DNA of 64,000 nucleotides from Variovorax paradoxus (GTDB lineage: Bacteria > Pseudomonadota > Gammaproteobacteria > Burkholderiales > Burkholderiaceae_C): the NCBI RefSeq assembly GCF_018614875.1, contig NZ_JAGGNW010000008.1, positions 1 through 64,000 of the forward strand. Reading direction: 5' to 3'. A program made the position numbers and the translations under genes. The notes below the pieces were generated by a model. The model was not told the origin of the DNA. It was given only the letters and a program-made list of their open reading frames with translations, and ran no database searches. Positions 1 to 64,000 of the stretch are shown piece by piece. Each line of letters opens with the position of its first letter. Within the stretch, counting starts at the first letter, position 1.

Positions 1-2109
1 GCGGGCGGCACCGGATCACCGGGCAGCGGCGGCGACGGCGGGGCCGGTCTCGCATCGACCGGCGCGGGCGCGACCCTCACCAACACCGGCGCCATCACCG
101 GCGGGGCGGGCGGTGCCGGCGGGGCCAACAGCAACGGTGGCGCGAGCGGCGCCAACGGCGTGGGCGGCGCCGGCGTGACGGGTACCAACCTCGCGCTGAT
201 CAACGGCGGAACGATCTCCGGCGGGCTGAGCGGCGACGGCGTCACCCGCGCCGCGGCGATCGCGTTCACCGGCGGCGCCAACAGCCTCACGCTGAACACC
301 GGCTCGTCGATGTCGGGCGCCATTGCCATCGGCACGAGTGCCACCGCCAGCGTGATCGCCGGCGCCGACGGCCTTGGCGTCAACAACGCCCTGCTGCTGG
401 GCGGCACGGGCACCATCGACACCAACGGGCGCGACCTGGCCTGGTCGGGCCCGATCTCCGGCGCCAGCAATCTCGTGAAAACCGGCGCGGGCGTGCTGAC
501 GCTGAGCGGCGTCGACACCCATGCGGGCGGCACCAATGTTGTGGCAGGTACCCTGCGCGCCGGCGCTGCCAACGTCCTCAGCGCTGCCAGCGCATTCACC
601 GTCGCTTCGGGCGCGACGCTCGACCTGGCCGGCAACAGCCAGGCCATAGCGTCGATGGCCAACAGCGGCACCGTGTCGCTGGTGGGCACGGTGCCCAGCA
701 CCACACTGACCGTCAACGGCCCCTGGGTGGGCAACGGCGGCACGCTGCGCCTGGGCACCGCTCTGGGCGGCAGCGCGAGCGCGAGCGATCGGCTCATCCT
801 GAGCGGCGCCACCGCCGTCGCCAGCGGCACGACCAACGTGCAGATCACCAACCTGGGCGGCCTGGGCGCGCTCACCACGGGCAACGGCATCGAGGTGATC
901 AGCGCCATCAACGGCGCGACCACCACCGCGCAGACTACCCGAAGCGCGTTCAGCCTGGCCGGCGCCCATGTCGACGCGGGTGCCTACGAGTACCGGCTGT
1001 ACGCCGCCGACGCCAGCGGCGCGGGCGAGAACTGGTACCTGCGCTCGACCGCCGCGGCCGTTCCGCCAACCGTCCCGCCAGCGGTACCGCCGGCCGTCCC
1101 GCCGGCCGGTGGCGGCACCGGCGGCGTGCTCGTGCCTACCTATCGCGCCGAAGTGCCGCTGTACGCCGCGCTGCCCGAGCAGTTACGCCAGTCCAGCCTG
1201 GCGATGCTCGGCAACATGCACCAGCGCACGGGCGACGACTTTGCGGCCGGCGTAAATAGCACGTCCACGCCGGCGCAGGGCTATCGCCAGACCTGGGGCC
1301 GCATCATCAGCACCGACCGCACCATCTCGCAGGGCGGCACCGTGAGCCCCACCAGCAAGGGCCGCCTCACGGGCTTCCAGGCCGGCACCGACCTGTGGGC
1401 CGATCCCAACTTCCGTGTGGGCGTATACGTCGGCCAGCTCGACGGCGACATGCGCGTGAACGGCTTCGCCAGCGGCCTGGCAAACCTCGCGGTGGGCACC
1501 AACGACCTGAAGAGCCAATACCTGGGCGCCTATGCCACCTGGAAGAACGACGGCGGCCTGTACGTCGACGGTGTGCTGCAGGCGGGCCGCCACCGCGACA
1601 CGGTCTCGCCCGCACTGGGCTTGTCCAGCGGCGGCAAGGGCAACAGCCGGCTGGCGTCTATCGAGGTGGGGCAGTCGTTCGCCATTGCGGAGCACTGGAC
1701 CATCGAGCCGCAGGTGCAACTGGTGCACCAGCGGGTGAGCCTGGGTGACGTGGGCATCCCCGGCGCCCTCGTGCAGCAGGACAGCCACAACGGCTGGCTG
1801 GCACGCGTCGGCGTGCGCGTGAAGGGCGAGATCGCCACCGGCGTCGGGCTGCTGCAGCCCTATGTGCGGGTCAACGTCTACCGCAGCAGCAGTGGCACCG
1901 ACGTCACCCGCTTCATCGGCCCAGCCGGTTTCACGGACATCGCCACGCGCACCGGCGGCACCAGCACCGAGCTGGCGGGGGGCGCCACGCTGCAGTTGGC
2001 CGAGAACATGAGCGTGTATGCGGAGCTGGGCAAGCTGTGGGGCTCTGGTGGCGACGCACGCATCAAGAGCGGGGTGAATGCGAGCGTGGGGGTGAAGATG
2101 CGCTGGTGA
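1..2109 (+). CDS. Autotransporter (type V secretion) C-terminal part, 5' end outside window
   Basis: The reading frame is open from base 1, so the N-terminus and signal peptide lie upstream. The first ~180 visible residues are Gly/Ala/Ser/Asn-rich passenger, typical of a beta-helix. A PATR-like autotransporter repeat (core KTGAGVLTLSG, then GTLRAG) begins near base 475. A Pro/Val/Ala-rich spacer at about 1058-1120 separates the passenger from a ~270-residue C-terminal domain containing QTWGRI and QAGTDLW, which matches the outer-membrane autotransporter beta-barrel. The protein ends in KMRW; a terminal aromatic residue is the usual BAM recognition signal. The family exports its passenger through the outer membrane, often as an adhesin or surface enzyme. 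The passenger function is not identifiable from this part. The stop codon overlaps the start of the SRAP remnant that follows. Confidence 0.88.
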   Translation, partial: AGGTGSPGSGGDGGAGLASTGAGATLTNTGAITGGAGGAGGANSNGGASGANGVGGAGVTGTNLALINGGTISGGLSGDGVTRAAAIAFTGGANSLTLNTGSSMSGAIAIGTSATASVIAGADGLGVNNALLLGGTGTIDTNGRDLAWSGPISGASNLVKTGAGVLTLSGVDTHAGGTNVVAGTLRAGAANVLSAASAFTVASGATLDLAGNSQAIASMANSGTVSLVGTVPSTTLTVNGPWVGNGGTLRLGTALGGSASASDRLILSGATAVASGTTNVQITNLGGLGALTTGNGIEVISAINGATTTAQTTRSAFSLAGAHVDAGAYEYRLYAADASGAGENWYLRSTAAAVPPTVPPAVPPAVPPAGGGTGGVLVPTYRAEVPLYAALPEQLRQSSLAMLGNMHQRTGDDFAAGVNSTSTPAQGYRQTWGRIISTDRTISQGGTVSPTSKGRLTGFQAGTDLWADPNFRVGVYVGQLDGDMRVNGFASGLANLAVGTNDLKSQYLGAYATWKNDGGLYVDGVLQAGRHRDTVSPALGLSSGGKGNSRLASIEVGQSFAIAEHWTIEPQVQLVHQRVSLGDVGIPGALVQQDSHNGWLARVGVRVKGEIATGVGLLQPYVRVNVYRSSSGTDVTRFIGPAGFTDIATRTGGTSTELAGGATLQLAENMSVYAELGKLWGSGGDARIKSGVNASVGVKMRW

Positions 2110-2330
2110 TGATCTGGGACGACGGCCAGCGGGTTGTCAAGCCCATGCGCTACCAATGCCGGCCCGCGAGCAAGCCCGCGAAATACGACGCTCTCTATCC
2201 GGCACCTACAACGCCAAGCGCGACAACCTGGAGGGGTTCTGGAAGGACCTGTTTGGCTTCTCGCACGGGACATGGTTGTCAATGCCTTCTACGAGCACGT
2301 CAAGCGAGACGGCGGGCCACAAGCAGCCCT
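2109..2330 (+). pseudogene. SOS-response-associated peptidase (SRAP/YedK) remnant, spread over three frames
   Basis: Three successive segments match the middle of the SRAP (DUF159) family, which crosslinks to abasic sites in single-stranded DNA. Frame 3 from 2109 gives MIWDDGQRVVKPMRYQCRPA. Frame 2 from about 2204 gives GTYNAKRDNLEGFWKDLFG. Frame 1 from about 2272 gives MVVNAFYEHVKRDG. Family members read these in one frame, so at least two frameshifts have occurred. The N-terminal catalytic MCGR segment is absent, replaced directly by the end of the autotransporter gene. This is a dead fragment. The matches are from memory of the family, not from an alignment. Confidence 0.75.
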
Positions 2331-2629
2331 ACACGGTCACGGCACAATTCGTCTCCCGCTTTTTTATCCAGCAATGAACCTGCCGATTTTTGACCACGAC
2401 GCCACGCGCGCACTGATCAAAGAGAAAGCCGATGCGCCTTTCTCGGCATTCGATATTGGCGACCGCGCGCATCGACGGCAGGACCGACAGCTTCACGCTG
2501 AGGCCGCCTTGCTTTTCTGTCTTGCAGCCGAACGGGCAGATGCCGAACATCGTGCGAATCAGTCCAAGCCCAATCAGGCGACGACATCCCCTGGGCTAGT
2601 CTGGCCCTGACGTCAATCGCGCATCGGGC
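2331..2629. other. Intergenic stretch with no recognisable gene
   Basis: Frame 1 of the plus strand stays open to 2610, but its translation (for example FYPAMNLPIFDHDATRALI) is not one I recognise. It may be further decayed sequence belonging to the SRAP remnant or to another lost gene. No promoter or terminator was seen. Confidence 0.4.
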
Positions 2630-5218
2630 TCACTGCGGCCTGGAAACAAACAGCCCCAGTTCGGAAAGATCCGTGAAAGCACCGTCGCCATTGTTGGCTG
2701 TGATGTTGAGCCGGTAGTAGCGATAGGAGGCCGGATTCGCGACCGTGTAGGTCTTCAGTTCCAGGCGGATGGCAAACACCTGGTCGTTTTGCGTGTCGAG
2801 CGTGGTCCAGGTGACGCCGTCGTTGGAGGCCTGCAACTGCCAGTCCTTCGGATCGCGCGGGACCGGATTGGTGGTGCTGGTGACCGCATAGCGCTGGACG
2901 CGCTCCGTATGGCCGAGGTCGTACTGCAGCCAGCCGGTCGTGCCGGAGTAGGCCCATTGCGTCGCCGAGTTCTGGTCGAAGGCGCTTCCAGCGTTGCGGT
3001 TGCTCGCGCTGTCGGTGGCAGTGCCGCCGGTGGCAACGTTGACCATCGGACGAACCGGTGTGGCGCTGTCCGCGGGAGAACGGCCGCTCGTTCCGGCGGA
3101 GTTGCTCGCCGTGACGGTGTAGTAGTAGGTAGTGCCATTGGTCACGGAGGTGTCCGTGTAGCTGCTGCCCGTGACGCCCGACGCGATGGTCTCGTAGGGC
3201 CCGCCGCTGAACTCGGAGCGGGCGACCGTGTAGCCGGTGGCCCCGAAGGACGCCTGCCATCGCAGCGGGACGGCGCCATCGCCCGGGGAGGCCAGCAGCA
3301 TGGCGGGGGTCGCCGGAATGACGCTCGGCGCACCACCGTCGCCGCCGGTGATCTGCACGTTGCTGAAGGTGGAGCTGTTCAGGATGCCATTGGCGACCGA
3401 GGAGACCACCAGGCCGACATAGATCGTGTCGGGAACGGGGGCGTCGATACGGCCGACATCGGTGGCGGCCCAATTGGTGCCATCGGGAGAAACGTAGCCG
3501 GTGATGATGTTCCCGATGCGCTCGAGCTTCACCCAGTACGAGGGCGTGGAACTGGCGATGCCCATGGCTTTGTTTGCATAGTTCGAGCCACCATACACCG
3601 CGAGTCCCTGCATGTTCTGTTTGGCCTGGCCACTGCTGGCGATGGCCATCGAGGCGTGGGGAGCGTATGGCTCCAGGCTTGTTCGCATCATCACGCCCGC
3701 CACTGCGGCCGGACTGGTGTTCTGGACGGACTCGACTTTCGCGACGATGGCGCTGTTGCCGGTCAGGGCCTTGTAGACGAAGTGGGAAGCGTCTTGCGTG
3801 CCCCGGAAGATATCGTTGCCCGCTCCCTGAACCGTCCATTTGCCGTTGGCGTAGGTGGCCACGCCCGCTGGGGAGGCGCCCCCGATGTCCGCATTGCTGA
3901 ATCCCGAGGTGATCGAGGCGGTCGAAGGAATGGGCAGCGCCGGCGGCGGCGTCGCCTTGGAGGTGTCGGCGTCCTTGAGGAACATGAAGCTGCTGCCGTC
4001 CACCGGCATCCAGAGGCGCCTCTGCGCGATGAAGGGTGCCTGCAGACCCTTGCGCAGGACGTAGGCGCCATAAAGCTGCGTGAGCGCGACGCTTCCGCCA
4101 TTGGCGCCCCGCCAGCCGCGATTGGTGACGTCGGAGGTGTAGTAGCGATCGGTGGTGCCGAAAGGAAGGGCTGTCGTTGGGACGAGCTCGTTCACCCTCG
4201 CGAAATACTCACCCGCCGCCAGCAGGCGGTTGTCAAAGTCGGAATAAATGTCGATGCCTTGGGTCCAGAGCGCCTCGGCCAGCATGGTCAGCGACTTGAG
4301 CTGTCCATAGGCATGCCCCTGGTCGCGAAGGTAGTCGCCGAGCATGCCGATGTCGTTGGAATTTCGCAGCCCGATGTGGGCCAGCGTGCGGGCCTGGTAG
4401 ACGACTTTGTCCAATGTCTCGATATCGTCGTTGTAGATCGCCATCAGTCCCTGAGCGACGAGGGCCAGTGCGCCTTTGTTGGCGGCCCCGTACGAGCTTT
4501 CGCCGTAGGGGTTTGCCGCCGGCATCAGGACATCCTTGAAGTACTTCTTGACCGTCGCCGTGTCCTCCTCCTTCCAGCCCGGCCATGTGCCGCGCAGGAT
4601 TTCCGCGCCGCCCACGAACGCGGCAGCGTAGTCGCCCAGTTCGAGCATCGACTCGCGGCCCGAGAACTCCGTCTGGGTGGTGGCCCACCCAAGCAGCAAC
4701 TTGCGCGCATTCGCCGCGTATTGCTCGTTCCGGGTGAAATACCACATTCGTGAGAGATTGGAGATCGCGACCATATCGGAGCGCCAAGCATTGAGATTCT
4801 CGTCGGGGGCGCGGCTCACCTTCGCGAATGGGCCACCACGTCCTGCGTAGCTGAGCCTGGACTCGGGACTGCCCGCCAGTTGGTCGTAGCCGGACTTCCA
4901 TGGCTCCTTGCCCTGATCGACGTATGCCTTGAGCGTCGTGAGATCCGAGAGGGTGAGCCCAGCGCCTGGATGCTTGATGACGCGGATCTCCGAGGTGTCT
5001 CCCGGGGCGGCAGGGATTTCGGGGGTGACTCCCGAGGCAGCGGGAGTCTCCGGTGTGCCTCCCCCGGCAGCGGGGACCACCGGCGTGCCTCCCGTGACAA
5101 CGGGGATCTCCGGGGTGCCGCCCGCCTGGACATTTTCCGCATTTCCGCCACCGCAACCCGGGAGCATGACCGAGCTCAAAACGAGCAACGCAGCAGCAAA
5201 ATCGGTTCTGTCAAACAT
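2630..5218 (-). CDS. Alginate-lyase-like lipoprotein with FN3 and F5/8C carbohydrate-binding domains
   Basis: A secreted polysaccharide-degrading enzyme of about 862 residues. The start at 5218 (MFDRTDFAAALLVLSSV) places a lipoprotein signal at the N-terminus, with lipobox LPGC (Cys22); an upstream start at 5263 would add 15 residues. Next is a Gly/Thr/Pro repeat linker with GGTPEIP-like units, then an all-alpha alginate lyase domain (roughly residues 65-400, with WRSDMVAISNLSRMWYFTRN and ANKGALALVAQGLMAIYND). It is followed by a concanavalin-like DUF1349-type domain (about 440-610), a fibronectin type III domain (about 620-700, GTTYYYTVTASN) and a C-terminal F5/8 type C domain (about 710-860, FDQNSATQWAYSG). 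The family cleaves uronic-acid polysaccharides by beta-elimination. Exact substrate is unknown; alginate, glucuronan and similar polymers are possible. It stands alone, with no neighbouring PL or transport genes. Confidence 0.85.
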   Translation of the reverse strand: MFDRTDFAAALLVLSSVMLPGCGGGNAENVQAGGTPEIPVVTGGTPVVPAAGGGTPETPAASGVTPEIPAAPGDTSEIRVIKHPGAGLTLSDLTTLKAYVDQGKEPWKSGYDQLAGSPESRLSYAGRGGPFAKVSRAPDENLNAWRSDMVAISNLSRMWYFTRNEQYAANARKLLLGWATTQTEFSGRESMLELGDYAAAFVGGAEILRGTWPGWKEEDTATVKKYFKDVLMPAANPYGESSYGAANKGALALVAQGLMAIYNDDIETLDKVVYQARTLAHIGLRNSNDIGMLGDYLRDQGHAYGQLKSLTMLAEALWTQGIDIYSDFDNRLLAAGEYFARVNELVPTTALPFGTTDRYYTSDVTNRGWRGANGGSVALTQLYGAYVLRKGLQAPFIAQRRLWMPVDGSSFMFLKDADTSKATPPPALPIPSTASITSGFSNADIGGASPAGVATYANGKWTVQGAGNDIFRGTQDASHFVYKALTGNSAIVAKVESVQNTSPAAVAGVMMRTSLEPYAPHASMAIASSGQAKQNMQGLAVYGGSNYANKAMGIASSTPSYWVKLERIGNIITGYVSPDGTNWAATDVGRIDAPVPDTIYVGLVVSSVANGILNSSTFSNVQITGGDGGAPSVIPATPAMLLASPGDGAVPLRWQASFGATGYTVARSEFSGGPYETIASGVTGSSYTDTSVTNGTTYYYTVTASNSAGTSGRSPADSATPVRPMVNVATGGTATDSASNRNAGSAFDQNSATQWAYSGTTGWLQYDLGHTERVQRYAVTSTTNPVPRDPKDWQLQASNDGVTWTTLDTQNDQVFAIRLELKTYTVANPASYRYYRLNITANNGDGAFTDLSELGLFVSRPQ

Positions 5219-5736
5219 AGGAATCTTTTGGTCAATACGCGGAAAAGTCGCGGAGCCCGGCACGGCCCACCTGCTTTCCTCGAGGCGTTGCTTTCATTGA
5301 TAAGCCCGCGAGCCGCCTTGAAGGCTTTTCGGCTCGCGAGGCGGGCGAATCCTGGTGCTCATGCAAGAACAGGATGTAAGCACCGGACTGTTGATTTCCA
5401 TCGAATCTGGATCCACCCTCTTTGTGAGCCAGTTGGCTCAGGACATATAAGCTTTTGGTCTTCCCTGGAGGTTGGACTACCCGAACGACGTGCGCCGCGC
5501 TGTGTCGGACACTGTCGTTAAGGGCTGGCCCTGAAGTTGAGGCGAGCGGGGAAGCCTCATTAAATCAACAGTGTAACCAAAAGAAACACGCTGGCAATCA
5601 TTCGATTACCTTTAAAAATGATCGACTGAGTTTCATTCGGTACGAGAGTTGTCCCCACTCGGCGCTGAGGTGGTGGTCCATGAATCGCCCCGGCAATCGC
5701 TGCAAAGCCGCCCTCCGCTTCCCGCCAAGCTGAGGA
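5219..5736. other. Intergenic region between aroQ and the lyase gene
   Basis: About 520 bases, noticeably richer in A/T than the flanking genes in its middle part (around 5570-5640). It must contain the promoter of the downstream minus-strand lipoprotein gene. No convincing gene, terminator hairpin or repeat was seen. Confidence 0.5.
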
Positions 5737-6183
5737 TCAGTTCTGCGCTGGCGTCGCAGCGGAAACGGCTGCGCGCAACCCCAACTCATAACTGTCGACG
5801 CCGAAACCGCAGATCTGTCCCCGCACGATCTCTGCGAAGACCGAGTGGTGGCGGAACTTCTCCCGCGCATGGATGTTCGACATGTGCACCTCCACGACGG
5901 GCACCGTCAGAATTGCCAGTGCATCGCGGATTCCGTAGCTGTAGTGCGTCCATGCACCGGCATTGATGAGCACTGCGTCCACGCCCTCCGAGAAGGCGCG
6001 ATGGATGCGCTCGCACATCTCGCCCTCGCTGTTGGTCTGAAAGCTCTCGATCCCGGCACCCAGCTCCTTGCCCAGAGCCTGCAGCCGCTGGTCGATTTCC
6101 TGGAGGGTCGTCGTGCCGTACTGCTTCGGATCGCGCTTACCGAACATGTTGTGGTTGATGCCGTGAAGCATGAGGATCTTCAT
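5737..6183 (-). CDS. aroQ: Type II 3-dehydroquinate dehydratase
   Basis: Interconverts 3-dehydroquinate and 3-dehydroshikimate in the cytoplasm; the type II enzyme is a dodecamer of ~150-residue subunits, matching the 148 residues here. Family motifs are present: RDPKQYG with the catalytic Tyr, INAGAWTHYSY with the substrate-binding Asn, EVHMSNIHARE with the catalytic His, and FRHHS. The first motif reads LHGINHNMFG instead of the usual xNGPNLNxLG, so this is a divergent member. It is the last gene of the minus-strand operon, 16 bases after the aroE-like gene. Position among CoA-transferase and hydratase genes suggests a catabolic role (quinate/shikimate type) rather than the housekeeping shikimate pathway; that is inference. 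Confidence 0.9.
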   Translation of the reverse strand: MKILMLHGINHNMFGKRDPKQYGTTTLQEIDQRLQALGKELGAGIESFQTNSEGEMCERIHRAFSEGVDAVLINAGAWTHYSYGIRDALAILTVPVVEVHMSNIHAREKFRHHSVFAEIVRGQICGFGVDSYELGLRAAVSAATPAQN

Positions 6184-6199
6184 GATGCGTCTCCGAGTG

Positions 6200-7021
6200 T
6201 CAGGCCAAGGGAATGGTCATGTGATCGATCACGGCGCGAGTGTCAGGGCGCACGCCGCGCCACCATGCGAAGGCTTCCGCGGCCTGCTCGACCAGCATGC
6301 CGACACCGTCGGCCAGCCTTGGCACGCCGGTGTTTTTCGCCAAACGCAGGAAGGGAGTGAGCCCTTTGCCGTAGGCCAGTTCATACGCGAGGCGCGCGCC
6401 CTGCAGGGCCTCGACTGGCAAGGGCGGCAACTCGCCCCTGAGACTGGCCGAGGTGCCGTTGATGACGATGTCGAATTTTTCGCCCGAAAGATCGCCGTAG
6501 GCGCATCCCTCGACCTTGCCGTGAGCCGCGAACTGCCTTGCAAGGTCGTCCGCCTTGCCCTGCGTACGGTTCGCGAGCACCAGCACCGCAGGTTGCTGTT
6601 CGAGAAACGGAAGCAGTGCGCCACGGACCGCACCACCTGCGCCGAGCACCAACATGCGCGCCCCCTTGAGCGCGAAGCCAAGGTTGCGTTGGATGTCATT
6701 GGTGAGCCCCAGGCCGTCGAAGTTGTCGGCCACGATGCGGTCACCCTCGAACTTGAGTGCATTGGTCGCGCCTGCCAGTTGCGCGCGTTCAAGCCTTTCC
6801 GTGGCCAAGGCAAAGGCCTGGAGCTTGAACGGCGCAGTCACGTTCATGCCGCGTCCGCCAGCGTTGCGAAATGCATGCAGATCGTCAGCGAAGCGATCGA
6901 GAGAGCCTTCGATCGCGCTGTAGTCGATGTCCTGTCCGGTCGAGGCCGCGAAACTGCCGTGGATGTAGGGCGACTTCGTGTGCCCGATGGGGCTGCCGAT
7001 GACGGCGTACTTGTCGGTCAT
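6200..7021 (-). CDS. aroE: Shikimate-dehydrogenase-like NAD(P) oxidoreductase
   Basis: 273 residues, the usual AroE length. The N-terminal substrate domain begins with the diagnostic VIGSPIGHTKSPYIH, and NVTAPFK holds the catalytic Lys (the typical motif is NVTxPxK). The Rossmann domain has VLGAGGAVRGALL followed by ANRT, the arginine of which usually indicates NADP preference. C-terminal DGVGMLVEQAAEAF is also family-typical. It normally reduces 3-dehydroshikimate to shikimate. As it is paired with aroQ inside a catabolic-looking operon, it is probably a paralogue used for quinate, shikimate or a similar hydroxy-acid substrate. The gene starts 13 bases after the CoA-transferase stop. Confidence 0.88.
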   Translation of the reverse strand: MTDKYAVIGSPIGHTKSPYIHGSFAASTGQDIDYSAIEGSLDRFADDLHAFRNAGGRGMNVTAPFKLQAFALATERLERAQLAGATNALKFEGDRIVADNFDGLGLTNDIQRNLGFALKGARMLVLGAGGAVRGALLPFLEQQPAVLVLANRTQGKADDLARQFAAHGKVEGCAYGDLSGEKFDIVINGTSASLRGELPPLPVEALQGARLAYELAYGKGLTPFLRLAKNTGVPRLADGVGMLVEQAAEAFAWWRGVRPDTRAVIDHMTIPLA

Positions 7022-7034
7022 CTCGAGAATCTCC

Positions 7035-8264
7035 TCATGCGCTGTAGAGCACGCCGTCGGCCTGCATGTCTGCGATCTGTGCGGCGTCGAAACCCAGGCT
7101 GGCTGCGATTTCCGCGTTGTGCTCGCCCAGCTCGGGCGCGACCTGCGTGATCGAGGTATCGCAGCCCGACATGCGGAAAGGCAGGTTCGGCAGGCGGATC
7201 TTTCCGAGCACCGGGTGGTCTTGCTCGACCACCATTCCGCGCGCCTGGATCTGTGGGTCAGCCAGCACTTCGTCGATGCGCTGGACCTTGGCGGCCGGCA
7301 CGTCGATGCCGTCCAGCATCTTCAGAAGTTCCGCGACCGGCCTTGCCGAGACCCAGGGCTTCACCACTTCGAGGATGCCGGCGCGCTGTGCGTTGCGACC
7401 CGCCGAGGTGTGCAACAGCGTGTCGGTGCCGAAGCCTGCCGGCCCACCTGTCTGTTCTACCAACGCAGCGAACCTCTTCCAGGCATCGTCGACTTGCGCC
7501 GCAATGACAACGTCGCCGTCCTGCGCGCGGAACACGCCGTAGAGCGTCGAGTTGGGCATGTCGTGCCCGGTCTGCACCGGTACTTCTTTGCCTCCCGACA
7601 GCGTGTAGCACTGCACCGCGTACTCGTGCATCGACACCAACGTGTCGTACAGCGCCATGTCGATGTGCTGCCCACGCCCCGACTTCACCCGCCCGAGGAG
7701 GGCCGCATTGATGGCAGCCACCGCATGGATGCCGGTGTACATGTCGCCTAGCGAGATCCGCAGCAGAGGCGACGCTTCGCCGGGATTGCCGACCATCTGC
7801 ATGATCCCGCTCTTGGCTTCGGCGATGAGGCCGAAACCGGCGCGGTGCGAGTCGGGGCCGGTATGGCCGTAGGCCGAAATCGAGCAGTAGACGAGGCGGG
7901 GGTTGGTCTCGGCCAGTTCGGCATACCCCAGGCCGAGCTTGTCGAGTGCACCGGGCCGGTAGTTCTCGACGAACACGTCGGCACTGTCGACGAGTTTCTT
8001 CATCAGTGCACGGCCGCGGGGATCCTTGGTGTTGACGCTCAACCCCTTCTTCCCCATGTTCTGCTGCAGGAAGTAGCCGCTGTGGTCACCGACGAACCAG
8101 GCATGCTGGCGGCCTGCGTCGCCCGACCCCGGACGCTCGACCTTGATGACTTCCGCACCCAGTGCAGCGAGGCAGCGACCCACATACGGACCGGCCAGGA
8201 AGTGGCTGTAGTCGATGACGCGCATGCCAGCCAGCGGCAGCGCCTGTTGCGACGATGTGCTCAT
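7035..8264 (-). CDS. CaiB/BaiF family CoA-transferase
   Basis: Class III CoA-transferase (409 residues), which moves CoA between carboxylic acids through an aspartyl-CoA anhydride. Start MSTSSQQALPLAGMRVIDYSHFLAGPYVG is typical, followed by LGAEVIKVERPGSGD and NYRPGALDKLGLGY. The catalytic Asp should be in LGDMYTGIHA (about residue 170). It overlaps the MaoC gene by four bases (ATGA), so the two are translationally coupled. CoA-transferase followed by MaoC hydratase resembles modules for unsaturated or hydroxy dicarboxylic acids such as itaconate or mesaconate, but the donor and acceptor cannot be decided from sequence. Confidence 0.9.
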   Translation of the reverse strand: MSTSSQQALPLAGMRVIDYSHFLAGPYVGRCLAALGAEVIKVERPGSGDAGRQHAWFVGDHSGYFLQQNMGKKGLSVNTKDPRGRALMKKLVDSADVFVENYRPGALDKLGLGYAELAETNPRLVYCSISAYGHTGPDSHRAGFGLIAEAKSGIMQMVGNPGEASPLLRISLGDMYTGIHAVAAINAALLGRVKSGRGQHIDMALYDTLVSMHEYAVQCYTLSGGKEVPVQTGHDMPNSTLYGVFRAQDGDVVIAAQVDDAWKRFAALVEQTGGPAGFGTDTLLHTSAGRNAQRAGILEVVKPWVSARPVAELLKMLDGIDVPAAKVQRIDEVLADPQIQARGMVVEQDHPVLGKIRLPNLPFRMSGCDTSITQVAPELGEHNAEIAASLGFDAAQIADMQADGVLYSA

Positions 8265-8722
8265 GCCGGCCTCCTTGGCACCATCACACGGTGCTCGCCC
8301 TTCTGCACGACCTCATCGCGCTGGTTGATCAGTTCGGACGGCAACACGAGGATGCCCCAGCCCGGCTTGCTCTTCGATGCGCGCTTGGTGCCCACGTGGA
8401 ACCTCACTCGCACCGTGTCGCCCAGCTTGATCGGGCCAACGAAGCTCCATTCCCAGCCCAGCGACATGCCGGGCATGAAGCGCATGTCGCTTTTTGTCTT
8501 CAAGCCGTCGGCAATCGACAGGCCGAACAGGCCGTGTGCCACGCGGGTGCCGAACGGCGTCGTGCGGGCATAAGCCTCGTCTGTGTGCACGGGGGTGTGG
8601 TCGCCGCTGAGGTCGGCGTAAGCCATCACGCGCGCCTCCGTCACTTCGTAGGGCGGGCTGACGCAGGTGGCGCCGACGACGGCGTCGTCCCAATACTTGT
8701 TTTCGATGGTCAGTGATGTCAT
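8261..8722 (-). CDS. MaoC-like (hot-dog fold) acyl-CoA hydratase
   Basis: 154 residues from the ATG at 8722, chosen because the protein then opens with MTSLTIENKYWDDAVVGA; upstream in-frame sequence is not family-like. The hydratase 2 motif is visible as YADLSGDHTPVHTDEAYA, with the catalytic Asp and His, followed by FGTRVAHGLFGLSIADG. MaoC proteins hydrate 2-enoyl-CoA esters. Coupled by a four-base overlap to the CaiB transferase downstream, it most likely hydrates the CoA ester made by that enzyme. Confidence 0.9.
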   Translation of the reverse strand: MTSLTIENKYWDDAVVGATCVSPPYEVTEARVMAYADLSGDHTPVHTDEAYARTTPFGTRVAHGLFGLSIADGLKTKSDMRFMPGMSLGWEWSFVGPIKLGDTVRVRFHVGTKRASKSKPGWGILVLPSELINQRDEVVQKGEHRVMVPRRPA

Positions 8723-8747
8723 GAGTGTCTCTCTTGGATTGAAAGGT

Positions 8748-9131
8748 TCAGGCGCGTGGATCGATGGCAAGCGCGCGGGCCACGGTGCCTGCGCTGGCCT
8801 GGATGAATTCGACGGCCAGGCCATCCGGCAGGCGCAGCCAGTTGCGGCCTTGCGGCATCTCGGTGACGCCGAAGGCTTGGGCAGCGGCGAGTGCGGCCTC
8901 GAGGTCTTCGCACATCACGCCGAGGTGGCCGAGGCGGCCCTCGGGTCCGGCGTGGTCAGGCTTGGCCATGAACTGCATGCCGCCGAGCGTCCAGTATTGG
9001 ATGGGGTTCTCGACGGTGCCTTGCACCTCACGCATCGTCATGCCGCAGACCTCGTGAAAGAACCGGATGTGCCAATGGATGTCTGCCACCCAGATGGCGA
9101 CATGTTCGACGTAAGCACGCGGACGGGTCAT
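8748..9131 (-). CDS. VOC (glyoxalase/dioxygenase superfamily) protein
   Basis: About 127 residues starting with MTRPRAYVEHVAIWVADI, where EHVAIWVAD is the first VOC beta strand with its metal-ligand His. The second half has GHLGVMCEDLEAALA and ends near AVEFIQA, where a metal-binding Glu is expected. The start at 9131 is preferred because it makes an ATGA overlap with the stop of the PanE-like gene. VOC proteins are small metal-dependent isomerases, epimerases, lyases or dioxygenases; the reaction is not predictable here. Confidence 0.8.
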   Translation of the reverse strand: MTRPRAYVEHVAIWVADIHWHIRFFHEVCGMTMREVQGTVENPIQYWTLGGMQFMAKPDHAGPEGRLGHLGVMCEDLEAALAAAQAFGVTEMPQGRNWLRLPDGLAVEFIQASAGTVARALAIDPRA

Positions 9132-10057
9132 TTCGCCTCCATGCGGCGTTCGATGCCCTTGATGGCAGCGACCAGCGTCTGATTCACGGGCGTCGGCACG
9201 CCGTGTTTCAGGCCCGCGCGCACAACGGCGCCGTTGATGAAGTCGATCTCGGTGATGGAACCCTTCTCCAGGCTTTGCAGCATGGAGGTCTTGAACTCGT
9301 AAGGAAGCCCTTCGGCAGCCATCATCCAAGCGTCGCGCGGCGTGTCGATGGACAACTTCACGCCGCCTGCTTCAGCAACAGCCATTGCTTCGCCCACCGC
9401 TGCAAGGGCTGCAGTTTCGATCTCCGGCACTGCGTAAAGGCTGCCGTACACCTGCCCCGTGATCGCACTCAACGCGCCCGTGGAGACGTTGATGAGGAGC
9501 TTGTCCCAGATTACGCCCATGATGTTGTCGCTGACCTCGCACGGCAGCGCAGCGCGTTCGAATTCGGCGGCAATGGCCGCAGCCCGTGCACTGATGCGGC
9601 CATCGAGTTCGCCGATCACCGTGCGCTTGTTGCGTGTGCCCGCGATGATGTGGCCCGGCCCGAGGAAAACGCCGCCGACATAGGTCTTGCCGGCCAGCAC
9701 ATGCTCCGCGCCGGCGACCTCCGCCAGGATGTCCTCATGCCCCATTCCGTTCTGCAACGACATCACGGCGGTGTCCGGACCGACGACGGACAACGAGCCT
9801 TCGATGGCTGCACGCGTATGGAAGGACTTGACCAGCACGATCACCAGATCGGCCGGAGGCAAACCTTCGACGCTGGTGACCGCGCGCACATTCACCATGC
9901 GCTCGTTGTCGCCATCCTTCATGCGCAGGCCATCGCGTTGGATGGCGTCGACGTGGGCCTGGAACGGATCGATGAGCGTCACATCGGAGCCGCCCGCCGC
10001 GAGGGTGCCCCCGATGGCGCATCCGAGGGCGCCGGCGCCCAGAAAGTAGATCTTCAT
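9128..10057 (-). CDS. Ketopantoate-reductase-like (ApbA/PanE) dehydrogenase
   Basis: 309 residues. The N-terminus MKIYFLGAGALGCAIGGTLA is the NADP-binding Rossmann fingerprint of the PanE family. LQNGMGHED and a Lys in IWDKLLINVS match the conserved catalytic region. The family reduces 2-oxo acids (2-dehydropantoate in the type member), and many paralogues act on other 2-oxo or 3-hydroxy acids. As first gene of a six-gene catabolic operon divergent from a LysR regulator, a housekeeping pantothenate role is unlikely; a dehydrogenase step in the same degradation pathway is more likely. Confidence 0.85.
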   Translation of the reverse strand: MKIYFLGAGALGCAIGGTLAAGGSDVTLIDPFQAHVDAIQRDGLRMKDGDNERMVNVRAVTSVEGLPPADLVIVLVKSFHTRAAIEGSLSVVGPDTAVMSLQNGMGHEDILAEVAGAEHVLAGKTYVGGVFLGPGHIIAGTRNKRTVIGELDGRISARAAAIAAEFERAALPCEVSDNIMGVIWDKLLINVSTGALSAITGQVYGSLYAVPEIETAALAAVGEAMAVAEAGGVKLSIDTPRDAWMMAAEGLPYEFKTSMLQSLEKGSITEIDFINGAVVRAGLKHGVPTPVNQTLVAAIKGIERRMEAK

Positions 10058-10132
10058 GCGTGTCTCCTGATGGGATGACGCAACGATAGTTTTTTCAGTT
10101 CATATCGCCAATGACATGGATGAAATGATCTA

Positions 10133-10149
10133 CATTTCGTTTTGAAATG
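10133..10149. promoter_or_regulatory. Candidate LysR operator: CATTTC-N5-GAAATG palindrome
   Basis: A perfect six-base inverted repeat with a five-base spacer lies in the intergenic region between the PanE-like operon and the LysR gene. It would overlap the first possible ATG (10147) of the regulator. LysR proteins typically bind such dyads in the shared divergent promoter to activate the operon and repress themselves. Assignment is inference. Confidence 0.45.
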
Positions 10150-10185
10150 GAAGCGGACGACTATTCGACGGATACGGGGACCGGC

Positions 10186-11091
10186 ATGGTGAGCGTCAAG
10201 CTGCTGTGCCTGTTCGACCTCGTCTACAGCACACGCAGCGTGACGCGCGCGGGTGAGCAGATGGGCCAGAGCCAGCCGACCGTGAGCAATTGGCTGGGCC
10301 GCTTGAGAAAGCAGCTCGGGGACGAACTCTTCGTGCGCACCGTCGACGGCATGCAGCCAACGCCGCGCGCGACGGAACTCATCGTTCCCGTACGCGAGGC
10401 CCTGGCGGCATTGCGTCGTGTCGCTGCGCCCGAGCCGGCCTTCGATCCGGCCAGCGCCACGCGGCGCTTCCGCATCTGCATGACCGATGCGAGCCACATC
10501 ACATTGCTGCCGCAACTGCTGGCGCACGTGCGCGCGGTTGCGCCGGGCATTGTCCTGGAGGCCGCACGCATCGACGAGCAGACCGGGCCGGCGTTGCAAT
10601 CGGGCCAAGCCGACCTGGCCATCGGCTTCGTGCCTTGGCTCGAGTCAGGTTTCTTCCAACAGGTGCTCTATCCGCAGGACTGGGTGTGCCTGGTCAACGC
10701 CAAACATCCGCGTGTGAACGGCAAGCGCATGGGCTTGCGCGAATATCGGGCCGAAGCGCACGTCGGCATCTCGGGTGGAACCGGCGTTCAGTTGCTGGAA
10801 GCAGCGCTGCAGCGTCACCGCGTGGTGCGACGCATCTTGCTGGAACTCCCGGGATTTCTCGGGCTGGCCGCGATCGTGTCGACCACCGACTTGATCGCCA
10901 CGGTGCCGCGACAGATCGGCGAGACGCTGGCACGGACAACCGGCCTATCGGTGTTCGATTGCCCCGTGCCCGTACCGCCTTTCACAGTCAAGCAGCACTG
11001 GCACGCCCGATACAACCAGGATCCGGCAAACCGTTGGCTGCGAGGCTTGTGCGCGCACTTGTTCGCGCGAAATTTGCGAAAAGCTCGGTGA
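10186..11091 (+). CDS. LysR-family transcriptional regulator
   Basis: The winged helix-turn-helix is at the N-terminus (STRSVTRAGEQMGQSQPTVS, then LRKQLGDELFVR), followed by the periplasmic-binding-protein-like effector domain (RFRICMTDASHITLLPQLL). From MVSVKLLCLFDLVY at 10186 the protein has the usual ~300 residues. An in-frame ATG at 10147 would add 13 residues but lies within the palindrome and lacks a Shine-Dalgarno site. It is transcribed divergently from the six-gene aroQ-panE operon and is very likely its regulator, probably responding to a pathway acid. Confidence 0.9.
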   Translation: MVSVKLLCLFDLVYSTRSVTRAGEQMGQSQPTVSNWLGRLRKQLGDELFVRTVDGMQPTPRATELIVPVREALAALRRVAAPEPAFDPASATRRFRICMTDASHITLLPQLLAHVRAVAPGIVLEAARIDEQTGPALQSGQADLAIGFVPWLESGFFQQVLYPQDWVCLVNAKHPRVNGKRMGLREYRAEAHVGISGGTGVQLLEAALQRHRVVRRILLELPGFLGLAAIVSTTDLIATVPRQIGETLARTTGLSVFDCPVPVPPFTVKQHWHARYNQDPANRWLRGLCAHLFARNLRKAR

Positions 11092-11229
11092 ACTGTGCGC
11101 CCAATGGCAACGAGTGCCCGCTTCAGACTGGTCGAGGTCGGATTCACCTGAGGCGAGCTGCTGGATGAAGCGGATACAGAAGAGATATTCGACATTTATG
11201 TGTGTGCTGAAAACGGTTAGCGCATTAGC

Positions 11230-12234
11230 TCAGAATGGCGGTGCGTCGCCGAGCCGGAACTCCCGCGTGATCGCGTCCAGTTTCTCCAATATCTGGGCGT
11301 CCAATTTTGTTTCTCCGGCTTGCAGAACTTCCGTCAACTGAGATGCACGGCTTGCCCCGAGAACCGCGCAGGTCACGCCGCGTTGCGCCAGCAGCCAAGC
11401 CACCGCCAGCCGTTCAGGAGACATGCCCACGCTCTGGGCGACCTCCAAGATTCGGCCAATCGCTTCGAACTCCTTGTCGTGCCAGTACCGCTGCCGGTAC
11501 GCAGCCGCGATGCCACCCGCACCGAAGCGCGTCGCCGCTTCAGCGGGCGCACCATGGCGATACTTTCCCGTCAGCAAGCCCCCAGCCAGGGGGTTGTAGC
11601 AGAGCGTTGCGAGGTTCTCTGCCTCACACATGGGAAACAGGTCACGCTCGAACTGACGGAACAGCAGGTTATACCGAGGCTGCACGGTGACCGACTTCAC
11701 CAGGCCAAGCGCCTCGCTCCGGCCAAGCGCACGTGCGATGCGCCAGGCGCCCCAGTTGGAGACGCCGACGTAGCGCGCCCGGCCGCTGCGCACGATGGTG
11801 TCGAGTGCTTCGAGCGTTTCGTCGAGCGGTGTCGTGGGATCGTCCCGGTGCAACTGGAACAAGTCCACGTAGTCGGTACCAAGCCGGGAGAGCGACGCGT
11901 CGATGGCGCTCAGCAGGTGTTTGCGCGACGTGCCTGCATCCCATGGCATCGGGCCCATCGGTCCCCCGGCCTTCGTCGTCAGGATGAAGCGTTCCCGACG
12001 ACCTTTGAGCCATCTGCCGATGATCTCCTCGGTCAAGCCCTTGCGCTCGTCCGGTGCGTCGCTGGGGTAGCGGTTTGCGGTGTCGATGAAGTTGACGCCA
12101 GCATCGGTGGCGGCATCGAGGATCGACACCGACTCGGCTTCGTCGGCACTGGATCCGAAGGTCATCGTGCCGAGGCACAGGCGCGAGACCTTCAGCCCCG
12201 TGTTGCCGAGATGGACCAGGTGGCTGTAGCTCAT
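11230..12234 (-). CDS. Aldo/keto reductase, copy 1 of duplicated cassette
   Basis: 334 residues from the ATG at 12234 (MSYSHLVHLGNTGLKVSRL), exactly the length of copy 2 at 44607-45611 and nearly the same sequence. The AKR tetrad is visible: Asp in NFIDTANRYP, Tyr in the same motif, Lys in LTTKAGG and His in LFQLHRDD. The enzyme reduces carbonyls with NADPH. An open frame continues upstream to 13266 through the decayed NMO and DUF2889 sequences, but that extension is not a real protein. This is the only gene of copy 1 that looks intact; whether it is expressed is uncertain because the upstream genes are broken. Confidence 0.85.
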   Translation of the reverse strand: MSYSHLVHLGNTGLKVSRLCLGTMTFGSSADEAESVSILDAATDAGVNFIDTANRYPSDAPDERKGLTEEIIGRWLKGRRERFILTTKAGGPMGPMPWDAGTSRKHLLSAIDASLSRLGTDYVDLFQLHRDDPTTPLDETLEALDTIVRSGRARYVGVSNWGAWRIARALGRSEALGLVKSVTVQPRYNLLFRQFERDLFPMCEAENLATLCYNPLAGGLLTGKYRHGAPAEAATRFGAGGIAAAYRQRYWHDKEFEAIGRILEVAQSVGMSPERLAVAWLLAQRGVTCAVLGASRASQLTEVLQAGETKLDAQILEKLDAITREFRLGDAPPF

Positions 12235-12581
12235 ATGTTTTCCCTTGCTAAAAGAAGATCCCGGGGCGCGCAGGCGATCTCGTATTCGCGAACCAGCCGC
12301 GCGACCAGTGTGGCGACGATCTGCGCCGCAGGCAGCTTGGCAGACACGCTGACCACGAGCGGGCCGACCTTGGTGGAATGGGCCAGTGCCTCCTTGCGCG
12401 CGGTCTGGATCGCATCCAGCCATTCCTCGAACTGCTCGAGCGTCCTGGCGTTGTGGCGCGGCAGAACACCCACCAGTCCCGCAAGGCAGGCCTCGCGCAC
12501 CAGGCTGGGCCCGGTGACGAGAAACATGGGTGCGCAGATGACGGGCAGCGACAGGCTGGAGCGGTTGAACATGGCTGACAT
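12231..12581 (-). pseudogene. Nitronate-monooxygenase-like gene, large internal deletion
   Basis: Starts like copy 2 (MSAMFNRSSLSLPVICAPM) and runs colinearly to VSAKLPAA. It then jumps directly to the last ~28 residues (VATLVARLVREYEIACA) found at the end of copy 2. About 210 residues, including the FMN/phosphate-binding GGGGHSG region, are deleted in frame. The remaining ~116-residue product cannot be active. The stop overlaps the ATG of the aldo/keto reductase, as in copy 2. Confidence 0.85.
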
Positions 12582-12634
12582 GGCTTGTGCCAGGCAAGAA
12601 GCTGGAGGGACGCGTGCTCGCTCGGCTGCGTCGG

Positions 12635-13200
12635 CTAGGCCGACGTCCCTGGCTTGTCGTCCTGCAGGTGGGGCAACAGGCGAACCACGACCTCGCGTTC
12701 TGCCGCGAAGGCGTAGCAGCTGTCCACACGAAATCGGCGTTGCGCGTCGTCGTCGGATCGCCGCTTGAGACGATACGCAGTGGCGCGATGCCTTGCAGCG
12801 CGGTGGTGGCCATGGGGCCCAACAGTTCCACGATGTGCGTGCAGGACGCCACGCCCCCGAGCAGTTCGCGTACGCGCTTGTTCCAGCCCGCCCCGATCCC
12901 GAGCCCCACGAGCGCCTGCAGCGCAGCTGCTGCCCCCGGGCAGATGTTGAACGGCGTCGCCGACATCCTTGCATCCGCAGCAAGAATCCGGAGTTCAGCG
13001 TCCAGCACGAGGCGCACCGTGATGTCGTGCAGGTGCTGCCCGGGCGGAGCGTCCTCCTCAGCCAGCAAGCGACGAAACGGATGCGTCTTGGTATCGACCA
13101 GGCGGCCTTCGACTTCGAACAGGCCGTCACTGCGACGGTAAAAGCGCATGTCGACGGCGCGGTGGTGCAACTCCTCGCGCGTCACTGCATCTGTGCTCAT
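12635..13200 (-). pseudogene. DUF2889 gene with one-base frameshift
   Basis: Begins MSTDAVTREELHHRAVDMRF and is colinear with intact copy 2 at 42176-42742. It spans 566 bases against 567, so one base has been lost near 12770, just after IVSSGDP. The reading frame then shifts; the original C-terminus (QRRFRVDSCYAFAAEREVVV) continues in the next frame to a TAG at 12635. The DUF2889 signature around SCTHIVELLGPMA is present. Product inactive if the frameshift is genuine rather than a sequencing error. Confidence 0.8.
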
Positions 13201-13225
13201 GAACGTCTCCGACCTTGTGAGTGCT

Positions 13226-13693
13226 TCATCCCACCGCAGCACGGAAGATGCGCATGTAGTTTCCACCTGCGATCTTTCCCGCCTCTTCGGAGGTGAACCC
13301 GCCGCGCAGCATCGCCGCGATCAAGTTGACCCACTGCGCATAGTCCTGCAGCGCGCCAGGGGCGACCTGTTGATCGGTTCCCACGCAGACATGGTCCACG
13401 CCGATGACGTCGGCCATTTCCTTCAAGCCCTCGACGTACTTGTCGAGATCGGGAAAGATGGCCCAGATCCCGATGGCACCGCCGGTGTCTGCAATCGCCC
13501 TCGCATGATCAGGTGTCACCTGACGGGCGGCCAGCCGGGCCGATACCATCGCCTGGGAACCGGCAAGTGCTGTATGTGACAGCAACAGCGGTTTGGTGGA
13601 GGCTTTCGCCGCAGCCTTGGCCGCTTGTTCGGTGGCGTGCGCAACATCAACGATCATTCCCAACCGGTGGCAGTCACGGATCACCTCGGCGCC
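13226..13693 (-). pseudogene. M19 membrane-dipeptidase-like gene, 3' part only
   Basis: The last ~155 codons match the C-terminal part of copy 2 (41092-42150), from GAEVIRDCHRLGMIVDVAHA to the identical end YMRIFRAAVG. Upstream of about 13693 the similarity stops abruptly and unrelated sequence follows, so the N-terminal metal-binding half is missing. The gap of 26 bases to the DUF2889 gene is comparable to copy 2. The abrupt edge marks the boundary of the duplicated segment. Confidence 0.85.
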
Positions 13694-13848
13694 CCCGGAG
13701 GGGATCGAATCTTCTGTCGGCGGGCGCATGAACACCTGGTTTCCCGCGCTCGGTTTGTGGAAATACCGACAGAAATACCGACGATTCCATCTGCTTTGAC
13801 GGATGTGGCTGATTTTCCACAAGCAAGGTCTGGGAATGTTGATACGTG

Positions 13849-14019
13849 CTACAAGAAAGCCCAAGGCGCGAAGCACAGCAACCATTCCTGCTTGGGGCGT
13901 CCTCGCTTTGCGCATTCCTTTTCGGCGAGCTGGCGTGAATTTTCGGCGAGAGCGTGTTCGAGAATCAGATGAGGCATGGAGCCGCCATTCTCGCGAATCC
14001 GATCTTCGTAGAAATACAC
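13849..14019 (-). CDS. Small unidentified ORF of 56 codons with a strong ribosome-binding site
   Basis: A GTG start at 14019 is preceded by a perfect AGGAGG six bases upstream (14026-14031). The product begins MYFYEDRIRENGGSMPHLIL, contains a basic LAEKECAKRGRPKQE stretch and ends with hydrophobic WLLCFAPWAFL. I recognise no family. It lies between the truncated IclR fragment and the dipeptidase remnant in a zone of broken genes, so it may be an old fragment. The ribosome-binding site is the main reason to list it. Confidence 0.35.
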   Translation of the reverse strand: MYFYEDRIRENGGSMPHLILEHALAENSRQLAEKECAKRGRPKQEWLLCFAPWAFL

Positions 14020-14022
14020 GAA

Positions 14023-14268
14023 CTACCTCCTGGTAGTCCAAGTTTTCGTCCGCACCCCCGCCGGGTCAATTTCGGCGGCAATCAACAAATTCCACTGCCC
14101 ATCGGTTTCCAGGTAGCCGAGCGCTTGCAGCGTGAGCAGATGTCGCCGGGCGGCAGCTCGCGTGATCCCCGCCTTCTGCGCCATGGTTGAAGCGCTATGT
14201 CGATGATGATCGGTGCTGAAGCTCTCAAGCACCGCCAAGCCCTTCTCCAGAGCCTTGATGTGGTCCAT
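14023..14268 (-). pseudogene. IclR-family regulator, N-terminal fragment
   Basis: MDHIKALEKGLAVLESFS followed by ITRAAARRHLLTLQALGYLE is the winged helix-turn-helix of IclR/PcaR-type regulators. Normal members have about 260 residues; here homology stops after ~60 and the frame ends at 81. The effector-binding domain is missing, replaced by the sequence carrying the 56-codon ORF. Almost certainly non-functional, although a free DNA-binding domain cannot be excluded. Confidence 0.75.
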
Positions 14269-14382
14269 TTTTGCCTCGTGACGTTACGGCTGCCGTGCCG
14301 GCAATATGTCGTGTGTCGTAGAAATGGGGGGCAGTTCAAAGCCAGGACGATTCACTGCAGCCGTTCTCCTGGACCAAGACCG

Positions 14383-14508
14383 CTGCTCGACCGCGGCGTG
14401 TACATCGCGCTGGCGCTCTACGAAGCAGGCTTCGTGAGCGCCGCGCATGGCGAGGACGACATTGTGGCCACCATCGCGGCAGCGCGCGACATCTTCAGCA
14501 AGCGCTGA
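14383..14508 (+). pseudogene. Class III aminotransferase (HemL-like) C-terminal fragment
   Basis: The last ~41 codons read LLDRGVYIALALYEAGFVSA and end AAARDIFSKR. This matches the C-terminus of glutamate-1-semialdehyde-aminotransferase-type enzymes, where a form like LDRGVYLAPSxFEAGFVS is usual. Everything upstream, including the PLP lysine, is absent. A fragment left by rearrangement. Confidence 0.65.
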
Positions 14509-14524
14509 CGCTCGGCCGGCCCGC

Positions 14525-14809
14525 TCAGACGGGGTCGATCACGGCCACCGGCCCGGCCTCGGATTCGAGCACTTCGGCCGCGGCCAGGCACAGGTCTTCG
14601 CAGAAACGGTCGCCCACGAGCTGCACGCCCGTGGGCAGCCCCCGGCGCATGCCCATGGGCACCGACAGGCCCGGCAACCCCAGAATCGCGGTGGACAGCA
14701 GCGGGCTCTGCGCATCCAGGATTTCGCGCATTGCCGCGCTGCCGCGCTGGTCGGCATCGACGGGGAACGGGTCACGCCACGACACGGGCATCAGCAGCAG
14801 CGGATGGCG
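14525..14809 (-). pseudogene. Amidase-signature protein, C-terminal fragment
   Basis: About 92 residues (PLLLMPVS, FPVDADQRGSAAM, LGLPGLSVPMG, GVQLVGDRFCEDLCLAAAE, ending VIDPV) match the C-terminus of aryl-acylamidase/GatA-type amidases. The Ser-Ser-Lys catalytic region, normally N-terminal to this, is missing. It is fused in frame to a helicase fragment, giving a spurious open frame up to 15319. Confidence 0.75.
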
Positions 14810-15270
14810 CTGCAGGAACCGCGGAAGAACCTCCTGCACGGAGGCATCGTCGAAGAGGAACAGTACCGGCGCTCGCGCCGCACACTGCACGCGTGCCCGA
14901 GTAGGCCCTGCGCCGACCAAGGCCTGCGGAACAATGCCGAGCCCCCTCGCGACTTCTGCAATGCCTTGCGAGAACCGATAGCTGCGCGGCAGGTTGTGCA
15001 CGGTCGCGGAAGGAAAACAGTCCGTCTGTGCTCCATCGGCGTTAACGTGGGCATAGATGGCTTGGTTCGAGTCCCCGAACCGCTGCCGCATGGACGGCCG
15101 ATCGCCATACAGAAAGATGCGGTGCAGCATTGCGGACTGGAGTTCGCTGTTGTCCTGGGCCTCATCGACGAAGACCAGAGGAAACCGCGCCCGCAGGTTT
15201 GTTTGAGCCCGAGTAGTCCGCGCTGTCGTATTGCAGTGCGTAGGCGTCCAGAAAGCGCTGCTCCATTGCA
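14810..15270 (-). pseudogene. UvrD/Rep-type helicase internal fragment
   Basis: FPLVFVDEAQDNSELQ is a Walker B/motif II (DEAQD) of superfamily 1A helicases; GDSNQAIYAH is motif III and YRFSQGIA is motif IV-like. The upstream part (WRYAMEQRFLDAYALQYDS) lies in a different frame, so there is also a frameshift near 15190. The Walker A domain is absent. Such helicases are common on integrative elements, which fits the neighbouring integrase remnant. Confidence 0.7.
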
Positions 15271-15303
15271 TAGCGCCAGTTCCAGTGCAGCTTCGCCTGC
15301 CGC

Positions 15304-15736
15304 GCACACTTGGTGCCATTGCCGCGCCAAGCGACCGCGCTGCTTCAGGATCTGTACCCGCTGACCGGTCCGACAGGTCCGGTCTTCCGCAGCATGTCCC
15401 GTCGCTCGGAGAAGAGTCGCTACATCAGCGACAACACCATCAATGCCGCGTTGCGCACCATGGGCTACGACACGAAGGAGCAGATCACCGGCCATGGTTT
15501 CCGTGCCGCCGCCCGCACCATGATTCGCGAGCACCTAGGCTGGGACTCGGACGTCATCGAGCGCCATCTGGCGCCATCTGGCGCACGTGTCCGACGAGGA
15601 GTTGGGCGGCAGCTACGACCGTACGACCTTCCTGGTCCAGCGCAAGACGATGGTGCAGCAGTGGGCCGACTTCCTGGACGAGTTGGAGGCCGGCAGGATA
15701 CCTGCGCAGGAGGGGACAACGTGCTGCAGTTCGTGA
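15304..15736 (+). pseudogene. Tyrosine recombinase (P4-type integrase) C-terminal half with 10-bp duplication
   Basis: LVPLPRQATALLQDLYPLTG, then ISDNTINAALRTMGYD and ITGHGFRAAARTMIRE are the catalytic domain of bacteriophage P4-type integrases; HGFR carries the His and second Arg. Just after GWDSDVIERHL a 10-bp unit (GCGCCATCTG) occurs twice in tandem at about 15562-15581, shifting the frame. The original reading continues one frame over as HVSDEELGGSYDRTTF, containing the nucleophilic Tyr, to a TGA at 15736. The N-terminal half is missing. This is the relic of an integrated element. Confidence 0.8.
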
Positions 15737-15835
15737 GAAGGAACAGCAGTCCCGAAGATGTTCTTCCCTTAAACCGGGGACCGGATGGTGGGGGCGCGAT
15801 CTAGTGGACGTGCCGCAGTTCCTCGCGCAGGGGCC

Positions 15836-16111
15836 GCTCACCGCGCCGTCCTCGAGGAAGCGTCCGAGCGCCTTCCAGCGCTTGAGGCCGTAGTCCAGCG
15901 CGCCGGCCATCGCGCCGCCGTCAGGCACGCGCATTCGCTCCAGGCTCATCCACACGTGCAGCGCTTCCCACGCCTTGCGATGCGTGAGCTGCTCGTCATG
16001 CGCCATCTCACGCGCTTCCGCCTCGATCTTGTAGAGCTTCGCGATGCGCTCGATGGCCTGCGTCGCGACAGGGCTCGCGTTGCCCCGCGCGAGCTCGTCG
16101 AACTCTCGGAT
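15836..16111 (-). pseudogene. IS66-family transposase (TnpC) fragment
   Basis: IREFDELARGNASPVATQAI, ERIAKLYKIEAEAREM and GAMAGALDYGLKRWKALGRF match the C-terminal region of IS66 TnpC. A short segment between HRKAW and EALHVW appears deleted, and homology stops soon after FLEDGAVS, before the HNxxExxIRP region. A remnant only; the IS66 ORF1/ORF2 partners are not seen. Sequence from 16112 to about 16350 on the same strand is unidentified. Confidence 0.75.
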
Positions 16112-16559
16112 CCGCACAAGAGCCCGGTGGCCGAGCGGGCGCTGAAATTCTTCGGCTTGCTCCATGGCAGGCGGATCGCACAGGCCGCTGCGCAGTTCCA
16201 AGTCATCGGCGATGTGACGGGATGAACGTCCTGCCGGCGAAGAAGGTCCGCGGCTTCCTGGGGCGTCAGGTCGAGATCGGTCTTACCGAAAATCAGCGCC
16301 TGCGGCAGGCCCGCGCTTTTTCCACGGCCTCGTTGACATTCACTCATCAAGGCGTTCTACGAGCGTCCGATCGGCGCCCGTTTCCTGCGAACTTCAGCGC
16401 ATATGGACGAGTTGCCGGAGGTCACTCGGGAACCACGGTCCTGGGCTTGTTCGTATTGACGACCCGCCGGCATGATTTGCTTGACAGGCCCATCGCAAGC
16501 CGCCTGCACTGCGGCCCTTGCGCTGCGATGCGCACCGGCCGCGTTGTGCAACCAGTGCT

Positions 16560-17882
16560 TCAGTGGGCGCCCGAAGCGGGAGTACCGGGGTACGGAGCCG
16601 GATTCGCCAGGTAGGCCTTGGACAGGCGCGCGAACTGCCCGCCATCGGTCGTGATGTCCGCCGACGTGGCGTCCCCGGGACTGAAGACGAGCGCGAATAC
16701 GCCGTTGCCCGCGTACTGCGTTGGATGCGTCAGCATGTACTGGACGTGGTTGTCCCGATAGTGCTTCGGAGTTCCGCCGGGGGTCGTCGAGGGCACGCCC
16801 ATGGGGGTCTGCCAGAACAGGATCGGCAGGCCGCCCAGGTGGCTTCGCACCGTGCTCCACTGGTCGAGGCTCTGGTTGAAATTCGGTGTGGTGACGTTGT
16901 TCTCGTCCAGGTAGAACGGGCCGGGGCCGCGATTCGCACACTCTTTCACGGGCATCGGGTCTTCAAAGCAACCTGCATCGCGATCGCTCGTCTGCGCCAC
17001 GATGAAGTCGGCCTTGTCTGCACCGAGTTTTGCCATGAAGCTGCCGGTGGCGTTTGCATCCCCCGACCACAACGACGGGGGGAAGCCCATCCTCGCCTTG
17101 GGCGCGTACGTCCGTCCGAGCGTCAACAGGCAACCGACGACGCCGACGGCCGTATTCGGTTGGCTGGCGCATTCCGGCACCGTGCTCACGCGCGCCGGCA
17201 ACTTCGCCGGGTCGCCGCCGGGTGCACTGCCCTCTGCGAAGCCCCAGAAGTCAGGCTCGAGGTTGACCAGGGTGGGGCGGCCGGTCTCGCCGATCTTCTG
17301 GTACATCAACTTGACTTGCGCCCAGTAGGCGGCCATGAACGGCGCGTCGTTGATGACGGTGACGTCGCCACCCCGCAGGGAAGGCATCTGGAACAGGGTG
17401 AACATCGGTACGGCGCCCATGGCCGCGACGTCGTTGGAAAATTTTGTCACGACGCCACCGTCCGGAGCGCCGTATAGCCATTGAGGCCATGCGTTACCGC
17501 CGCCAGAGTTGAAACCCGTGACCGCCACGAGATAGGTATCGATGATGTCCGGAGCGATCTGCTGGGCCTTCATGTCCGCGAAAGTACTGGCCGCGCCGAG
17601 GCCCACGAGGAGCCGGTCAGGCTTGCCGAGGGCCGTGGTGATCGAAGGCGCGGGTGCAGGTGCCGGTGCCGGTCCAGGCGCGGGCGCAGCTGCCGGAGCA
17701 GGTCCAGGCGCCGGTGCAGCTGCCGGAGCAGGTCCAAGTGCCGAGGACGCGGTGGAGCCGCCACCTCCGCCGCCGCAGGCTGCAACGAACAGAGCCAGGG
17801 ATATCCACAACCACCGCGATCGGGGAACGCCGGTATCGCGGATCGAAAGATCCGAAGTCGCTTCTGGCAGTGAGGTGTTCAT
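16560..17882 (-). CDS. Putative lipoprotein with Pro/Ala linker, unknown function
   Basis: 440 residues with an N-terminal lipoprotein signal: WLWISLALFVAAC with the lipid-modified Cys at residue 36, followed by a Gly run. An Ala/Pro repeat linker follows, encoded partly by two adjacent 30-bp repeats (17671-17700 and 17701-17730). The mature domain (from about residue 82) contains LLVGLGAASTFADMKAQ, TLVNLEPDFWGFAE and LFWQTPMGVPS, with spacing suggestive of a TIM-barrel glycoside-hydrolase-like fold. I do not recognise a characterised family. It is the only intact gene between 13.7 and 19.5 kb. Confidence 0.75.
   Translation of the reverse strand: MNTSLPEATSDLSIRDTGVPRSRWLWISLALFVAACGGGGGGSTASSALGPAPAAAPAPGPAPAAAPAPGPAPAPAPAPSITTALGKPDRLLVGLGAASTFADMKAQQIAPDIIDTYLVAVTGFNSGGGNAWPQWLYGAPDGGVVTKFSNDVAAMGAVPMFTLFQMPSLRGGDVTVINDAPFMAAYWAQVKLMYQKIGETGRPTLVNLEPDFWGFAEGSAPGGDPAKLPARVSTVPECASQPNTAVGVVGCLLTLGRTYAPKARMGFPPSLWSGDANATGSFMAKLGADKADFIVAQTSDRDAGCFEDPMPVKECANRGPGPFYLDENNVTTPNFNQSLDQWSTVRSHLGGLPILFWQTPMGVPSTTPGGTPKHYRDNHVQYMLTHPTQYAGNGVFALVFSPGDATSADITTDGGQFARLSKAYLANPAPYPGTPASGAH
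17671..17730. repeat. Two tandem 30-bp repeats encoding an Ala/Pro linker
   Basis: Two 30-base units (each starting GGTCCAGGCG and ending TGCCGGAGCA) differ by two bases. They encode AP-rich decapeptide units in the lipoprotein linker. Such units commonly vary in number between strains. Confidence 0.8.
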
Positions 17883-18319
17883 GATGGGCCGCTCGGGAAG
17901 GGTGGCGGTAAGCCGATTGAAGAGAATGGAGGGATGGCGCTGGCGTCGAATCCGCCAGACGGTCTACCGTAGGCTCCAGCGCGTGGATCAGCAGGTTCTT
18001 CAGTTCGACGCCGCAAACGATGACGCGATGAGGCACAGTACCGTCGTTTAAGACGTCCGAATCATCTAGCGTCTTGTGTAAATAAATGATTCAGCAATAG
18101 GCGTGCCAATGGAGCGGCGCTGGATTTTGCATTCCTTTTTCTTAATTGGTCGCCCACTTCCACTGAGAACGTGACAAATAGTGTCGCCGATGAGCCAAAA
18201 AGTATTGGCATACGGACAAAGGCGTCACACCTACAGGTCGGGCACTTTGCTATTCGCTGGCCAACAAACCGCGCCTCGCCGTGCCCCTTCTGCATCACCG
18301 CGCTGCGCAGTCCGGTGCC
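17883..18319. other. Intergenic region upstream of the lipoprotein gene
   Basis: About 440 bases without a recognisable gene. The part near 18060-18180 is lower in G+C and should contain the promoter of the minus-strand lipoprotein gene. No clear operator or hairpin was found. Confidence 0.4.
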
Positions 18320-18464
18320 TCAGCGCTTGCCTGACAGCAACTCGCCGCAGTTCGGAATCTTCGCAGGCAGGTCCAGCGCCTTGAGCATCTGCCAGATGGT
18401 TGCCACGGCGGCCGAGAGTGTGGGCACCCCCCGACTCCGCCTGCACCTTCGCAATCGAGGGAAG
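18320..18464 (-). pseudogene. Asp/Glu racemase / maleate isomerase family, C-terminal fragment
   Basis: LPSIAKVQAESG in one frame is followed, after an apparent extra G, by GVPTLSAAVATIWQMLKALD and PNCGELLSGKR in the next frame, ending at a TGA (18320). This matches the C-terminus of arylmalonate-decarboxylase/maleate-isomerase-type proteins, which end with a Cys-containing SxPSLxxI and a GxPxxSxxxA motif. The N-terminal half is absent. Identification is by motif memory and moderately certain. Confidence 0.55.
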
Positions 18465-18604
18465 CGATTGCATCCTCCTCAAGGCACAAGGGTGTCGAGG
18501 CATGTTGCTGGGTTCGGCAGCGGCTGACATTTCACGGCTTTTCGAAAGTGTCATGTGCCACTAAACGTCAAGCGGAGCACATGTTTTGTGGGGCTTGAGC
18601 GTTC

Positions 18605-19470
18605 TTTGTGTACCTGCCCGAGGACTGGGCGGCGGATTCTGAACGCCGCGCCAAGGCCGGCGTTCCTGACGAAGTACGCTTCGCCACGAAGACGCAGATC
18701 GCGCTGCAGCAATTGCGCACGCTGCTGGATGAAGGCGCACCGCGCCACTGCGTGCTGGCCGATGCCGGCTACGGCGTGGACAACGCTTTTCGTCAGGCGC
18801 TCAGCGATATGGGCTTGCTCTATGCGGTAGGTGTCACATCTGCCGTCGTGGTCTGGCCGCCTGGCGTTCAGCCGCTGCCACCCAAGCCTTACAGCGGCAT
18901 GGGCCGACCGCCAGTGATGCCCAGGCGCACGGCGTCACTGCAGCCCATGAGCGTCAAGGCATTGGCGCAGTCATTGCCAAGCCGAGCGTTCCAGAACATC
19001 AGCTGGCGCGAGGGAACCAACGACGCACTGAACGGCCGCTTTGCGGCCGTGCGGGTGCGCCACGCCGGCGGCAATACGGGCAAGGCACGCCTGCGCCCCG
19101 AGCAGTGGCTGCTCATCGAGTGGCCAGCAAGCGACGCTGAGCCGAGCAAGTACTTCTTGTCCACCCTGCCAGAGGACACGCCGATCAACGAATTGGTCGA
19201 CATCGCCCATCAGCGTTGGCGCATCGAGCGTGACTACCAGGATCTGAAGCAGGATTTCGGCCTCGGCCACTACTAGGGCCGAGGGTGGCGCTGTCGGCGG
19301 TAAAAAAACTTCATCGAACGCCAAGTACCTGCCCTTCCCGAGGATTGCATCCCCCGCGGCAGTCCTGCGCGCGCAGCGTCACGTGCCGACGTCAATCACG
19401 ACACTGCGCCATCGACTGAGCTACCAGCTGATCGCTCGTCTCGGTCAGTGCCCCTGCTGCGGAAGGGCAA
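18605..19470 (+). pseudogene. IS701-type (DDE_5) transposase remnant
   Basis: YLPEDWAADSERRAKAGVPD, VLADAGYG with a catalytic Asp, and RWRIERDYQDLKQDFGLGHY match IS701-family transposases. A stop (TAG) replaces the expected Glu codon in the GHYEGRGW motif at 19274. Homology resumes weakly downstream (TLRHRLSYQLIARLGQCPCC, to about 19465), the normal C-terminal zinc-like tail. The N-terminal part with the first catalytic Asp is missing. With a similar remnant in the opposite orientation at 46.7-47.0 kb it brackets the catabolic block. Confidence 0.8.
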
Positions 19471-19573
19471 CCGAAAAAATGCTCTTGTGACACAGTAAGA
19501 CTAGCGGGCGTTCAAGATGGTTGGACTGGACGCTCACTCTTGAGCCGCACCGTGACTTGGACCTGTGCCTGTG

Positions 19574-20800
19574 TCAATGCGCAGCCCACTTGATCGACGA
19601 GATGTCGATTCCCTCCTTGTACATATCCCACAGCGGGCTCAATAGGCGGAGCCTTGTCACGGTTTCCGTGACTTGTCGGATCACCGCATCGATTTCCGTC
19701 TCTGTTGTGAACCGCCCAAGCGTGAACCGAATGGAACTGTGGGCAAGCTCGTCGCTGCGACCCAGAGCGCGAAGCACGAAGGACGGCTCCAGTGAAGCTG
19801 AGGTGCAGGCGGAACCCGATGACACCGCAATGTCCTTCATTCCCATAATGAGCGACTCCCCCTCGACGTAGTTGAAGCTCATGTTGAGGTTGTGCGGCAC
19901 CCGGTGCTCGAGACTGCCGTTGACATACACCTCCTCCATTTGGGCCAAGCCTGCACTGAGCCGGTCTCGCAACTGTCTCACACGCGCGGACTCTGCCTCC
20001 ATTTCGATCTTCGCCAGGCGAAACGCCTCGCCCATGCCGACGACCTGGTGAGTCGGAAGGGTGCCAGATCGCATCCCCCGCTCATGACCTCCGCCATGAA
20101 TCTGGGCCTCGATGCGGATCCGAGGTTTGCGACGGACGTACAGCGCCCCGATACCCTTGGGCCCATAGACCTTGTGAGCGGTCACGGTCAACAAATCTGC
20201 ATGGAACGTGCTCAGGTCGATCGGGATCTTTCCCGCGCCTTGCACCGCGTCGCAGTGATAGACGATGCCGCGATCACGGCACAACTGCGCAATCTCCTCG
20301 ACTGGGTTGATCACGCCGATCTCGTTGTTGACCAACATGATGGATACCAGAACCGTGTCGTCGCGCAGGGCTTCTCGCACCGAATCGATGCATACGCGTC
20401 CGTCGCTCTCAACGTCGAGGTACGTGACCGTGAACCCTTCACGCTCCAATTCTCTGCACGTGTCCAAAACAGCCTTGTGCTCCGTCTTCTGCGTGACGAT
20501 GTGCTTACCCTTGCCGCTGTAAAAGTGAGCAGCACCCTTGATGGCGAGGTTATTGCCCTCGGTGGCACCGGAGGTCCAGACGATCTCACGCGGATCAGCC
20601 CCTAAGAGGCTTGCGACGTGAGCGCGTGCAGTCTCAACAGCACTTTCTGCCTCCCACCCGTAGACATGACTGCGTGAGGCAGGGTTGCCGAAATGCTCCC
20701 CAAGATAAGGAAGGAGTGCGGCGACCACTCGCGGGTCAGTGGGTGTCGTCGCCATGTAGTCCATGTAGATCGGTCGAGAGAGGGGCGAAAGCAAAGTCAT
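19574..20800 (-). CDS. iscS: Cysteine desulfurase, IscS type
   Basis: PLP enzyme removing sulfur from cysteine for Fe-S cluster assembly. The 408 residues match IscS (404). It has [33 protein letters not shown], the PLP Lys in [10 protein letters not shown] (Lys210) and the persulfide Cys in [14 protein letters not shown] (Cys332); the end [10 protein letters not shown] resembles the IscS tail. No iscU, iscA, hscBA or fdx genes are adjacent, so this is a stand-alone paralogue rather than the housekeeping isc operon. It is divergent from the ABC transporter/Rieske oxygenase operon, which encodes two Fe-S proteins. A dedicated role in maturing them is plausible inference. Confidence 0.92.
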
Positions 20801-20886
20801 ATGAGCGCGTCCAGGTTGTGGTTGTGTCTAAGTGTGAGTGCACCAGAAAGGCTATCTCTGCGCCGAAAAAGTGATTCTTTAATTAC

Positions 20887-20928
20887 TCAACTACCCTAGT
20901 TGACAGATGTATATGACGAATATAGCAT
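20887..20928 (+). promoter_or_regulatory. Promoter with 17-bp palindromic operator ahead of the ABC-Rieske operon
   Basis: TCAACTACCCTAGTTGA (20887-20903) is a near-perfect dyad (TCAACTA-N3-TAGTTGA). It overlaps a TTGACA -35 element at 20900-20905; a plausible -10 (TAGCAT, 20923-20928) lies 17 bases further on. An operator over the -35 box implies repression. Closely related sites occur at 47060, 56873, 60567 and 63886. Confidence 0.7.
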
Positions 20929-20954
20929 TGCCTCGCAATCACAAGGAGCACAGC

Positions 20955-22148
20955 ATGGGTATCGATCGCAGAGGGTTCTTGGCCGGCGCGGCAGGCGCAG
21001 GTTTGGCGGCTAGTTTTCAGCCCAGCTGGGCGCAAACGGATTCGGTGCGAATCGGCGTTCCGACAGGCATCACGGGCAACTGGTCGGCTCTTGGATCGCA
21101 AATCCAGCGCACGTGCCGACTGTTCGCGAAGACGGTGAACGCCAAGGGCGGCATCGATGGCCGTCAGGTCGAGTTCTTTTTCGAAGACACGCAGGGCGAC
21201 CCCGCTGCATGTGTGCGCAAGACCTCTGAACTGATCGAAGGCCGCGGTGTCAAGTTGATCACGGGCGTCATCTCCAGTGGCGAGTCCCTGGCCATCATGC
21301 CCCGCCTCGCAGATTGGAACGCTCTGTACCTGGCCGGCATCAGCGGCGTTGGCTCACTGACGGCACAGAACTTTGTCCCCAACGCATTCCGCACCTGCAC
21401 ATCCGGTCCCATGCGTGCCCGCGCGATCTCACTCTGGTTCGCCAAGTCGCCCAAGATGAAGTTCTTCACCATCGCCCAGGACTACGCCTGGGGGAAGAAC
21501 AGTCTTTCGACGTTCGAGCAGCTCATCGGCGGCTTGGGCAAGCAAACTGTGGGAAACGTCCTGACACCTCTTGGCACCAAGGACTACTCCAGCTATATCG
21601 CTCGCATCCGTCAAGCCAAGCCGGAAGTGCTTTACGTCGCCATGAGCGGGGACGACGCCACCGCTTTCCTTAAGCAGGCTGGCCAGTACCGGCTGGGCGA
21701 GCAGATGCAAATCGTGACCGAGGTATTGGACCTGTTGAATACACGACCGCTAGGCGATGCCGGTGTGGGGTTGTATGGCGTGAGTCAATACAACTATTCG
21801 TACGAGACCGCAGCGAACAAGGAGTTCGTCCGTCTCTTCCGGGCCGAGTACAGCGAAATTCCGGACACGTACGACGGTGAGACCTGGCAAGGCTTGAGCG
21901 TGCTCGCAGAAGCGGTGCGGCGTGCCAAGTCTGTCGACGCGATGACAGTCCGGAAGGCCCTGGTTGACCTGGAGATCGAGTCGGTGAAGGGGCGAGTGAA
22001 GCTGCGGGGCTGCGATCAGCAAGGCGAGCAGAGCGTTTTTGTTGCGCGTCTGGAGAAGAGCGCTGATGCGAGTTACCCACTCCCCAAGATCATCGAAACG
22101 TTCAGCTCAGATGCAGTCATTCCAGCCTGCCGCAAAGACACGTTTTGA
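20955..22148 (+). CDS. ABC transporter substrate-binding protein (branched-chain amino acid/aromatic acid type)
   Basis: Periplasmic receptor (LivK/HAAT family) of about 397 residues. The start at 20955 is chosen because it has an AAGGAG site six bases upstream and begins with a twin-arginine-like signal, MGIDRRGFLAGAAGAGLAAS, cleaved near WAQ. The mature protein has IGVPTGITGNWSALGSQIQR and FFEDTQGDPAACVRKTSELI, typical type I periplasmic-binding-protein features. Together with the next four genes it forms a complete importer. In Burkholderiales such systems often take up aromatic or other carboxylic acids; the substrate here is probably that of the Rieske oxygenase encoded downstream (inference). 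Confidence 0.9.
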   Translation: MGIDRRGFLAGAAGAGLAASFQPSWAQTDSVRIGVPTGITGNWSALGSQIQRTCRLFAKTVNAKGGIDGRQVEFFFEDTQGDPAACVRKTSELIEGRGVKLITGVISSGESLAIMPRLADWNALYLAGISGVGSLTAQNFVPNAFRTCTSGPMRARAISLWFAKSPKMKFFTIAQDYAWGKNSLSTFEQLIGGLGKQTVGNVLTPLGTKDYSSYIARIRQAKPEVLYVAMSGDDATAFLKQAGQYRLGEQMQIVTEVLDLLNTRPLGDAGVGLYGVSQYNYSYETAANKEFVRLFRAEYSEIPDTYDGETWQGLSVLAEAVRRAKSVDAMTVRKALVDLEIESVKGRVKLRGCDQQGEQSVFVARLEKSADASYPLPKIIETFSSDAVIPACRKDTF

Positions 22149-22206
22149 CGCAAGCGTTTGCCGCTGAGCCCGTCGCTAGCACATCAAACCTCACGAAAGA
22201 CGCACT

Positions 22207-23076
22207 ATGAGTGTGTTGCAACTTTGGCTCAACCTTGGGCTGAACACGTTATCCCTCGCATCGCTCCTCGCGATGCTCACGGTGGGCTTGACGCTGATTT
22301 TCGGCATCATGCGCATCATGAACTTCGCCCACGGGGCGATGTACATGTTTGGCGCCTACGTCGGAATCTCGGCGGCCCAATGGGCCGGGAACTTCTGGGC
22401 CGGACTTCTGCTTGCGGCGCTGAGTGCCGCGGTCATTGGAGCCCTCTTCGAATCGGGGCTTCTACGCCACCTCTACAAGCGGGACGCAAGCAGCTTCCTT
22501 CTCATCACGTTCGGGCTGAGCCTCGTGCTAACCGAAGCCACGCGACTTGGTTGGGGATCGAACAGCCGCGACGTCCAGCTGCCGGAAGCACTTGCCGGGG
22601 TCATGTTCGTCATGGATGAGCCGTTTCCGCTTTACCGCGTCTTCCTGATCGCGTTCGGAATGACAGCCTTGGGCATCCTTGCCATCGTGATCCTGAAGTC
22701 GCGCCTGGGGCTGCTCATCCGCGCGATCTCCCAGAATGCAGAGATGACACAGGCCTTGGGGGTCAATGTCGGGACCATCCGAACATTGACCTTCGCCGTG
22801 GGTTGTGCGTTCGCAGGGCTGGGCGGCTATCTCGCCGTTCCGTTGATCACGGGTTACATCGGTATGGGCAGCGCGGCCATCATCGAATCATTCGTCATTG
22901 TGATGATTGGTGGCATGGGCAGCTTTCTCGGATCCGCCGTCGGTAGCCTGCTAGTCGCTACGACTCAATCCTTCGGCAACTTTTACTTTCCCGACTTCTC
23001 GCTGGTGTTTACCTACCTCTTGATGATTGGCGTTCTGCTGTATCGCCCGGGTGGCTTGTTCGGAGAAGAAGAGTGA
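22207..23076 (+). CDS. livH: Branched-chain-type ABC transporter permease (LivH family)
   Basis: 289 residues, highly hydrophobic with about eight membrane spans. LTVGLTLIFGIMRIMNFAHG near the N-terminus is the diagnostic LivH start (GLxLIFGxMxxxNFAHG), and the EAA-like loop QALGVNVGTIRTLTFAVGCA lies in the C-terminal half. It forms the inner-membrane channel with the next gene, whose ATG overlaps its TGA by four bases. Confidence 0.92.
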   Translation: MSVLQLWLNLGLNTLSLASLLAMLTVGLTLIFGIMRIMNFAHGAMYMFGAYVGISAAQWAGNFWAGLLLAALSAAVIGALFESGLLRHLYKRDASSFLLITFGLSLVLTEATRLGWGSNSRDVQLPEALAGVMFVMDEPFPLYRVFLIAFGMTALGILAIVILKSRLGLLIRAISQNAEMTQALGVNVGTIRTLTFAVGCAFAGLGGYLAVPLITGYIGMGSAAIIESFVIVMIGGMGSFLGSAVGSLLVATTQSFGNFYFPDFSLVFTYLLMIGVLLYRPGGLFGEEE

Positions 23077-24035
23077 TGAAGTATGCCGTTCCTGTCGTTG
23101 CCTTCTTGGCGGCGGCCCCGTTCGCTTTGCAGAGCTTCCAAGTCACGCTACTGACGGAGATTCTGATCTTTGCGCTGTTCGCGATGAGCCTGGACGTTCA
23201 GATGGGCTACGCGCGCCTGTTCTCCTTCGGCCATGTCCTGCCGTACGGTGTCGGTGCGTACGCATGCGCATTCGCGCTGCTGGCGGGGTGGCCGTTGCCT
23301 TTCGCGCTTGGCGGCGCCGTGCTGGTTGCAACGCTCCTGTCTGTTCCGATCGGATGGTTGAGCACACGGGCTAGCGGGGTCGCCTTTGCCATGTTGACGT
23401 TGGCGTTTGCGCAACTGGGGTACGCGATCGTTTTCAAGTGGAACACTCTTACCGGCGGTTCGGATGGCTTGACCGGTTTCGCACGGAATGCAGGCCCCTT
23501 CGGGTTCGAGGGATTCGTGTCCCGCGACGGCTACTTCTGGCTCGTTCTGGTCGTTGTTTTCGCGACATACTGGTTGGCACGAGGCTTCATGAACTCTGCA
23601 ATGGGCAGAGCCATCGTTGCCGTACGTGAGAACGAGCGACGAGCCAGTGCGATCGGATATGTGCCGAGGACCTTGCGCATCGTCGCCTTCGTCGTTTCCG
23701 GCGCCCTTGCAGGAGTGGCGGGGGCGCTCCACGCAGGTTTCCTGTTGTTCGTCTCTCCGGAGATCTTGCATTGGATGCTTTCAGGACACGTCATCATCGC
23801 CGTCATCCTCGGCGGAACGGGCACCCTGATCGGTCCGATGATCGGAGCAGCTCTGATTGTTCTTGCTCACCACCAGTTGAGCGCGGTCACAGACAGTTGG
23901 CCTTTGGTGATGGGGCTGCTTTTCATCATCGTTGTTATCGCTGCGCCCAAGGGCCTTTGGGGCATCAAGACTTCGATCGCCGCCAAGATTTCGCAGCGCC
24001 GCGCCACGCACGGAGAGAAAAATGCCGCTTCTTGA
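23073..24035 (+). CDS. livM: Branched-chain-type ABC transporter permease (LivM family)
   Basis: 320 residues with about nine to ten hydrophobic segments. LTEILIFALFAMSLDVQMGY and VGAYACAFALLAGWPLP are typical of LivM, and VAVRENERRASAIGY is the cytoplasmic coupling loop. It starts within an ATGA overlap with livH and ends 14 bases inside the ATPase gene, indicating tight translational coupling. Confidence 0.92.
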   Translation: MMKYAVPVVAFLAAAPFALQSFQVTLLTEILIFALFAMSLDVQMGYARLFSFGHVLPYGVGAYACAFALLAGWPLPFALGGAVLVATLLSVPIGWLSTRASGVAFAMLTLAFAQLGYAIVFKWNTLTGGSDGLTGFARNAGPFGFEGFVSRDGYFWLVLVVVFATYWLARGFMNSAMGRAIVAVRENERRASAIGYVPRTLRIVAFVVSGALAGVAGALHAGFLLFVSPEILHWMLSGHVIIAVILGGTGTLIGPMIGAALIVLAHHQLSAVTDSWPLVMGLLFIIVVIAAPKGLWGIKTSIAAKISQRRATHGEKNAAS

Positions 24036-24774
24036 ATGTTCTGGTCTTACGAAGCGCTGGGGAGCGGTCACCACCGTGGATGACGTGAGCCTCACGGTCA
24101 ACGCCGGCGAGGTGGTCGCGCTCATTGGCCCAAACGGTGCGGGCAAGAGTACCGTTTTCAACTTGATTGCGGGTGCGATCAAGAAGACCGCCGGAACCGT
24201 GCGCTTCGCAGAGGAGAGTGTCGAACACCTCTCAGCGTTCGACCTGGCTCAGAGGGGTCTGAGCCGAACGTATCAGATTACCTGCTTGTTCCCGGAACTG
24301 ACGGCCCTTGAAAACGTCCGGTTGGCAGTTCAAGCGAGATCCGCCGGACGGCTCCGGCCGATAGCGTCAAAGGCTTTTGTGCAACAGACCGAGGCGGAGG
24401 CGATGACCTGGCTCGCACGCGTCCGATTGACCGATTGCGCAGATCGAACGGCTGGTCAGTTGTCCCATGGGGATCAACGGCTGCTCGAAATCGCGACGGC
24501 CCTGGCGCTTCAGCCAAAGTTGATTCTCTTGGACGAGCCCACGCAAGGCATGTCGGTCGAAGAGACACGCGGGACGGTGAGATTGCTCAAGTCGCTGCTG
24601 GAGGACGCCCCCATCGCAGTGCTATTGGTGGAACACGACCTTGAGGTCGTGTTCGGAGTTGCAGATCGCATTGTCGTACTGGATCAGGGGCGCAAGATCG
24701 CCGATGGCAGACCAGAGGCTGTGCGAAACGATCCGGCCGTGCAGCGCGCGTACCTGGGAGTGGCACATGCTTAA
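24022..24774 (+). CDS. livG: ABC transporter ATPase (LivG family)
   Basis: 250 residues from the ATG at 24022 (MPLLECSGLTKRWGAVTTVD), which has a GGAGAG site upstream. Walker A is GPNGAGKST, the signature is LSHGDQRLLEIA and Walker B is LILLDEPTQGM. LSHGDQR is a common LivG variant of LSGGQ. It energises import with LivF. Confidence 0.93.
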   Translation: MPLLECSGLTKRWGAVTTVDDVSLTVNAGEVVALIGPNGAGKSTVFNLIAGAIKKTAGTVRFAEESVEHLSAFDLAQRGLSRTYQITCLFPELTALENVRLAVQARSAGRLRPIASKAFVQQTEAEAMTWLARVRLTDCADRTAGQLSHGDQRLLEIATALALQPKLILLDEPTQGMSVEETRGTVRLLKSLLEDAPIAVLLVEHDLEVVFGVADRIVVLDQGRKIADGRPEAVRNDPAVQRAYLGVAHA

Positions 24775-25462
24775 GGTCGACAAGCTGGAAGCCGGATACG
24801 GATCCGGCAAGGTTCTCTTCGGCGTCAACTTTCAGGTGCCCAAGGGTGAAGTGACTGCAATCATCGGGCGAAATGGAGTGGGCAAGACCACGACGCTCAA
24901 GACCGTAATGGGGATCGTGCAGGCGTCCTCCGGAACCGTGTCGATCGACGGCCTCGATCTGAGCGGAAAGCCAGCGCACGAGATGGTCAGGGCGGGCATT
25001 GGATACGTCCCCGAAGGCAGGCAGATCTTCCCGGCATTGACGGTCCTTGAGAACCTGCGCGTGGGCCAGCGCACCAAGCCCAAAACGTGGACCGAAGAGC
25101 GGGTGCTCGATCTGTTTCCTCATCTTCAGCGCCGCATCAAGAACGCCGGCCACGCTCTGTCTGGCGGCGAGCAGCAAATGCTCGCGATCGCGCGAGCGCT
25201 GGTGACGGACGTCAAGGTGTTGATGCTGGACGAGCCGACGCAGGGCCTGGCGCCCATGGTGGTCCAACAGATCGGCGATGTGATCAAGCTGCTGAAGTCC
25301 GAGGGGGTCGCGGTGCTGCTTGTCGAGCAGAACCTGAATCTCACCGAGCGCATCTCCGATCGCATCCTGGTCATGTCCAAAGGGAAAGTCGTGGAGACGC
25401 TTTCCATCGCCGATTTCAAGGCTGACGCGGAGCGCGTCCATCGTCAGTGGCTGACGATTTGA
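24767..25462 (+). CDS. livF: ABC transporter ATPase (LivF family)
   Basis: 231 residues from the ATG at 24767 (MLKVDKLEAGYGSGKVLFGV), overlapping the LivG stop by eight bases. Walker A is GRNGVGKTT, the signature LSGGEQQMLAIARAL and Walker B VLMLDEPTQGLAP. The short length and VPEGRQIFPALTVLENL are typical of LivF. It completes the importer. Confidence 0.93.
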   Translation: MLKVDKLEAGYGSGKVLFGVNFQVPKGEVTAIIGRNGVGKTTTLKTVMGIVQASSGTVSIDGLDLSGKPAHEMVRAGIGYVPEGRQIFPALTVLENLRVGQRTKPKTWTEERVLDLFPHLQRRIKNAGHALSGGEQQMLAIARALVTDVKVLMLDEPTQGLAPMVVQQIGDVIKLLKSEGVAVLLVEQNLNLTERISDRILVMSKGKVVETLSIADFKADAERVHRQWLTI

Positions 25463-25493
25463 GGATGTTTCGATTGAAAAGCAGGAGCAAAAG

Positions 25494-26267
25494 ATGATCG
25501 AATTCAATGGCAGTCCGTTGCTGGATGGCCAGGTGGCTGTGGTGACCGGGGCGGGTCAAGGGATGGGCCGCGAGATTGCTATCGGCCTGGCCGCAGCGGG
25601 TGCGAAGGTGGTGGTCGCTGATGTCAACATACAGACCACTGAAGAGACCGTGGCTTTGATCGAGCAGCTGGGAGGCACCGCTTGGTCAGTGCATTGGGAC
25701 GTCTCCGATCCCGACCAGGCGCAGTTGGTGGCGGCTCGTGTCCATGAGCTAGCCGGCGACGCATCCATCCTCGTGAACAACGCGGGCATCCATCGCCGCG
25801 GGCAATTCGGCGAGGAAGGCCACTTCGGTACTTGGCGCGAGGTCATGGCGGTGAACTTGGACGGGATGATGTACGGGATCACGGCCTTTCTGGATCAGCT
25901 GAAGCGCACCCAAGGCAACATCATCAACCTGGCGTCGATCCAATCGTTCACGGCGGCTCCGAACTTCACAACGGCCTATGCCGCGAGCAAGGGCGGGGTG
26001 GCGATGTTGACCAAGTCTCTGGCGGCGGATCTGGCCCAGCATGGCGTGCGGGTCAATGCCATCGCACCGGGCTTTATCGAAACCCCGCAAACCGCCGTCT
26101 CTCGGGCAAACCCTGACCGGGTCGCGTTCGTCATGTCCCACACACCGATGAAGCGCGCGGGTCGCGCGGAGGAGATGGCTGGCCCTGCAGTGTTCCTGGC
26201 GTCGCACCTTGCCTCCTTCGTGACCGGCGTCGTCCTGCCCGTTGACGGCGGCTTCCTCACCCTCTGA
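25494..26267 (+). CDS. Short-chain dehydrogenase/reductase
   Basis: 257 residues. The NAD(P) motif is VTGAGQGMGREIA, with VVVADVN after beta-2, suggesting NAD preference through Asp. NNAG is present and the catalytic Ser-Tyr-Lys occurs in NLASIQSF then YAASKGG. A Shine-Dalgarno-like GCAGGAGC precedes the ATG. Located between the transporter and the Rieske oxygenase genes, it probably oxidises a hydroxyl group of the substrate or of the oxygenase product, for example a dihydrodiol or an alcohol. Confidence 0.9.
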   Translation: MIEFNGSPLLDGQVAVVTGAGQGMGREIAIGLAAAGAKVVVADVNIQTTEETVALIEQLGGTAWSVHWDVSDPDQAQLVAARVHELAGDASILVNNAGIHRRGQFGEEGHFGTWREVMAVNLDGMMYGITAFLDQLKRTQGNIINLASIQSFTAAPNFTTAYAASKGGVAMLTKSLAADLAQHGVRVNAIAPGFIETPQTAVSRANPDRVAFVMSHTPMKRAGRAEEMAGPAVFLASHLASFVTGVVLPVDGGFLTL

Positions 26268-26293
26268 TTCGAGTCTCAACAAGGAAACATGCT

Positions 26294-27619
26294 ATGGCGC
26301 TCGTCAACAAACTCGATGTACTTTCCCATGTGAGCAAGGGGACGCCGGTCGGCGAACTTTTCCGGTCCATCTGGCTTCCCGCTTTGCTCTCAACTCAATT
26401 GCCCGAACCCGGCGGCGCGCCGGTGCGCTTGAAGCTGCTTGGTGAAGAGCTCGTTGCGTTTCGCAACGGCAAGGGCGAGGTTGGCATCGTTCAGGCCAAC
26501 TGCGCGCACCGCCTGGCACCTCTTTTCTACGGCCGAGTAGAAAAGGAGGGCATCCGCTGCAACTACCACGGTTGGTTGTACAACGCCGAAGGCGACTGCC
26601 TCGAGATGCAGAATTCAACCGATCAGTCGATCTGCAAGAAGGTCAAGCTGACCGCGTACAAGGCACAAGAGAAGGCCGACATCGTTTGGGTGTTCATGGG
26701 CAGTGGTGAACCCCCGGCGCTTCCGCAGTTTCCTTGGATCGACCTGCCCAAGTCGCAGCGCAACGCCACGGTGTGGGTTCAGGAATCGAACTGGCTGCAG
26801 GGCATGGAAGGCGAACTGGACAGCTCGCACGTCTCGATTCTTCACACGAACCCGGCCACGATGGCGACCTCTCCGGTGCACCGTCCGTACTCGGCGGTTG
26901 ACATCACGCCCAAGCTGTACGCCAAAGACACGGAGATCGGGGTCATCGGCATCGCTCGTCGCAACGCCGACGAGAATTTCTATTGGCGCGTTTCCCAGTT
27001 CATGGCCCCGTGCTTCAGTTCTATCCCCAGTGCAGACTTCCCGGTGGGCGGCCGTGCGTTCATTCCGATCGACGACCACAACACCTACACCTGGGACTTC
27101 AACTACTACCTCAAGGGCGATCTTCCCGAAGCGTTCCTGGACTACATCGGCAAGGGTTTGGCCTTCCCGCCGGATAGCGTCTATGAACCGTATCGCCTGA
27201 ACACGGGCGCCATCATCGACACGTTCGTTCCCGTTCGGAACCAGCGCAACAACTACATGATCGACCGCAAGGGAGCGAGCCTGTCGAGCCCCTCCGGCAT
27301 TCATGGCCTCAATGACCAAGACCGTGCCATGCAGGAGGGCATGCTGGCACTCCCGGGAACCGAAGGCCGCATCGTCGATCGCGAGAAGGAGTTCTTGCTC
27401 GCAACCGACATCGCGATCGTCCGCAGCCGCCGCCGCCTGCTCGAGTACGTCAAGTCGGAAGAGACCATTGCAAAGTTCCGGGAAACCGTCAAGGACGGCA
27501 GCGCCTACGCGGTTGTGCCGCTTGACGTCGTATCCGAGCTCGGGGAGATGAGCGATTTCCTGGATCGTCATCACGGCGAACTTATGCCTAGCAGCACGAC
27601 CGACTCCGCTGCCGCCTAG
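26294..27619 (+). CDS. Rieske non-heme iron oxygenase, phthalate 4,5-dioxygenase-like
   Basis: Oxygenase component of 441 residues. The Rieske [2Fe-2S] ligands are Cys70, His72, Cys89 and His92 (NCAHR then CNYHGW). The mononuclear iron site follows in the C-terminal domain as D-x2-H-x4-H (Asp176, His179, His184, in MEGELDSSHVSILH). LFRSIWLPALLSTQLPE and APVRLKLLGEELVAFRN are typical of the phthalate-dioxygenase/O-demethylase group, which are homomultimers without a beta subunit; indeed none is encoded here. The usual Pro in the first Rieske motif (CPHR) is Ala. Activity may be dihydroxylation, hydroxylation or demethylation of an aromatic, heteroaromatic or alicyclic acid. Confidence 0.93.
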   Translation: MALVNKLDVLSHVSKGTPVGELFRSIWLPALLSTQLPEPGGAPVRLKLLGEELVAFRNGKGEVGIVQANCAHRLAPLFYGRVEKEGIRCNYHGWLYNAEGDCLEMQNSTDQSICKKVKLTAYKAQEKADIVWVFMGSGEPPALPQFPWIDLPKSQRNATVWVQESNWLQGMEGELDSSHVSILHTNPATMATSPVHRPYSAVDITPKLYAKDTEIGVIGIARRNADENFYWRVSQFMAPCFSSIPSADFPVGGRAFIPIDDHNTYTWDFNYYLKGDLPEAFLDYIGKGLAFPPDSVYEPYRLNTGAIIDTFVPVRNQRNNYMIDRKGASLSSPSGIHGLNDQDRAMQEGMLALPGTEGRIVDREKEFLLATDIAIVRSRRRLLEYVKSEETIAKFRETVKDGSAYAVVPLDVVSELGEMSDFLDRHHGELMPSSTTDSAAA

Positions 27620-27631
27620 CCGCTTGCCGTC

Positions 27632-27937
27632 ATGACGCTTCAGCTTATCACCGCATGTGAGAAGGTCACGCAGGACGCCCCATACGCCTATGAAGGCCAG
27701 GGAAAGAAGATCGCGATCTACCGGGTCGATGACGAGTTCTTCGCCACCGACAACGTCTGTCCGCACGCTTACGCCCTGATGTCTGACGGGTTCGTGGAGG
27801 GCGAAACCATCGAGTGCCCCTTGCATGGCGCAGTGTTCAACATCCGCACTGGCAAATGCATGGGCCCGCCGGCGGAATCTGATCTGGAGACGTACCCCGT
27901 CACGGTGGTCGACAACAAGATCTTCCTTAACCTCTAG
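27632..27937 (+). CDS. Rieske-type [2Fe-2S] ferredoxin
   Basis: 101 residues, the normal size of naphthalene/biphenyl-dioxygenase-type ferredoxins. Cluster ligands are in CPHAYALMS and CPLHGAVFN (C-x-H and C-x2-H). It carries electrons from the FAD reductase encoded 12 bases downstream to the Rieske oxygenase encoded 12 bases upstream. Confidence 0.93.
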   Translation: MTLQLITACEKVTQDAPYAYEGQGKKIAIYRVDDEFFATDNVCPHAYALMSDGFVEGETIECPLHGAVFNIRTGKCMGPPAESDLETYPVTVVDNKIFLNL

Positions 27938-27949
27938 TCGGCCGCGAAC

Positions 27950-29182
27950 ATGTCCAACGTCAACGACATCGTCATCATCGGAGCCGGGCAGTCCGGCGGC
28001 TGGGCAGCCAAGACGTTGCGCGACTCAGGCTTCACGGGCTCAGTGCTGATGATCGGCAATGAAAGCCATCTTCCCTACGAACGTCCGCCCCTGTCGAAGC
28101 AAGTGTTGCTCGGCGAGCTGGGATCCGGTGCATGTCAACTGTGGTCGCAAGAGCGCCTCGTGGAGTTGGGAATCAAAGTGGAGCTTGGGAACCACGTCGA
28201 GCGGGTCGATCGGACCTCCGGCCAGGTTGTTTGTCGGGACGGAAAGTCGTTCCACTTCGACCGGTTGCTTCTGGCGACGGGATCTCGACCACGGCGATTG
28301 ATCTGCGAGGGTGCCGAGCTGCAGGGTGTGCACTACCTGCGGACGATCGACGACTGCCTGGCCATCCGCGCCAACCTCGGAACCGCCATCCGGCTGGTTG
28401 TTGTCGGCGGCGGCTGGATCGGGCTGGAAGTTGCCTCAGGTCTGCGAGCGCGCGGCGCTCACGTCACGGTGCTCGAGGCTTCCAATCAGCTCTGCGGACG
28501 CTCGCTTCCTCCTTCGCTCAGCAAATATTTCCTGGAGCAGCACGTTAATCGCGGTGTGGACATTCGACTCGGCGCTCGCCTCAAGCGCTTTGTGGGAAAT
28601 GAAAAGATTCAGGGGGTTGAGCTCGACGACGGCTCGATCCTGCCTGCTACGGTAGTGCTCATAGGCATCGGTGCGGTGCCGAACGACGAACTTGCACGGT
28701 CCTGCGGGTTGGACGTCGGCAACGGAGTCGTCGTCGACGAGCACTGCCGCACTTCGGATCCCAGAATATTTGCCTGCGGTGACGTGACTGACCAGCCGCT
28801 GGGACAGGGCAGGGCGCGCCTCGAATCTTGGAAGAACGCGCAGGACCAAGGGGTAGCAGCTGCGAAGGCGATGCTGGGCGTCGATCCCGGCACCAGAGAG
28901 CTGCCGTGGTTCTGGTCCGACCAGTTTGACATCAACTTTCAGTTGTTGGGCATCGTGCCCCCAGGCGCGCAGCAGTACCGAAAGGCCAATGCGAATGACG
29001 ACGGCTTCATCGACTTCTTCGTGCAAGAAGGACACCTGGTAGCAGCGGCGGCCATCAACAGCCCTCGCGAATTGCGGGCAGCCAAGAGAGCGATCCAGAA
29101 AACGCTTCCGTTCTCTGAAGACGGCTTGGTGTTGATTCAAGATCAATGCGATGCCCATAAGAGGCAGGAGAAAGAACTATGA
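27950..29182 (+). CDS. FAD-dependent ferredoxin reductase (BphA4/AndAa type)
   Basis: 410 residues. FAD-binding IVIIGAGQSGGWAAKTLRDSG at the N-terminus, NAD-binding LVVVGGGWIGLEVASGLRA near residue 145 and IFACGDVTDQPLG near residue 275 show the oxygenase-coupled NADH-ferredoxin reductase family. It oxidises NADH and passes single electrons to the ferredoxin. The stop overlaps the alcohol dehydrogenase ATG by four bases. Confidence 0.93.
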   Translation: MSNVNDIVIIGAGQSGGWAAKTLRDSGFTGSVLMIGNESHLPYERPPLSKQVLLGELGSGACQLWSQERLVELGIKVELGNHVERVDRTSGQVVCRDGKSFHFDRLLLATGSRPRRLICEGAELQGVHYLRTIDDCLAIRANLGTAIRLVVVGGGWIGLEVASGLRARGAHVTVLEASNQLCGRSLPPSLSKYFLEQHVNRGVDIRLGARLKRFVGNEKIQGVELDDGSILPATVVLIGIGAVPNDELARSCGLDVGNGVVVDEHCRTSDPRIFACGDVTDQPLGQGRARLESWKNAQDQGVAAAKAMLGVDPGTRELPWFWSDQFDINFQLLGIVPPGAQQYRKANANDDGFIDFFVQEGHLVAAAAINSPRELRAAKRAIQKTLPFSEDGLVLIQDQCDAHKRQEKEL

Positions 29183-30279
29183 GCGGCGCAAGAGCGTTGG
29201 TGCTGGAGTCACCCAAGAACCTCCAGTTGCGTGAATTCCCCATGCCCGAGATCGGCGACGACGACGCGGTGTTGCGGGTCGAAGCCTGTGGTCTGTGCGG
29301 CACCGACTATGAGCAGTGGCTCGGTCACCTCGGTGATTGGGGCGGAGGCATGCCGATCGTGCCCGGCCACGAAATCATGGGATTCATCGAGCGCATCGGG
29401 CCTACGGCAGCCGAGCGTTGGCATGTGCGAGAAGGCGACCGTGTCGCGGTCGAGCCAATCATTCCTTGCGGGCACTGTGCAGATTGCATAGCGGGCGAGT
29501 ACACACGGTGTCAGTCGGACCTGGGGTATGGCCTGTACCAGAATATCCATTCCGCGCCGTCGCTATGGGGGGGCTACGCGAGTCATGTGTACCTGCATCC
29601 AAAGACGATGGTGCACAAGCTGCCCACAGACGTCGCTACTGACTTGATGACGCTGGTTAACCCGTTGTCCAACGCAATCCGTTGGGTGTACGAGGTGGGC
29701 GGCGCTGCGCTCGGAAAGACGGTCGTGATTGCGGGTCCGGGGCAGCGGGGGCTGCTGGCCGCTGTGGCTGCCCGCAGGGCGGGCGCATCGCAAATTATCG
29801 TGACCGGAACATCGTCTGACCGCGGCCGTCTGGATTTGGCACTCCAGCTTGGCGCTACAGCGGTCATCGATGTGAACAACGAGGATCCGGTGGAGCGCGT
29901 GATCGAGATCACTGGTGGACGATTGGCCGATGTGGTTCTCGACGTGTCGGCGGGGTCGATGGCACCGATCATCCAGGGCGTGGACATGGTCAAGCGCGGC
30001 GGGCGCATCGTGCTCGCCGGCCTCAAAGCGAACAAGCCACTTGACGGGTTCCCGATCGACAAGGCAGTCTTGCGGGAGATTCAGCTTGTCGGAGTGCTGA
30101 GCGCGGGTTGGGAGTCGACCGAACTGGCGATCGACATCGTCAAACATGCCGGAGAGACGCTGAGACCCCTTTGCACCCACTCTTTCGGCATGGACAGAGG
30201 CACTGAGGCGGTGCGCACGCTTGGGCGCGAAGTGACCGACGGGCGGGACGCCATCCACATCACGATGACACCGGAGTAA
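29179..30279 (+). CDS. Zinc-dependent alcohol dehydrogenase (MDR family)
   Basis: 366 residues. Catalytic zinc ligands are Cys in CGLCGTDYEQW and His-Glu in PGHEIMGF; the structural zinc ligands are CGHCADCIAGEYTRC (C-x2-C-x2-C-x7-C). The cofactor motif is AGPGQRGLLAAVAARRAG. It oxidises an alcohol, perhaps one released by the Rieske oxygenase reaction. It is the last gene of the operon starting at 20955; there is no hairpin obvious after it. Confidence 0.9.
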   Translation: MSGARALVLESPKNLQLREFPMPEIGDDDAVLRVEACGLCGTDYEQWLGHLGDWGGGMPIVPGHEIMGFIERIGPTAAERWHVREGDRVAVEPIIPCGHCADCIAGEYTRCQSDLGYGLYQNIHSAPSLWGGYASHVYLHPKTMVHKLPTDVATDLMTLVNPLSNAIRWVYEVGGAALGKTVVIAGPGQRGLLAAVAARRAGASQIIVTGTSSDRGRLDLALQLGATAVIDVNNEDPVERVIEITGGRLADVVLDVSAGSMAPIIQGVDMVKRGGRIVLAGLKANKPLDGFPIDKAVLREIQLVGVLSAGWESTELAIDIVKHAGETLRPLCTHSFGMDRGTEAVRTLGREVTDGRDAIHITMTPE

Positions 30280-30690
30280 GGGCGTGTGTGCGGCCTGCTA
30301 TCGCATCGCGTCATTCCGCGCCCTCGTGGCCCAGGAAGGGAAAGGCGATGCGGACGGCAAACAAGCAGCGCAATGTGACAGGTCGGCCCTTTCGGCATCA
30401 AAGGCCGCGACTCCTGGCGCTGCGAAGCGCGGCTCAGCCAGCGACGATGATGGATGGCATCTGCCGGAGCGAACTCCCCGAGTCGATTGATGCTTCTTTT
30501 CACTAGCGATTTGGAGGCAGACGATTGGCTGCCGCATCGGCTTACGAGTTGGTCCGACCGATGCGACGCGTAATTTCGGACGCACACTGCAGGAGTGGTT
30601 TTGCGATTGAACCATCCCACTCTCCATCGAACGCCGTCAAGGGGCCCATGACCAAGATGCCAAGGACGATGTTGCCCGCCAAATCGAACT
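30280..30690. other. Intergenic stretch between convergent units
   Basis: About 410 bases between the alcohol dehydrogenase and the converging IclR gene. Frames are broken and no translation is recognisable. It could hold remains of a lost gene, but I cannot name one. No convincing rho-independent terminator was seen. Confidence 0.4.
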
Positions 30691-31464
30691 CTATAGGATG
30701 TCCAGCGAAGACTGGACCTGTGCAATGTGTTTCGCGATGGACAAGGCAGCAACTTGTTGATCGTCCTTGGACATCCGACTGTCGATCGAAGACGTTGTGA
30801 TCGCGCCCAGGGCGTTGCCGCTGGAGTTCCGCATCACCATTCCGATGCCAATGACGCCCGGCGCGCTGTAGTGCCCGATAACGGCATGTCCGCGGCGTTG
30901 GGTGGCACGAACAAGGGCGCGCAGTGTGGACTCAGTCAGCGACCCGTAGCTGCCCAAACGCTTCGCGTTTGCACGGATGCATTCGTTCTGCTCGTCCACG
31001 GGCAAGGTCGACAGGATGGCGAGACCCCCTGCACCGACGCCCAAAGGGTTCCTCATACCGACGTTGACCGTCAACACCTGCACCGGATACGAGCCAACCA
31101 CACGGGCCAGGCAGATCGATTCGTACCCCACGCGAGCGATGAGGAACGCGCTGTTTCCGGTGTCTTCTGAAACAGACCTCAGGACTGGCTCGCACACTGT
31201 CCTCAGGTCGGCCCGGTCAGCGAATGCGGCAGCCATCTGCCGACAGTAGTCCCCCAACATATAGCGCTTCGACCCAGCGGGCCGCGTCAACAGGCCTTGT
31301 CTTTCCAAGGCCTGGACGATGCGGTGCACTGTCGGACGCTCGAGCTCGCAGATCGTCACGAGTTCAGCCACCGTCAAACCGTGCGATCCGTGGGCAACAA
31401 CCTGCTTCAGAACACCGATTGTGCGATCGATGCTTTGGGTTCCGCGTGCTTCCGTAGTGGTCAT
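30691..31464 (-). CDS. IclR-family transcriptional regulator
   Basis: About 257 residues from the ATG at 31464 (MTTTEARGTQSIDRTIGVLK), the family norm. Earlier in-frame starts at 31476 and 31551 exist, but the latter lies inside a palindrome that is probably the operator. The helix-turn-helix is ELVTICELERPTVHRIVQAL and the GAF-like effector domain follows (VLRSVSEDTGNSAFLIARVG, then PLGVGAGGLAILS). It is divergent from the citryl-CoA-lyase/thiolase/acyl-CoA dehydrogenase genes and probably controls them in response to a pathway intermediate. Confidence 0.9.
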   Translation of the reverse strand: MTTTEARGTQSIDRTIGVLKQVVAHGSHGLTVAELVTICELERPTVHRIVQALERQGLLTRPAGSKRYMLGDYCRQMAAAFADRADLRTVCEPVLRSVSEDTGNSAFLIARVGYESICLARVVGSYPVQVLTVNVGMRNPLGVGAGGLAILSTLPVDEQNECIRANAKRLGSYGSLTESTLRALVRATQRRGHAVIGHYSAPGVIGIGMVMRNSSGNALGAITTSSIDSRMSKDDQQVAALSIAKHIAQVQSSLDIL

Positions 31465-31546
31465 GCATCGGATCATAGCGTGGACGGTGTGGCGCCGTCG
31501 TAGAGCGTCGACAAGCGGATTTCGGTCTGATGTCTCGATAAAAACA

Positions 31547-31559
31547 TCCATATCGTGGA
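31547..31559. promoter_or_regulatory. Candidate IclR operator TCCA-N5-TGGA
   Basis: TCCATATCGTGGA sits in the divergent region between the IclR gene and the citryl-CoA-lyase-like gene. The same arrangement (TCCACACTGTGGA) occurs at 39956-39968 ahead of the Bug gene. The E. coli IclR consensus is also a short TGGA/TCCA-based dyad. Assignment is inference. Confidence 0.45.
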
Positions 31560-31659
31560 CAGATTGATTTCATGGCAAGCCACCCGAGCCTACGATTCAG
31601 CCCAGCAGGTTAGAGATCCAGTCGATCGCCTGCACCACCCCACCAAACAGGAGCACTGC

Positions 31660-32466
31660 ATGACCGACATGACCAAGACCGCCGACCGCAAATACTGGCG
31701 CACCGCCATCGGTGACCCGAGTCCCCATGAAGGCACGATCGTCAGGGGCTACGACGTCCTCACGGATCTGGTCGGCAAGATCGACTTCGGCGCCATGGTG
31801 TACCTGCTCTACAAGGGCGAACTGCCCAGGGGCAACGAGTCCAAGATGATCAACGCGATGTTCATCTCGGTCGCGGACCACGGCATCTCGCCGTCGTCGA
31901 CAGTGACCCGCTTTGTGCAGGCTGCCGGCGTGCCCATCCAATGCGCGGTGGCGGCCGGCGCCATGATGTTCGGCGACGTGCACGGGGGCGCTGGCGAAGA
32001 GTTCACCCGCTACATCCAGGAGCTGGTGGCCTTGGCTGCCTCGAGCGGGCGCAGCTACGAGGACGTGGCAACCGAATACGTGGCCAACCACAAGCGGCTC
32101 GACGGCTTCGGCCACCCGCAGCACGCCGAGGGCGATCCTCGCGGGAAAGTGCTGTTCGCTCTGGCCGAAAAGTGGGGGATCGCAGGTGACCACGTCCGCA
32201 TGACGCGCGAGCTGGAAAAGGCGCTCATCAAGAAGAAGAACCGCCCGCTGCTGGCGAACATCGATGCGGCCGTGGGCGCCCTCATTTCGGACATGGGCTT
32301 CGACTGGCGGCTGGCCCGCGCCTTCATCGTCGTGCCGCGCACGGCGGGCCTGTACGCCCATGCATTCGAAGAACAGGTGCGCGAGCCGGGCTGGCGCCAG
32401 ATCACCCTGGACCAGGTCGAGTACGACGGCCCGCCCCGCCGGACCAACGACGGCCCCGCCATCTGA
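31660..32466 (+). CDS. Citrate-synthase-superfamily protein, citryl-CoA-lyase-like
   Basis: 268 residues from the ATG at 31660, which has AGGAG six bases upstream. This is much shorter than citrate synthase (~430) and matches the small proteins annotated as citryl-CoA lyase. Conserved elements: IVRGYDVLTDLVGKIDFGAM, AAGAMMFGDVHGGAGEE and RLDGFGHPQHAEGDPRGKVL; the GFGH His corresponds to an active-site His of citrate synthase. The usual Tyr after GFGHxx is His here. The family makes or breaks a C-C bond in a citryl-like CoA ester. In this operon it may cleave a branched hydroxyacyl-CoA retro-aldol fashion (inference). A paralogue is at 58164. Confidence 0.8.
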   Translation: MTDMTKTADRKYWRTAIGDPSPHEGTIVRGYDVLTDLVGKIDFGAMVYLLYKGELPRGNESKMINAMFISVADHGISPSSTVTRFVQAAGVPIQCAVAAGAMMFGDVHGGAGEEFTRYIQELVALAASSGRSYEDVATEYVANHKRLDGFGHPQHAEGDPRGKVLFALAEKWGIAGDHVRMTRELEKALIKKKNRPLLANIDAAVGALISDMGFDWRLARAFIVVPRTAGLYAHAFEEQVREPGWRQITLDQVEYDGPPRRTNDGPAI

Positions 32467-32482
32467 GGGATCAATCGACCCA

Positions 32483-32508
32483 AAGCCGCCGCGATTTGGC
32501 TGCGGCTT
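32483..32508 (+). terminator. Possible hairpin after the citryl-CoA-lyase-like gene
   Basis: AAGCCGC and GCGGCTT form a seven-base stem with a 12-base loop, followed by a pyrimidine-rich CCTTCCTT but no true T-run. It may attenuate read-through rather than terminate. Confidence 0.3.
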
Positions 32509-32541
32509 CCTTCCTTAAATGTTTTTGAACTGGAAAGACAA

Positions 32542-33720
32542 ATGACCGCTCGCGTCGCAATCGCTGGAATTGGAATGACATCTTTCGGGAAGTTTCTCGA
32601 CCGCTCGGTCAGAAGTCTTTCGGAAGAGGCTGTACGGATCGCATTCGAAGACGCCGGCATCACTGCCGATCGCGTCGACCGGGTTTACTTCGGTAACGCG
32701 GCTGCCGGCCTCGTCACCGGGCAGGAGATGGTCCGCGCCCAGGCTGCGTTGAGATTCACTGGCCTGATGGGCAAGCCGATGATCAACACCGAAAACGCAT
32801 GCGCCACAGGCAGCACCGCGTTCCATTTGGCGTGGCAGTCCGTGTCAGCCGGGCAAGCGGACATCGTCCTGGTGGTCGGTGCTGAAAAGCTGACCCACGT
32901 CGACAAGGCGGTGTCCTTCGGTGCATTTGGAGCCGCGGTGGACATGGAAGAAAAGCAGCTCGACCACGTGGGATCGGGCAGCGGCTCCATCTTCATGGAC
33001 ATCTACGCCGAAAGGACCCGTCGCTACATGGAAGCGACGGGCGTGACGTCGGCTGACATTGCCCAGATCGTGGTCAAGAGCCGGCATGCAGCGTCCCTCA
33101 ATCCCTTTGCCCAGTTCCGCAAGCCGACGACTGTGGAAGAGGTGCTGGCGGCCCGCATGATCAGCAACCCGCTGACGCTTCCGATGTGCTCTTCGATCGG
33201 AGACGGCGCCGCCGCGATCGTCCTCGTCTCCGCCCGCGTCGCTGCGCAACTGACGGGCGCCAGGCCGGTATGGGTGGCCACGTCCACCCTGGTTTCCGGC
33301 TCGGGAGATACGACAGGCCCCAACGCTTCGGCACGGGCCTCTAAGGCTGCCTATGAAGAGGCGTCCATCGATCCGCGCGACGTCCACGTCGTCGAGGTGC
33401 ACGACGGGGCAGCACCCAGCGAGCTGATCAACGCCGAGATCCTGCAGCTTTGCGCGCCGGGAGAAGCCGTCCACATGCTGCGAAGCGGCGCGACAGGCCT
33501 TGGCGGAAAGGTCTCGATCAACCCAAGCGGCGGATTGATCAGCCGGGGCCACCCCATCGGAGCCACCGGCACTGCGCAGATTTTCGAGCTGGCGCAACAA
33601 CTGCGCGGTGAGGCGGGCGAGCGGCAACGCCCGGCTGCCAAGGTTGGACTGGCACAGAACTCCGGCGGGCAAGTTGGCGGTGACTCGGCCGCAGCTGTGG
33701 TGACCATCCTCACCGCATAA
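32542..33720 (+). CDS. SCP2/lipid-transfer-type thiolase-like protein
   Basis: 392 residues. It starts TARVAIAGIGMTSFGKFLDR, typical of the SCP2-thiolase group. The acyl-accepting Cys is in NTENACATGSTAFH, and the active-site His is in SRGHPIGATG. The second Cys of ordinary thiolases (in CxGGGxG) is missing; the corresponding stretch is AQNSGGQVGGDSAAA. Proteins of this type thiolytically cleave branched 3-ketoacyl-CoA (SCP-x) or act as retro-aldolases (steroid Ltp2), the latter normally with a DUF35 partner that is not visible here. Confidence 0.85.
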   Translation: MTARVAIAGIGMTSFGKFLDRSVRSLSEEAVRIAFEDAGITADRVDRVYFGNAAAGLVTGQEMVRAQAALRFTGLMGKPMINTENACATGSTAFHLAWQSVSAGQADIVLVVGAEKLTHVDKAVSFGAFGAAVDMEEKQLDHVGSGSGSIFMDIYAERTRRYMEATGVTSADIAQIVVKSRHAASLNPFAQFRKPTTVEEVLAARMISNPLTLPMCSSIGDGAAAIVLVSARVAAQLTGARPVWVATSTLVSGSGDTTGPNASARASKAAYEEASIDPRDVHVVEVHDGAAPSELINAEILQLCAPGEAVHMLRSGATGLGGKVSINPSGGLISRGHPIGATGTAQIFELAQQLRGEAGERQRPAAKVGLAQNSGGQVGGDSAAAVVTILTA

Positions 33721-33781
33721 GTCAGTGCGTGACCCTCGACTGGCATCTCGACACGATTGATCGATACATCTGGAGAAAGAT

Positions 33782-34696
33782 ATGACGCAGCGACTGCTGG
33801 GCAAAGTGATTGTGGTGACTGGCGCTGGCGCCGGCGTTGGCAAGGAGATCGCGCTGGAGGCGGCGCGTCAGGGTGCGCGCGTGGTCGTGAACGACCTGGG
33901 CGTGAGCATGGACGGTGCAGGCGGAAGTGCAGGGCCTGCGCAGGAGACCGTCGAGCAGATTCGCGCCGCAGGTGGCGAGGCGAGTGCCAACACCGACAGC
34001 GTGGCCGAATGGAACTCGGCACAGCAGATCGTGAAGCACGCACTGGATGTGTACGGGCGTGTTGACGGCTTGGTGAACAACGCAGGCAATTTGCGCGACG
34101 GGATCTTCCACAAGATGTCGGAGGAAAACTTCGACGCCGTGGTGAAGGTGCACCTGAAGGGTTGTTTCAACATGGCCCGCGCTGTCGCGCCGCATTTCAA
34201 GAGCCAGGAAAGCGGCGCCATCGTCCATATGACCTCGACCTCGGGACTGATCGGCAATTTCGCGCAGGCCAACTACGCCGCCGCGAAGATGGGCGTGGTC
34301 GGGCTGTCGAAATCGATCGCGCTCGACATGGCGCTCTTCAATGTGCGGTCGAACTGCATTGCGCCGTTTGCATTCACCCGCATGGTGAGTTCGATCCCGA
34401 CCGACACCCCTGAGGGCATGGCCCGCACGCTGGTCAACCAGCGCATGGAGGTCGCAAAGATTGCGCCGTTCACCTGCGCACTGCTCACCGACGAAGCCAG
34501 TGGCGTGTCCGGCCAGATCTTCGGCGTTCGCAGCAACGAGATCTACCTGTTCTCCCAGCCGCGGCCGATCCGCACCGCACACCGCAGCGAGGGCTGGACC
34601 GTCGATACCTGCCTTGAAGTGGCACTGCCCATGATGAAGCCCTCATTCTTCCCGCTGGACAACTCGCGCGACGTCTTCACTTGGGATCCCGTCTGA
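33782..34696 (+). CDS. SDR, 3-hydroxyacyl-CoA dehydrogenase-like (MFE-2 dehydrogenase type)
   Basis: 304 residues. VTGAGAGVGKEIALEAARQG, then VVVNDLGVSMDGAGGSAGPA: the long Gly-rich insertion after the NAD-binding Asp is characteristic of the dehydrogenase part of peroxisomal multifunctional enzyme 2. NNAGNLRD and the catalytic Ser/Tyr/Lys in STSGLIGNF and NYAAAKMG are intact. It likely oxidises a 3-hydroxyacyl-CoA in the same pathway as the thiolase and acyl-CoA dehydrogenases. An AGGAG-like site does not stand out; GGAGAAAG precedes the ATG. Confidence 0.88.
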   Translation: MTQRLLGKVIVVTGAGAGVGKEIALEAARQGARVVVNDLGVSMDGAGGSAGPAQETVEQIRAAGGEASANTDSVAEWNSAQQIVKHALDVYGRVDGLVNNAGNLRDGIFHKMSEENFDAVVKVHLKGCFNMARAVAPHFKSQESGAIVHMTSTSGLIGNFAQANYAAAKMGVVGLSKSIALDMALFNVRSNCIAPFAFTRMVSSIPTDTPEGMARTLVNQRMEVAKIAPFTCALLTDEASGVSGQIFGVRSNEIYLFSQPRPIRTAHRSEGWTVDTCLEVALPMMKPSFFPLDNSRDVFTWDPV

Positions 34697-34727
34697 AGCG
34701 ACAACGCCAACCACCAGGAGACAAGCG

Positions 34728-35816
34728 ATGAGTGAAGAGACGCGTGACATGCTGCATGAAGCGGCCCTGCGGATATTCGCGGACAAGCCCGAGGACCTGT
34801 GGGCAGTTCTGCAGGAGTCCGGATTCGACAAGGCTTTGCTGCCCGAGAGCAAAGGCGGCGCCGGTGTGAGCTGGGCCGATGCCTGCGGGCTTCTGTCGCT
34901 CGCGGGTGAGCATGCCGCGGCCGTTCCGCTGGCGGAAGCCTTGGTTGGACACTGGCTGCTGGACCATGCCGGCGTCGAAGGCGCTGGCTTGCCGACCATC
35001 GCATCATCAGTGTTCTCCGAGCAGATCCGGGTGGGCGTCTCGCGCGACGGCCAGCGCGTCGATGGCACGCTGCGCCGTGTGCCTTGGGGCGACGCATGCA
35101 GGCATGTCGCGTTCATCGTGGGTTCCGGCACAGCCGCTCAACTGATCGTCGTTGCCCGGGATGCGGCGGGCGTCTCCATCACGCCAGGCCGCAATCTCGC
35201 CGGCGAGCCACGCGATACGCTGGTGCTCGAAGGCGTTTTGCCGCAGGCGGTGGTCGCCGCGCCTTTCGATGCGCGCGAACTGCTCTGCCTTGCAGCCATC
35301 CTGCGCAGTGCGCTCATGGCCGGAGCCATCGAACGGTCCCTCGCTCTGTCCGTCGAGTACGCCAACCTTCGCGTGCAGTTCGGCCGGCCGATCGGCAAGT
35401 TCCAGGCCGTGCAGCAAAACATTGCTTTTCTTGCAACGCAGGTTGCCGCCGCGCGTGCGGCTGCCGAGGCTGGCAGCGAAGCGATCGATGAATGGCTGGA
35501 TGGGGTGGGCGAGCCCCTCACGCAAAGCATCGCCGCCGCCAGCGCGAAGATCCGAACCGGCGAAGCAGCGGGCCAAGCCTGTGCGATCGCGCACCAGGTG
35601 TTCGGCGCCATCGGCTTCACCGAAGAACACGAACTGCACCACTTCACCAAGCGGCTTTGGTCCTGGCGAGACGAGTGCGGCAACGAGGCTTATTGGTCGC
35701 GTGAGCTTGGCGAACGCATCCTTGCCGATGCCTCCGGCCAATCCCTTTGGCGTGCAGTGGTGCCGATGGCATCGGCCGCAACTGGCGCAGCGACACAAGC
35801 AGGAGCAGCACGATGA
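34728..35816 (+). CDS. Acyl-CoA dehydrogenase family subunit
   Basis: 362 residues, shorter than classical acyl-CoA dehydrogenases (~385). YANLRVQFGRPIGKFQAVQQ carries the FAD-contacting Arg/Gln region, and AHQVFGAIGFTEEHELHH the C-terminal domain motif. The middle beta-domain motifs are weak. It overlaps the next acyl-CoA dehydrogenase gene (ATG at 35813), suggesting a heteromeric alpha2beta2 enzyme like those of cholesterol side-chain degradation. Confidence 0.88.
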   Translation: MSEETRDMLHEAALRIFADKPEDLWAVLQESGFDKALLPESKGGAGVSWADACGLLSLAGEHAAAVPLAEALVGHWLLDHAGVEGAGLPTIASSVFSEQIRVGVSRDGQRVDGTLRRVPWGDACRHVAFIVGSGTAAQLIVVARDAAGVSITPGRNLAGEPRDTLVLEGVLPQAVVAAPFDARELLCLAAILRSALMAGAIERSLALSVEYANLRVQFGRPIGKFQAVQQNIAFLATQVAAARAAAEAGSEAIDEWLDGVGEPLTQSIAAASAKIRTGEAAGQACAIAHQVFGAIGFTEEHELHHFTKRLWSWRDECGNEAYWSRELGERILADASGQSLWRAVVPMASAATGAATQAGAAR

Positions 35817-36952
35817 ACCATCTTTCCTTTCCGCGCCCGCAGCCGTCCGAGATCGGCGAGCGGCTGCGAGCCGAAGTGCGCGAGTTCATCGACGGCTGGC
35901 ACGGCAATCGGCACGGCGCGGCTGCATTCAGCGGTTTTGATCCTGCATTCAGCGAAGCTCTTGGCAAGCGCGGCTGGATCGGTATGGGATTTCCCAAGCG
36001 CTATGGCGGCGGCGGCTATGGACTGGCGGAACGTCTCGTCGTTCTGGAGGAACTGCTCGCCGTTCGCGCACCGATCTTTGCGCATGCGGTCGCCGAGCGC
36101 CAGAGTGGGCCGCTGCTGCTGCGGTTCGGCAATGAGCAGCAGCGTGAGGAGATCGTCCACCGGATTGCCGCCGGAAAGTGCTTTTTCTGCATCGGCTTGA
36201 GTGAGCCGGACTCTGGGTCGGACCTCGCATCGGTGCGTACGCGTGCCACCAAGGTGGACGGTGGCTGGCGGGTCAATGGCGCCAAGATATGGACGTCGAG
36301 CGCGCACCGCACGCACTACATGATCCTGCTGTGCCGAACATCGCCCGCGGGTGATGTCCGGCAGGCCGGCTTGAGCCAGTTCCTCGTCGACATGAAGACG
36401 CCCGGCATCACCTGCCGGCCCATTGTCAACATCGCCGGCGACCACGACTTCAACGAAGTCCATTTCCAGGATGTGTACCTTTCCGACGAGGCCCTCATCG
36501 GCGCGGAAGGCCAAGGCTGGAAGCAGGTCACGAGCGAACTGACGTTCGAACGAAGCGGCCCCGACCGCTTCATGTCCCACATGGGCGCGGTCGAGGAATT
36601 CGTCACCGCACTCCGGCAGCAGCCGTCGGCGGAGGGCGCCCGGACCGTGGGACGGCTGGTCGCCCACCTCTCGACGCTGCGGCGCATGTCGCGCTCGATC
36701 GCCACCATGATGACCGACGAGCAGGATGCCGCTTTGCACGCTGCCCTGCTCAAAGACCTCGGCACCTGCTTCGAGCAGGAGATCCCCGAGACGCTTCGGC
36801 TCGTCCTGCCGACCGAGCCCGAGCCTGGCGCCGCCGACGGGTACAGCGCGGCGCTGGCCAACGTCATCCTGCATGCGCCCTCCTGCACGATCCGCGGCGG
36901 CACGAAGGAAGTGCTGCGCGGCATGGTCGCCAAGTCCCTCGGACTTCGCTGA
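35813..36952 (+). CDS. Acyl-CoA dehydrogenase family subunit
   Basis: 379 residues from the ATG at 35813, chosen for its upstream AGGAG and its overlap with the preceding stop. GMGFPKRYGGGGYGLAERLV is the N-terminal helix domain; FFCIGLSEPDSGSDLASVRT binds the flavin; CTIRGGTKEVLRGMVAKSLG is the C-terminal end. It oxidises an acyl-CoA to the 2-enoyl-CoA, likely together with the preceding subunit, feeding the enoyl-CoA hydratase encoded next. Confidence 0.9.
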   Translation: MNHLSFPRPQPSEIGERLRAEVREFIDGWHGNRHGAAAFSGFDPAFSEALGKRGWIGMGFPKRYGGGGYGLAERLVVLEELLAVRAPIFAHAVAERQSGPLLLRFGNEQQREEIVHRIAAGKCFFCIGLSEPDSGSDLASVRTRATKVDGGWRVNGAKIWTSSAHRTHYMILLCRTSPAGDVRQAGLSQFLVDMKTPGITCRPIVNIAGDHDFNEVHFQDVYLSDEALIGAEGQGWKQVTSELTFERSGPDRFMSHMGAVEEFVTALRQQPSAEGARTVGRLVAHLSTLRRMSRSIATMMTDEQDAALHAALLKDLGTCFEQEIPETLRLVLPTEPEPGAADGYSAALANVILHAPSCTIRGGTKEVLRGMVAKSLGLR

Positions 36953-36997
36953 GCAGATTAGATCCAACTCTCAACACCCAACTCTCGAAGGCATCCC

Positions 36998-37789
36998 ATG
37001 GAAACCGCACTGAACACTGAGGAACTCGATCAACAACGGCGCGACGCGGTGCTGTGGTTGAAACTCAATCGGCCACAGGCATTGAACTCGCTGACACTGT
37101 CGCTCGTCAACGCCTTGGCGCGCGCCATCGAAGAGGCCCAGGGCGACCCGGAAGTCCGTGTCATCGTTTTGACCGGCGCAGGCCGGGCGTTCTGCGCCGG
37201 CGCAGACTTGAAGGACCCGGCCCGCAGCCGTCCCGAGAGTGGTGCCGAGTTCGTCAAGGCGATCGGCGGCCTGACCGAGCTGATCGAAGCGTCCGCCAAG
37301 CCTGTCATCGCGGCCATCAACGGGATCGCGGTCGCGGGTGGACTGGAACTCGTGCTCGCCTGTGACCTCGTCATCGCTGCCGAGTCCGCCCGCATCGGCG
37401 ATGCCCATTCGAACTACGCCCTGTTTCCGGGCGCCGGCGCCACCGCGCGCTTGCCGCGCAAGGTGGGATTGAACAACGCCAAGCTGCTGATGTTCACGGG
37501 CGACATGCATCCGGCCAGCGAATGGAAGGCCCTCGGCCTCGTCAACCTGGTGGTCGCCGACGACGGCTTCATCGGCGCCGTCGAGGCGCTGGCCAAGAAG
37601 CTCGCGGCCAAGAGCCCGCTGGTGCTTGGCCGCATGAAGCAGGCGCTCAATGACGCGCTGGATCAGCCGCTGTCCATCGGGCTGCGCTATGAGCGTGCTC
37701 TGAGCAACTTGCACCACTTCTCTGCGGACCGGGTCGAAGGGCTGGCGGCGTTCAAGGAAAAGCGCACTCCCCGGTTCACGGGTAAATGA
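36998..37789 (+). CDS. Enoyl-CoA hydratase/isomerase (crotonase) family protein
   Basis: 263 residues. The oxyanion-hole segments are AFCAGADLKDP and IAVAGGLELVLACDLV. The first catalytic Glu of enoyl-CoA hydratase (GGLE) is present; the second (usually in PExxLG) lies in DAHSNYALFPGAGATARLPR, where Glu is absent. The exact reaction may therefore differ from simple syn hydration. It follows the two acyl-CoA dehydrogenase genes in a beta-oxidation-like order. Confidence 0.88.
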   Translation: METALNTEELDQQRRDAVLWLKLNRPQALNSLTLSLVNALARAIEEAQGDPEVRVIVLTGAGRAFCAGADLKDPARSRPESGAEFVKAIGGLTELIEASAKPVIAAINGIAVAGGLELVLACDLVIAAESARIGDAHSNYALFPGAGATARLPRKVGLNNAKLLMFTGDMHPASEWKALGLVNLVVADDGFIGAVEALAKKLAAKSPLVLGRMKQALNDALDQPLSIGLRYERALSNLHHFSADRVEGLAAFKEKRTPRFTGK

Positions 37790-37843
37790 GCCTTCACCGA
37801 TGTGCGGTGTGACTGGATATCGACGACTTGAAGGAAACAGAGC

Positions 37844-39043
37844 ATGGAAACGAAAGACAAAGGGCCGCTAACCGGCATTCGCGTGATCGACATCGGCACG
37901 ATGGTTGCGGGCCCCGTTGCCGCAACCCTGATGGCCGACCTCGGTGCGGACGTGATCAAGATCGAGCAGCCGGGCCGCGGCGACTCACTTCGTCACATCG
38001 GACCGGCAGTGGAAGGTGAGAGCCTTTGGTGGAACGTCGAAGGGCGCAACAAGAAGTCCGTGACGCTCGACCTGCACCATCCCGAAGGCCAGCGGATTCT
38101 GAAGGAGATGCTGAAGCACGCCGATGTGCTGGTGGAGAACTTCCGCCCCGGCATTCTGGGCAAATGGAACCTCTCGTGGGAGCACCTGAAGCAGGTCAAC
38201 CCGAGGCTCGTGATGCTGAGTGTGTCCGGCTATGGCCAGACCGGCCCGTACGCGAACCGGGCGGGGTACGACCGCATCGCCCTGGCGATGGGCGGTACGC
38301 TGAACGCCACGGGCTATCCCGACCGCGCCCCGGTCAAGCTCGGCACGGCGATGGCCGACTACTCGACCGCGTTGTTTGGCGCGTACGGAATCATGGTGGC
38401 GCTTTACCACCGGGATACGTGCGGTGGCGAAGGTCAGCAGATCGATCTCTCGCTGTACGAGACGGTGTTCCGCTTCACCGACGTGATGGTCACGGCGTAC
38501 GACAAGATGGGACTGCCGCGCGAACGTACCGGCAACCTGCACTTCGCGGCAGCCCCGGGCGACCATTTCGAAACCTGCGATGGACGCTACATTGTCCTGA
38601 CCGTGTCCAACGACCGTATGTTCGGCCGCTTGTGCGAAGTCATCCCGGCCCTGGGCGAGGAAGAGCGATATTCGACTCACGCGAAACGTACGGCGTGCGT
38701 CGAGGAGCTCAACCTCATCGTCGCGGCATGGATCAAGTCGCTGCCGGTACTGGAGGTCTGCCGTATCCTCGAAGAGAAGGGCCTGGCTTACTCGTTGATC
38801 TACTCGATCAAGGACATCGTGGCAGACCCGCACTACGAGGCCCGGGGCACCATTGCCAGCGTCGAGCACCCGCAGATCGGCGAGCTGAAGATGCCCGCTG
38901 TGCAGCCCCGTTTCAGTGGGACACCGTCGCCGCAGATCAAGCCAGCGCCTTCTCTCGGTGCGCACACCGACGAGATCCTGCGTGAACTTGCGGGGCTCTC
39001 GGCTGGGCAAATTGCCGAGCTGCGCCAGGCCGGCACTGTCTAG
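37844..39043 (+). CDS. CaiB/BaiF family CoA-transferase
   Basis: 399 residues. GIRVIDIGTMVAGPVAATLM, LGADVIKIEQPGRGDSLRHI and ENFRPGILGKWNLSW are family hallmarks; the catalytic Asp is probably in MADYSTALFGAYG (about residue 172). The class III mechanism transfers CoA to a carboxylic acid. Located after the acyl-CoA dehydrogenase and hydratase genes, it may activate the acid that enters this pathway. Confidence 0.92.
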   Translation: METKDKGPLTGIRVIDIGTMVAGPVAATLMADLGADVIKIEQPGRGDSLRHIGPAVEGESLWWNVEGRNKKSVTLDLHHPEGQRILKEMLKHADVLVENFRPGILGKWNLSWEHLKQVNPRLVMLSVSGYGQTGPYANRAGYDRIALAMGGTLNATGYPDRAPVKLGTAMADYSTALFGAYGIMVALYHRDTCGGEGQQIDLSLYETVFRFTDVMVTAYDKMGLPRERTGNLHFAAAPGDHFETCDGRYIVLTVSNDRMFGRLCEVIPALGEEERYSTHAKRTACVEELNLIVAAWIKSLPVLEVCRILEEKGLAYSLIYSIKDIVADPHYEARGTIASVEHPQIGELKMPAVQPRFSGTPSPQIKPAPSLGAHTDEILRELAGLSAGQIAELRQAGTV

Positions 39044-39072
39044 GTGCTGAACTCATCAATGGAGGCACTTCA

Positions 39073-39798
39073 ATGACCATGTCTCAAGTCAAGACAGTCG
39101 TGCAGGATTCTGCAAGCGTGGTCTCGGCCATCGAGAGCCGCTTCTCGTGCCGTGCGTTCTTGCCCGACAAGCCAGTCACGCGCCAGCAGATCGACGAGAT
39201 TCTGCGGATCGCGAGTTGCTCGGCGTCCAGCACGAACACCCAGCCGTGGAAGGTGTATGTGCTGCAAGGAGATCGCCGTGATGCACTCGTCGAGGAGGTG
39301 TGCGCTGCGCACGATGCGACCAGCGCCGATTCTTCCCTGACTGCCGAGTACGGGGAGGTGGACGGCTACTACCCTGCGCAGTGGGTTTCCCCTTACATCG
39401 ACCGACGGCGTGACAACGGCTGGGGCTTGTACGGTGCTTTGGGAATCGGAAAAGGCGAGAAGGACAAGATGCACGCTCAGGCGCAGCGAAATTACCGTTT
39501 TTTCGACGCGCCAGTGGGACTCATGTTCACCATGGAGCGCGTGATGGGCCGCGGCTCCCTGATCGACTACGGCATGTTCCTGCAGACCCTGATGCTGGCA
39601 GCCCGCGCTCTTGGCCTGCACACCTGCCCCCAGGCGGCGTGGAACAACTGCGCGAAGATCGTCATGCCTTTCATCGGCGCAGGTTCCAATGAAATACTGG
39701 TTTGCGGCATGGCGCTTGGCTATGCGGACGAGTCCGCACCGGTGAACACTTACAGGACGCCGCGCGAAACGGTGGAGAGTTTCACGCGCTGGGTCTGA
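39073..39798 (+). CDS. Nitroreductase-family flavoprotein
   Basis: 241 residues. RFSCRAFLPDKPVTRQQIDE, then ASCSASSTNTQPWKVYVLQG is the FMN-binding N-terminus; FFDAPVGLMFTMERVMG and SLIDYGMFLQTLMLAARAL follow. Members reduce nitro groups, quinones or enoates with NAD(P)H. In catabolic clusters they may serve as ene-reductases. A second, divergent member is encoded at 45652. Confidence 0.85.
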   Translation: MTMSQVKTVVQDSASVVSAIESRFSCRAFLPDKPVTRQQIDEILRIASCSASSTNTQPWKVYVLQGDRRDALVEEVCAAHDATSADSSLTAEYGEVDGYYPAQWVSPYIDRRRDNGWGLYGALGIGKGEKDKMHAQAQRNYRFFDAPVGLMFTMERVMGRGSLIDYGMFLQTLMLAARALGLHTCPQAAWNNCAKIVMPFIGAGSNEILVCGMALGYADESAPVNTYRTPRETVESFTRWV

Positions 39799-39955
39799 CC
39801 TCAGCGCTCTACAGCCTTCATGCGGCATGAATAACGCTGCCTTCCGCCAGGCACTTGAGAGCGCGTTGTTCACGCCGTACTTCGTTCCACAGAAAGAATT
39901 TGCCGGTGTTGTTCGCAGGGATTCCCAATTCTCCCGACTGACGCAACGAAAACTG

Positions 39956-39968
39956 TCCACACTGTGGA
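39956..39968. promoter_or_regulatory. Palindrome TCCACA-C-TGTGGA upstream of the Bug gene
   Basis: A perfect 13-base inverted repeat located about 65 bases before the ATG at 40034. It has the same outer TCCA/TGGA spacing as the site in the IclR divergent region (31547), suggesting the same regulator. Confidence 0.45.
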
Positions 39969-40033
39969 TGTAGGGTTGGCGCTGCATGTGCGGCGCTTTT
40001 ACATTGATCGCTCGATAACTATATGGAGACAAG

Positions 40034-41002
40034 ATGATTTCCCGTCGTCAATTTACCCACATCGGTCTGGCCGCGCTCACGCTGCCGTCCTTGGCAATTG
40101 CAGCTCCCTTCACGTCACAAACAATCAAGGTGATCGTTCCAAATTCGCCCGGTCCAGGCACCGACGTGTTGGCACGATTCTTCGCGGCCTACATGGCGAA
40201 GCAGTGGAACTCAACGGTCTTGGTGGAAAACAAGGCAGGCTCCGGTGGCCAGCTCGCGACTGACTTTGCCGCCAAAGCTCCGCCGGATGGAACCGTGATC
40301 CTGATGACCACGAGTGCGCATTTCACCTATCCATATCTCTACGCAAAACTGCCGTTTGACCCCGTGAAGGACTTGGTTCCGGTCGCCCAGTTCGTTCAAG
40401 GTGCATTTGCAGTCGTGGTGGCGGCAGATTCGCCTTTCAAGACGGTCCAGGACCTCATCAACGAAGCCAAGCGCAAGCCGGGAACGATCAGTTTTGCTTC
40501 TGCGGGCGTCGGATCGCCCACCCATATGGCTGGCGCTCAATTCGGGAACATGGCAGGTATCAACATCGTTCACATTCCCTATAAAGACGCCTCGCAAGTG
40601 ATGACTGATGTGATAGGCGGGCAACTTCAAATGGGACTCGCCGGCACCTCAACGGCAATGTCGATGATTCAAGCTGGAAAGTTGCGTGCCTTAGCCGTCA
40701 CTGCTCCGAAACGCATCCCGGCTCTCGCCAATGTTCCGACTTTGGACGAATCGGGTGTGCGTGGGTACGACGTGACTTCGCCCATACTCGCGGTCACGCG
40801 GGCCGGCACGCCAGCAGCCACAGTCTCGGAAATCTCGCGGATCATGCTTGAGGCCGCCAATACGCCTGAGTTCAAGGAAATTGCCGACAAGCTGGGTTAC
40901 GTGATGGATTTGCAAGACTCGGCCAAACTGCGCATCAGTTTTCCGGGCGAATTCGCCAAGTGGAAGCGGATGGTTGAGATCTCTGGCGCGAAGCCGGGAT
41001 GA
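40034..41002 (+). CDS. Bug/TctC-family periplasmic substrate-binding protein
   Basis: 322 residues. It has an N-terminal signal with an SRRQFTHIGLAAL stretch and cleavage near AIAAPF. IKVIVPNSPGPGTDVLARFF, LVENKAGSGGQLATDF and TISFASAGVGSPTHMAG are Bug-family hallmarks. These receptors normally work with TctAB membrane proteins, none of which is encoded here. Orphan Bug receptors are typical of Burkholderiales and bind diverse carboxylates. Confidence 0.92.
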   Translation: MISRRQFTHIGLAALTLPSLAIAAPFTSQTIKVIVPNSPGPGTDVLARFFAAYMAKQWNSTVLVENKAGSGGQLATDFAAKAPPDGTVILMTTSAHFTYPYLYAKLPFDPVKDLVPVAQFVQGAFAVVVAADSPFKTVQDLINEAKRKPGTISFASAGVGSPTHMAGAQFGNMAGINIVHIPYKDASQVMTDVIGGQLQMGLAGTSTAMSMIQAGKLRALAVTAPKRIPALANVPTLDESGVRGYDVTSPILAVTRAGTPAATVSEISRIMLEAANTPEFKEIADKLGYVMDLQDSAKLRISFPGEFAKWKRMVEISGAKPG

Positions 41003-41091
41003 CTGTGACGGGCACCTTCTGACAAGCCATGTGCTGCGGTCACTTCCACGCGGTTGGCACCTCTTGCCGTCATTCGATCTGGAGCACGCCA

Positions 41092-42150
41092 ATGGCGTCG
41101 GTCCAGGCGATGCTCAGCGGCAGTGTCGGACCCTACGGCTCGACCGAAGCGGCCCAGGTCGCCGAGGTTGGCGCCAAAGCGCTGGAGGTTCTGCGCAAAT
41201 CCATCTCGGTGGACGTCCACACGCACGGCGGACCACAAGGCATCTACTCTCCGGCACCGCCCAACGACGCGCTTGCAGCCGGGATGCGGGCCGGCTCCCT
41301 TGCTGCAGTGTGCCTGTCGGAAATCCCGGATGAACCTCTTCTTGGAAGAAATGCAGCCGGGGTCACCGGCCTCACCCGGTTGCCCAGACCGGGTGAGCTT
41401 TACGCACACCATTTGGCACGACTCGCCTGGGGCGACGACATGGTGGCGCACCACGGCTTGCGGCGCGCACTGAAGGCAGCCGATCTGGAATCCGCTCACG
41501 CTGCAACTCAGCCTTCGGTGATCGGGGGTGTCGAGGGTTTGGACTTCATGGAAGGAAAGTTGGAGCGGTTGGAAGAAGCCCACCAGCGCGGCATCCGCTC
41601 GGCTCAACTTGTGCACTTCACACCCAACGATATTGGTGATTTCCAGATGGGCGTGGTGACGCACGAAGGGTTGACCGAGTTTGGCGCCGAGGTGCTCCGA
41701 GCCTGCCATCGGTTGGGAATGATCGTAGATGTTGCGCACGCCACCGAGCAAACGGCCAAGGCTGCGGCGAAAGTCTCCACCAAACCGCTGCTCTTGTCGC
41801 ATACAGCGCTTGCCGGCTCGCAGGCAATGGCGTCGACCCGATTGGCCGCTCGCTGCGTGAGCGCGGATCATGCAAGGGCGATTGCAGGAACCGGTGGTGC
41901 CATCGGGATCTGGGCCATCTTTCCTGACCTCGAGAAATACGTCGAGGGACTGAAGGAAATGGCTGACGTCGTCGGCGTGGACCATGTATGCGTGGGGACC
42001 GATCAACAGGTCGCGCCTGGTGTGCTGCAAGACTATTCGCAGTGGGTCAACCTGATCGCAGCGATGCTGCGCGGCGGGTTCACTTCCGAAGAGGCGGGGA
42101 AGATCGCCGGTGGCAATTACATGCGCATCTTCCGAGCCGCGGTGGGATGA
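41092..42150 (+). CDS. M19 membrane-dipeptidase-like metallohydrolase, copy 2
   Basis: 352 residues from the ATG at 41092, preceded by GGAG; an upstream ATG at 41029 adds 21 unlikely residues. The metal site is recognisable: SVDVHTHGG (HxH), GGVEGLDFMEG (bridging Glu), LLSHTALAG (His) and VCVGTDQQV (Asp). No convincing signal peptide was seen, so it is probably cytoplasmic. M19 relatives hydrolyse dipeptides or other amides and lactams; here, between a Bug receptor and DUF2889, it may open an amide or ester of the substrate. A 3' fragment of a near-identical copy lies at 13226-13693. Confidence 0.85.
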   Translation: MASVQAMLSGSVGPYGSTEAAQVAEVGAKALEVLRKSISVDVHTHGGPQGIYSPAPPNDALAAGMRAGSLAAVCLSEIPDEPLLGRNAAGVTGLTRLPRPGELYAHHLARLAWGDDMVAHHGLRRALKAADLESAHAATQPSVIGGVEGLDFMEGKLERLEEAHQRGIRSAQLVHFTPNDIGDFQMGVVTHEGLTEFGAEVLRACHRLGMIVDVAHATEQTAKAAAKVSTKPLLLSHTALAGSQAMASTRLAARCVSADHARAIAGTGGAIGIWAIFPDLEKYVEGLKEMADVVGVDHVCVGTDQQVAPGVLQDYSQWVNLIAAMLRGGFTSEEAGKIAGGNYMRIFRAAVG

Positions 42151-42175
42151 ATCACCAGCGAGGTCGGGGACTTTC

Positions 42176-42742
42176 ATGAGCACAGATGTAGTGACGCGCG
42201 AAGAGTTGCACCACCGCGACGTAGACATGCGCTTTTACCGTCGCAGCGACGGCCTGTTCGAAGTCGAAGGCCGCCTGGTCGACACGAAGACGCACCCGTT
42301 TCGGCGCTTGTTGGCTGAAGAGGATGCTCCGCCAGGGCACCACCTGCACGACATCACAGTTCGCCTCGTGCTGGATGCTGAACTCGTGGTTCACGCCGCA
42401 GATGCAAGGATGTCGGCAACGCCTTTCCACATCTGCCCAGGGGCAGCAGCTGCGCTGCAAGCCCTGGTGGGTCTCAGCATCGGGGCGGGCTGGAACAAGC
42501 GCGTACGCGAACTGCTTGGGGGCGTGGCGTCCTGCACGCACATCGTGGAGCTGTTGGGCCCGATGGCCACGACCGTGCTGCAAGGCATGGCGCCGCTACG
42601 CATCGTCTCGACTGACGATCCTGAAAACGACGCGCAGCGCCGCTTTCGTGTGGACAGCTGCTACGCGTTCGCGGCCGAACGCGAGGTCGTGGTTCGCCTG
42701 TTGCCAAACCTGCAGCGTGAGAAGCCAGGGGCGTCGATCTGA
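42176..42742 (+). CDS. DUF2889 family protein, intact copy 2
   Basis: 188 residues of unknown function. HHRDVDMRFYRRSDGLFEVE, HDITVRLVLDAELVVHAADA, FHICPGAAAALQALVG and SCTHIVELLGPMA carry the family pattern, including conserved Cys and His residues that could bind a metal. No signal peptide. It lies between the M19 hydrolase and a crotonase. The same neighbours occur in the decayed copy, so the association is a conserved unit. Confidence 0.85.
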   Translation: MSTDVVTREELHHRDVDMRFYRRSDGLFEVEGRLVDTKTHPFRRLLAEEDAPPGHHLHDITVRLVLDAELVVHAADARMSATPFHICPGAAAALQALVGLSIGAGWNKRVRELLGGVASCTHIVELLGPMATTVLQGMAPLRIVSTDDPENDAQRRFRVDSCYAFAAEREVVVRLLPNLQREKPGASI

Positions 42743-42774
42743 CCGAGCCTTCTACCGAACCAAGAGGTAAATGC

Positions 42775-43608
42775 ATGACTTATGAAGCGATCGAGTTCGA
42801 CATCGAAGACGGCATTGCGTTTCTGCACTTGAACCGTCCAGAGGCCAAAAATGCGCTCGATGACGTGATGCGGGTGGAAATCGCTGACGTCATCGGACGC
42901 TTGCGCAAGGGGATCGACCACAAGGAGCTCGATGTTGGAGCATTGGTGATCGGCGGGCGCGGCGGCGCCTTTTGCGGCGGCGGCGACGTGAAGGGCATGG
43001 CCACGAAGAAGACCAGCCAGATGATGCACAGCCGCATGACGAACGTCCAGGACTGGTTTCGCGACCTCCTTAAGCTCGAGATGCCCGTCATCGCGGCGGT
43101 GGAGGGGCCTGCTTTCGGGGCCGGGTTCAGCATCGCGCTGGCGGCCGACTTCATCATCGCCACGCCGAAGACGAGTTTCTGTGCAGCGTTCGGCCGCATG
43201 GGACTGGTGCCGGACACGTCCATCGTCTTCACGCTGCCTCGCATCGTGGGATTGCAGCGCGCCAAGGAGTTGATCTTCTCGGCGCGCGTGCTGGGTGCCG
43301 AAGAGGCCAAGGCGATGGGCATCGTGTACGACCTGGTGCCCGAAGGCGAAGCCATCGAAGCGGCCACCGAGCTCGCGCGCAAGATGAAGCTGGCGTCCGT
43401 GGCTGCTGTGGGGCTCACCAAGCAGCTGCTCCATCAGACCTTCGAGTCGAGCCAGGCGGCGATGGCGCAGGCGGAGGCGCTTGCGCAAGCCGTCGCCATT
43501 GGCACGGACTACCACGCGGATGCTATTCAGCGGTTCGTCGGAAAGTCGCCCCTGCTGTTCACGGGCTTCAGCGAGCGGAACTGGCGCAAGCCGACGCAGC
43601 CGAAGTAG
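42775..43608 (+). CDS. Crotonase-family enoyl-CoA isomerase-like protein
   Basis: 277 residues. AFCGGGDVKGM forms the first oxyanion-hole segment and GPAFGAGFSIALAADFI the second. Both hydratase glutamates are replaced (GAGFS; CAAFGR). The following GLVPDTSIVFTLPRIVG carries the Asp in VPD that is catalytic in PaaG-type delta3-delta2 enoyl-CoA isomerases. It is therefore more likely an isomerase than a hydratase. There is no counterpart in the decayed cassette copy at 12.6 kb. Confidence 0.85.
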   Translation: MTYEAIEFDIEDGIAFLHLNRPEAKNALDDVMRVEIADVIGRLRKGIDHKELDVGALVIGGRGGAFCGGGDVKGMATKKTSQMMHSRMTNVQDWFRDLLKLEMPVIAAVEGPAFGAGFSIALAADFIIATPKTSFCAAFGRMGLVPDTSIVFTLPRIVGLQRAKELIFSARVLGAEEAKAMGIVYDLVPEGEAIEAATELARKMKLASVAAVGLTKQLLHQTFESSQAAMAQAEALAQAVAIGTDYHADAIQRFVGKSPLLFTGFSERNWRKPTQPK

Positions 43609-43653
43609 CCAACCGCCCATTTGATTTCCTACCTGGCACAAGCCACATCAGCC

Positions 43654-44610
43654 ATGTTCAACCGCTCCAGCCTTTCGATTCCTGTCATCTGCGCACCCAT
43701 GTTTCTCGTCACCGGGCCCAACCTGGTGCGGGAAGCTTGCCTCGCGGGACTGGTGGGTGTTTTGCCACGCCACAACGCGAGGACGCTTGAGCAATTCGAG
43801 GAATGGCTGGATGCGATCCAGGCCGCGCGGAAAGAAGCGCTGGCCCATTCCACCAAGGTCGGCCCGCTCGTGGTCAACGTTTCCGCCAAACTCCCTGCGG
43901 CCGAACTCGAGGAGAGCTTGGCGCTTGCAGGTCGATACGGCGTCGAGACGGTCATCAGTGTGGGCGGCGGGCCGCGCGAGGTCGTGCGCGTGGCGCACTC
44001 GATGAGCATGGGCGTGCTGCACGATGTCATCAGTGTGGAGTTCGCGAAGAAGGCGCTCAGCCAGGGCGTCGATGGCCTGATCGCCATTGGTCTGGGCGGC
44101 GGCGGCCATTCCGGGCTTCTGTCGCATCTGACGCTGATCGAAAAAATCCGCACGATCTTCAAGGGGCCGTTGGTCATGGCGGGGGGCGTCTCGACGGGTG
44201 CCGGCGTGCGGGCCGCAGAAGTTCTGGGCGCCGACTATGCGTACATGGGAACGCGCTTCATTGCCACGAAGGAAGCCGATGCGCCGGCCGACTACAAGCA
44301 GATGCTCGTCGAATCGACATCGGAAGACCTCGTTTACACGCCCGACGTCACTGGCGTGTCGGCGAACTGGTTGAAGCCCTCGCTGAAGCGCTGCGGGATC
44401 GACATCGAGTCGCTCGCGAAGCCCGGCGCCGAGCGCTTCGACCATCTGCCGAGTGACATCCGGCCGTGGCGCGACATCTGGAGCGGCGGGCAAGGCATCG
44501 ATCTCATCGACGACATTCCCGACGTCGCCACGCTGGTCGCTCGGCTCGTCCGCGAATACCAGGTCGCCTGCGCGCGCCAGGATTTGCCTTCAGCAACGGA
44601 GGATAGATGA
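43654..44610 (+). CDS. Nitronate-monooxygenase (2-nitropropane dioxygenase) family flavoprotein, copy 2
   Basis: 318 residues from the ATG at 43654 (MFNRSSLSIPVICAPMFLV); a TTG at 43621 could extend it by 11. FMN-binding TIM barrel: LVREACLAGLVGVLPRHNAR, ALGLGGGGHSG-like IGLGGGGHSGLLSHL with the catalytic His, and GGVSTGAGVRAAEVLGADYA with MGTRFIATKE. The family oxidises nitronates or reduces enoyl groups (FabK-like). In a CoA-ester pathway an oxygenase or ene-reductase role is open. The stop overlaps the aldo/keto reductase ATG. Confidence 0.87.
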   Translation: MFNRSSLSIPVICAPMFLVTGPNLVREACLAGLVGVLPRHNARTLEQFEEWLDAIQAARKEALAHSTKVGPLVVNVSAKLPAAELEESLALAGRYGVETVISVGGGPREVVRVAHSMSMGVLHDVISVEFAKKALSQGVDGLIAIGLGGGGHSGLLSHLTLIEKIRTIFKGPLVMAGGVSTGAGVRAAEVLGADYAYMGTRFIATKEADAPADYKQMLVESTSEDLVYTPDVTGVSANWLKPSLKRCGIDIESLAKPGAERFDHLPSDIRPWRDIWSGGQGIDLIDDIPDVATLVARLVREYQVACARQDLPSATEDR

Positions 44611-45611
44611 GCACCAGCCACCTGATCCGGCTCGGCAACACGGGGCTGCAGGTCTCACGCCTGTGTCTTGGCACGATGACCTTCGGATCCAGCGCCGACG
44701 AAGCGGAGTCGGTGTCGATCTTGGATGCCGCCACGGATGCGGGCGTCAACTTCATCGACACCGCGAATCGGTACCCGAGTGACGCGTCGGACGAGCGCAA
44801 GGGGACCACCGAGCGAATCATCGGCAAATGGCTGAAGGGCCGGCGCGAGCGCTTTATCGTCACGACCAAGGCCGGGGGCCCGATGGGGCCACTGCCATGG
44901 GATGCCGGTACGTCGCGCAAACACCTGCTCGGCGCCATTGACGCATCGCTGACGCGGCTCGGCACCGACTACGTCGATCTGTTCCAGCTGCACCGGGACG
45001 ATCCCACGACACCGCTCGACGAGACGCTCGAAGCACTCGACACCATTGTGCGCAGCGGGCGAGCGCGCTACGTCGGTGTCTCGAACTGGGGCGCGTGGCG
45101 CATCGCGCGCGCCCTGGGGCGGAGCGAGGCACTGCGGCTGGTGACGCCCGTCACCGTCCAGCCTCGGTACAACCTTCTGTTTCGCCAGTTCGAGCGCGAC
45201 CTGTTTCCCATGTGCGTCGCGGAGAACCTCGCCACGCTCTGCTACAACCCACTGGCCGGTGGCTTGCTGACGGGCAAGTACCGCGGCAAGACACAGGCCG
45301 ATGCGTCCACGCGCTTCGGCACCGGAAGCACCGCAGCCGCGTACAGGCAGCGGTACTGGCACGACAAGGAGATCCAGGCAGTGGACCGCATCATGGATGT
45401 TGCTCTGCTTGCCGGCCTGGCGCCTGTGCGACTCGCAGGGGCATGGGTACTGGCGCAACCTGGCGTCACTTGCATGGTCCTCGGGGCGAGCCGTGCGTCG
45501 CAGTTGCCTGAAGTGCTGCGGGCCGTCGAAACGAAGCTCGACGACCAAGTCTTGCAAGAGCTGGACGCGATCACGCGGGAGTTCCGGCTCGGCGATGCAC
45601 CGCCATTCTGA
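44607..45611 (+). CDS. Aldo/keto reductase, copy 2
   Basis: 334 residues, with GGAGGATAG directly before the ATG. Catalytic Asp and Tyr in FIDTANRYPSDASDE, Lys in VTTKAGG and His in FQLHRDDPTTP. Closely similar along its whole length to copy 1 (11230-12234). It probably reduces a ketone or aldehyde intermediate using NADPH. Confidence 0.92.
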   Translation: MSTSHLIRLGNTGLQVSRLCLGTMTFGSSADEAESVSILDAATDAGVNFIDTANRYPSDASDERKGTTERIIGKWLKGRRERFIVTTKAGGPMGPLPWDAGTSRKHLLGAIDASLTRLGTDYVDLFQLHRDDPTTPLDETLEALDTIVRSGRARYVGVSNWGAWRIARALGRSEALRLVTPVTVQPRYNLLFRQFERDLFPMCVAENLATLCYNPLAGGLLTGKYRGKTQADASTRFGTGSTAAAYRQRYWHDKEIQAVDRIMDVALLAGLAPVRLAGAWVLAQPGVTCMVLGASRASQLPEVLRAVETKLDDQVLQELDAITREFRLGDAPPF

Positions 45612-45651
45612 TGGCGCTCTCGTTCGTTCAACCAAGGACTGAAGGCGTTTC

Positions 45652-46329
45652 ATGCAGTTCGACGACGTCATCCTCGGCCGCCGCAGCATCCGTGGCTACA
45701 AGCCTGACCCGGTTCCCAAGGCATTGATTGAGGAAATCATTGCACTGGCCATGCGGGCCCCATCGTCCAACAACACCCAACCGTGGAATTTCTATGTCGT
45801 CACCGGCGAGCCGTTGGCCCGCATCCGCGCCGGCAATACAGAGAGGATGCTGGCCGGTGTGCCCCAATCCCGGGAGTTCCGGACCGGCCTGGTCTTCGCT
45901 GGCGCCCACCGAGAGCGAAAGGTGGGGGTGGCGAAGCAGCTGTTCTCTGCGATGGGCATCGCGCGAGACGACAAGGAGGGACGCCACGATTGGGTCATGC
46001 GCGGCTTCCGCCAGTTCGACGCGCCGGTCTGCGTAATCGTTACCTATGACCGGGCGCTCGATGGCAGCGACGACACCCCTTTCGACTGCGGGGCGGTGAC
46101 CACTGCGCTTGTCAACGCCGCCTGGTCTCGGGGCTTGGGCTGCGTGATCAACAGCCAGGGCATCATGCAATCGCCGGTGGTGCGCGAGCATGCCGGCATT
46201 GCCGACGACCAAGTGATCATGAAGAGCATTGCGCTCGGCTGGCCTGACGATGCCTTCCCCGCCAACGCGGTGATTTCCGAGCGCAAGAGCGTCGCCGAGG
46301 CCAGCGTCTTTGTTGGGTTCGACGACTGA
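45652..46329 (+). CDS. Nitroreductase-family flavoprotein
   Basis: 225 residues. FDDVILGRRSIRGYKPDPVP and RAPSSNNTQPWNFYVVTGEP form the FMN-binding start; FDCGAVTTALVNAAWSRGLG is the dimer/FMN helix. It is 40 bases after the aldo/keto reductase, in the same orientation. The reaction is uncertain: nitro, quinone or enone reduction. It shows only family-level resemblance to the nitroreductase at 39073. Confidence 0.88.
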   Translation: MQFDDVILGRRSIRGYKPDPVPKALIEEIIALAMRAPSSNNTQPWNFYVVTGEPLARIRAGNTERMLAGVPQSREFRTGLVFAGAHRERKVGVAKQLFSAMGIARDDKEGRHDWVMRGFRQFDAPVCVIVTYDRALDGSDDTPFDCGAVTTALVNAAWSRGLGCVINSQGIMQSPVVREHAGIADDQVIMKSIALGWPDDAFPANAVISERKSVAEASVFVGFDD

Positions 46330-46669
46330 AGCAAGTGAGCAGCCGCAAGCCGACCGTGCACCTGCTCTGCTGGTCGAGGTTGCGGCATGACCCGAGGCGT
46401 CGACGACTATGGTTCGATGAACCATTCGAAGCTAGCGCCCGAATCCACGCCACGTGCACGCTGAACAAGCGCTCGCCGCGGATGGTCAAGCGGCGCCACT
46501 CTCCTTACGCATCATTCGACCACCACGCGCCGAATCGCGTACCCATCGATTGACTCCCGAGATCATCGGGCCGCCTGGACCGCGACCCAAGCCGGCCGAT
46601 GCCCGCATACCGCGTCGATTCAGAAGCTTTCTTCTTTAAACGAACAGTAGTGGGGTAGGGCCGGCTCCT
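46330..46669. other. Spacer between nitroreductase and IS remnant
   Basis: About 340 bases without a recognisable gene. A T-run on the plus strand (46677-46688) lies just beyond it, inside the degraded end of the IS701-type fragment. Confidence 0.4.
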
Positions 46670-47020
46670 GGCGCGCGTTTTTTTTTTACCCTCGACCTCG
46701 TCGGGGTGCTGCGGCCGCTGTGCCAGCAGGAAGCCGTAGGCGGCAATGCTGAGGCTGGCGTGATGATGAAAGCCGCGCCAACCCCGTCCCTCGTACTGTC
46801 CCAGGTTCTGCTTGAGATCTTGGTAGTCACGCTCGATGTGCCAGCGCATCTTGGCCTCGTAGACCATGCGCTGCAGCGACGTGACCTCGGGCAGCGTGCA
46901 CAACCAGTACTCCAGCGGCTCGTCGTGGCCCTCGGGCCATTCGATCAGCAGCCATTGCGCCTCGCGCAGTTCGCTGCGCTGCTCGTCGCGGTGCGTGCAC
47001 GTATGCGGCGCACCAAAAGA
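46670..47020 (-). pseudogene. IS701-type (DDE_5) transposase C-terminal remnant
   Basis: AQWLLIEWPEGHDEPLEYWL, MRWHIERDYQDLKQNLGQYE and GRGWRGFHHHASLSIAAYGF are the C-terminal region of IS701-family transposases. The catalytic Glu region is present (QYEGRGW). The N-terminal two thirds are missing and the tail after AQRPQHPDE is degenerate. It differs from the remnant at 18.6-19.5 kb, so the two come from related but separate elements, in opposite orientation. Confidence 0.8.
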
Positions 47021-47059
47021 GAACAAGGCGCGTGCCAGAAAAGTCACTCTTTGAGTATT

Positions 47060-47101
47060 TCAACTACCTGTGTTGACACAGGTATTCGACAAATATAGTA
47101 T
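47060..47101 (+). promoter_or_regulatory. Promoter with 17-bp operator ahead of the MFS gene
   Basis: TCAACTACCTGTGTTGA (47060-47076) overlaps a -35 TTGACA (47073-47078), and TAGTAT follows after 17 bases (47096-47101) as -10. The segment 47036-47105 aligns with 20868-20930 by eye, with one gap, so the two promoters appear to be diverged copies. Confidence 0.7.
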
Positions 47102-47342
47102 CGCTGTCGTTGCCGCTGTGTTCCTGATGGTGTCCTCTCGCTTCGCCGACAAGAAGCGACCCCCACCGATACGACACGTGCGCGTTGCGCAGTGCAACGT
47201 GCTGCACGACTCGAGCGCTGTCACGCATTGATTTACGGCGTGTCCTCTCTGTCTAATGCGCCGCGCCATTCAGCGGCTTCTTTAAAAGGATTGTTGCCAT
47301 GCCCATCGAAAGCACCGATAACGCGCTCCTCGGGGTGACACC

Positions 47343-48626
47343 ATGACAACGCGGGCCGTTTACACCGCTGCGGACGCGACCGACGTTCCCTCGACTTTGC
47401 CGGTAGTCGCTGAGCCGCGATCTTCGTCCCGTCGCTGGCTAATCGCTTCTATTCTTTTCCTGGCCGTCTTGTCGGCATTCTTCGACCGCATCAGTGTGGC
47501 AGTTCTATTCACCAATGTGGACTTCCAGAACGCTCTGGGGACAGGATTCAGCCCGACCCGGATGGGGCTTTTAATGTCGTCGTTTGTATTCGCCTATGGC
47601 TGCTCGGGAGTTCTCCTGAGCTTCGTCGGGGACGTATACGGGATGCGTCGTTCCCTAGTCATCGGAACAGCGTGCTGGGGCATCTTGATGGCAATGATGG
47701 GAGCCGCGGGCTCGTTCACCACCATGCTGACACTGAGAATCCTGCTCGGCGTTGCCGAGGGCCCTCAGTTCTCCATTACCAATTCGCTGGTGAAACGCTG
47801 GTTCCCAAAGAGAGAGCAAGCGCGGGCGAATTCCATTTGGATGATCGGAAGTCCGCTGGGTTCAGCGATTGGCTTCCCATTGATGTTCTACCTCGAGTCG
47901 ACCTTCGGCTGGCGATCTGCGTTCGTATTCCTTGCCGCGCTGAACCTTTTCGTCATTCTGCCGCTTGTCCTCTTCGGCTTGCGAGACCATCCTCCAGGGC
48001 CGCCGCGCATCCAGCTCGAGCCGGCCGCACCTCGGGAAGGATCTTACTTGTCACAGGTTAGTCTCTACTTTTGCGACTGGCGATTTTGGATGCTCGTCAT
48101 CTTCAACTCTGCCGCGCTGATCTACCTGTGGGGCTTGAACAGTTGGCTACCGAGCTATCTTGTGAAGGTCCGCGGTTTCGACCTGCGGCACACGAGCTTT
48201 TATGCATTTCTTCCCTTCTTTATGATGTTCATGGGTGAGATTCTGTCGGCATTTCTTTCCGACCGGGTAGGCCGACGCGCGATCTTCTGCCTTGGCGGAC
48301 TCCTCTTTGCTGGAGCATCAATGTACGTTGTGACAACCGTGGCCGACCCTCACACGGCGGCGCTTATGATCGCCGTCAGTGCATTCTTTTGGGGTGCCGC
48401 GTTGCCACCGCTCTTCGCGCTGGCGCCGCAAATTCTGCCATCTCGGGTGATGGCGTCCGGCGTAGGTATGTTCAACGGAATCGGCAACATCATTGGAGCG
48501 TTGTCACCTCTCATCATTGGGTGGCTGATCTCGCAAACAGGCTCGTTCAATGCGGGGTTGATGTTTCTGGTTGGTGCGTCGGCCATCGGCTCACTCGCGA
48601 TGCTTCCGCTCGTTCGAAGGTATTGA
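47343..48626 (+). CDS. MFS transporter (anion:cation symporter type)
   Basis: 427 residues with about 12 hydrophobic segments. FFDRISVAVLFTNVDFQNAL before the second helix and FVGDVYGMRRSLVIG (the MFS A-motif loop) indicate the ACS family, which imports organic anions such as aromatic acids, glucarate or phthalate. The ATG lies about 240 bases after the promoter at 47060-47101; an earlier start could not be supported. It is probably the uptake route for an acid degraded by this island. Confidence 0.9.
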   Translation: MTTRAVYTAADATDVPSTLPVVAEPRSSSRRWLIASILFLAVLSAFFDRISVAVLFTNVDFQNALGTGFSPTRMGLLMSSFVFAYGCSGVLLSFVGDVYGMRRSLVIGTACWGILMAMMGAAGSFTTMLTLRILLGVAEGPQFSITNSLVKRWFPKREQARANSIWMIGSPLGSAIGFPLMFYLESTFGWRSAFVFLAALNLFVILPLVLFGLRDHPPGPPRIQLEPAAPREGSYLSQVSLYFCDWRFWMLVIFNSAALIYLWGLNSWLPSYLVKVRGFDLRHTSFYAFLPFFMMFMGEILSAFLSDRVGRRAIFCLGGLLFAGASMYVVTTVADPHTAALMIAVSAFFWGAALPPLFALAPQILPSRVMASGVGMFNGIGNIIGALSPLIIGWLISQTGSFNAGLMFLVGASAIGSLAMLPLVRRY

Positions 48627-48668
48627 TGGTCGGAGCCCGACCGACCCAAGCGTAGAACAAAACAAAGT

Positions 48669-48818
48669 TGTCACTCCCACGCAGGCAGACGTGTCACTTC
48701 GGGTCTTCTCGACTGCCCTTCCGGACGCGAAATCGCATGCAGTCTTGAACGGCGGCGGTTCGCGAAGCAAATCTGTCACTGACGTTGATCGGGTTTGCTT
48801 GCGAAGGAAATGTGTCAC
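48669..48818. repeat. Repeated TGTCAC units, possible IS21-type end
   Basis: TGTCAC occurs at 48669, 48692, 48774 and 48813. The last two lie in longer direct repeats, GCGAAGCAAATCTGTCAC (48762-48779) and GCGAAGGAAATGTGTCAC (48801-48818). Multiple short terminal repeats with TGTCAC/GTGACA cores are typical of IS21-family ends. No transposase genes are next to it. Confidence 0.5.
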
Positions 48819-48916
48819 CGGAATTCGGCATCCACTGAACCTTGCCCTTCCTTTCCCTGGTGAGGAAGATTGCGCCTCTTCACCCAGCGGCGCGCCTTCA
48901 ATGAAAGACCGAACAC

Positions 48917-50347
48917 ATGATCAATACCGATACCGCTCCCCGGGCGATCCGCTCCTGGCTGGGCATCCCTTACGCCACCGCAGAGCGCTTCTGCAGACCA
49001 ACCCTTCTGCCGTTCAACCCGGACCTGCCCTATGACCAGAAGAGGCCTGCCCCGATGCAAGCCGGCGACACGAGCTGGCTCGAGGCCGACAACGGCTTGA
49101 GCGAGGACTGTCTGAATCTCAATGTCTGGGCACCCGAAGATGCGGGGGATCAACCGCTCCCTGTGATCGTCTACATCTTCGGCGGCGGCTTCGAGATCGG
49201 TGCCAATACACAGACCACCTCGAATGCCTCGGGCCTCGCCGCGACTGGTCGCGCCATCGGGGTGTCCCTGAACTATCGGCTTGGCCCGTTTGGGTGGCTG
49301 TCGCTCTCCCAGTATGGAGGCGTGTTCGCGGACGCCACCAACCTCGGCCTGCAAGACATCATCACCGCGCTCAGGTGGGTGCAGGAGAACATCGCCCGCT
49401 TCGGCGGTGACCCTCGGAACGTCACCGTCACCGGCCACAGCGCCGGGGCCTACTCCACGATCGGGCTCCTCGCCGCCCCGGCCGCCGACGGCCTCTACCG
49501 GCGCCTCGCTGCATTCTCCGGCGGCGCATCCCGGATCGTTCCGGCATGGTGGGCCGAAGAACTCGCGATCACGTTCCTCACCGAGCTCGGCATCGCGGAC
49601 GATCCCGAACAGTTGCTCACTCTGGATGCGAAGCTCCTCGCTGAGACACTCATCAAGGTCAGCCCGCGCGACATCGGCGACCGACACGGTATCGACAACA
49701 CGACGATCGGCATCGTGAACGACCGCTCTCAGACCGGGGCCGTTCTCGCCGACACGCCGCTGCGTGTCCTTGCATCCGGGCGTCACCGCGACGTCGACAT
49801 CCTTTTCAGCACGGCGACGAACGAGGCGGACTGGTGGGTCATCAACGCGACCAAGAAATTCGACCCGGGCAGCATCGACAACCTCGTCGACGAGCTCGTC
49901 AGGAAGTCGCGCATTCCCCGCAGCCGCGCCCGACGCATTGTTGCCGTATACGACGTCAACGGACGCACTCCGGTCGAGGTCCGCGGGGCACTCTTCACTG
50001 ACTATTTCTTTACCCTTCCCGCCGCGCGTGCGGCGATCGCCCACGCCGCCGCAGGCGGCAAGGCTCATCTGCTCGCCGTGGGCCCTGTCGAGGGTGCGCC
50101 CGCCGTACACGGGACTGAGATGTACGGCATCGTCGGCCAGCAACGCCCAGGACAGAGCGACGAGCAAGCCATCCGGGACACCTTTGTCCGCGATACGGTC
50201 CTCGACTTCGCCAACGGCAATCACGACCAGCTTTGGAGCGCCGTGACCACGGAACCCACCTCACACGGTATCGGCAACCTACCCTACGACCCTACCGGCC
50301 ATGCGGCCGAGATCCTGCGCACTTTTGCGGACGTTGAGCGGACCTGA
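48917..50347 (+). CDS. Type B carboxylesterase
   Basis: 476 residues. SEDCLNLNVWAPEDAGDQPL is the family signature; the oxyanion hole is IFGGGFEIGA and the nucleophile is in VTVTGHSAGAYS (GHSAG rather than the common GESAG). FSTATNEADWW supplies the acidic residue and APAVHGTEMYGIVG the His. No signal peptide is evident, so it is cytoplasmic. It hydrolyses carboxylic esters. Codon use appears more strongly C-ending than its neighbours and the sequence resembles actinobacterial esterases; transfer is inference. Confidence 0.88.
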   Translation: MINTDTAPRAIRSWLGIPYATAERFCRPTLLPFNPDLPYDQKRPAPMQAGDTSWLEADNGLSEDCLNLNVWAPEDAGDQPLPVIVYIFGGGFEIGANTQTTSNASGLAATGRAIGVSLNYRLGPFGWLSLSQYGGVFADATNLGLQDIITALRWVQENIARFGGDPRNVTVTGHSAGAYSTIGLLAAPAADGLYRRLAAFSGGASRIVPAWWAEELAITFLTELGIADDPEQLLTLDAKLLAETLIKVSPRDIGDRHGIDNTTIGIVNDRSQTGAVLADTPLRVLASGRHRDVDILFSTATNEADWWVINATKKFDPGSIDNLVDELVRKSRIPRSRARRIVAVYDVNGRTPVEVRGALFTDYFFTLPAARAAIAHAAAGGKAHLLAVGPVEGAPAVHGTEMYGIVGQQRPGQSDEQAIRDTFVRDTVLDFANGNHDQLWSAVTTEPTSHGIGNLPYDPTGHAAEILRTFADVERT

Positions 50348-50714
50348 CTTGGCCCCGGGGGGCACGCTCGGATGTGCAGCATGTGGACGGGAAGTCTCTT
50401 GCCTTGCAGGCCCGGGCCGCGGCGGCGCTCAACTGCCACGCCCTGCACCGAGATCCAAGCAACGGCTGCAAGGGAGGCTACCGCCGCGGGAGCGGCTTCA
50501 TGCGCAGCTGGCGCTGCCAGCCGTGAATGTGGCGTGGTTGGAGGCCGACGAGCTGGCTGTGCTTCCTGACACTGAATCTCTGGGGATATTCAGTCCGCAG
50601 GCGCGCACATCAGGAGCCGGCACAAACTGATCACCATGTGGACAACCAACTTTGCTCGGATGCCTCGTTCCGGAACAGTCGGAAGCTTGCATCTCAGCCT
50701 TGATGGAGACATTG
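50348..50714. other. Intergenic stretch upstream of a Bug gene
   Basis: About 370 bases. The first 250 are G+C-rich and contain a broken open frame I do not recognise; the last 100 are more A/T-rich and probably contain the promoter of the Bug gene. Confidence 0.35.
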
Positions 50715-51689
50715 ATGATTGGCAGAAGGAAATTTTTATCAGGTGTTTGCAGCGTCGCGGCATTGCATGCGATGCCGTCAGTTGCGCAAGACGGTTATCC
50801 AAACCGACCCGTGCGCCTTGTCGTGGGATTTCCTGCCGGTGGAACCACGGACATGATCGGTCGACTCACCGCGAAAGAACTATCTGCTCGTCTGGGTCAA
50901 CCATTCGTTGTTGACAACCGTCCAGGAGCCACCAGCAACATCGCCACGGCATCGGTGGCGCGCGCGGCGCCTGATGGCTACACATTGCTGTTGACAACGG
51001 CGTCCAACGCGACGAATGTCACCGCCTACAAAAATCTTTCGTTTGATATCCAGAAAGACTTTGTTCCAGTTGCCGGGATTTCAATTGTTCCGAATGTATT
51101 GGTCGTCTCGACGTCTTCTCAGATCAAGACATTTGACGACTATCTACGCTACGCTCGAAAAAATCCCGGCAAGTTGACTTTTGCATCTGGAAGTAGTGGT
51201 TCTTCCATGCACTTGGCCGGCGAACTGTTCAAGACGATGGCAAACGTCGACATGCTGCATGTGCCTTACGCCGGTAGCGCGCCTGCCATCACCGACGTCA
51301 TGGGCGGCCAAGTGGATTCGATCTTTGACAACTTGCCATCAGCCTTGCCGCATATCGCGGGCGGGAAGCTGAGGGCATTGGCGGTGACGAGCTCAACACG
51401 AGCGCCGACGCTCGCTGACATTCCAACCGTAGCCGAACTCGGATTTCCCCGATTCGAAGCCTATTCTTGGCAGGGTCTGATGGCTCCCAAAGGGACGCCG
51501 GATACGGTGATTCGAAAGCTCTCTTCCACAGTCTCGGAATTTTTGACTGATCCGAGTGTCGTGGCCCAAATCACCAGGCTTGGGGGCGGAACAAATAAGC
51601 TGAGTTCCGAGGAATTCCGAAAGTTTGTGAAGGCGGAAATCGATAAATGGGGTCCGATCATCAAGAAGGCGGGCGCTGTCATCGAGTGA
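50715..51689 (+). CDS. Bug/TctC-family periplasmic substrate-binding protein
   Basis: 324 residues from the ATG at 50715 (MIGRRKFLSGVCSVAALHAM), with GGAG six bases upstream; signal cleavage near SVAQDGYP. PVRLVVGFPAGGTTDMIGRL, VVDNRPGATSNIATASVARA and GKLTFASGSSGSSMHLAGEL are Bug hallmarks. Base composition is lower in G+C than the surrounding genes, shared with the next CoA-transferase, so this pair may have a separate origin. No TctAB genes nearby. Confidence 0.92.
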   Translation: MIGRRKFLSGVCSVAALHAMPSVAQDGYPNRPVRLVVGFPAGGTTDMIGRLTAKELSARLGQPFVVDNRPGATSNIATASVARAAPDGYTLLLTTASNATNVTAYKNLSFDIQKDFVPVAGISIVPNVLVVSTSSQIKTFDDYLRYARKNPGKLTFASGSSGSSMHLAGELFKTMANVDMLHVPYAGSAPAITDVMGGQVDSIFDNLPSALPHIAGGKLRALAVTSSTRAPTLADIPTVAELGFPRFEAYSWQGLMAPKGTPDTVIRKLSSTVSEFLTDPSVVAQITRLGGGTNKLSSEEFRKFVKAEIDKWGPIIKKAGAVIE

Positions 51690-51748
51690 CCCTCGAAGAC
51701 TCGCCGGGTCTTTAGTAACTTTCGACGTCCACATGATGTGGCCAACTA

Positions 51749-52954
51749 ATGAGTGATTCAACCTTTTCAACGTCCCCGCATGCCGCGGGACCGCTAGATT
51801 CAAGCGAGCAGCGGCCACTCGAGGGGTTTCGAGTTGTCGAGCTTGCCCAGATGATCGCTGGGCCGTCCGCAGCTCTGTTGCTTGCGGACTATGGTGCCGA
51901 CGTTCTCAAGCTGGAGCCGCCATCGGGCGACCTGTGTCGACGACTACGGTCTGCGGCGGCGGTCTCGTTGGCTGAATCGCCGGTCTTTGTGGGCCACAAC
52001 CGCGGCAAGCGAATCGCTCAGCTCGATATCCGAACCGAAGCTGGCCGCGAGCAGGTTCTTCGGCTGATCGAGGAAGCCGACGTTTTTATTGAATCTGCGC
52101 GCCCGGGCGTCATGGAGCGTCTGGGCCTGGGGGCTGAGACGCTGCTGGCCAGAAATCCCAGGCTCGTCTATGCATCCGTTTCCGGTTTTGGTCGCGGCGA
52201 TATCGGAGCAAAGCTCGGTGGTGTCGACATGATCGTTCAGGCTGAGAGCGGCATGATGTCGACCACGGGATTTCCCGGGCAGCCTGCTACGAAAGTTGGT
52301 TTCACGGTGGTGGATGCGGCATGCGGACATGCTTTGTGCCATGGGATTCTGGCTTCGTTGTTGCGACGTGAGCGCACTGGCCGAGGTGAGGTGGTCCGAG
52401 TCAGCCTGTACGACGTGGCATTGCACCTGCAGACCGGCCCGATTGTCGAATATTTGATGACAGGGGTTCAATCTGAACGCAGCGGTAACAGTGCGCCACT
52501 TTCCGCGCCGGCGGATTCCTTTCGATGCGCTGATGGAGATGTCGTCATCTCCGCCTATATCGATGCGCACTGGAAGAAATTTGTTGCCTTGATTGATGCG
52601 CCGGAGCTGCTTGAAGATCCCCGTTTCCTGACAGGCTCGCTGAAGGTTATCAATCGCGAAGCGCTGACGGCCGCAATCGAGAACAAGTTGGTTGTGCGAG
52701 GTGCCGCCGAGTGGGCGGCGCTCTTGCAGGCACATGGCCTGTTGGCGGGCATCGTGAAAAATTATGCGGCGGTGACGACAGATAAGCTGACACAGGAGGT
52801 CGACGCCATTCAGTCCATGGGAGACGAATTTGGAGTCCGCAATCCAATCGTTCTTGAGAAAACTGTATCGCCGAAGATGCGAACTCGAAAAGAAATATCT
52901 GGTCAAGACGCGCTTGATGGTTTCGTGAAGACGGAGCAGCGTTACGCGTCCTAG
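51749..52954 (+). CDS. CaiB/BaiF family CoA-transferase
   Basis: 401 residues. GFRVVELAQMIAGPSAALLL, YGADVLKLEPPSGDLCRRLR and ESARPGVMERLGLGAETLL are family features; the catalytic Asp is likely in TVVDAACGHALCHG. A CCACAT-G-ATGTGG palindrome (51729-51741) ends seven bases before the ATG and could be an operator; no Shine-Dalgarno site is visible there. It may activate the acid bound by the preceding Bug receptor. Lower G+C than most of the window. Confidence 0.9.
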   Translation: MSDSTFSTSPHAAGPLDSSEQRPLEGFRVVELAQMIAGPSAALLLADYGADVLKLEPPSGDLCRRLRSAAAVSLAESPVFVGHNRGKRIAQLDIRTEAGREQVLRLIEEADVFIESARPGVMERLGLGAETLLARNPRLVYASVSGFGRGDIGAKLGGVDMIVQAESGMMSTTGFPGQPATKVGFTVVDAACGHALCHGILASLLRRERTGRGEVVRVSLYDVALHLQTGPIVEYLMTGVQSERSGNSAPLSAPADSFRCADGDVVISAYIDAHWKKFVALIDAPELLEDPRFLTGSLKVINREALTAAIENKLVVRGAAEWAALLQAHGLLAGIVKNYAAVTTDKLTQEVDAIQSMGDEFGVRNPIVLEKTVSPKMRTRKEISGQDALDGFVKTEQRYAS

Positions 52955-53172
52955 AAGCTCGTCATAGATAAGCCGATGTTTGCACTTCGCTTCCTGCCGG
53001 GAGCAATTGCTGCGTAGCTAACCTCGTGATGCCATTCGCAAGGCTTTCGGTCGGCGTGTCGAGCACATACCACTGGCAGGCCAGGCGTCCGAGGTCGCTT
53101 TTGGCAACATGGTCAGACGCGGCGTGGTGAACCACTGAATGCGAGACGCTTTATCAAAATCGAAAGCCTTTC

Positions 53173-53955
53173 ATGACCACCGATATTCCCCTGCTGCTCG
53201 AGCGCGACGGCGCGGTTGCCTCAATCCTCTTCAACCGGCCGTCAGCCATCAACGCCATTGACCCGCCGATGGCGCGAGCGTTTCTCACCGCTGTGCGCGA
53301 ATTGGCCGCCGACCCGAGCGTGCGCGCCGTGATCATGGGCGGCGCCGGAAAGGGATTCATGGCCGGCGGCGACCTGGCCGTGCTCAGCGCTGACCCGCAG
53401 CGCGGTGCGGCTGAGCTGATCGGCCCCCTGCACGAGGCCGTGCGCGTGCTGGACGCCATGGACGCCCCGCTCATCGCGCAGGTCCATGGCGTGGCGGCCG
53501 GCGCGGGACTGAGCCTGATGCTGCAAGCCGACTTCGTGTTGGCCGCCGCCGGCACGCGCTTCAACCTCGCGTACGCGAACATCGGCGCCAGCTGCGACGT
53601 CGGCGCATCGTGGGCTCTGCCGCGCCGGGTGGGGCTGAGGCGCGCGCTGGAGATTGCGCTGCTCAGCGACACGCACGACGCCGACGCTGCTGAGCGCATG
53701 GGCTTGATCAACCGTGTGGTGCCTGCCGCAGAACTGGGGGCTGAGACATTGGCACTGGCGCACCGGTTGGCGAGCGGCCCAACGCTGGCACTCGGTCACC
53801 TGCGCCGGTTGATGCGCAGCTCCCAAGACCGCGATCTGGCGGGCCAGCTCGACGCCGAGGCCGCTGCCTTTCAGGCCTGCGCCGCCACCGACGACTTCCG
53901 TGTCGGCGTTGACGCCTTCCGTAATCGGAAGACGCCGTCCTTCACCGGACGCTGA
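53173..53955 (+). CDS. Crotonase-family enoyl-CoA isomerase/hydratase-like protein
   Basis: 260 residues. FMAGGDLAVLS and GVAAGAGLSLMLQADFVLAA form the oxyanion hole. The two hydratase glutamates are not in place; GASCDVGASWALPRRVG retains the Asp seen in PaaG-type isomerases. It precedes a thiolase gene, so it probably acts one or two steps before thiolytic cleavage. Confidence 0.87.
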   Translation: MTTDIPLLLERDGAVASILFNRPSAINAIDPPMARAFLTAVRELAADPSVRAVIMGGAGKGFMAGGDLAVLSADPQRGAAELIGPLHEAVRVLDAMDAPLIAQVHGVAAGAGLSLMLQADFVLAAAGTRFNLAYANIGASCDVGASWALPRRVGLRRALEIALLSDTHDADAAERMGLINRVVPAAELGAETLALAHRLASGPTLALGHLRRLMRSSQDRDLAGQLDAEAAAFQACAATDDFRVGVDAFRNRKTPSFTGR

Positions 53956-54006
53956 GTCCTTCCTTCTTTGCCCTTTCTTTCGGTTCCACCTAGGAGACCC
54001 GAACCC

Positions 54007-55191
54007 ATGACATCGCGCGACATCTTTGTAGTCGGCACCGCTCGCACTGCCATCGGCACTTTCGGCGGTGCGCTCAAGGACGTGCCCAACACGGAGCTTG
54101 CCACTACCGTCGTGAGGGCGGCCATCGAGCGCAGCGGCGTACCCGCCGACGCCATTGGCCACGTTGTGATCGGCAACGTCATCCCCACGGACGTCAAGGA
54201 CGCCTACCTCAGCCGCGTGGCTGCCATCGACGCCGGCTGCGGAGTCGAGACGCCGGCCTTCAACGTCAACCGTCTGTGTGGTTCTGGCTTGCAGGCGATC
54301 GTCTCGGCGGCGCAGGCTATCGCGATGGGCGATTGCAGCATCGCCATCGGCGGCGGTTCCGAATCGATGAGTCGGGGGCCGTACTTCGACACTTCGGCGC
54401 GCTACGGCGCACGCATGGGCGACGCGGTGTTGCTCGACTACATGCTGGGCATCCTGCACGACCCGTGGGAGAAGATCCATATGGGCATCACGGCCGAGAA
54501 CGTGGCCGCGAAATACAATATCTCTCGCGAGCGCATGGACGAACTCGCCGCGAGTAGCCAGCGGCGCGCATTGGCAGCTATCGCCGCGGGCCGCTTCAAA
54601 GAGCAGATCGTTCCGGTGGAAATCAGGACGCGCAAGGGTGCAACCGTGTTCGACACCGACGAGCACGTGCGCGCCGACACCACGGTCGAGACGCTCGGGA
54701 AGATGAAGCCGGCGTTCAAGAAGGACGGCTTGGTGACAGCCGGCAACGCCTCTGGCATCAACGACGGCGCAGCCGCTGTCGTGCTGGCCGACGCCGACCG
54801 CGTGCGCGCCCTGGGCTTGCGGCCGCTCGCACGCTTGGTGGGCTACGCGCACGCAGGTGTTGAGCCGGCCTATATGGGGATTGGTCCGGTGCCGGCGACG
54901 CGTAAGGTGATGGAGCGCACCGGGCTCAAGGTCGCCGACTTCGACGTCATCGAGTCGAACGAAGCCTTTGCGGCGCAAGCCTGCGCGGTGACGCAGGAAC
55001 TCGGCCTCGACCCAGAGAAGGTCAATCCCAACGGATCGGGCATCTCGCTGGGCCATCCGGTGGGCGCGACCGGCGCAATCATTACGACAAAGGCCATCGC
55101 CGAGTTGCACCGGACCGGCGGGCGCTATGCGCTGGTGACGATGTGCATCGGCGGCGGTCAAGGCATCGCGGCGGTATTCGAACGGGCCTGA
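54007..55191 (+). CDS. Thiolase (acetyl-CoA acyltransferase, BktB/PhaA-like)
   Basis: 394 residues from the ATG at 54007, preceded by TAGGAGACC. The full thiolase triad is present: NRLCGSGLQAIVSAAQ (acyl-enzyme Cys), SLGHPVGATGA (His) and TMCIGGGQGIAA (second Cys). VGTARTAIGTFGGALKDVPN is the canonical start. It cleaves a 3-ketoacyl-CoA with CoA to release acetyl-CoA. In contrast with the thiolase-like protein at 32542 it retains both cysteines. Confidence 0.93.
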   Translation: MTSRDIFVVGTARTAIGTFGGALKDVPNTELATTVVRAAIERSGVPADAIGHVVIGNVIPTDVKDAYLSRVAAIDAGCGVETPAFNVNRLCGSGLQAIVSAAQAIAMGDCSIAIGGGSESMSRGPYFDTSARYGARMGDAVLLDYMLGILHDPWEKIHMGITAENVAAKYNISRERMDELAASSQRRALAAIAAGRFKEQIVPVEIRTRKGATVFDTDEHVRADTTVETLGKMKPAFKKDGLVTAGNASGINDGAAAVVLADADRVRALGLRPLARLVGYAHAGVEPAYMGIGPVPATRKVMERTGLKVADFDVIESNEAFAAQACAVTQELGLDPEKVNPNGSGISLGHPVGATGAIITTKAIAELHRTGGRYALVTMCIGGGQGIAAVFERA

Positions 55192-55248
55192 GGATCGGTT
55201 CGAAATTTGCCCCTGTCCGCGAACTGCCGCGAGGGTAACCTTCAATGA

Positions 55249-56121
55249 TCAAGAGTTGGCCGCTGGCGTCGGGAAGTGAGACTGAGCACCCAACTGAGGC
55301 CACGCAATGGGCGCCGTCGCCTTTGCGAGCCGATCCTCTATGGCAAGCCGCTCGTCCCACTGTCTCGCTATGAATCTCCGGCCCGTGATGCCATTGGCCT
55401 TGTTCGAACACAGCCAAAGCACCGGACCGGCAAGTTGTTCGGGTTGGATCAGGTCTTGCGGCGTGATCCCGCAATCGGCGGGCACCATGCGGGAGTTCAC
55501 GGGCCCGCCGGGTAGCAAGACGTTGACGGTCACCCCAGTGCTCTCCAGGTCTTGGAACATGATGCGCGACGATGCCTCCAACGCTGCCTTGCAAGGGCCA
55601 TAGGGTCCGATGCCCTGGCGATACATGGTGTCCAGACTGGTGGAAACATTGATGATCCTGCCCCACCCGCGGCCTACCATGTCCGGCGCGAACAAGCTGC
55701 TCAGCAGTTGAGCGCCAAAGACGTTGATCCTCAGCATGTCGATCCACAGCGCGTCCGGGGTCGACCAGAATTTGGGCTTGGCCACCAAATAGGCAGGGTG
55801 GTTGCGCTCTGGACCAATGGCTGCGTTGTTGATCAGGATATCGATTCCGGAAGATGCTTCCACAAGCTCCGCCCGCAGCGCCTCGGCACTTGGCCGGTCA
55901 GCGATGTCCATCACCTTGGCAATAACGCTGCCTCCACGTTCCCGCAAGTGCGTGGCCACCTGCTGGAGTTCGTGTCCTGCGACATCCACCAGGACGAGAT
56001 TGGCGCCGGCGGCGCCCAAGCGCTGTGCAATGGCCAGGCCAATGCCTTGTGCCGCTCCTGTCACCAGCGCAGTTCGACCCTTGAGCTCGTTGACCGAGCA
56101 TGGCAACAAGGATTCGATCAT
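55249..56121 (-). CDS. Short-chain dehydrogenase/reductase
   Basis: 290 residues from the ATG at 56121, which overlaps the stop of the upstream hydrolase (ATGA). GRTALVTGAAQGIGLAIAQR with LVLVDVAG suggests NAD. NNAAIG replaces NNAG, and the catalytic residues lie in NVSTSLDTMYRQGIGPYGPC with YGPCK carrying Tyr and Lys. It forms a two-gene operon with the dienelactone-hydrolase-like protein and converges on the thiolase gene. Confidence 0.87.
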   Translation of the reverse strand: MIESLLPCSVNELKGRTALVTGAAQGIGLAIAQRLGAAGANLVLVDVAGHELQQVATHLRERGGSVIAKVMDIADRPSAEALRAELVEASSGIDILINNAAIGPERNHPAYLVAKPKFWSTPDALWIDMLRINVFGAQLLSSLFAPDMVGRGWGRIINVSTSLDTMYRQGIGPYGPCKAALEASSRIMFQDLESTGVTVNVLLPGGPVNSRMVPADCGITPQDLIQPEQLAGPVLWLCSNKANGITGRRFIARQWDERLAIEDRLAKATAPIAWPQLGAQSHFPTPAANS

Positions 56122-56858
56122 GCTCGTGAGTCCCTGGGTGCCGCTTCGGCGAAGCGGCTGGCCGCAAAGTGCAGTGCTCGGCTTCTCGCGAGTTCGTGCG
56201 CGCCGGGATTGAAGCGATCCGCTCGAAGCCGGTTGAAGAAGGCATGCTCGGCGCCATCGTAGGTATGGAACTCGTCCTCGGCCCGTGCGCGCTTGGCGAC
56301 TTCGTCGCGGACCGCCTGGATGACCTCGACAGGGTTGTGATTGTCGTTCGTTCCGAAGTGGAACTGCACAGGACATCGGATCGCCTGGATGAGATCGCCG
56401 AGCTTGTTCAAGCCCACCCCATACATGGAGATCATTCCGGACAGTTGTGTGGCCGCAGCGAGCCGGACCGCCATGCGCCCGCCCAAGCAGAAGCCTAAGA
56501 CAACGGGCCGCTGTTGCACAGCCAGTTCGTCCTGCAACCAGTCCGCACTCGCAGCCAGATCCGCCACACCGGTGACTTCATCGTAGCGCAAGGAATAGTC
56601 CACCGCCGCTTGGCGCTCGACGGCATCTTCGCCATTTCCAAGGTCGAGATCGCGCGCGAGGCGCCAATAGATGTCGGGCACGACAACGGCATAGCCTGCA
56701 CTTGCCAGGTCGTCGGCGATCGCTCGCATCGCGGGCGTCACGCCGAAGATCTCCTGAATCAGGATGATGGAACCCTTGGGCTGCGCAGGGCGTGTGAAGT
56801 ACGCGCCCATGTGGTCCGCACCGACGGGAATCGAGACGTTTGTCGAAAGCAGGTCCAT
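56118..56858 (-). CDS. Dienelactone-hydrolase-family protein
   Basis: 246 residues from the ATG at 56858; a GTG at 56906 would run through the operator. The triad is Cys in VVLGFCLGGRMAV, Asp in FHFGTNDNHNP and His in YDGAEHAFFN, as in carboxymethylenebutenolidase. It hydrolyses dienelactones or other lactones and esters. Only 14 bases separate its ATG from the operator at 56873-56889, and it is divergent from a CaiB gene. Confidence 0.87.
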   Translation of the reverse strand: MDLLSTNVSIPVGADHMGAYFTRPAQPKGSIILIQEIFGVTPAMRAIADDLASAGYAVVVPDIYWRLARDLDLGNGEDAVERQAAVDYSLRYDEVTGVADLAASADWLQDELAVQQRPVVLGFCLGGRMAVRLAAATQLSGMISMYGVGLNKLGDLIQAIRCPVQFHFGTNDNHNPVEVIQAVRDEVAKRARAEDEFHTYDGAEHAFFNRLRADRFNPGAHELARSRALHFAASRFAEAAPRDSRA

Positions 56859-56872
56859 GGCAAGTAGATGTG

Positions 56873-56889
56873 TTGACAAAGGTAGTTGA
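56873..56889 (-). promoter_or_regulatory. Operator site shared by divergent hydrolase and CaiB genes
   Basis: On the minus strand it reads TCAACTACCTTTGTCAACA, sharing the TCAACTACC half with the sites at 20887 and 47060; the right half is GTCAA instead of GTTGA. It lies in the 84-base gap between the two divergent starts, so one bound regulator could affect both. Confidence 0.6.
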
Positions 56890-56942
56890 ATGAGGCATCG
56901 TAGCACGCAGTGTTTGGTGTTGGCAATGAACTGGAAGGAAAG

Positions 56943-58124
56943 ATGGATAACAACGCAACCTCGCCCTTGACCGGCGTGCGAATCGTGGAACTCACGGCGA
57001 TGATCACCGGGCCGCTGGCCGGCACGCTGTTGGCGGATCTAGGCGCCGACGTGATCAAAGTGGAGAACCCGAAGGATGGCGATCCGTTCCGATCCTTCCG
57101 CGGAGGCACCTACAGCCCCTACTTCGCCACCTACAACCGGAACAAGAAGGGCGTCACGCTCAACCTGAAAGGTGAACTGGGGAAAGCGGCGTTCCTGAAG
57201 CTGATTGAAACCGCGGATGCACTGATCGTGAACTTCCGCTCCGGTGTGATGGAACGGCTGGGTCTGGGCGTGGACAAACTGCGGGAGGTCAACCCTCGCC
57301 TGATCGTTTGCTCGATCACAGGTTTCGGCGAGTCCGGCCCATACGCTGATCGACCGGCCTACGACGCGGTTGGACAGGCGCTTAGCGGCATCTCCAGCCT
57401 CTTGCTCGGCGCCGATGCGCAAATAACTGGCCCGTCGATTGCGGACAACCTGACCGGCATGTATGCCAGCTACGGCATCCTCGGCGCGCTGTTCGAACGG
57501 GAACGCACGGGCAAGCCCCGTACGCTCCAGTTGAACATGTTGGAGTCGACGATGGCGTTCATCAGCGATCCCTTTGCCAATTTCACGATGGCAGGCGTCA
57601 AACCGGATCCATTGATGCGAGTGCGCGCGTCGCAGTCTTATGCGTTGCGCTGCCAAGACGGCTCCCTGGTGGCCGTGCACATGTCCTCGCCTCAAAAGTT
57701 CTGGGAGGGCTTGCTCAAGGCCCTCGAGCGCGAGGACCTGGCAAGGGATCCGCGTTTCGCCGAGCGCGCTGGGCGACTGGACAACTACGAAGAACTCGCA
57801 GTCGAGCTGAACCGCACGTCCAAGACGCAACCGCGTGGCCATTGGCTGGCCAGGTTCGTCGAGCACGACGTGCCGCACGCACCTGTGCTGACGCTTCCAG
57901 AAGTTATGGACGACGTCCAGGTAAAGCACTTGAACTCGTTCGCAGAGGCCGAGCACCCCGTGCACGGTCCGCAGAAGATGATTCGCAGGCCGGTTCTGTA
58001 CGACGGTCAGCGGGAGGATCAACCGTTGCAGCCCGCGCCCGACCTCGGCGAGCACTCCCTGGACGTGTTTCGTGCACTCGGCTACACCGACGAGGTCATC
58101 GCCAAGATCCAGTCCGGCGGCTGA
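56943..58124 (+). CDS. CaiB/BaiF family CoA-transferase
   Basis: 393 residues from the ATG at 56943, with GGAAGGAA just upstream. GVRIVELTAMITGPLAGTLL, LGADVIKVENPKDGDPFRSF and NFRSGVMERLGLGVDKLREV mark the family; the catalytic Asp is expected in SIADNLTGMYASYG. It is followed after 39 bases by the citryl-CoA-lyase-like gene. The same CaiB plus lyase combination occurs in the 31-39 kb unit. Confidence 0.92.
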   Translation: MDNNATSPLTGVRIVELTAMITGPLAGTLLADLGADVIKVENPKDGDPFRSFRGGTYSPYFATYNRNKKGVTLNLKGELGKAAFLKLIETADALIVNFRSGVMERLGLGVDKLREVNPRLIVCSITGFGESGPYADRPAYDAVGQALSGISSLLLGADAQITGPSIADNLTGMYASYGILGALFERERTGKPRTLQLNMLESTMAFISDPFANFTMAGVKPDPLMRVRASQSYALRCQDGSLVAVHMSSPQKFWEGLLKALEREDLARDPRFAERAGRLDNYEELAVELNRTSKTQPRGHWLARFVEHDVPHAPVLTLPEVMDDVQVKHLNSFAEAEHPVHGPQKMIRRPVLYDGQREDQPLQPAPDLGEHSLDVFRALGYTDEVIAKIQSGG

Positions 58125-58163
58125 AAAGTTGGCGGACGATCATTGAACACCAGGAAATCAATC

Positions 58164-58922
58164 ATGACGAAAACACGAATTGGAACCCACCTAAACGACA
58201 CTGCGCGCCTTCGGGTTCGCGGAAAAGACACCTTGAGTGAGGTCGTTGGCGAACTTAGCTTTACCGAAGGCTTCTACCTGGTTGTTACCGGCCGACTACC
58301 AACCGCGACGCAGCGCAAGGTTCTGGACGCGGCGCTGCTGATCCTGATGGACCATGGCCTGACGCCCAGCGCACTGGTGGCTCGCATCGTTGCGGACTCG
58401 AATCCCGATGACATTCAGATCCCGCTGGCAGCGGGCGCATTGATGGTCGGCAATCGATACGCGGGCACGATGGTGGGTGCAGGCCGGCTGTTGAGCGAGG
58501 GGATGTCCTTTGCGGGCGATAAGCGCGAATGGGCAAAGGGTCTTGTCGCCAAGTTCCGCCAATCCAAGAGCCGTATCCCCGGCTTCGGTCACGCCAACTA
58601 CAAGGGCGTGGATCCGCGCGCGGCGCGGCTGTTCGAAGTGGCGACGGCGGCCGGCGTGAAGGGCGACTACATCGCCTTGCTGCAGACGCTGAGTGAAGAG
58701 ATCGATGCGGACGCGGGCAAGCGGATTGTCCTGAACGCGACCGGCGCACTGGGCGCGATCTTGCATGAGATCGACTTCCCTGTGGAAGCGATGCGCGCGG
58801 TCGCTGTGGTGAGCCGCTGTGCAGGGCTGGTCGGTCATGTGCTCGAGGAGCGGAGTTCGCCTATTTCCTCAGACATCTATGCCTTCAGCGAGACTATCGC
58901 CTACGAAGAGGGGGTTGATTGA
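58164..58922 (+). CDS. Citrate-synthase-superfamily protein, citryl-CoA-lyase-like
   Basis: 252 residues from the ATG at 58164, with AGGAA seven bases upstream. LSEVVGELSFTEGFYLVVTG, AAGALMVGNRYAGTMVGAGR and RIPGFGHANYKGVDPRAARL match the small citryl-CoA-lyase-like family; GFGHxxYxxxDPRA is closer to classical citrate synthase than in the paralogue at 31660. It probably cleaves or forms a citryl-like CoA thioester, producing acetyl-CoA or a related unit. Confidence 0.82.
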   Translation: MTKTRIGTHLNDTARLRVRGKDTLSEVVGELSFTEGFYLVVTGRLPTATQRKVLDAALLILMDHGLTPSALVARIVADSNPDDIQIPLAAGALMVGNRYAGTMVGAGRLLSEGMSFAGDKREWAKGLVAKFRQSKSRIPGFGHANYKGVDPRAARLFEVATAAGVKGDYIALLQTLSEEIDADAGKRIVLNATGALGAILHEIDFPVEAMRAVAVVSRCAGLVGHVLEERSSPISSDIYAFSETIAYEEGVD

Positions 58923-59004
58923 AGCCGGCGCCGGATCAGGTGGGGGAGGGCGGGCGTTCAAGGTCGACGATTGAACGTGCCGCCGGGCCTGATCAGTCAG
59001 TCCC

Positions 59005-59430
59005 ATGGCTTCCCTCTGGAGCGCCGAAGCGCATCCAATCTCCAAAGCACTGCGCGGAGGAGCGGTTGTGAGCCTGAGGACGGCGGTGGTGAAATCCGTC
59101 AAGGCGCGGTTCCGCACCCGTCCGGATCATCTGTGGGCCAAGTTTCCGGAGTACGCGGTATTCAGGCAAAAAGACAGTGGCAAGTGGTACGCGCTGTTCA
59201 TGACCGTACAGCGAGCGAAGCTCGGGCTCGCGGGCGAAGGTAGCGTTGACGTCGTAAACGTCAAAAGCAGGCCGGAAGTGGTAGGGTCTCTCAGAATGAA
59301 GGACGGAATCCTTGCGGCTTACCACATGAACAAGGAGCATTGGCTCACGGTGCTGCTGGACAAAACGGTGCCGGAAAAGCTGGTGATGGAATTGATCTCC
59401 GAAAGCTTCGAACTCACATCGGGCGCTTGA
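59005..59430 (+). CDS. MmcQ/YjbR-like protein
   Basis: Up to 141 residues. LWAKFPEYAVFRQKDSGKWY and ILAAYHMNKEHWLTVLLDKT match the MmcQ/YjbR fold (CyaY-like DNA-binding family). The first ~20 residues are not family-like, so translation may begin at a GTG near 59067, or the N-terminus may be truncated. Unrelated to catabolism; its presence here looks accidental. It lies between two catabolic units in opposite orientation to the Bug gene. Confidence 0.7.
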   Translation: MASLWSAEAHPISKALRGGAVVSLRTAVVKSVKARFRTRPDHLWAKFPEYAVFRQKDSGKWYALFMTVQRAKLGLAGEGSVDVVNVKSRPEVVGSLRMKDGILAAYHMNKEHWLTVLLDKTVPEKLVMELISESFELTSGA

Positions 59431-59530
59431 GGATTTGTAGCCGTCCATGCGACGACCAGGCAGCCCACCCCGGCAGCGCAACAGGGTGGACCGACGAACA
59501 GGGAGCCGCTGCCGCCCCCGGTAGGACGGA

Positions 59531-60496
59531 TCAATCGATGTGTGCTCCGGATAGCTTCACGATCTCAGACCACTTCTCCGTCTCGGCCTTGCTGAACTGG
59601 ACGAGCTGTCGCTCGTCCATCAGGGGGACGTCCAAGCCCAATGCGACGAGCTTGGTTTTGGTTACTTCGGTAGCGATGGTCTTCGAGGTCGCGTCCCGCA
59701 GCTTTGCAAGTACGGCAGGAGGTGTCTTCGCCGGGGCGTAAAGCATCATCCAAGCCATGAGGTCGAATCGCTCCACGCCCTGCTCCTGAATCGTGGGAAC
59801 TTCCGGGGCGATCGAAGTTCGCTGCGCAGTAGATGTGCCGAGCGCGCGCAGCTTGTTTGCGCGGATGTGGGAAAGTGCCGCGACAGGGTGGTAGAACATG
59901 AAGTCCACTTGGCCAGCAATCACGTCGTTCAATGCGGTCGCGCCTTCTTTGTAGGGCACATGCACCATGTCGCCACCAAGTCGAACTTTTAACAGCTCGC
60001 CAGCCAGGTGGCCTGAAGTTCCGTTGCCCGCGGAGGCGAAGCTCAGGCTCTTTCCAGCTGACGCAGCGATGCGCAGGTCCTTCAGCGTCTTGTAGGGTGA
60101 GTTGGCCGAGACGATCAGCAGGGTAGGAGTGGAGCCGGCAAAGCCGATGGGCGCGAAGTCCTTGAGCGCGTCTGTGCCGGTCTTTCGGTACAGCGCGGGG
60201 TTGATTGCGTGTGTGCCGACAGTTCCAAGCAGGATGGTGTATCCGTCTGCGGCAGCCCTGGCAACTGCATCCACGCCGATGTTGCCGCCGGCGCCGGCTC
60301 TGTTTTCAACGACCACCGGCTGGCCCATCTGTTGCGCAATGCCCTCGCCGAAGACCCTTGCCACGATGTCTGCGGTCGTGCCCGCGCCGAACGGCACCAC
60401 GAGCTTGATGGGACGGCTGGGGTAATTCTGGGCAGCGGCTTGTTGGGCGAGGCCCAAGATGGCTGCGGCCGTAAGAAGTGTTCGACGGGAAAACAT
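59531..60496 (-). CDS. Bug/TctC-family periplasmic substrate-binding protein
   Basis: 321 residues from the ATG at 60496 (MFSRRTLLTAAAILGLAQQA), which has AAGGA six bases upstream; a start at 60517 adds seven residues. Signal cleavage near AAAQNYP. PIKLVVPFGAGTTADIVARV, VVENRAGAGGNIGVDAVARA and SLSFASAGNGTSGHLAGELL are Bug hallmarks. An operator-like site lies about 70 bases upstream. No TctAB genes are present. Confidence 0.93.
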   Translation of the reverse strand: MFSRRTLLTAAAILGLAQQAAAQNYPSRPIKLVVPFGAGTTADIVARVFGEGIAQQMGQPVVVENRAGAGGNIGVDAVARAAADGYTILLGTVGTHAINPALYRKTGTDALKDFAPIGFAGSTPTLLIVSANSPYKTLKDLRIAASAGKSLSFASAGNGTSGHLAGELLKVRLGGDMVHVPYKEGATALNDVIAGQVDFMFYHPVAALSHIRANKLRALGTSTAQRTSIAPEVPTIQEQGVERFDLMAWMMLYAPAKTPPAVLAKLRDATSKTIATEVTKTKLVALGLDVPLMDERQLVQFSKAETEKWSEIVKLSGAHID

Positions 60497-60566
60497 GGAA
60501 GTCCTTTGGGGTGTCATGACTCAAGGCCACGCTTCATAAGCTTGCCGGAGTACTTTGTAGACTGTG

Positions 60567-60583
60567 TTAACTAGGCTTGTTGA
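60567..60583 (-). promoter_or_regulatory. Operator-like 17-bp site upstream of the Bug gene
   Basis: On the minus strand it reads TCAACAAGCCTAGTTAACA, matching the dyad at 20887 in both half-sites with a few changes. It lies 71 bases before the ATG at 60496, with TTAACA as a possible -35. No good -10 is obvious. Confidence 0.6.
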
Positions 60584-60604
60584 CTAGTGCAATATTGGGG
60601 CCAG

Positions 60605-60931
60605 CCGTATGTACTTGCGCGGCGGCGACTACAGACTACGAGGAGCGCCCAGTGCACCATCCCGGTGCTGCGGTTGCCTCTCTTGGTGCCTGATCTGCCC
60701 GGCGTCAACGACTGTGAGTGGCCGCTGAAGACAATTGTTTGCTTGTCACGAATCCGCTTCCCGACCCGTCTAGCAGTAGTTTCCCAAGAGGTGGTTCACC
60801 CGAGGTGAGGGAAGACGGAGGTTTTCACGCCGTCCATCCTTCTTCAGGAATTCCCGAATGAAACATCCACAAGAATGCTTCAATGACACCCAAAGGTCGA
60901 GTGCATCTGATTCGCGTTTTTTTAACGCATC
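60605..60931. other. Stretch between Bug promoter and IS481 remnant
   Basis: About 330 bases with no recognisable gene or repeat; several stops in every frame. Confidence 0.35.
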
Positions 60932-61440
60932 GGGCTCAAGCCACGCAAGTGGCAGCGCCGTCATGCGCTCGAGGGCGCCACCGGGTTGCTTGATCGCAGC
61001 TTCCGGCCATTGCGCTGCACGCTGCACCTCGACGCCCCCGCGATCGAGCGCGCCGTGGCGCTGCGTCGCACCAGCGCTTGACCTGCGAATGCATTGTCCG
61101 AGCGTCTGGGCCTGTCGCAAAGCGCCGTGGCGCGAGCCTGCAAGGTCGCTGGCGCTGCACGTCTGCCGGCACGGCAGGATGCGATGTCCGCGCAGCGCTA
61201 CGAGCAGGCCTCGCCCGGCGAGCTGCTGCACCAGGACGTCAAGAAGCTCAGGCGTTTTGGACAAACCGGGACATCGAGTGGCGGGCGATCGCACTCAGTA
61301 CCCGCGCCGGTTGGTAGGCGCTGCATGTGGCCATCGACGATCACTCTCGGGTGGGGCTTCAGCCTCATGCCCGCCGACGAGACCGCCAGGAGCCCCTGTG
61401 CGTTCCTGCTGGCCGCGCTCACCCGTACCCATAGCGTACC
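60932..61440 (+). pseudogene. IS481-family transposase remnant with frameshifts
   Basis: Frame by frame: RHALEGATGLLDRSFRPLR, then ALSERLGLSQSAVARACKVA, then RYEQASPGELLHQDVKKLRR, then DDHSRVGL and PADETARS. These are consecutive parts of an IS481 transposase (helix-turn-helix, then the start of the DDE domain) now in different frames with an internal TGA. The C-terminal catalytic part is gone. It separates the Bug gene from marR. Confidence 0.75.
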
Positions 61441-61519
61441 GGCAAAGTACGAACCCCTCTGTGCTCCGGGGCCAACTGTCTGCGGCCCTGGAACCAACCA
61501 TCCCAACGGAGTAGTTGCG

Positions 61520-62086
61520 TCAGAGCTTCGCGCCGACGTAGAACATCAGGATCGACAAGGCGCTTTCACGCTCTTCGATGCTCAGCTGGCTGACAAAATA
61601 ATCCACATGGAACTTTACGTTCTCGTCGATTTTGTGCAGCGTATCTCGGCCGGAATCCGTCATGGCGACATAGGTCGTTCGCTGATCTTGATCGCCGCGC
61701 CGCCGCGCCACCAAGTCCTTTTCGACTAGCAATTTGACAAGGCTGGAAGAGAAGGCTGGCGTTATATCAAGCCGGCTGGCAATTTGATTGACCTGCAGCT
61801 CCATCTCGGGGGTACCGTAGATTTGAATAAGCGCCTGGTGAGCCAGCGGGTCGATGCCAAACTTTTTGGCCTGCTCTTCGACAATACGGAACACCTTTCG
61901 CAGCACATAGCGCGCTTCGGCAACGCCTATGAAGTAGAGGTGCTTATTGCCGTCTCGTGCCTTGCGGCTTGCATTACTTTTGCGACGGATCCGATCCACG
62001 GAGAGCGGTTGCGACGCAACAGGCACATCGAGATTGGGTTCACGTGGTTTGGCAAGAGCGCGCGAGGGCCTTGAAGCGGTGGTCAT
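61520..62086 (-). CDS. MarR-family transcriptional regulator
   Basis: 188 residues, longer than usual because of a ~45-residue basic N-terminal extension (KPREPNLDV, RIRRKSNASRKARDG). The winged helix-turn-helix is MELQVNQIASRLDITPAFSS with LVKLLVEKDLVARRRGDQDQ (the wing DQDQR). MarR proteins usually repress catabolic genes and release DNA on binding an aromatic ligand or CoA ester. It is next to the HpaB-type gene on the same strand and is the best candidate to bind the repeated TCAACTA-type operators. Confidence 0.9.
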   Translation of the reverse strand: MTTASRPSRALAKPREPNLDVPVASQPLSVDRIRRKSNASRKARDGNKHLYFIGVAEARYVLRKVFRIVEEQAKKFGIDPLAHQALIQIYGTPEMELQVNQIASRLDITPAFSSSLVKLLVEKDLVARRRGDQDQRTTYVAMTDSGRDTLHKIDENVKFHVDYFVSQLSIEERESALSILMFYVGAKL

Positions 62087-62158
62087 TTGATCTGATGGCT
62101 CCCGAATGAGCGCGCCCTAGGCCGTCTCACTCGGTTTCTAAACACTTTAATACATCGC

Positions 62159-62187
62159 AATATATGTCATTTGAATAGTGTTGTCAA
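62159..62187 (-). promoter_or_regulatory. Promoter of marR
   Basis: On the minus strand TTGACA (62182-62187) is followed after exactly 17 bases by TATATT (62159-62164), a near-consensus sigma-70 promoter. The start codon is about 65 bases downstream of the expected transcription start. TTGA-N9-TCAA symmetry overlaps the -35 region. Confidence 0.65.
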
Positions 62188-62220
62188 AACAGCGATATAA
62201 CTAAAATGTCGCAAGGGTTG

Positions 62221-62250
62221 CTTAAAAAGAGCCGGGTGTCCGGCTCTTTC
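62221..62250 (-). terminator. Rho-independent terminator of the HpaB-type gene
   Basis: AAAGAGCCGG (62226-62235) and CCGGCTCTTT (62240-62249) form a perfect 10-base stem with a four-base loop. On the minus strand the stem runs into TTTTTAAG. It lies 16 bases after the stop of the monooxygenase gene and upstream of the marR promoter. Confidence 0.85.
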
Positions 62251-62265
62251 TAATCGTTTGGCATG

Positions 62266-63759
62266 TTACTTATAGTCGTTCGGTCCGAACGCGCCCTCGA
62301 AGCCTGGAAGGGCCAACGCGCGATCGACCAGGCCAGTTGCTCGTGCGTAGTCGAAATTGCGGTTGACGTTCTGTTTGACCAAGAAGGACGCGCCCCCGTA
62401 GAACTTCTCGTATTGCTGGTGGCGATTGCCGAACTCCGAGCCGATGAAGTCCCAGGCCATCCGCATGAGCGCGACGCGCTCGTCCGCGGTCGTGGTCGCC
62501 GAGCGATAGTACCGCTGCACGTCGGCCGCAGTGTCGGCGTTGTGGAAGTCCTTGTACGACGACGGGAGGGTGATCATCCCGGCGCCGGACAACTCGCGGA
62601 TGATTTCCACCATGCGAGCGTTCAGCTCCGACTGCAGCGCCATGATCGAGTACAAGGCGGTGCGCGACGGCCACAGTACGCCATTGCTGTCCTTTTCGGC
62701 AGCTACTTCCTGTGCCAACAGCATGTTCTCAACGATTGACACGAGAGAGGTCAACTCGCCCATCTGGGTCTGCACCGCGGGGTTGGCGTCATTACCCGTC
62801 AGCTCGTTCATGCGTTTGGCTAAGCCGGTCATGAAGCGCAGCTTGGTGGCGTAGCGAGCCTGCGCCTGCAAGTTGCCATACAGGTGGGCGGGCGTTTTCC
62901 ACCATTGGTCGCGGGCGACCTGGAGGTTGCGGTAGATGAAAACGTGCTCCCAGGGGATGAACACGTCTTCGAGCACCACGAAGCAGTCCGATTCATCAAA
63001 GCGGCTGGACAGCGGGTAGTCAAAGGAGTTCAGTGCCTGCCCGCCGAACGGACGACGCGGGTAGAGCTTGACGCCAGGGGCTCCCACTGGAACGGCCACA
63101 CCGAACGCATAGTTCTCGTCTCCGGCCTGTAGCGGGTGGATGGTGCTGATGTAGATGTAGTCGCAGTAGACGCCGGCCGTTGCCAGTTGCTGGGCGCCCT
63201 TGATGACAATGCCGTCGTCTCTTTCCTTGACAACCCCAGCGTACAAGGTGGGATCGCTTTGCTGATGCGCTGGCTTGCTGCGGTCGATCTGCGGAGGCAC
63301 GATGGCGTACGTCACGTACTGGTGGGTCTCGCGCAGGTGCTCGTAGAACTTGACCACGTTGTCCGCAAATTGCTGTCCACCAGCAGCGAACACGCTCGGA
63401 ACGGCTGCATAGCCGGCGAAGAATCCGGCAACGTGATCCGGCGAGCGACCCATCAGACCGAAGGTCGCTTCCGACCACATCTCGCTCGCCAGACGCTTTG
63501 CCTTCAGATCGGCGTGCGTCTGCGGGATCTGGAAGCCACGAAGGACTGGGTTGCCGGTCGTCGGTGACGTGTACGTCATCACCTCCCGGTTCTCGGGCGC
63601 CGCCGCGATGTCGTAGAGGTTGCTCAGGGAGCGAGCTCCCCTCGCGAACGCGCGATGGGTCGTCACGTCCGAGACCCGTTCGCCATCCACATAGATTTGT
63701 CGACCATCGCGCAGCGCACGAAGGTACTCATCACCCGTACGCAAGTTAGCTGTGACCAC
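62266..63759 (-). CDS. 4-hydroxyphenylacetate 3-monooxygenase-like (HpaB family) oxygenase component
   Basis: 497 residues, the usual size of the large FADH2-dependent component. TGDEYLRALRDGRQIYVDGE is the standard start; LMGRSPDHVAGFFAGYA holds the flavin/substrate Arg, and YAIVPPQIDRSKPA and GIVIKGAQQLATAG follow. FIPWEHVFIYRN and GAGMITLPSSYKDF are also family-typical. Members hydroxylate phenols with reduced flavin provided by a separate reductase (HpaC), which is not within the window but may lie beyond its right edge. Expression may be controlled by the operator at 63886. Confidence 0.9.
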   Translation of the reverse strand: MVTANLRTGDEYLRALRDGRQIYVDGERVSDVTTHRAFARGARSLSNLYDIAAAPENREVMTYTSPTTGNPVLRGFQIPQTHADLKAKRLASEMWSEATFGLMGRSPDHVAGFFAGYAAVPSVFAAGGQQFADNVVKFYEHLRETHQYVTYAIVPPQIDRSKPAHQQSDPTLYAGVVKERDDGIVIKGAQQLATAGVYCDYIYISTIHPLQAGDENYAFGVAVPVGAPGVKLYPRRPFGGQALNSFDYPLSSRFDESDCFVVLEDVFIPWEHVFIYRNLQVARDQWWKTPAHLYGNLQAQARYATKLRFMTGLAKRMNELTGNDANPAVQTQMGELTSLVSIVENMLLAQEVAAEKDSNGVLWPSRTALYSIMALQSELNARMVEIIRELSGAGMITLPSSYKDFHNADTAADVQRYYRSATTTADERVALMRMAWDFIGSEFGNRHQQYEKFYGGASFLVKQNVNRNFDYARATGLVDRALALPGFEGAFGPNDYK

Positions 63760-63857
63760 TGTAGCTCCTGGTTTAAACGATTTGATGCCGCCTTGGACGG
63801 GCGACGACTTGGCTCGGTTGGCTTCGCCGGGATCCTGCGGTTGACGTCAGATCGCAA

Positions 63858-63914
63858 ACGTTGCATACTCAGCCACATAGGTATGTTAACTCATCTATCT
63901 GACGCATGCAACGT
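63858..63914. promoter_or_regulatory. Regulatory region of the HpaB-type gene: operator inside a 9-bp inverted repeat
   Basis: TTAACTCATCTATCTGA (63886-63902) matches the spacing and left half of the shared operator; on the minus strand it ends GAGTTAACA. It lies inside a perfect inverted repeat, ACGTTGCAT (63858-63866) and ATGCAACGT (63906-63914), which may bind a second regulator. The region is about 100 bases upstream of the ATG at 63759 and also faces the possible divergent gene at 63983. Confidence 0.5.
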
Positions 63915-63982
63915 GTCGCGTCGCGATGCGGCGCCAGGGTCCACAAACCCGTGAATTGGTGAACAAGAGGAACCAGACGGAA

Positions 63983-64000
63983 ATGAACAATGTTCGAACA
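63983..64000 (+). CDS. Possible start of a divergent gene, cut by the window edge
   Basis: ATG at 63983 opens MNNVRT before the sequence ends; GAGGAA (63967-63972) and GACGGAA (63976-63982) precede it. Divergent orientation from the HpaB-type gene suggests a promoter region between them, but six codons are not enough to identify a product. Confidence 0.35.

Follow-up and report, generated by a model that had tools for sequence, protein, structure and literature searches.

The locus raises the question of which compound is degraded by a tightly packed set of genes for an M19-family hydrolase, a DUF2889 protein, a crotonase, an NMO-family flavoprotein, and an aldo/keto reductase in Variovorax paradoxus, and of what the DUF2889 protein contributes to that process. 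The window analyzed here is the whole 64,000-nucleotide stretch at the start of contig NZ_JAGGNW010000008.1. In the accessible portions of two papers that mention DUF2889 (PF11136), no function is given for the family (PMC4520260, PMC7253759); the former links it remotely to a SCOP superfamily, and the latter includes, among genes under positive selection, one DUF2889 gene from the core genome of the Burkholderia cepacia complex. On balance, we favor as reasonably probable the proposal that the genes belong to one Variovorax catabolic operon for the ring opening of a coenzyme A (CoA) ester, with the DUF2889 protein acting alongside the ECH2/NMO step.

The five reading frames lie on one strand in the order first described, free of internal stops and separated by gaps of 25, 32, 45, and -4 nt, and each passes its Pfam cut-off (5/5). 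The original prediction of a contiguous five-gene module was therefore right about the genes, their order, and their close spacing but drew its boundaries too narrowly: the set belongs to the distal part of a longer run (31660-46329), in which 15 genes share one orientation; this run adds nine genes upstream (31660-41002) and NTR2 downstream (from 45652) and is followed by a carboxylesterase gene. In order along the window, with the broken second copy listed first, the features are as follows.

11230..13729, minus strand: broken second copy (M19-DUF2889-NMO-AKR set at about 13693-11230), with an M19 C-terminal fragment, a frameshifted DUF2889 gene, an NMO fragment, and an AKR gene, without ECH2
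30691..31551, minus strand: divergent IclR-like regulator, named by eye, likely start nearer 31473; orthologue divergent in G037, G007, and V. boronicumulans
31660..32466, plus strand: CIT, citryl-CoA-lyase-like, citrate synthase C-terminal domain (PF00285; NF004866)
32542..33720, plus strand: thiolase of the lipid-transfer-protein type (Thiolase_N, Thiolase_C_1; below NCBIfam cut-offs)
33782..34696, plus strand: SDR2 dehydrogenase (PF00106)
34728..35816, plus strand: ACAD1, beside ACAD2, matching only the acyl-CoA dehydrogenase C-terminal domain (PF00441)
35813..36952, plus strand: ACAD2 acyl-CoA dehydrogenase (PF02770/PF02771)
36998..37789, plus strand: ECH1, enoyl-CoA hydratase family (PF00378)
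37844..39043, plus strand: CaiB/BaiF class III CoA-transferase (PF02515, 391 bits)
39073..39798, plus strand: NTR1, nitroreductase-family flavoprotein (PF00881; PDB 3gr3, E 3.8e-53)
40034..41002, plus strand: Bug/TctC-type periplasmic binding protein, assigned by eye; orthologue in G037, split over two frames in G007
41029..42150, plus strand: M19-family hydrolase of a His-x-His subfamily (PF01244, 159 bits)
42176..42742, plus strand: DUF2889 protein, 188 aa (PF11136, 129.5 bits; AlphaFold2 model, pLDDT 90.1)
42775..43608, plus strand: ECH2, crotonase family (PF00378; nearest PDB entry 4jcs)
43654..44610, plus strand: NMO-family flavoprotein, FabK-like (PF03060, 86 bits; best PDB match FabK 2z6i)
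44607..45611, plus strand: AKR, aldo/keto reductase (PF00248, 242 bits)
45652..46329, plus strand: NTR2, nitroreductase-family flavoprotein (PF00881); orthologue in G037
48917..50347, plus strand: carboxylesterase (PF00135), included by synteny

Three starts in this list are revised: that of DUF2889 is corrected to the ATG at 42176, that of NMO probably to 43654, and that of M19 is most likely 41029 rather than 41092, because the upstream ATG is common to all four orthologues, among which the intervening 63 nt differ chiefly at third positions. From the layout, co-transcription of the run as one operon is inferred; the 235 nt between NTR1 and Bug could divide it, and the promoter/terminator scan stayed at background, with 16 terminators found against 14.8 expected.

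The run and its divergent IclR-like gene are syntenic in two other Variovorax genomes (G037 and G007), and the same run is present in an eroded form in V. boronicumulans PgBe293. In all three the carboxylesterase adjoins the run; in the window a transposase remnant and an MFS gene lie in between. For a neighboring Rieske system, auxin (iad) degradation was considered as a candidate function. The intact genes show pairwise omega values of 0.04-0.16 among matches of at least 60% identity, although such low values are no proof of present function since the broken DUF2889 of the second copy also stands at 0.11. The V. boronicumulans locus is without ECH2, NMO, NTR2, and an orthologous Bug gene, and its DUF2889 is frameshifted while M19 is kept. 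Both loci that are without ECH2 (the second copy in the window and V. boronicumulans), two cases only, carry a frameshifted DUF2889. No description of the gene combination was found in the literature searched. Together with the synteny and the low omega, this supports the idea of an undescribed catabolic unit containing DUF2889, though not with those five genes as the unit.

The neighborhoods of DUF2889 in other bacteria show an association with acyl-CoA genes that is general and extends over several lineages. From the best 80 of at least 561 DUF2889 loci, 70 were compared after removal of two syntenic ones (L121 and L127) and eight with less than 8 kb of sequence, against 40 regions picked at random from the same genomes, three of which were replaced by hand as they lay on or within about 5 kb of a DUF2889 gene. 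A CoA-transferase, acyl-CoA dehydrogenase, crotonase, or thiolase gene occurs within 5.3 kb in 54/70 loci versus 7/40 control regions (p 1.7e-9), and MCC, HMG-CoA lyase, HpcH, or SucCD genes in 22/70 versus 0/40 (p 1.3e-5); these counts are not phylogenetically independent. NMO alone is not enriched (4/70 versus 0/40, p 0.29). Outside the genus, only 12 of 21 DUF2889 loci fit the acyl-CoA pattern, and in Alphaproteobacteria the gene often sits by BolA, DnaJ, CobS, or CobT genes rather than CoA genes. The closest relatives outside the run within this set of 80, from Hydrogenophaga aromaticivorans, a Comamonadaceae MAG, and genome G057, form one clade with the window protein (support 100) and have a CaiB gene directly before DUF2889. 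Related orders recur elsewhere, as ACS-DUF2889-NMO-ECH in Nitrincola and CaiB-DUF2889-ECH...NMO-ACAD in another Variovorax. Of the gene names used for these neighborhoods, ten were checked against Pfam and the rest assigned by eye. Acyl-CoA neighbors in several lineages, along with the invariant residues and confident model described below, make DUF2889 a testable acyl-CoA-pathway protein, and an unstudied family thereby gains a testable role.

The DUF2889 protein matches PF11136 over positions 1-123 of 123 (cut-off 25 bits). The suggestion that it retains conserved Cys/His residues was borne out: with numbering that begins at the ATG at 42176, a 55-row alignment, from which 26 of the 80 loci (L221 and L224 among them) were left out, shows no variation at H12, H58, C87, C120, H122, and C162. 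A separate 83-row alignment gives H12 in 80/82, C162 in 81/82, and the other four in 83/83 rows; a further alignment overlaps the 55-row one and is no independent test. These residues make a putative metal site plausible. The AlphaFold2 model is confident, and its fold matches are IscU, molybdo-flavoprotein, and lipoate-ligase domains at a Z of about 8, which are not decisive as Z values of 7-9 lie near the level that the tool calls common. ISCU2 aligns to this predicted model at Z 8.0-8.2 over 96-97 residues (rmsd 2.7-2.9), tied with other families, and to a second model at Z 7.2-7.4; SufE is absent among the fold matches listed. Single-sequence and profile searches of the PDB gave nothing under E 0.5, and Foldseek against PDB and viral libraries gave no E under 0.001. 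In its predicted strands-then-helices arrangement, DUF2889 may resemble the IscU/SufU scaffold; it differs in having no significant profile match, conserved motifs of its own, and an extra invariant Cys in its C-terminal part.

One account of these features is that DUF2889 is a non-catalytic, IscU-related Fe-S or metal carrier that supplies or repairs the cofactor of the pathway enzymes, which we regard as unlikely, though worth keeping in view. The recurrence of IscU chains in the fold lists, the invariant Cys/His residues, and the DnaJ- and BolA-family neighbors in Alphaproteobacteria speak for it. Against it, hhalign of DUF2889 and IscU is not significant (P 0.032 as the best of 11 comparisons, with two of 10 controls at 0.056-0.057), aldehyde/xanthine oxidase domains, which presumably hold no cluster at the IscU-equivalent place, match the model equally well, and no Fe-S enzyme was recognized among the family matches of the run. 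Alternatively, DUF2889 may form an enzyme family of its own that depends on a metal or Fe-S center and has an IscU-like fold. It would have been recruited repeatedly to acyl-CoA operons (leucine type, HpcH/SucCD, and CaiB islands), in each case for the same type of CoA-ester reaction, and would here be joined to an ECH2/NMO ring-opening pair with which it decays; as a complete statement this is a distinctly speculative reading.

The M19 protein matches its Pfam profile over positions 72-318 of 319 (cut-off 26 bits), and, as had been suggested, no signal peptide is seen by eye; its nearest relatives outside the run have, also by eye, long or signal-like N-termini. Renal dipeptidase carries a His-x-Asp metal motif near its N-terminus. 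The window protein has His-x-His there, a feature of 11/12 M19 proteins scoring above 100 bits (itself and three orthologues included; the twelfth is without its N-terminus), while among 23 lower-scoring proteins 11 have His-x-Asp and 12 have no clear motif by the pattern used. It thus agrees with peptidase family M19 (renal dipeptidase) in its Pfam match and in keeping E169, H196, H237, H258, and D325, whose roles we take from that family, and departs from it in the His-x-His motif and the missing signal peptide. A generally conserved M19-DUF2889 pair was rejected: M19 occurs in 0/70 of the other DUF2889 loci compared above, and the pairing is private to the Variovorax run. An hhalign comparison of the two proteins gave no link. 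Genome G265 has an M19 relative (121 bits) flanked by a CaiB gene on one side and an NMO-family gene on the other, and DUF2889 is absent there.

Among the NCBIfam models listed, no cut-off is reached by the run proteins except for citryl-CoA-lyase subfamilies: CIT scores 389.7 bits against NF004866 (cut-off 245) and passes two further subfamily models, and citryl-CoA lyase activity is predicted. ECH1 comes closest to EchA19 (221 of 400 bits). ECH2 had been called a PaaG-type isomerase; it reaches 136.7 bits against the TIGR02280 equivalog cut-off of 345.15 and falls below all 25 NCBIfam cut-offs listed, and a role as PaaG (1,2-epoxyphenylacetyl-CoA isomerase) was rejected. NMO passes its Pfam cut-off of 28 bits with 86.3 bits. 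Among solved structures it comes closest to FabK enoyl reductases, with lower scores for true NMOs (PA1024, for example), and it stays below the FabK equivalog TIGR03151 (89.3 versus 453 bits). In our judgment, FabK as the best PDB relative argues against nitroalkane chemistry as its main role. Relatives at 40-47% identity are widespread, occurring in 58/200 genomes of an order-wide search, G000 included.

These assignments bear on the original prediction that a cytoplasmic amidohydrolase leads a module cleaving a nitrogen-containing or lactone compound. The missing signal peptide of M19 set against the N-termini of its outside relatives, the co-occurrence of a hydrolase with NMO- and nitroreductase-family flavoproteins, and the G265 arrangement are in its favor. 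However, NMO and nitroreductase are Pfam names only, with NCBIfam scores below cut-off, and NMO is nearest to FabK, so that such a substrate is unsupported; moreover, V. boronicumulans keeps M19 despite the loss of ECH2 and NMO and a broken DUF2889, and M19 occurs in none of the 70 further DUF2889 loci compared. We consider this account very improbable. Less remote, though still doubtful, is a dicarboxylate or alicyclic beta-oxidation of the pimeloyl-CoA or cyclohexanecarboxylate-like kind, with NMO, the nitroreductases, and AKR only detoxifying side products and DUF2889 a housekeeping passenger. The best NCBIfam match of ACAD2 is indeed the pimeloyl-CoA dehydrogenase large subunit (pimC_large, 161 bits), ACAD1 weakly matches pimD (48.5 bits), and the thiolase, SDR, ECH, and CoA-transferase suit plain beta-oxidation; yet both scores fall far below the cut-offs (624 and 653), and the neighborhood counts show that DUF2889 is statistically no random passenger.

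We therefore return to the preferred proposal, namely that the run probably degrades a ring-containing acid as its CoA ester. The esterase and M19 would free an ester or acid, Bug would capture the substrate, and CaiB would form the CoA ester, with beta-oxidation by the ACAD pair, ECH1, SDR2, and the thiolase. As NMO appears FabK-like, it could act with ECH2 in a ring opening analogous to that by steroid IpdC/EchA20: the ring would be oxidized and then hydrolytically opened, with SDR2 in the place of IpdF. IpdC is described as a flavin-containing protein 30% identical to FabK (PMC5380842). Carbonyl or enone intermediates may be reduced by AKR and the nitroreductases, and a tertiary hydroxyacyl-CoA cleaved by CIT. 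DUF2889 would be a small Cys/His protein serving acyl-CoA pathways generally, probably via a bound metal or Fe-S center, and in this run its most likely partners would be ECH2 and NMO in their shared step. The run represents a candidate ring-acid pathway in Variovorax, a genus with existing isolates.

Comparison with known systems places the run near several of them. The pim operon combines an acyl-CoA dehydrogenase large/small pair with a thiolase and a crotonase; the run shares this combination, although its scores lie far below the pim cut-offs and the companion genes differ. Some DUF2889 loci adjoin HMG-CoA lyase and methylcrotonyl-CoA carboxylase-type genes, as in leucine/isovalerate (liu) clusters, whereas such genes were not recognized in the window run. 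Relative to the KstR2/ipd steroid ring C/D genes, the run has CaiB, CIT, M19, DUF2889, AKR, and the nitroreductases in addition, no IpdAB-like gene was recognized among the families of the genes scanned, and IpdE2, the best NCBIfam match of ACAD1, is not matched at model level (75 of 450 bits). At the family level, however, the run shares with the ipd genes (IpdC, IpdF, EchA20, FadE/IpdE, and FadA6; PMC5380842) the combination of an SDR, a FabK-like flavoprotein, a crotonase, an acyl-CoA dehydrogenase, and a thiolase acting on CoA esters.

The five ORFs put forward by the original prediction, encoding M19, DUF2889, crotonase (ECH2), NMO and AKR proteins, were all found, each passing its Pfam cut-off, and they are part of a longer series of 15 co-directional genes that begins with CIT at 31660 and ends with NTR2 at 46329. 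Thirteen of the 14 gaps in this run measure -4 to 75 nt, the remaining one, of 235 nt, lies between NTR1 and Bug, and an IclR-like gene diverges upstream. The likely starts of M19, DUF2889 and NMO are 41029, 42176 and 43654, respectively. The run is genuine and conserved, a catabolic gene set of an ordinary kind. The window belongs to a contig of 71,551 bases (C36) in an assembly of 5.59 Mb. Beyond NTR2, an IS remnant (57% identity over 60 aa with the transposase ORF at 18608) and an MFS gene keep the run apart from the esterase. The transposase remnants and a broken second copy of part of the run (copy 2) are as follows:

about 13693-11230 (11230-13729), minus strand: copy 2, a broken M19-DUF2889-NMO-AKR set without ECH2
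15554-16201, minus strand: IS66 piece, a transposase remnant
18608-19276, plus strand: transposase remnant, DDE_5-like
46505-47047, minus strand: transposase remnant resembling the 18608 piece, between NTR2 and the MFS gene

Two other Variovorax genomes, G037 and G007, share the order CIT-thiolase-SDR2-ACAD1-ACAD2-ECH1-CaiB-NTR1-Bug-M19-DUF2889-ECH2-NMO, with AKR, NTR2 and the carboxylesterase after it and the IclR-like gene divergent. In G037, NTR2 precedes AKR and NMO is a few residues shorter at its end; G007 has NTR1 and Bug split between frames, an SDR2 alignment that begins only at residue 21, and a weaker NTR2 match. The eroded locus of V. boronicumulans PgBe293 retains IclR to NTR1, M19, AKR and the esterase; ECH2, NMO and NTR2 are absent there, its Bug is not an orthologue of that of the run, and its DUF2889 (omega 0.33) is frameshifted at codons 41-54. 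In copy 2 the DUF2889 frameshift falls at codon 149, M19 begins at about codon 190 of 352, NMO is reduced to 89 codons and AKR is full length; DUF2889 and AKR there share one 678-aa open frame. Both loci have lost ECH2 and DUF2889 integrity while keeping AKR, a joint loss that, in two cases, is suggestive only. Pairwise omega for the intact run genes is 0.04-0.16, which shows past constraint rather than present function, because the broken pieces of copy 2 also give 0.11-0.19. The thiolase (32542-33720) is 97% identical to that of G037 and 75% to those of G007 and V. boronicumulans, its neighbors differing in pattern; going by this identity pattern, mosaic exchange inside the run is possible.

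The window holds further catabolic genes. A separate set at 20907-30279 comprises a periplasmic binding protein, an SDR, a LigXa-type Rieske oxygenase, a Rieske ferredoxin, a ferredoxin reductase and an alcohol dehydrogenase, with branched-chain-type ABC genes (named by eye); in G037 its Rieske-to-alcohol dehydrogenase part also occurs, some 30 kb upstream of the run. Crotonase, thiolase, dienelactone-hydrolase family, TctC, HpaB-type hydroxylase and MarR genes lie at 53173-63759 with a second CaiB and citrate-synthase-like pair, and type II dehydroquinase, shikimate dehydrogenase-like and CaiB genes are grouped at 5737-8264 (minus strand).

A search of 100 other genomes of the genus found close M19 proteins (88-89% identity) in 3 and relatives at 42-45% identity in three more. 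Renal dipeptidase has His-x-Asp at the position where 11 of the 12 M19 proteins above 100 bits, including the window protein and three orthologues, have His-x-His; the twelfth lacks its N terminus. Six aligned sequences all have E169, H196, H237, H258 and D325. In another genome (G265, L163:5703-12739), a His-x-His relative is flanked by CaiB and an NMO-family gene, with no DUF2889 at the locus.

The DUF2889 family is present in 61/150 relatives and 0/14 control genomes. We took 80 Burkholderiales stretches and 80 named loci (the best 80 of at least 561), and compared 70 usable loci with 40 random regions from the same genomes. CaiB (30/70 versus 3/40), Bug (26/70 versus 4/40), ECH (25/70 versus 4/40), ACAD (21/70 versus 4/40), thiolase (14/70 versus 1/40) and nitroreductase (9/70 versus 0/40) genes were more frequent near DUF2889; SDR (9/70 versus 5/40) and NMO (4/70 versus 0/40) were not significantly enriched, and AKR, M19, MFS and ADH were seen at 0/70 loci and in 0/40 regions. 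At least one of CaiB, ACAD, ECH and thiolase was near 54/70 loci versus 7/40 regions (p 1.7e-9), and HMG-CoA lyase, HpcH, methylcrotonyl-CoA carboxylase-type or SucCD genes near 22/70 versus 0/40 (singly, HMG-CoA lyase 8/70 versus 0/40, p 0.049; HpcH 3/70 versus 0/40, p 0.55), these p values being optimistic because related genomes share history. Outside the genus, at least one of CaiB, ACAD, ECH and thiolase was near 12/21 loci versus 0/14 regions, ECH alone being singly significant.

At 13 of the 160 loci, CaiB was the nearest same-strand gene no more than 250 nt upstream; CNNM/CorC, an AroB-like cluster and a CBS protein each took this place at 7 loci, and HMG-CoA lyase at 4. On the downstream side, up to 150 nt away, the nearest gene was CaiB, ECH or SucC at 6 loci each and HpcH at 4. 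Unclustered genes were the most frequent class (28 upstream, 26 downstream). In a 163-row tree the window protein groups with its three orthologues and with Hydrogenophaga, a Comamonadaceae MAG and genome G057 (a clade of 7 rows, support 100), the last three having CaiB directly before DUF2889. NMO and ECH recur near DUF2889 in Nitrincola (L242) and another Variovorax (L071); in G095 (L098:6603-8326), two tandem DUF2889 genes lie close to HMG-CoA lyase. Twenty-three tree rows, all with alphaproteobacterial record names, show a CobS/CobT/DnaJ/BolA context instead. DUF2889 in Alphaproteobacteria adjoins DnaJ-domain and CobS genes, often with BolA or CobT (L178, L179, L186, L189, L201, L207, L211, L215, L218, L225-L227, L232, L240, L241, L244), a context associated with metal or Fe-S handling. 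More interesting than the run itself is that DUF2889 can be given a testable role in acyl-CoA metabolism.

Sixteen columns are invariant in a 55-row DUF2889 alignment (H12, R14, R23, D25, G26, L27, E31, D36, H58, P83, C87, G99, G105, C120, H122 and C162, counted from the ATG at 42176) and kept in an overlapping alignment headed by another member. Two AlphaFold2 models (pLDDT 90.1 and 90.9) have four long strands with helices after them. Kinship with IscU was recorded as an idea ahead of the fold comparison, in which the best matches were mixed (aldehyde/xanthine oxidase, nicotinate dehydrogenase, ISCU2, lipoate-ligase-like proteins and RnfG) and fell at Z 7-9, a range flagged by the tool as perhaps a common arrangement. 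The hhalign comparison with IscU was not significant, C87 being paired with an IscU cysteine. From these lines together, DUF2889 likely carries a Cys/His site and may be related to IscU.

Equivalog scores of the run proteins lie far below cut-off. The best solved relatives of NMO are FabK enoyl reductases. In steroid catabolism (PMC5380842), the FabK-like IpdC together with IpdF turns a cyclic hydroxyacyl-CoA into an enone; the ring is hydrolysed by the crotonase EchA20. By analogy, SDR2, NMO and ECH2 may oxidise and then hydrolytically open a ring, as do IpdF, IpdC and EchA20. The run could fill all three roles with these proteins, and has an ACAD pair and a thiolase as well.
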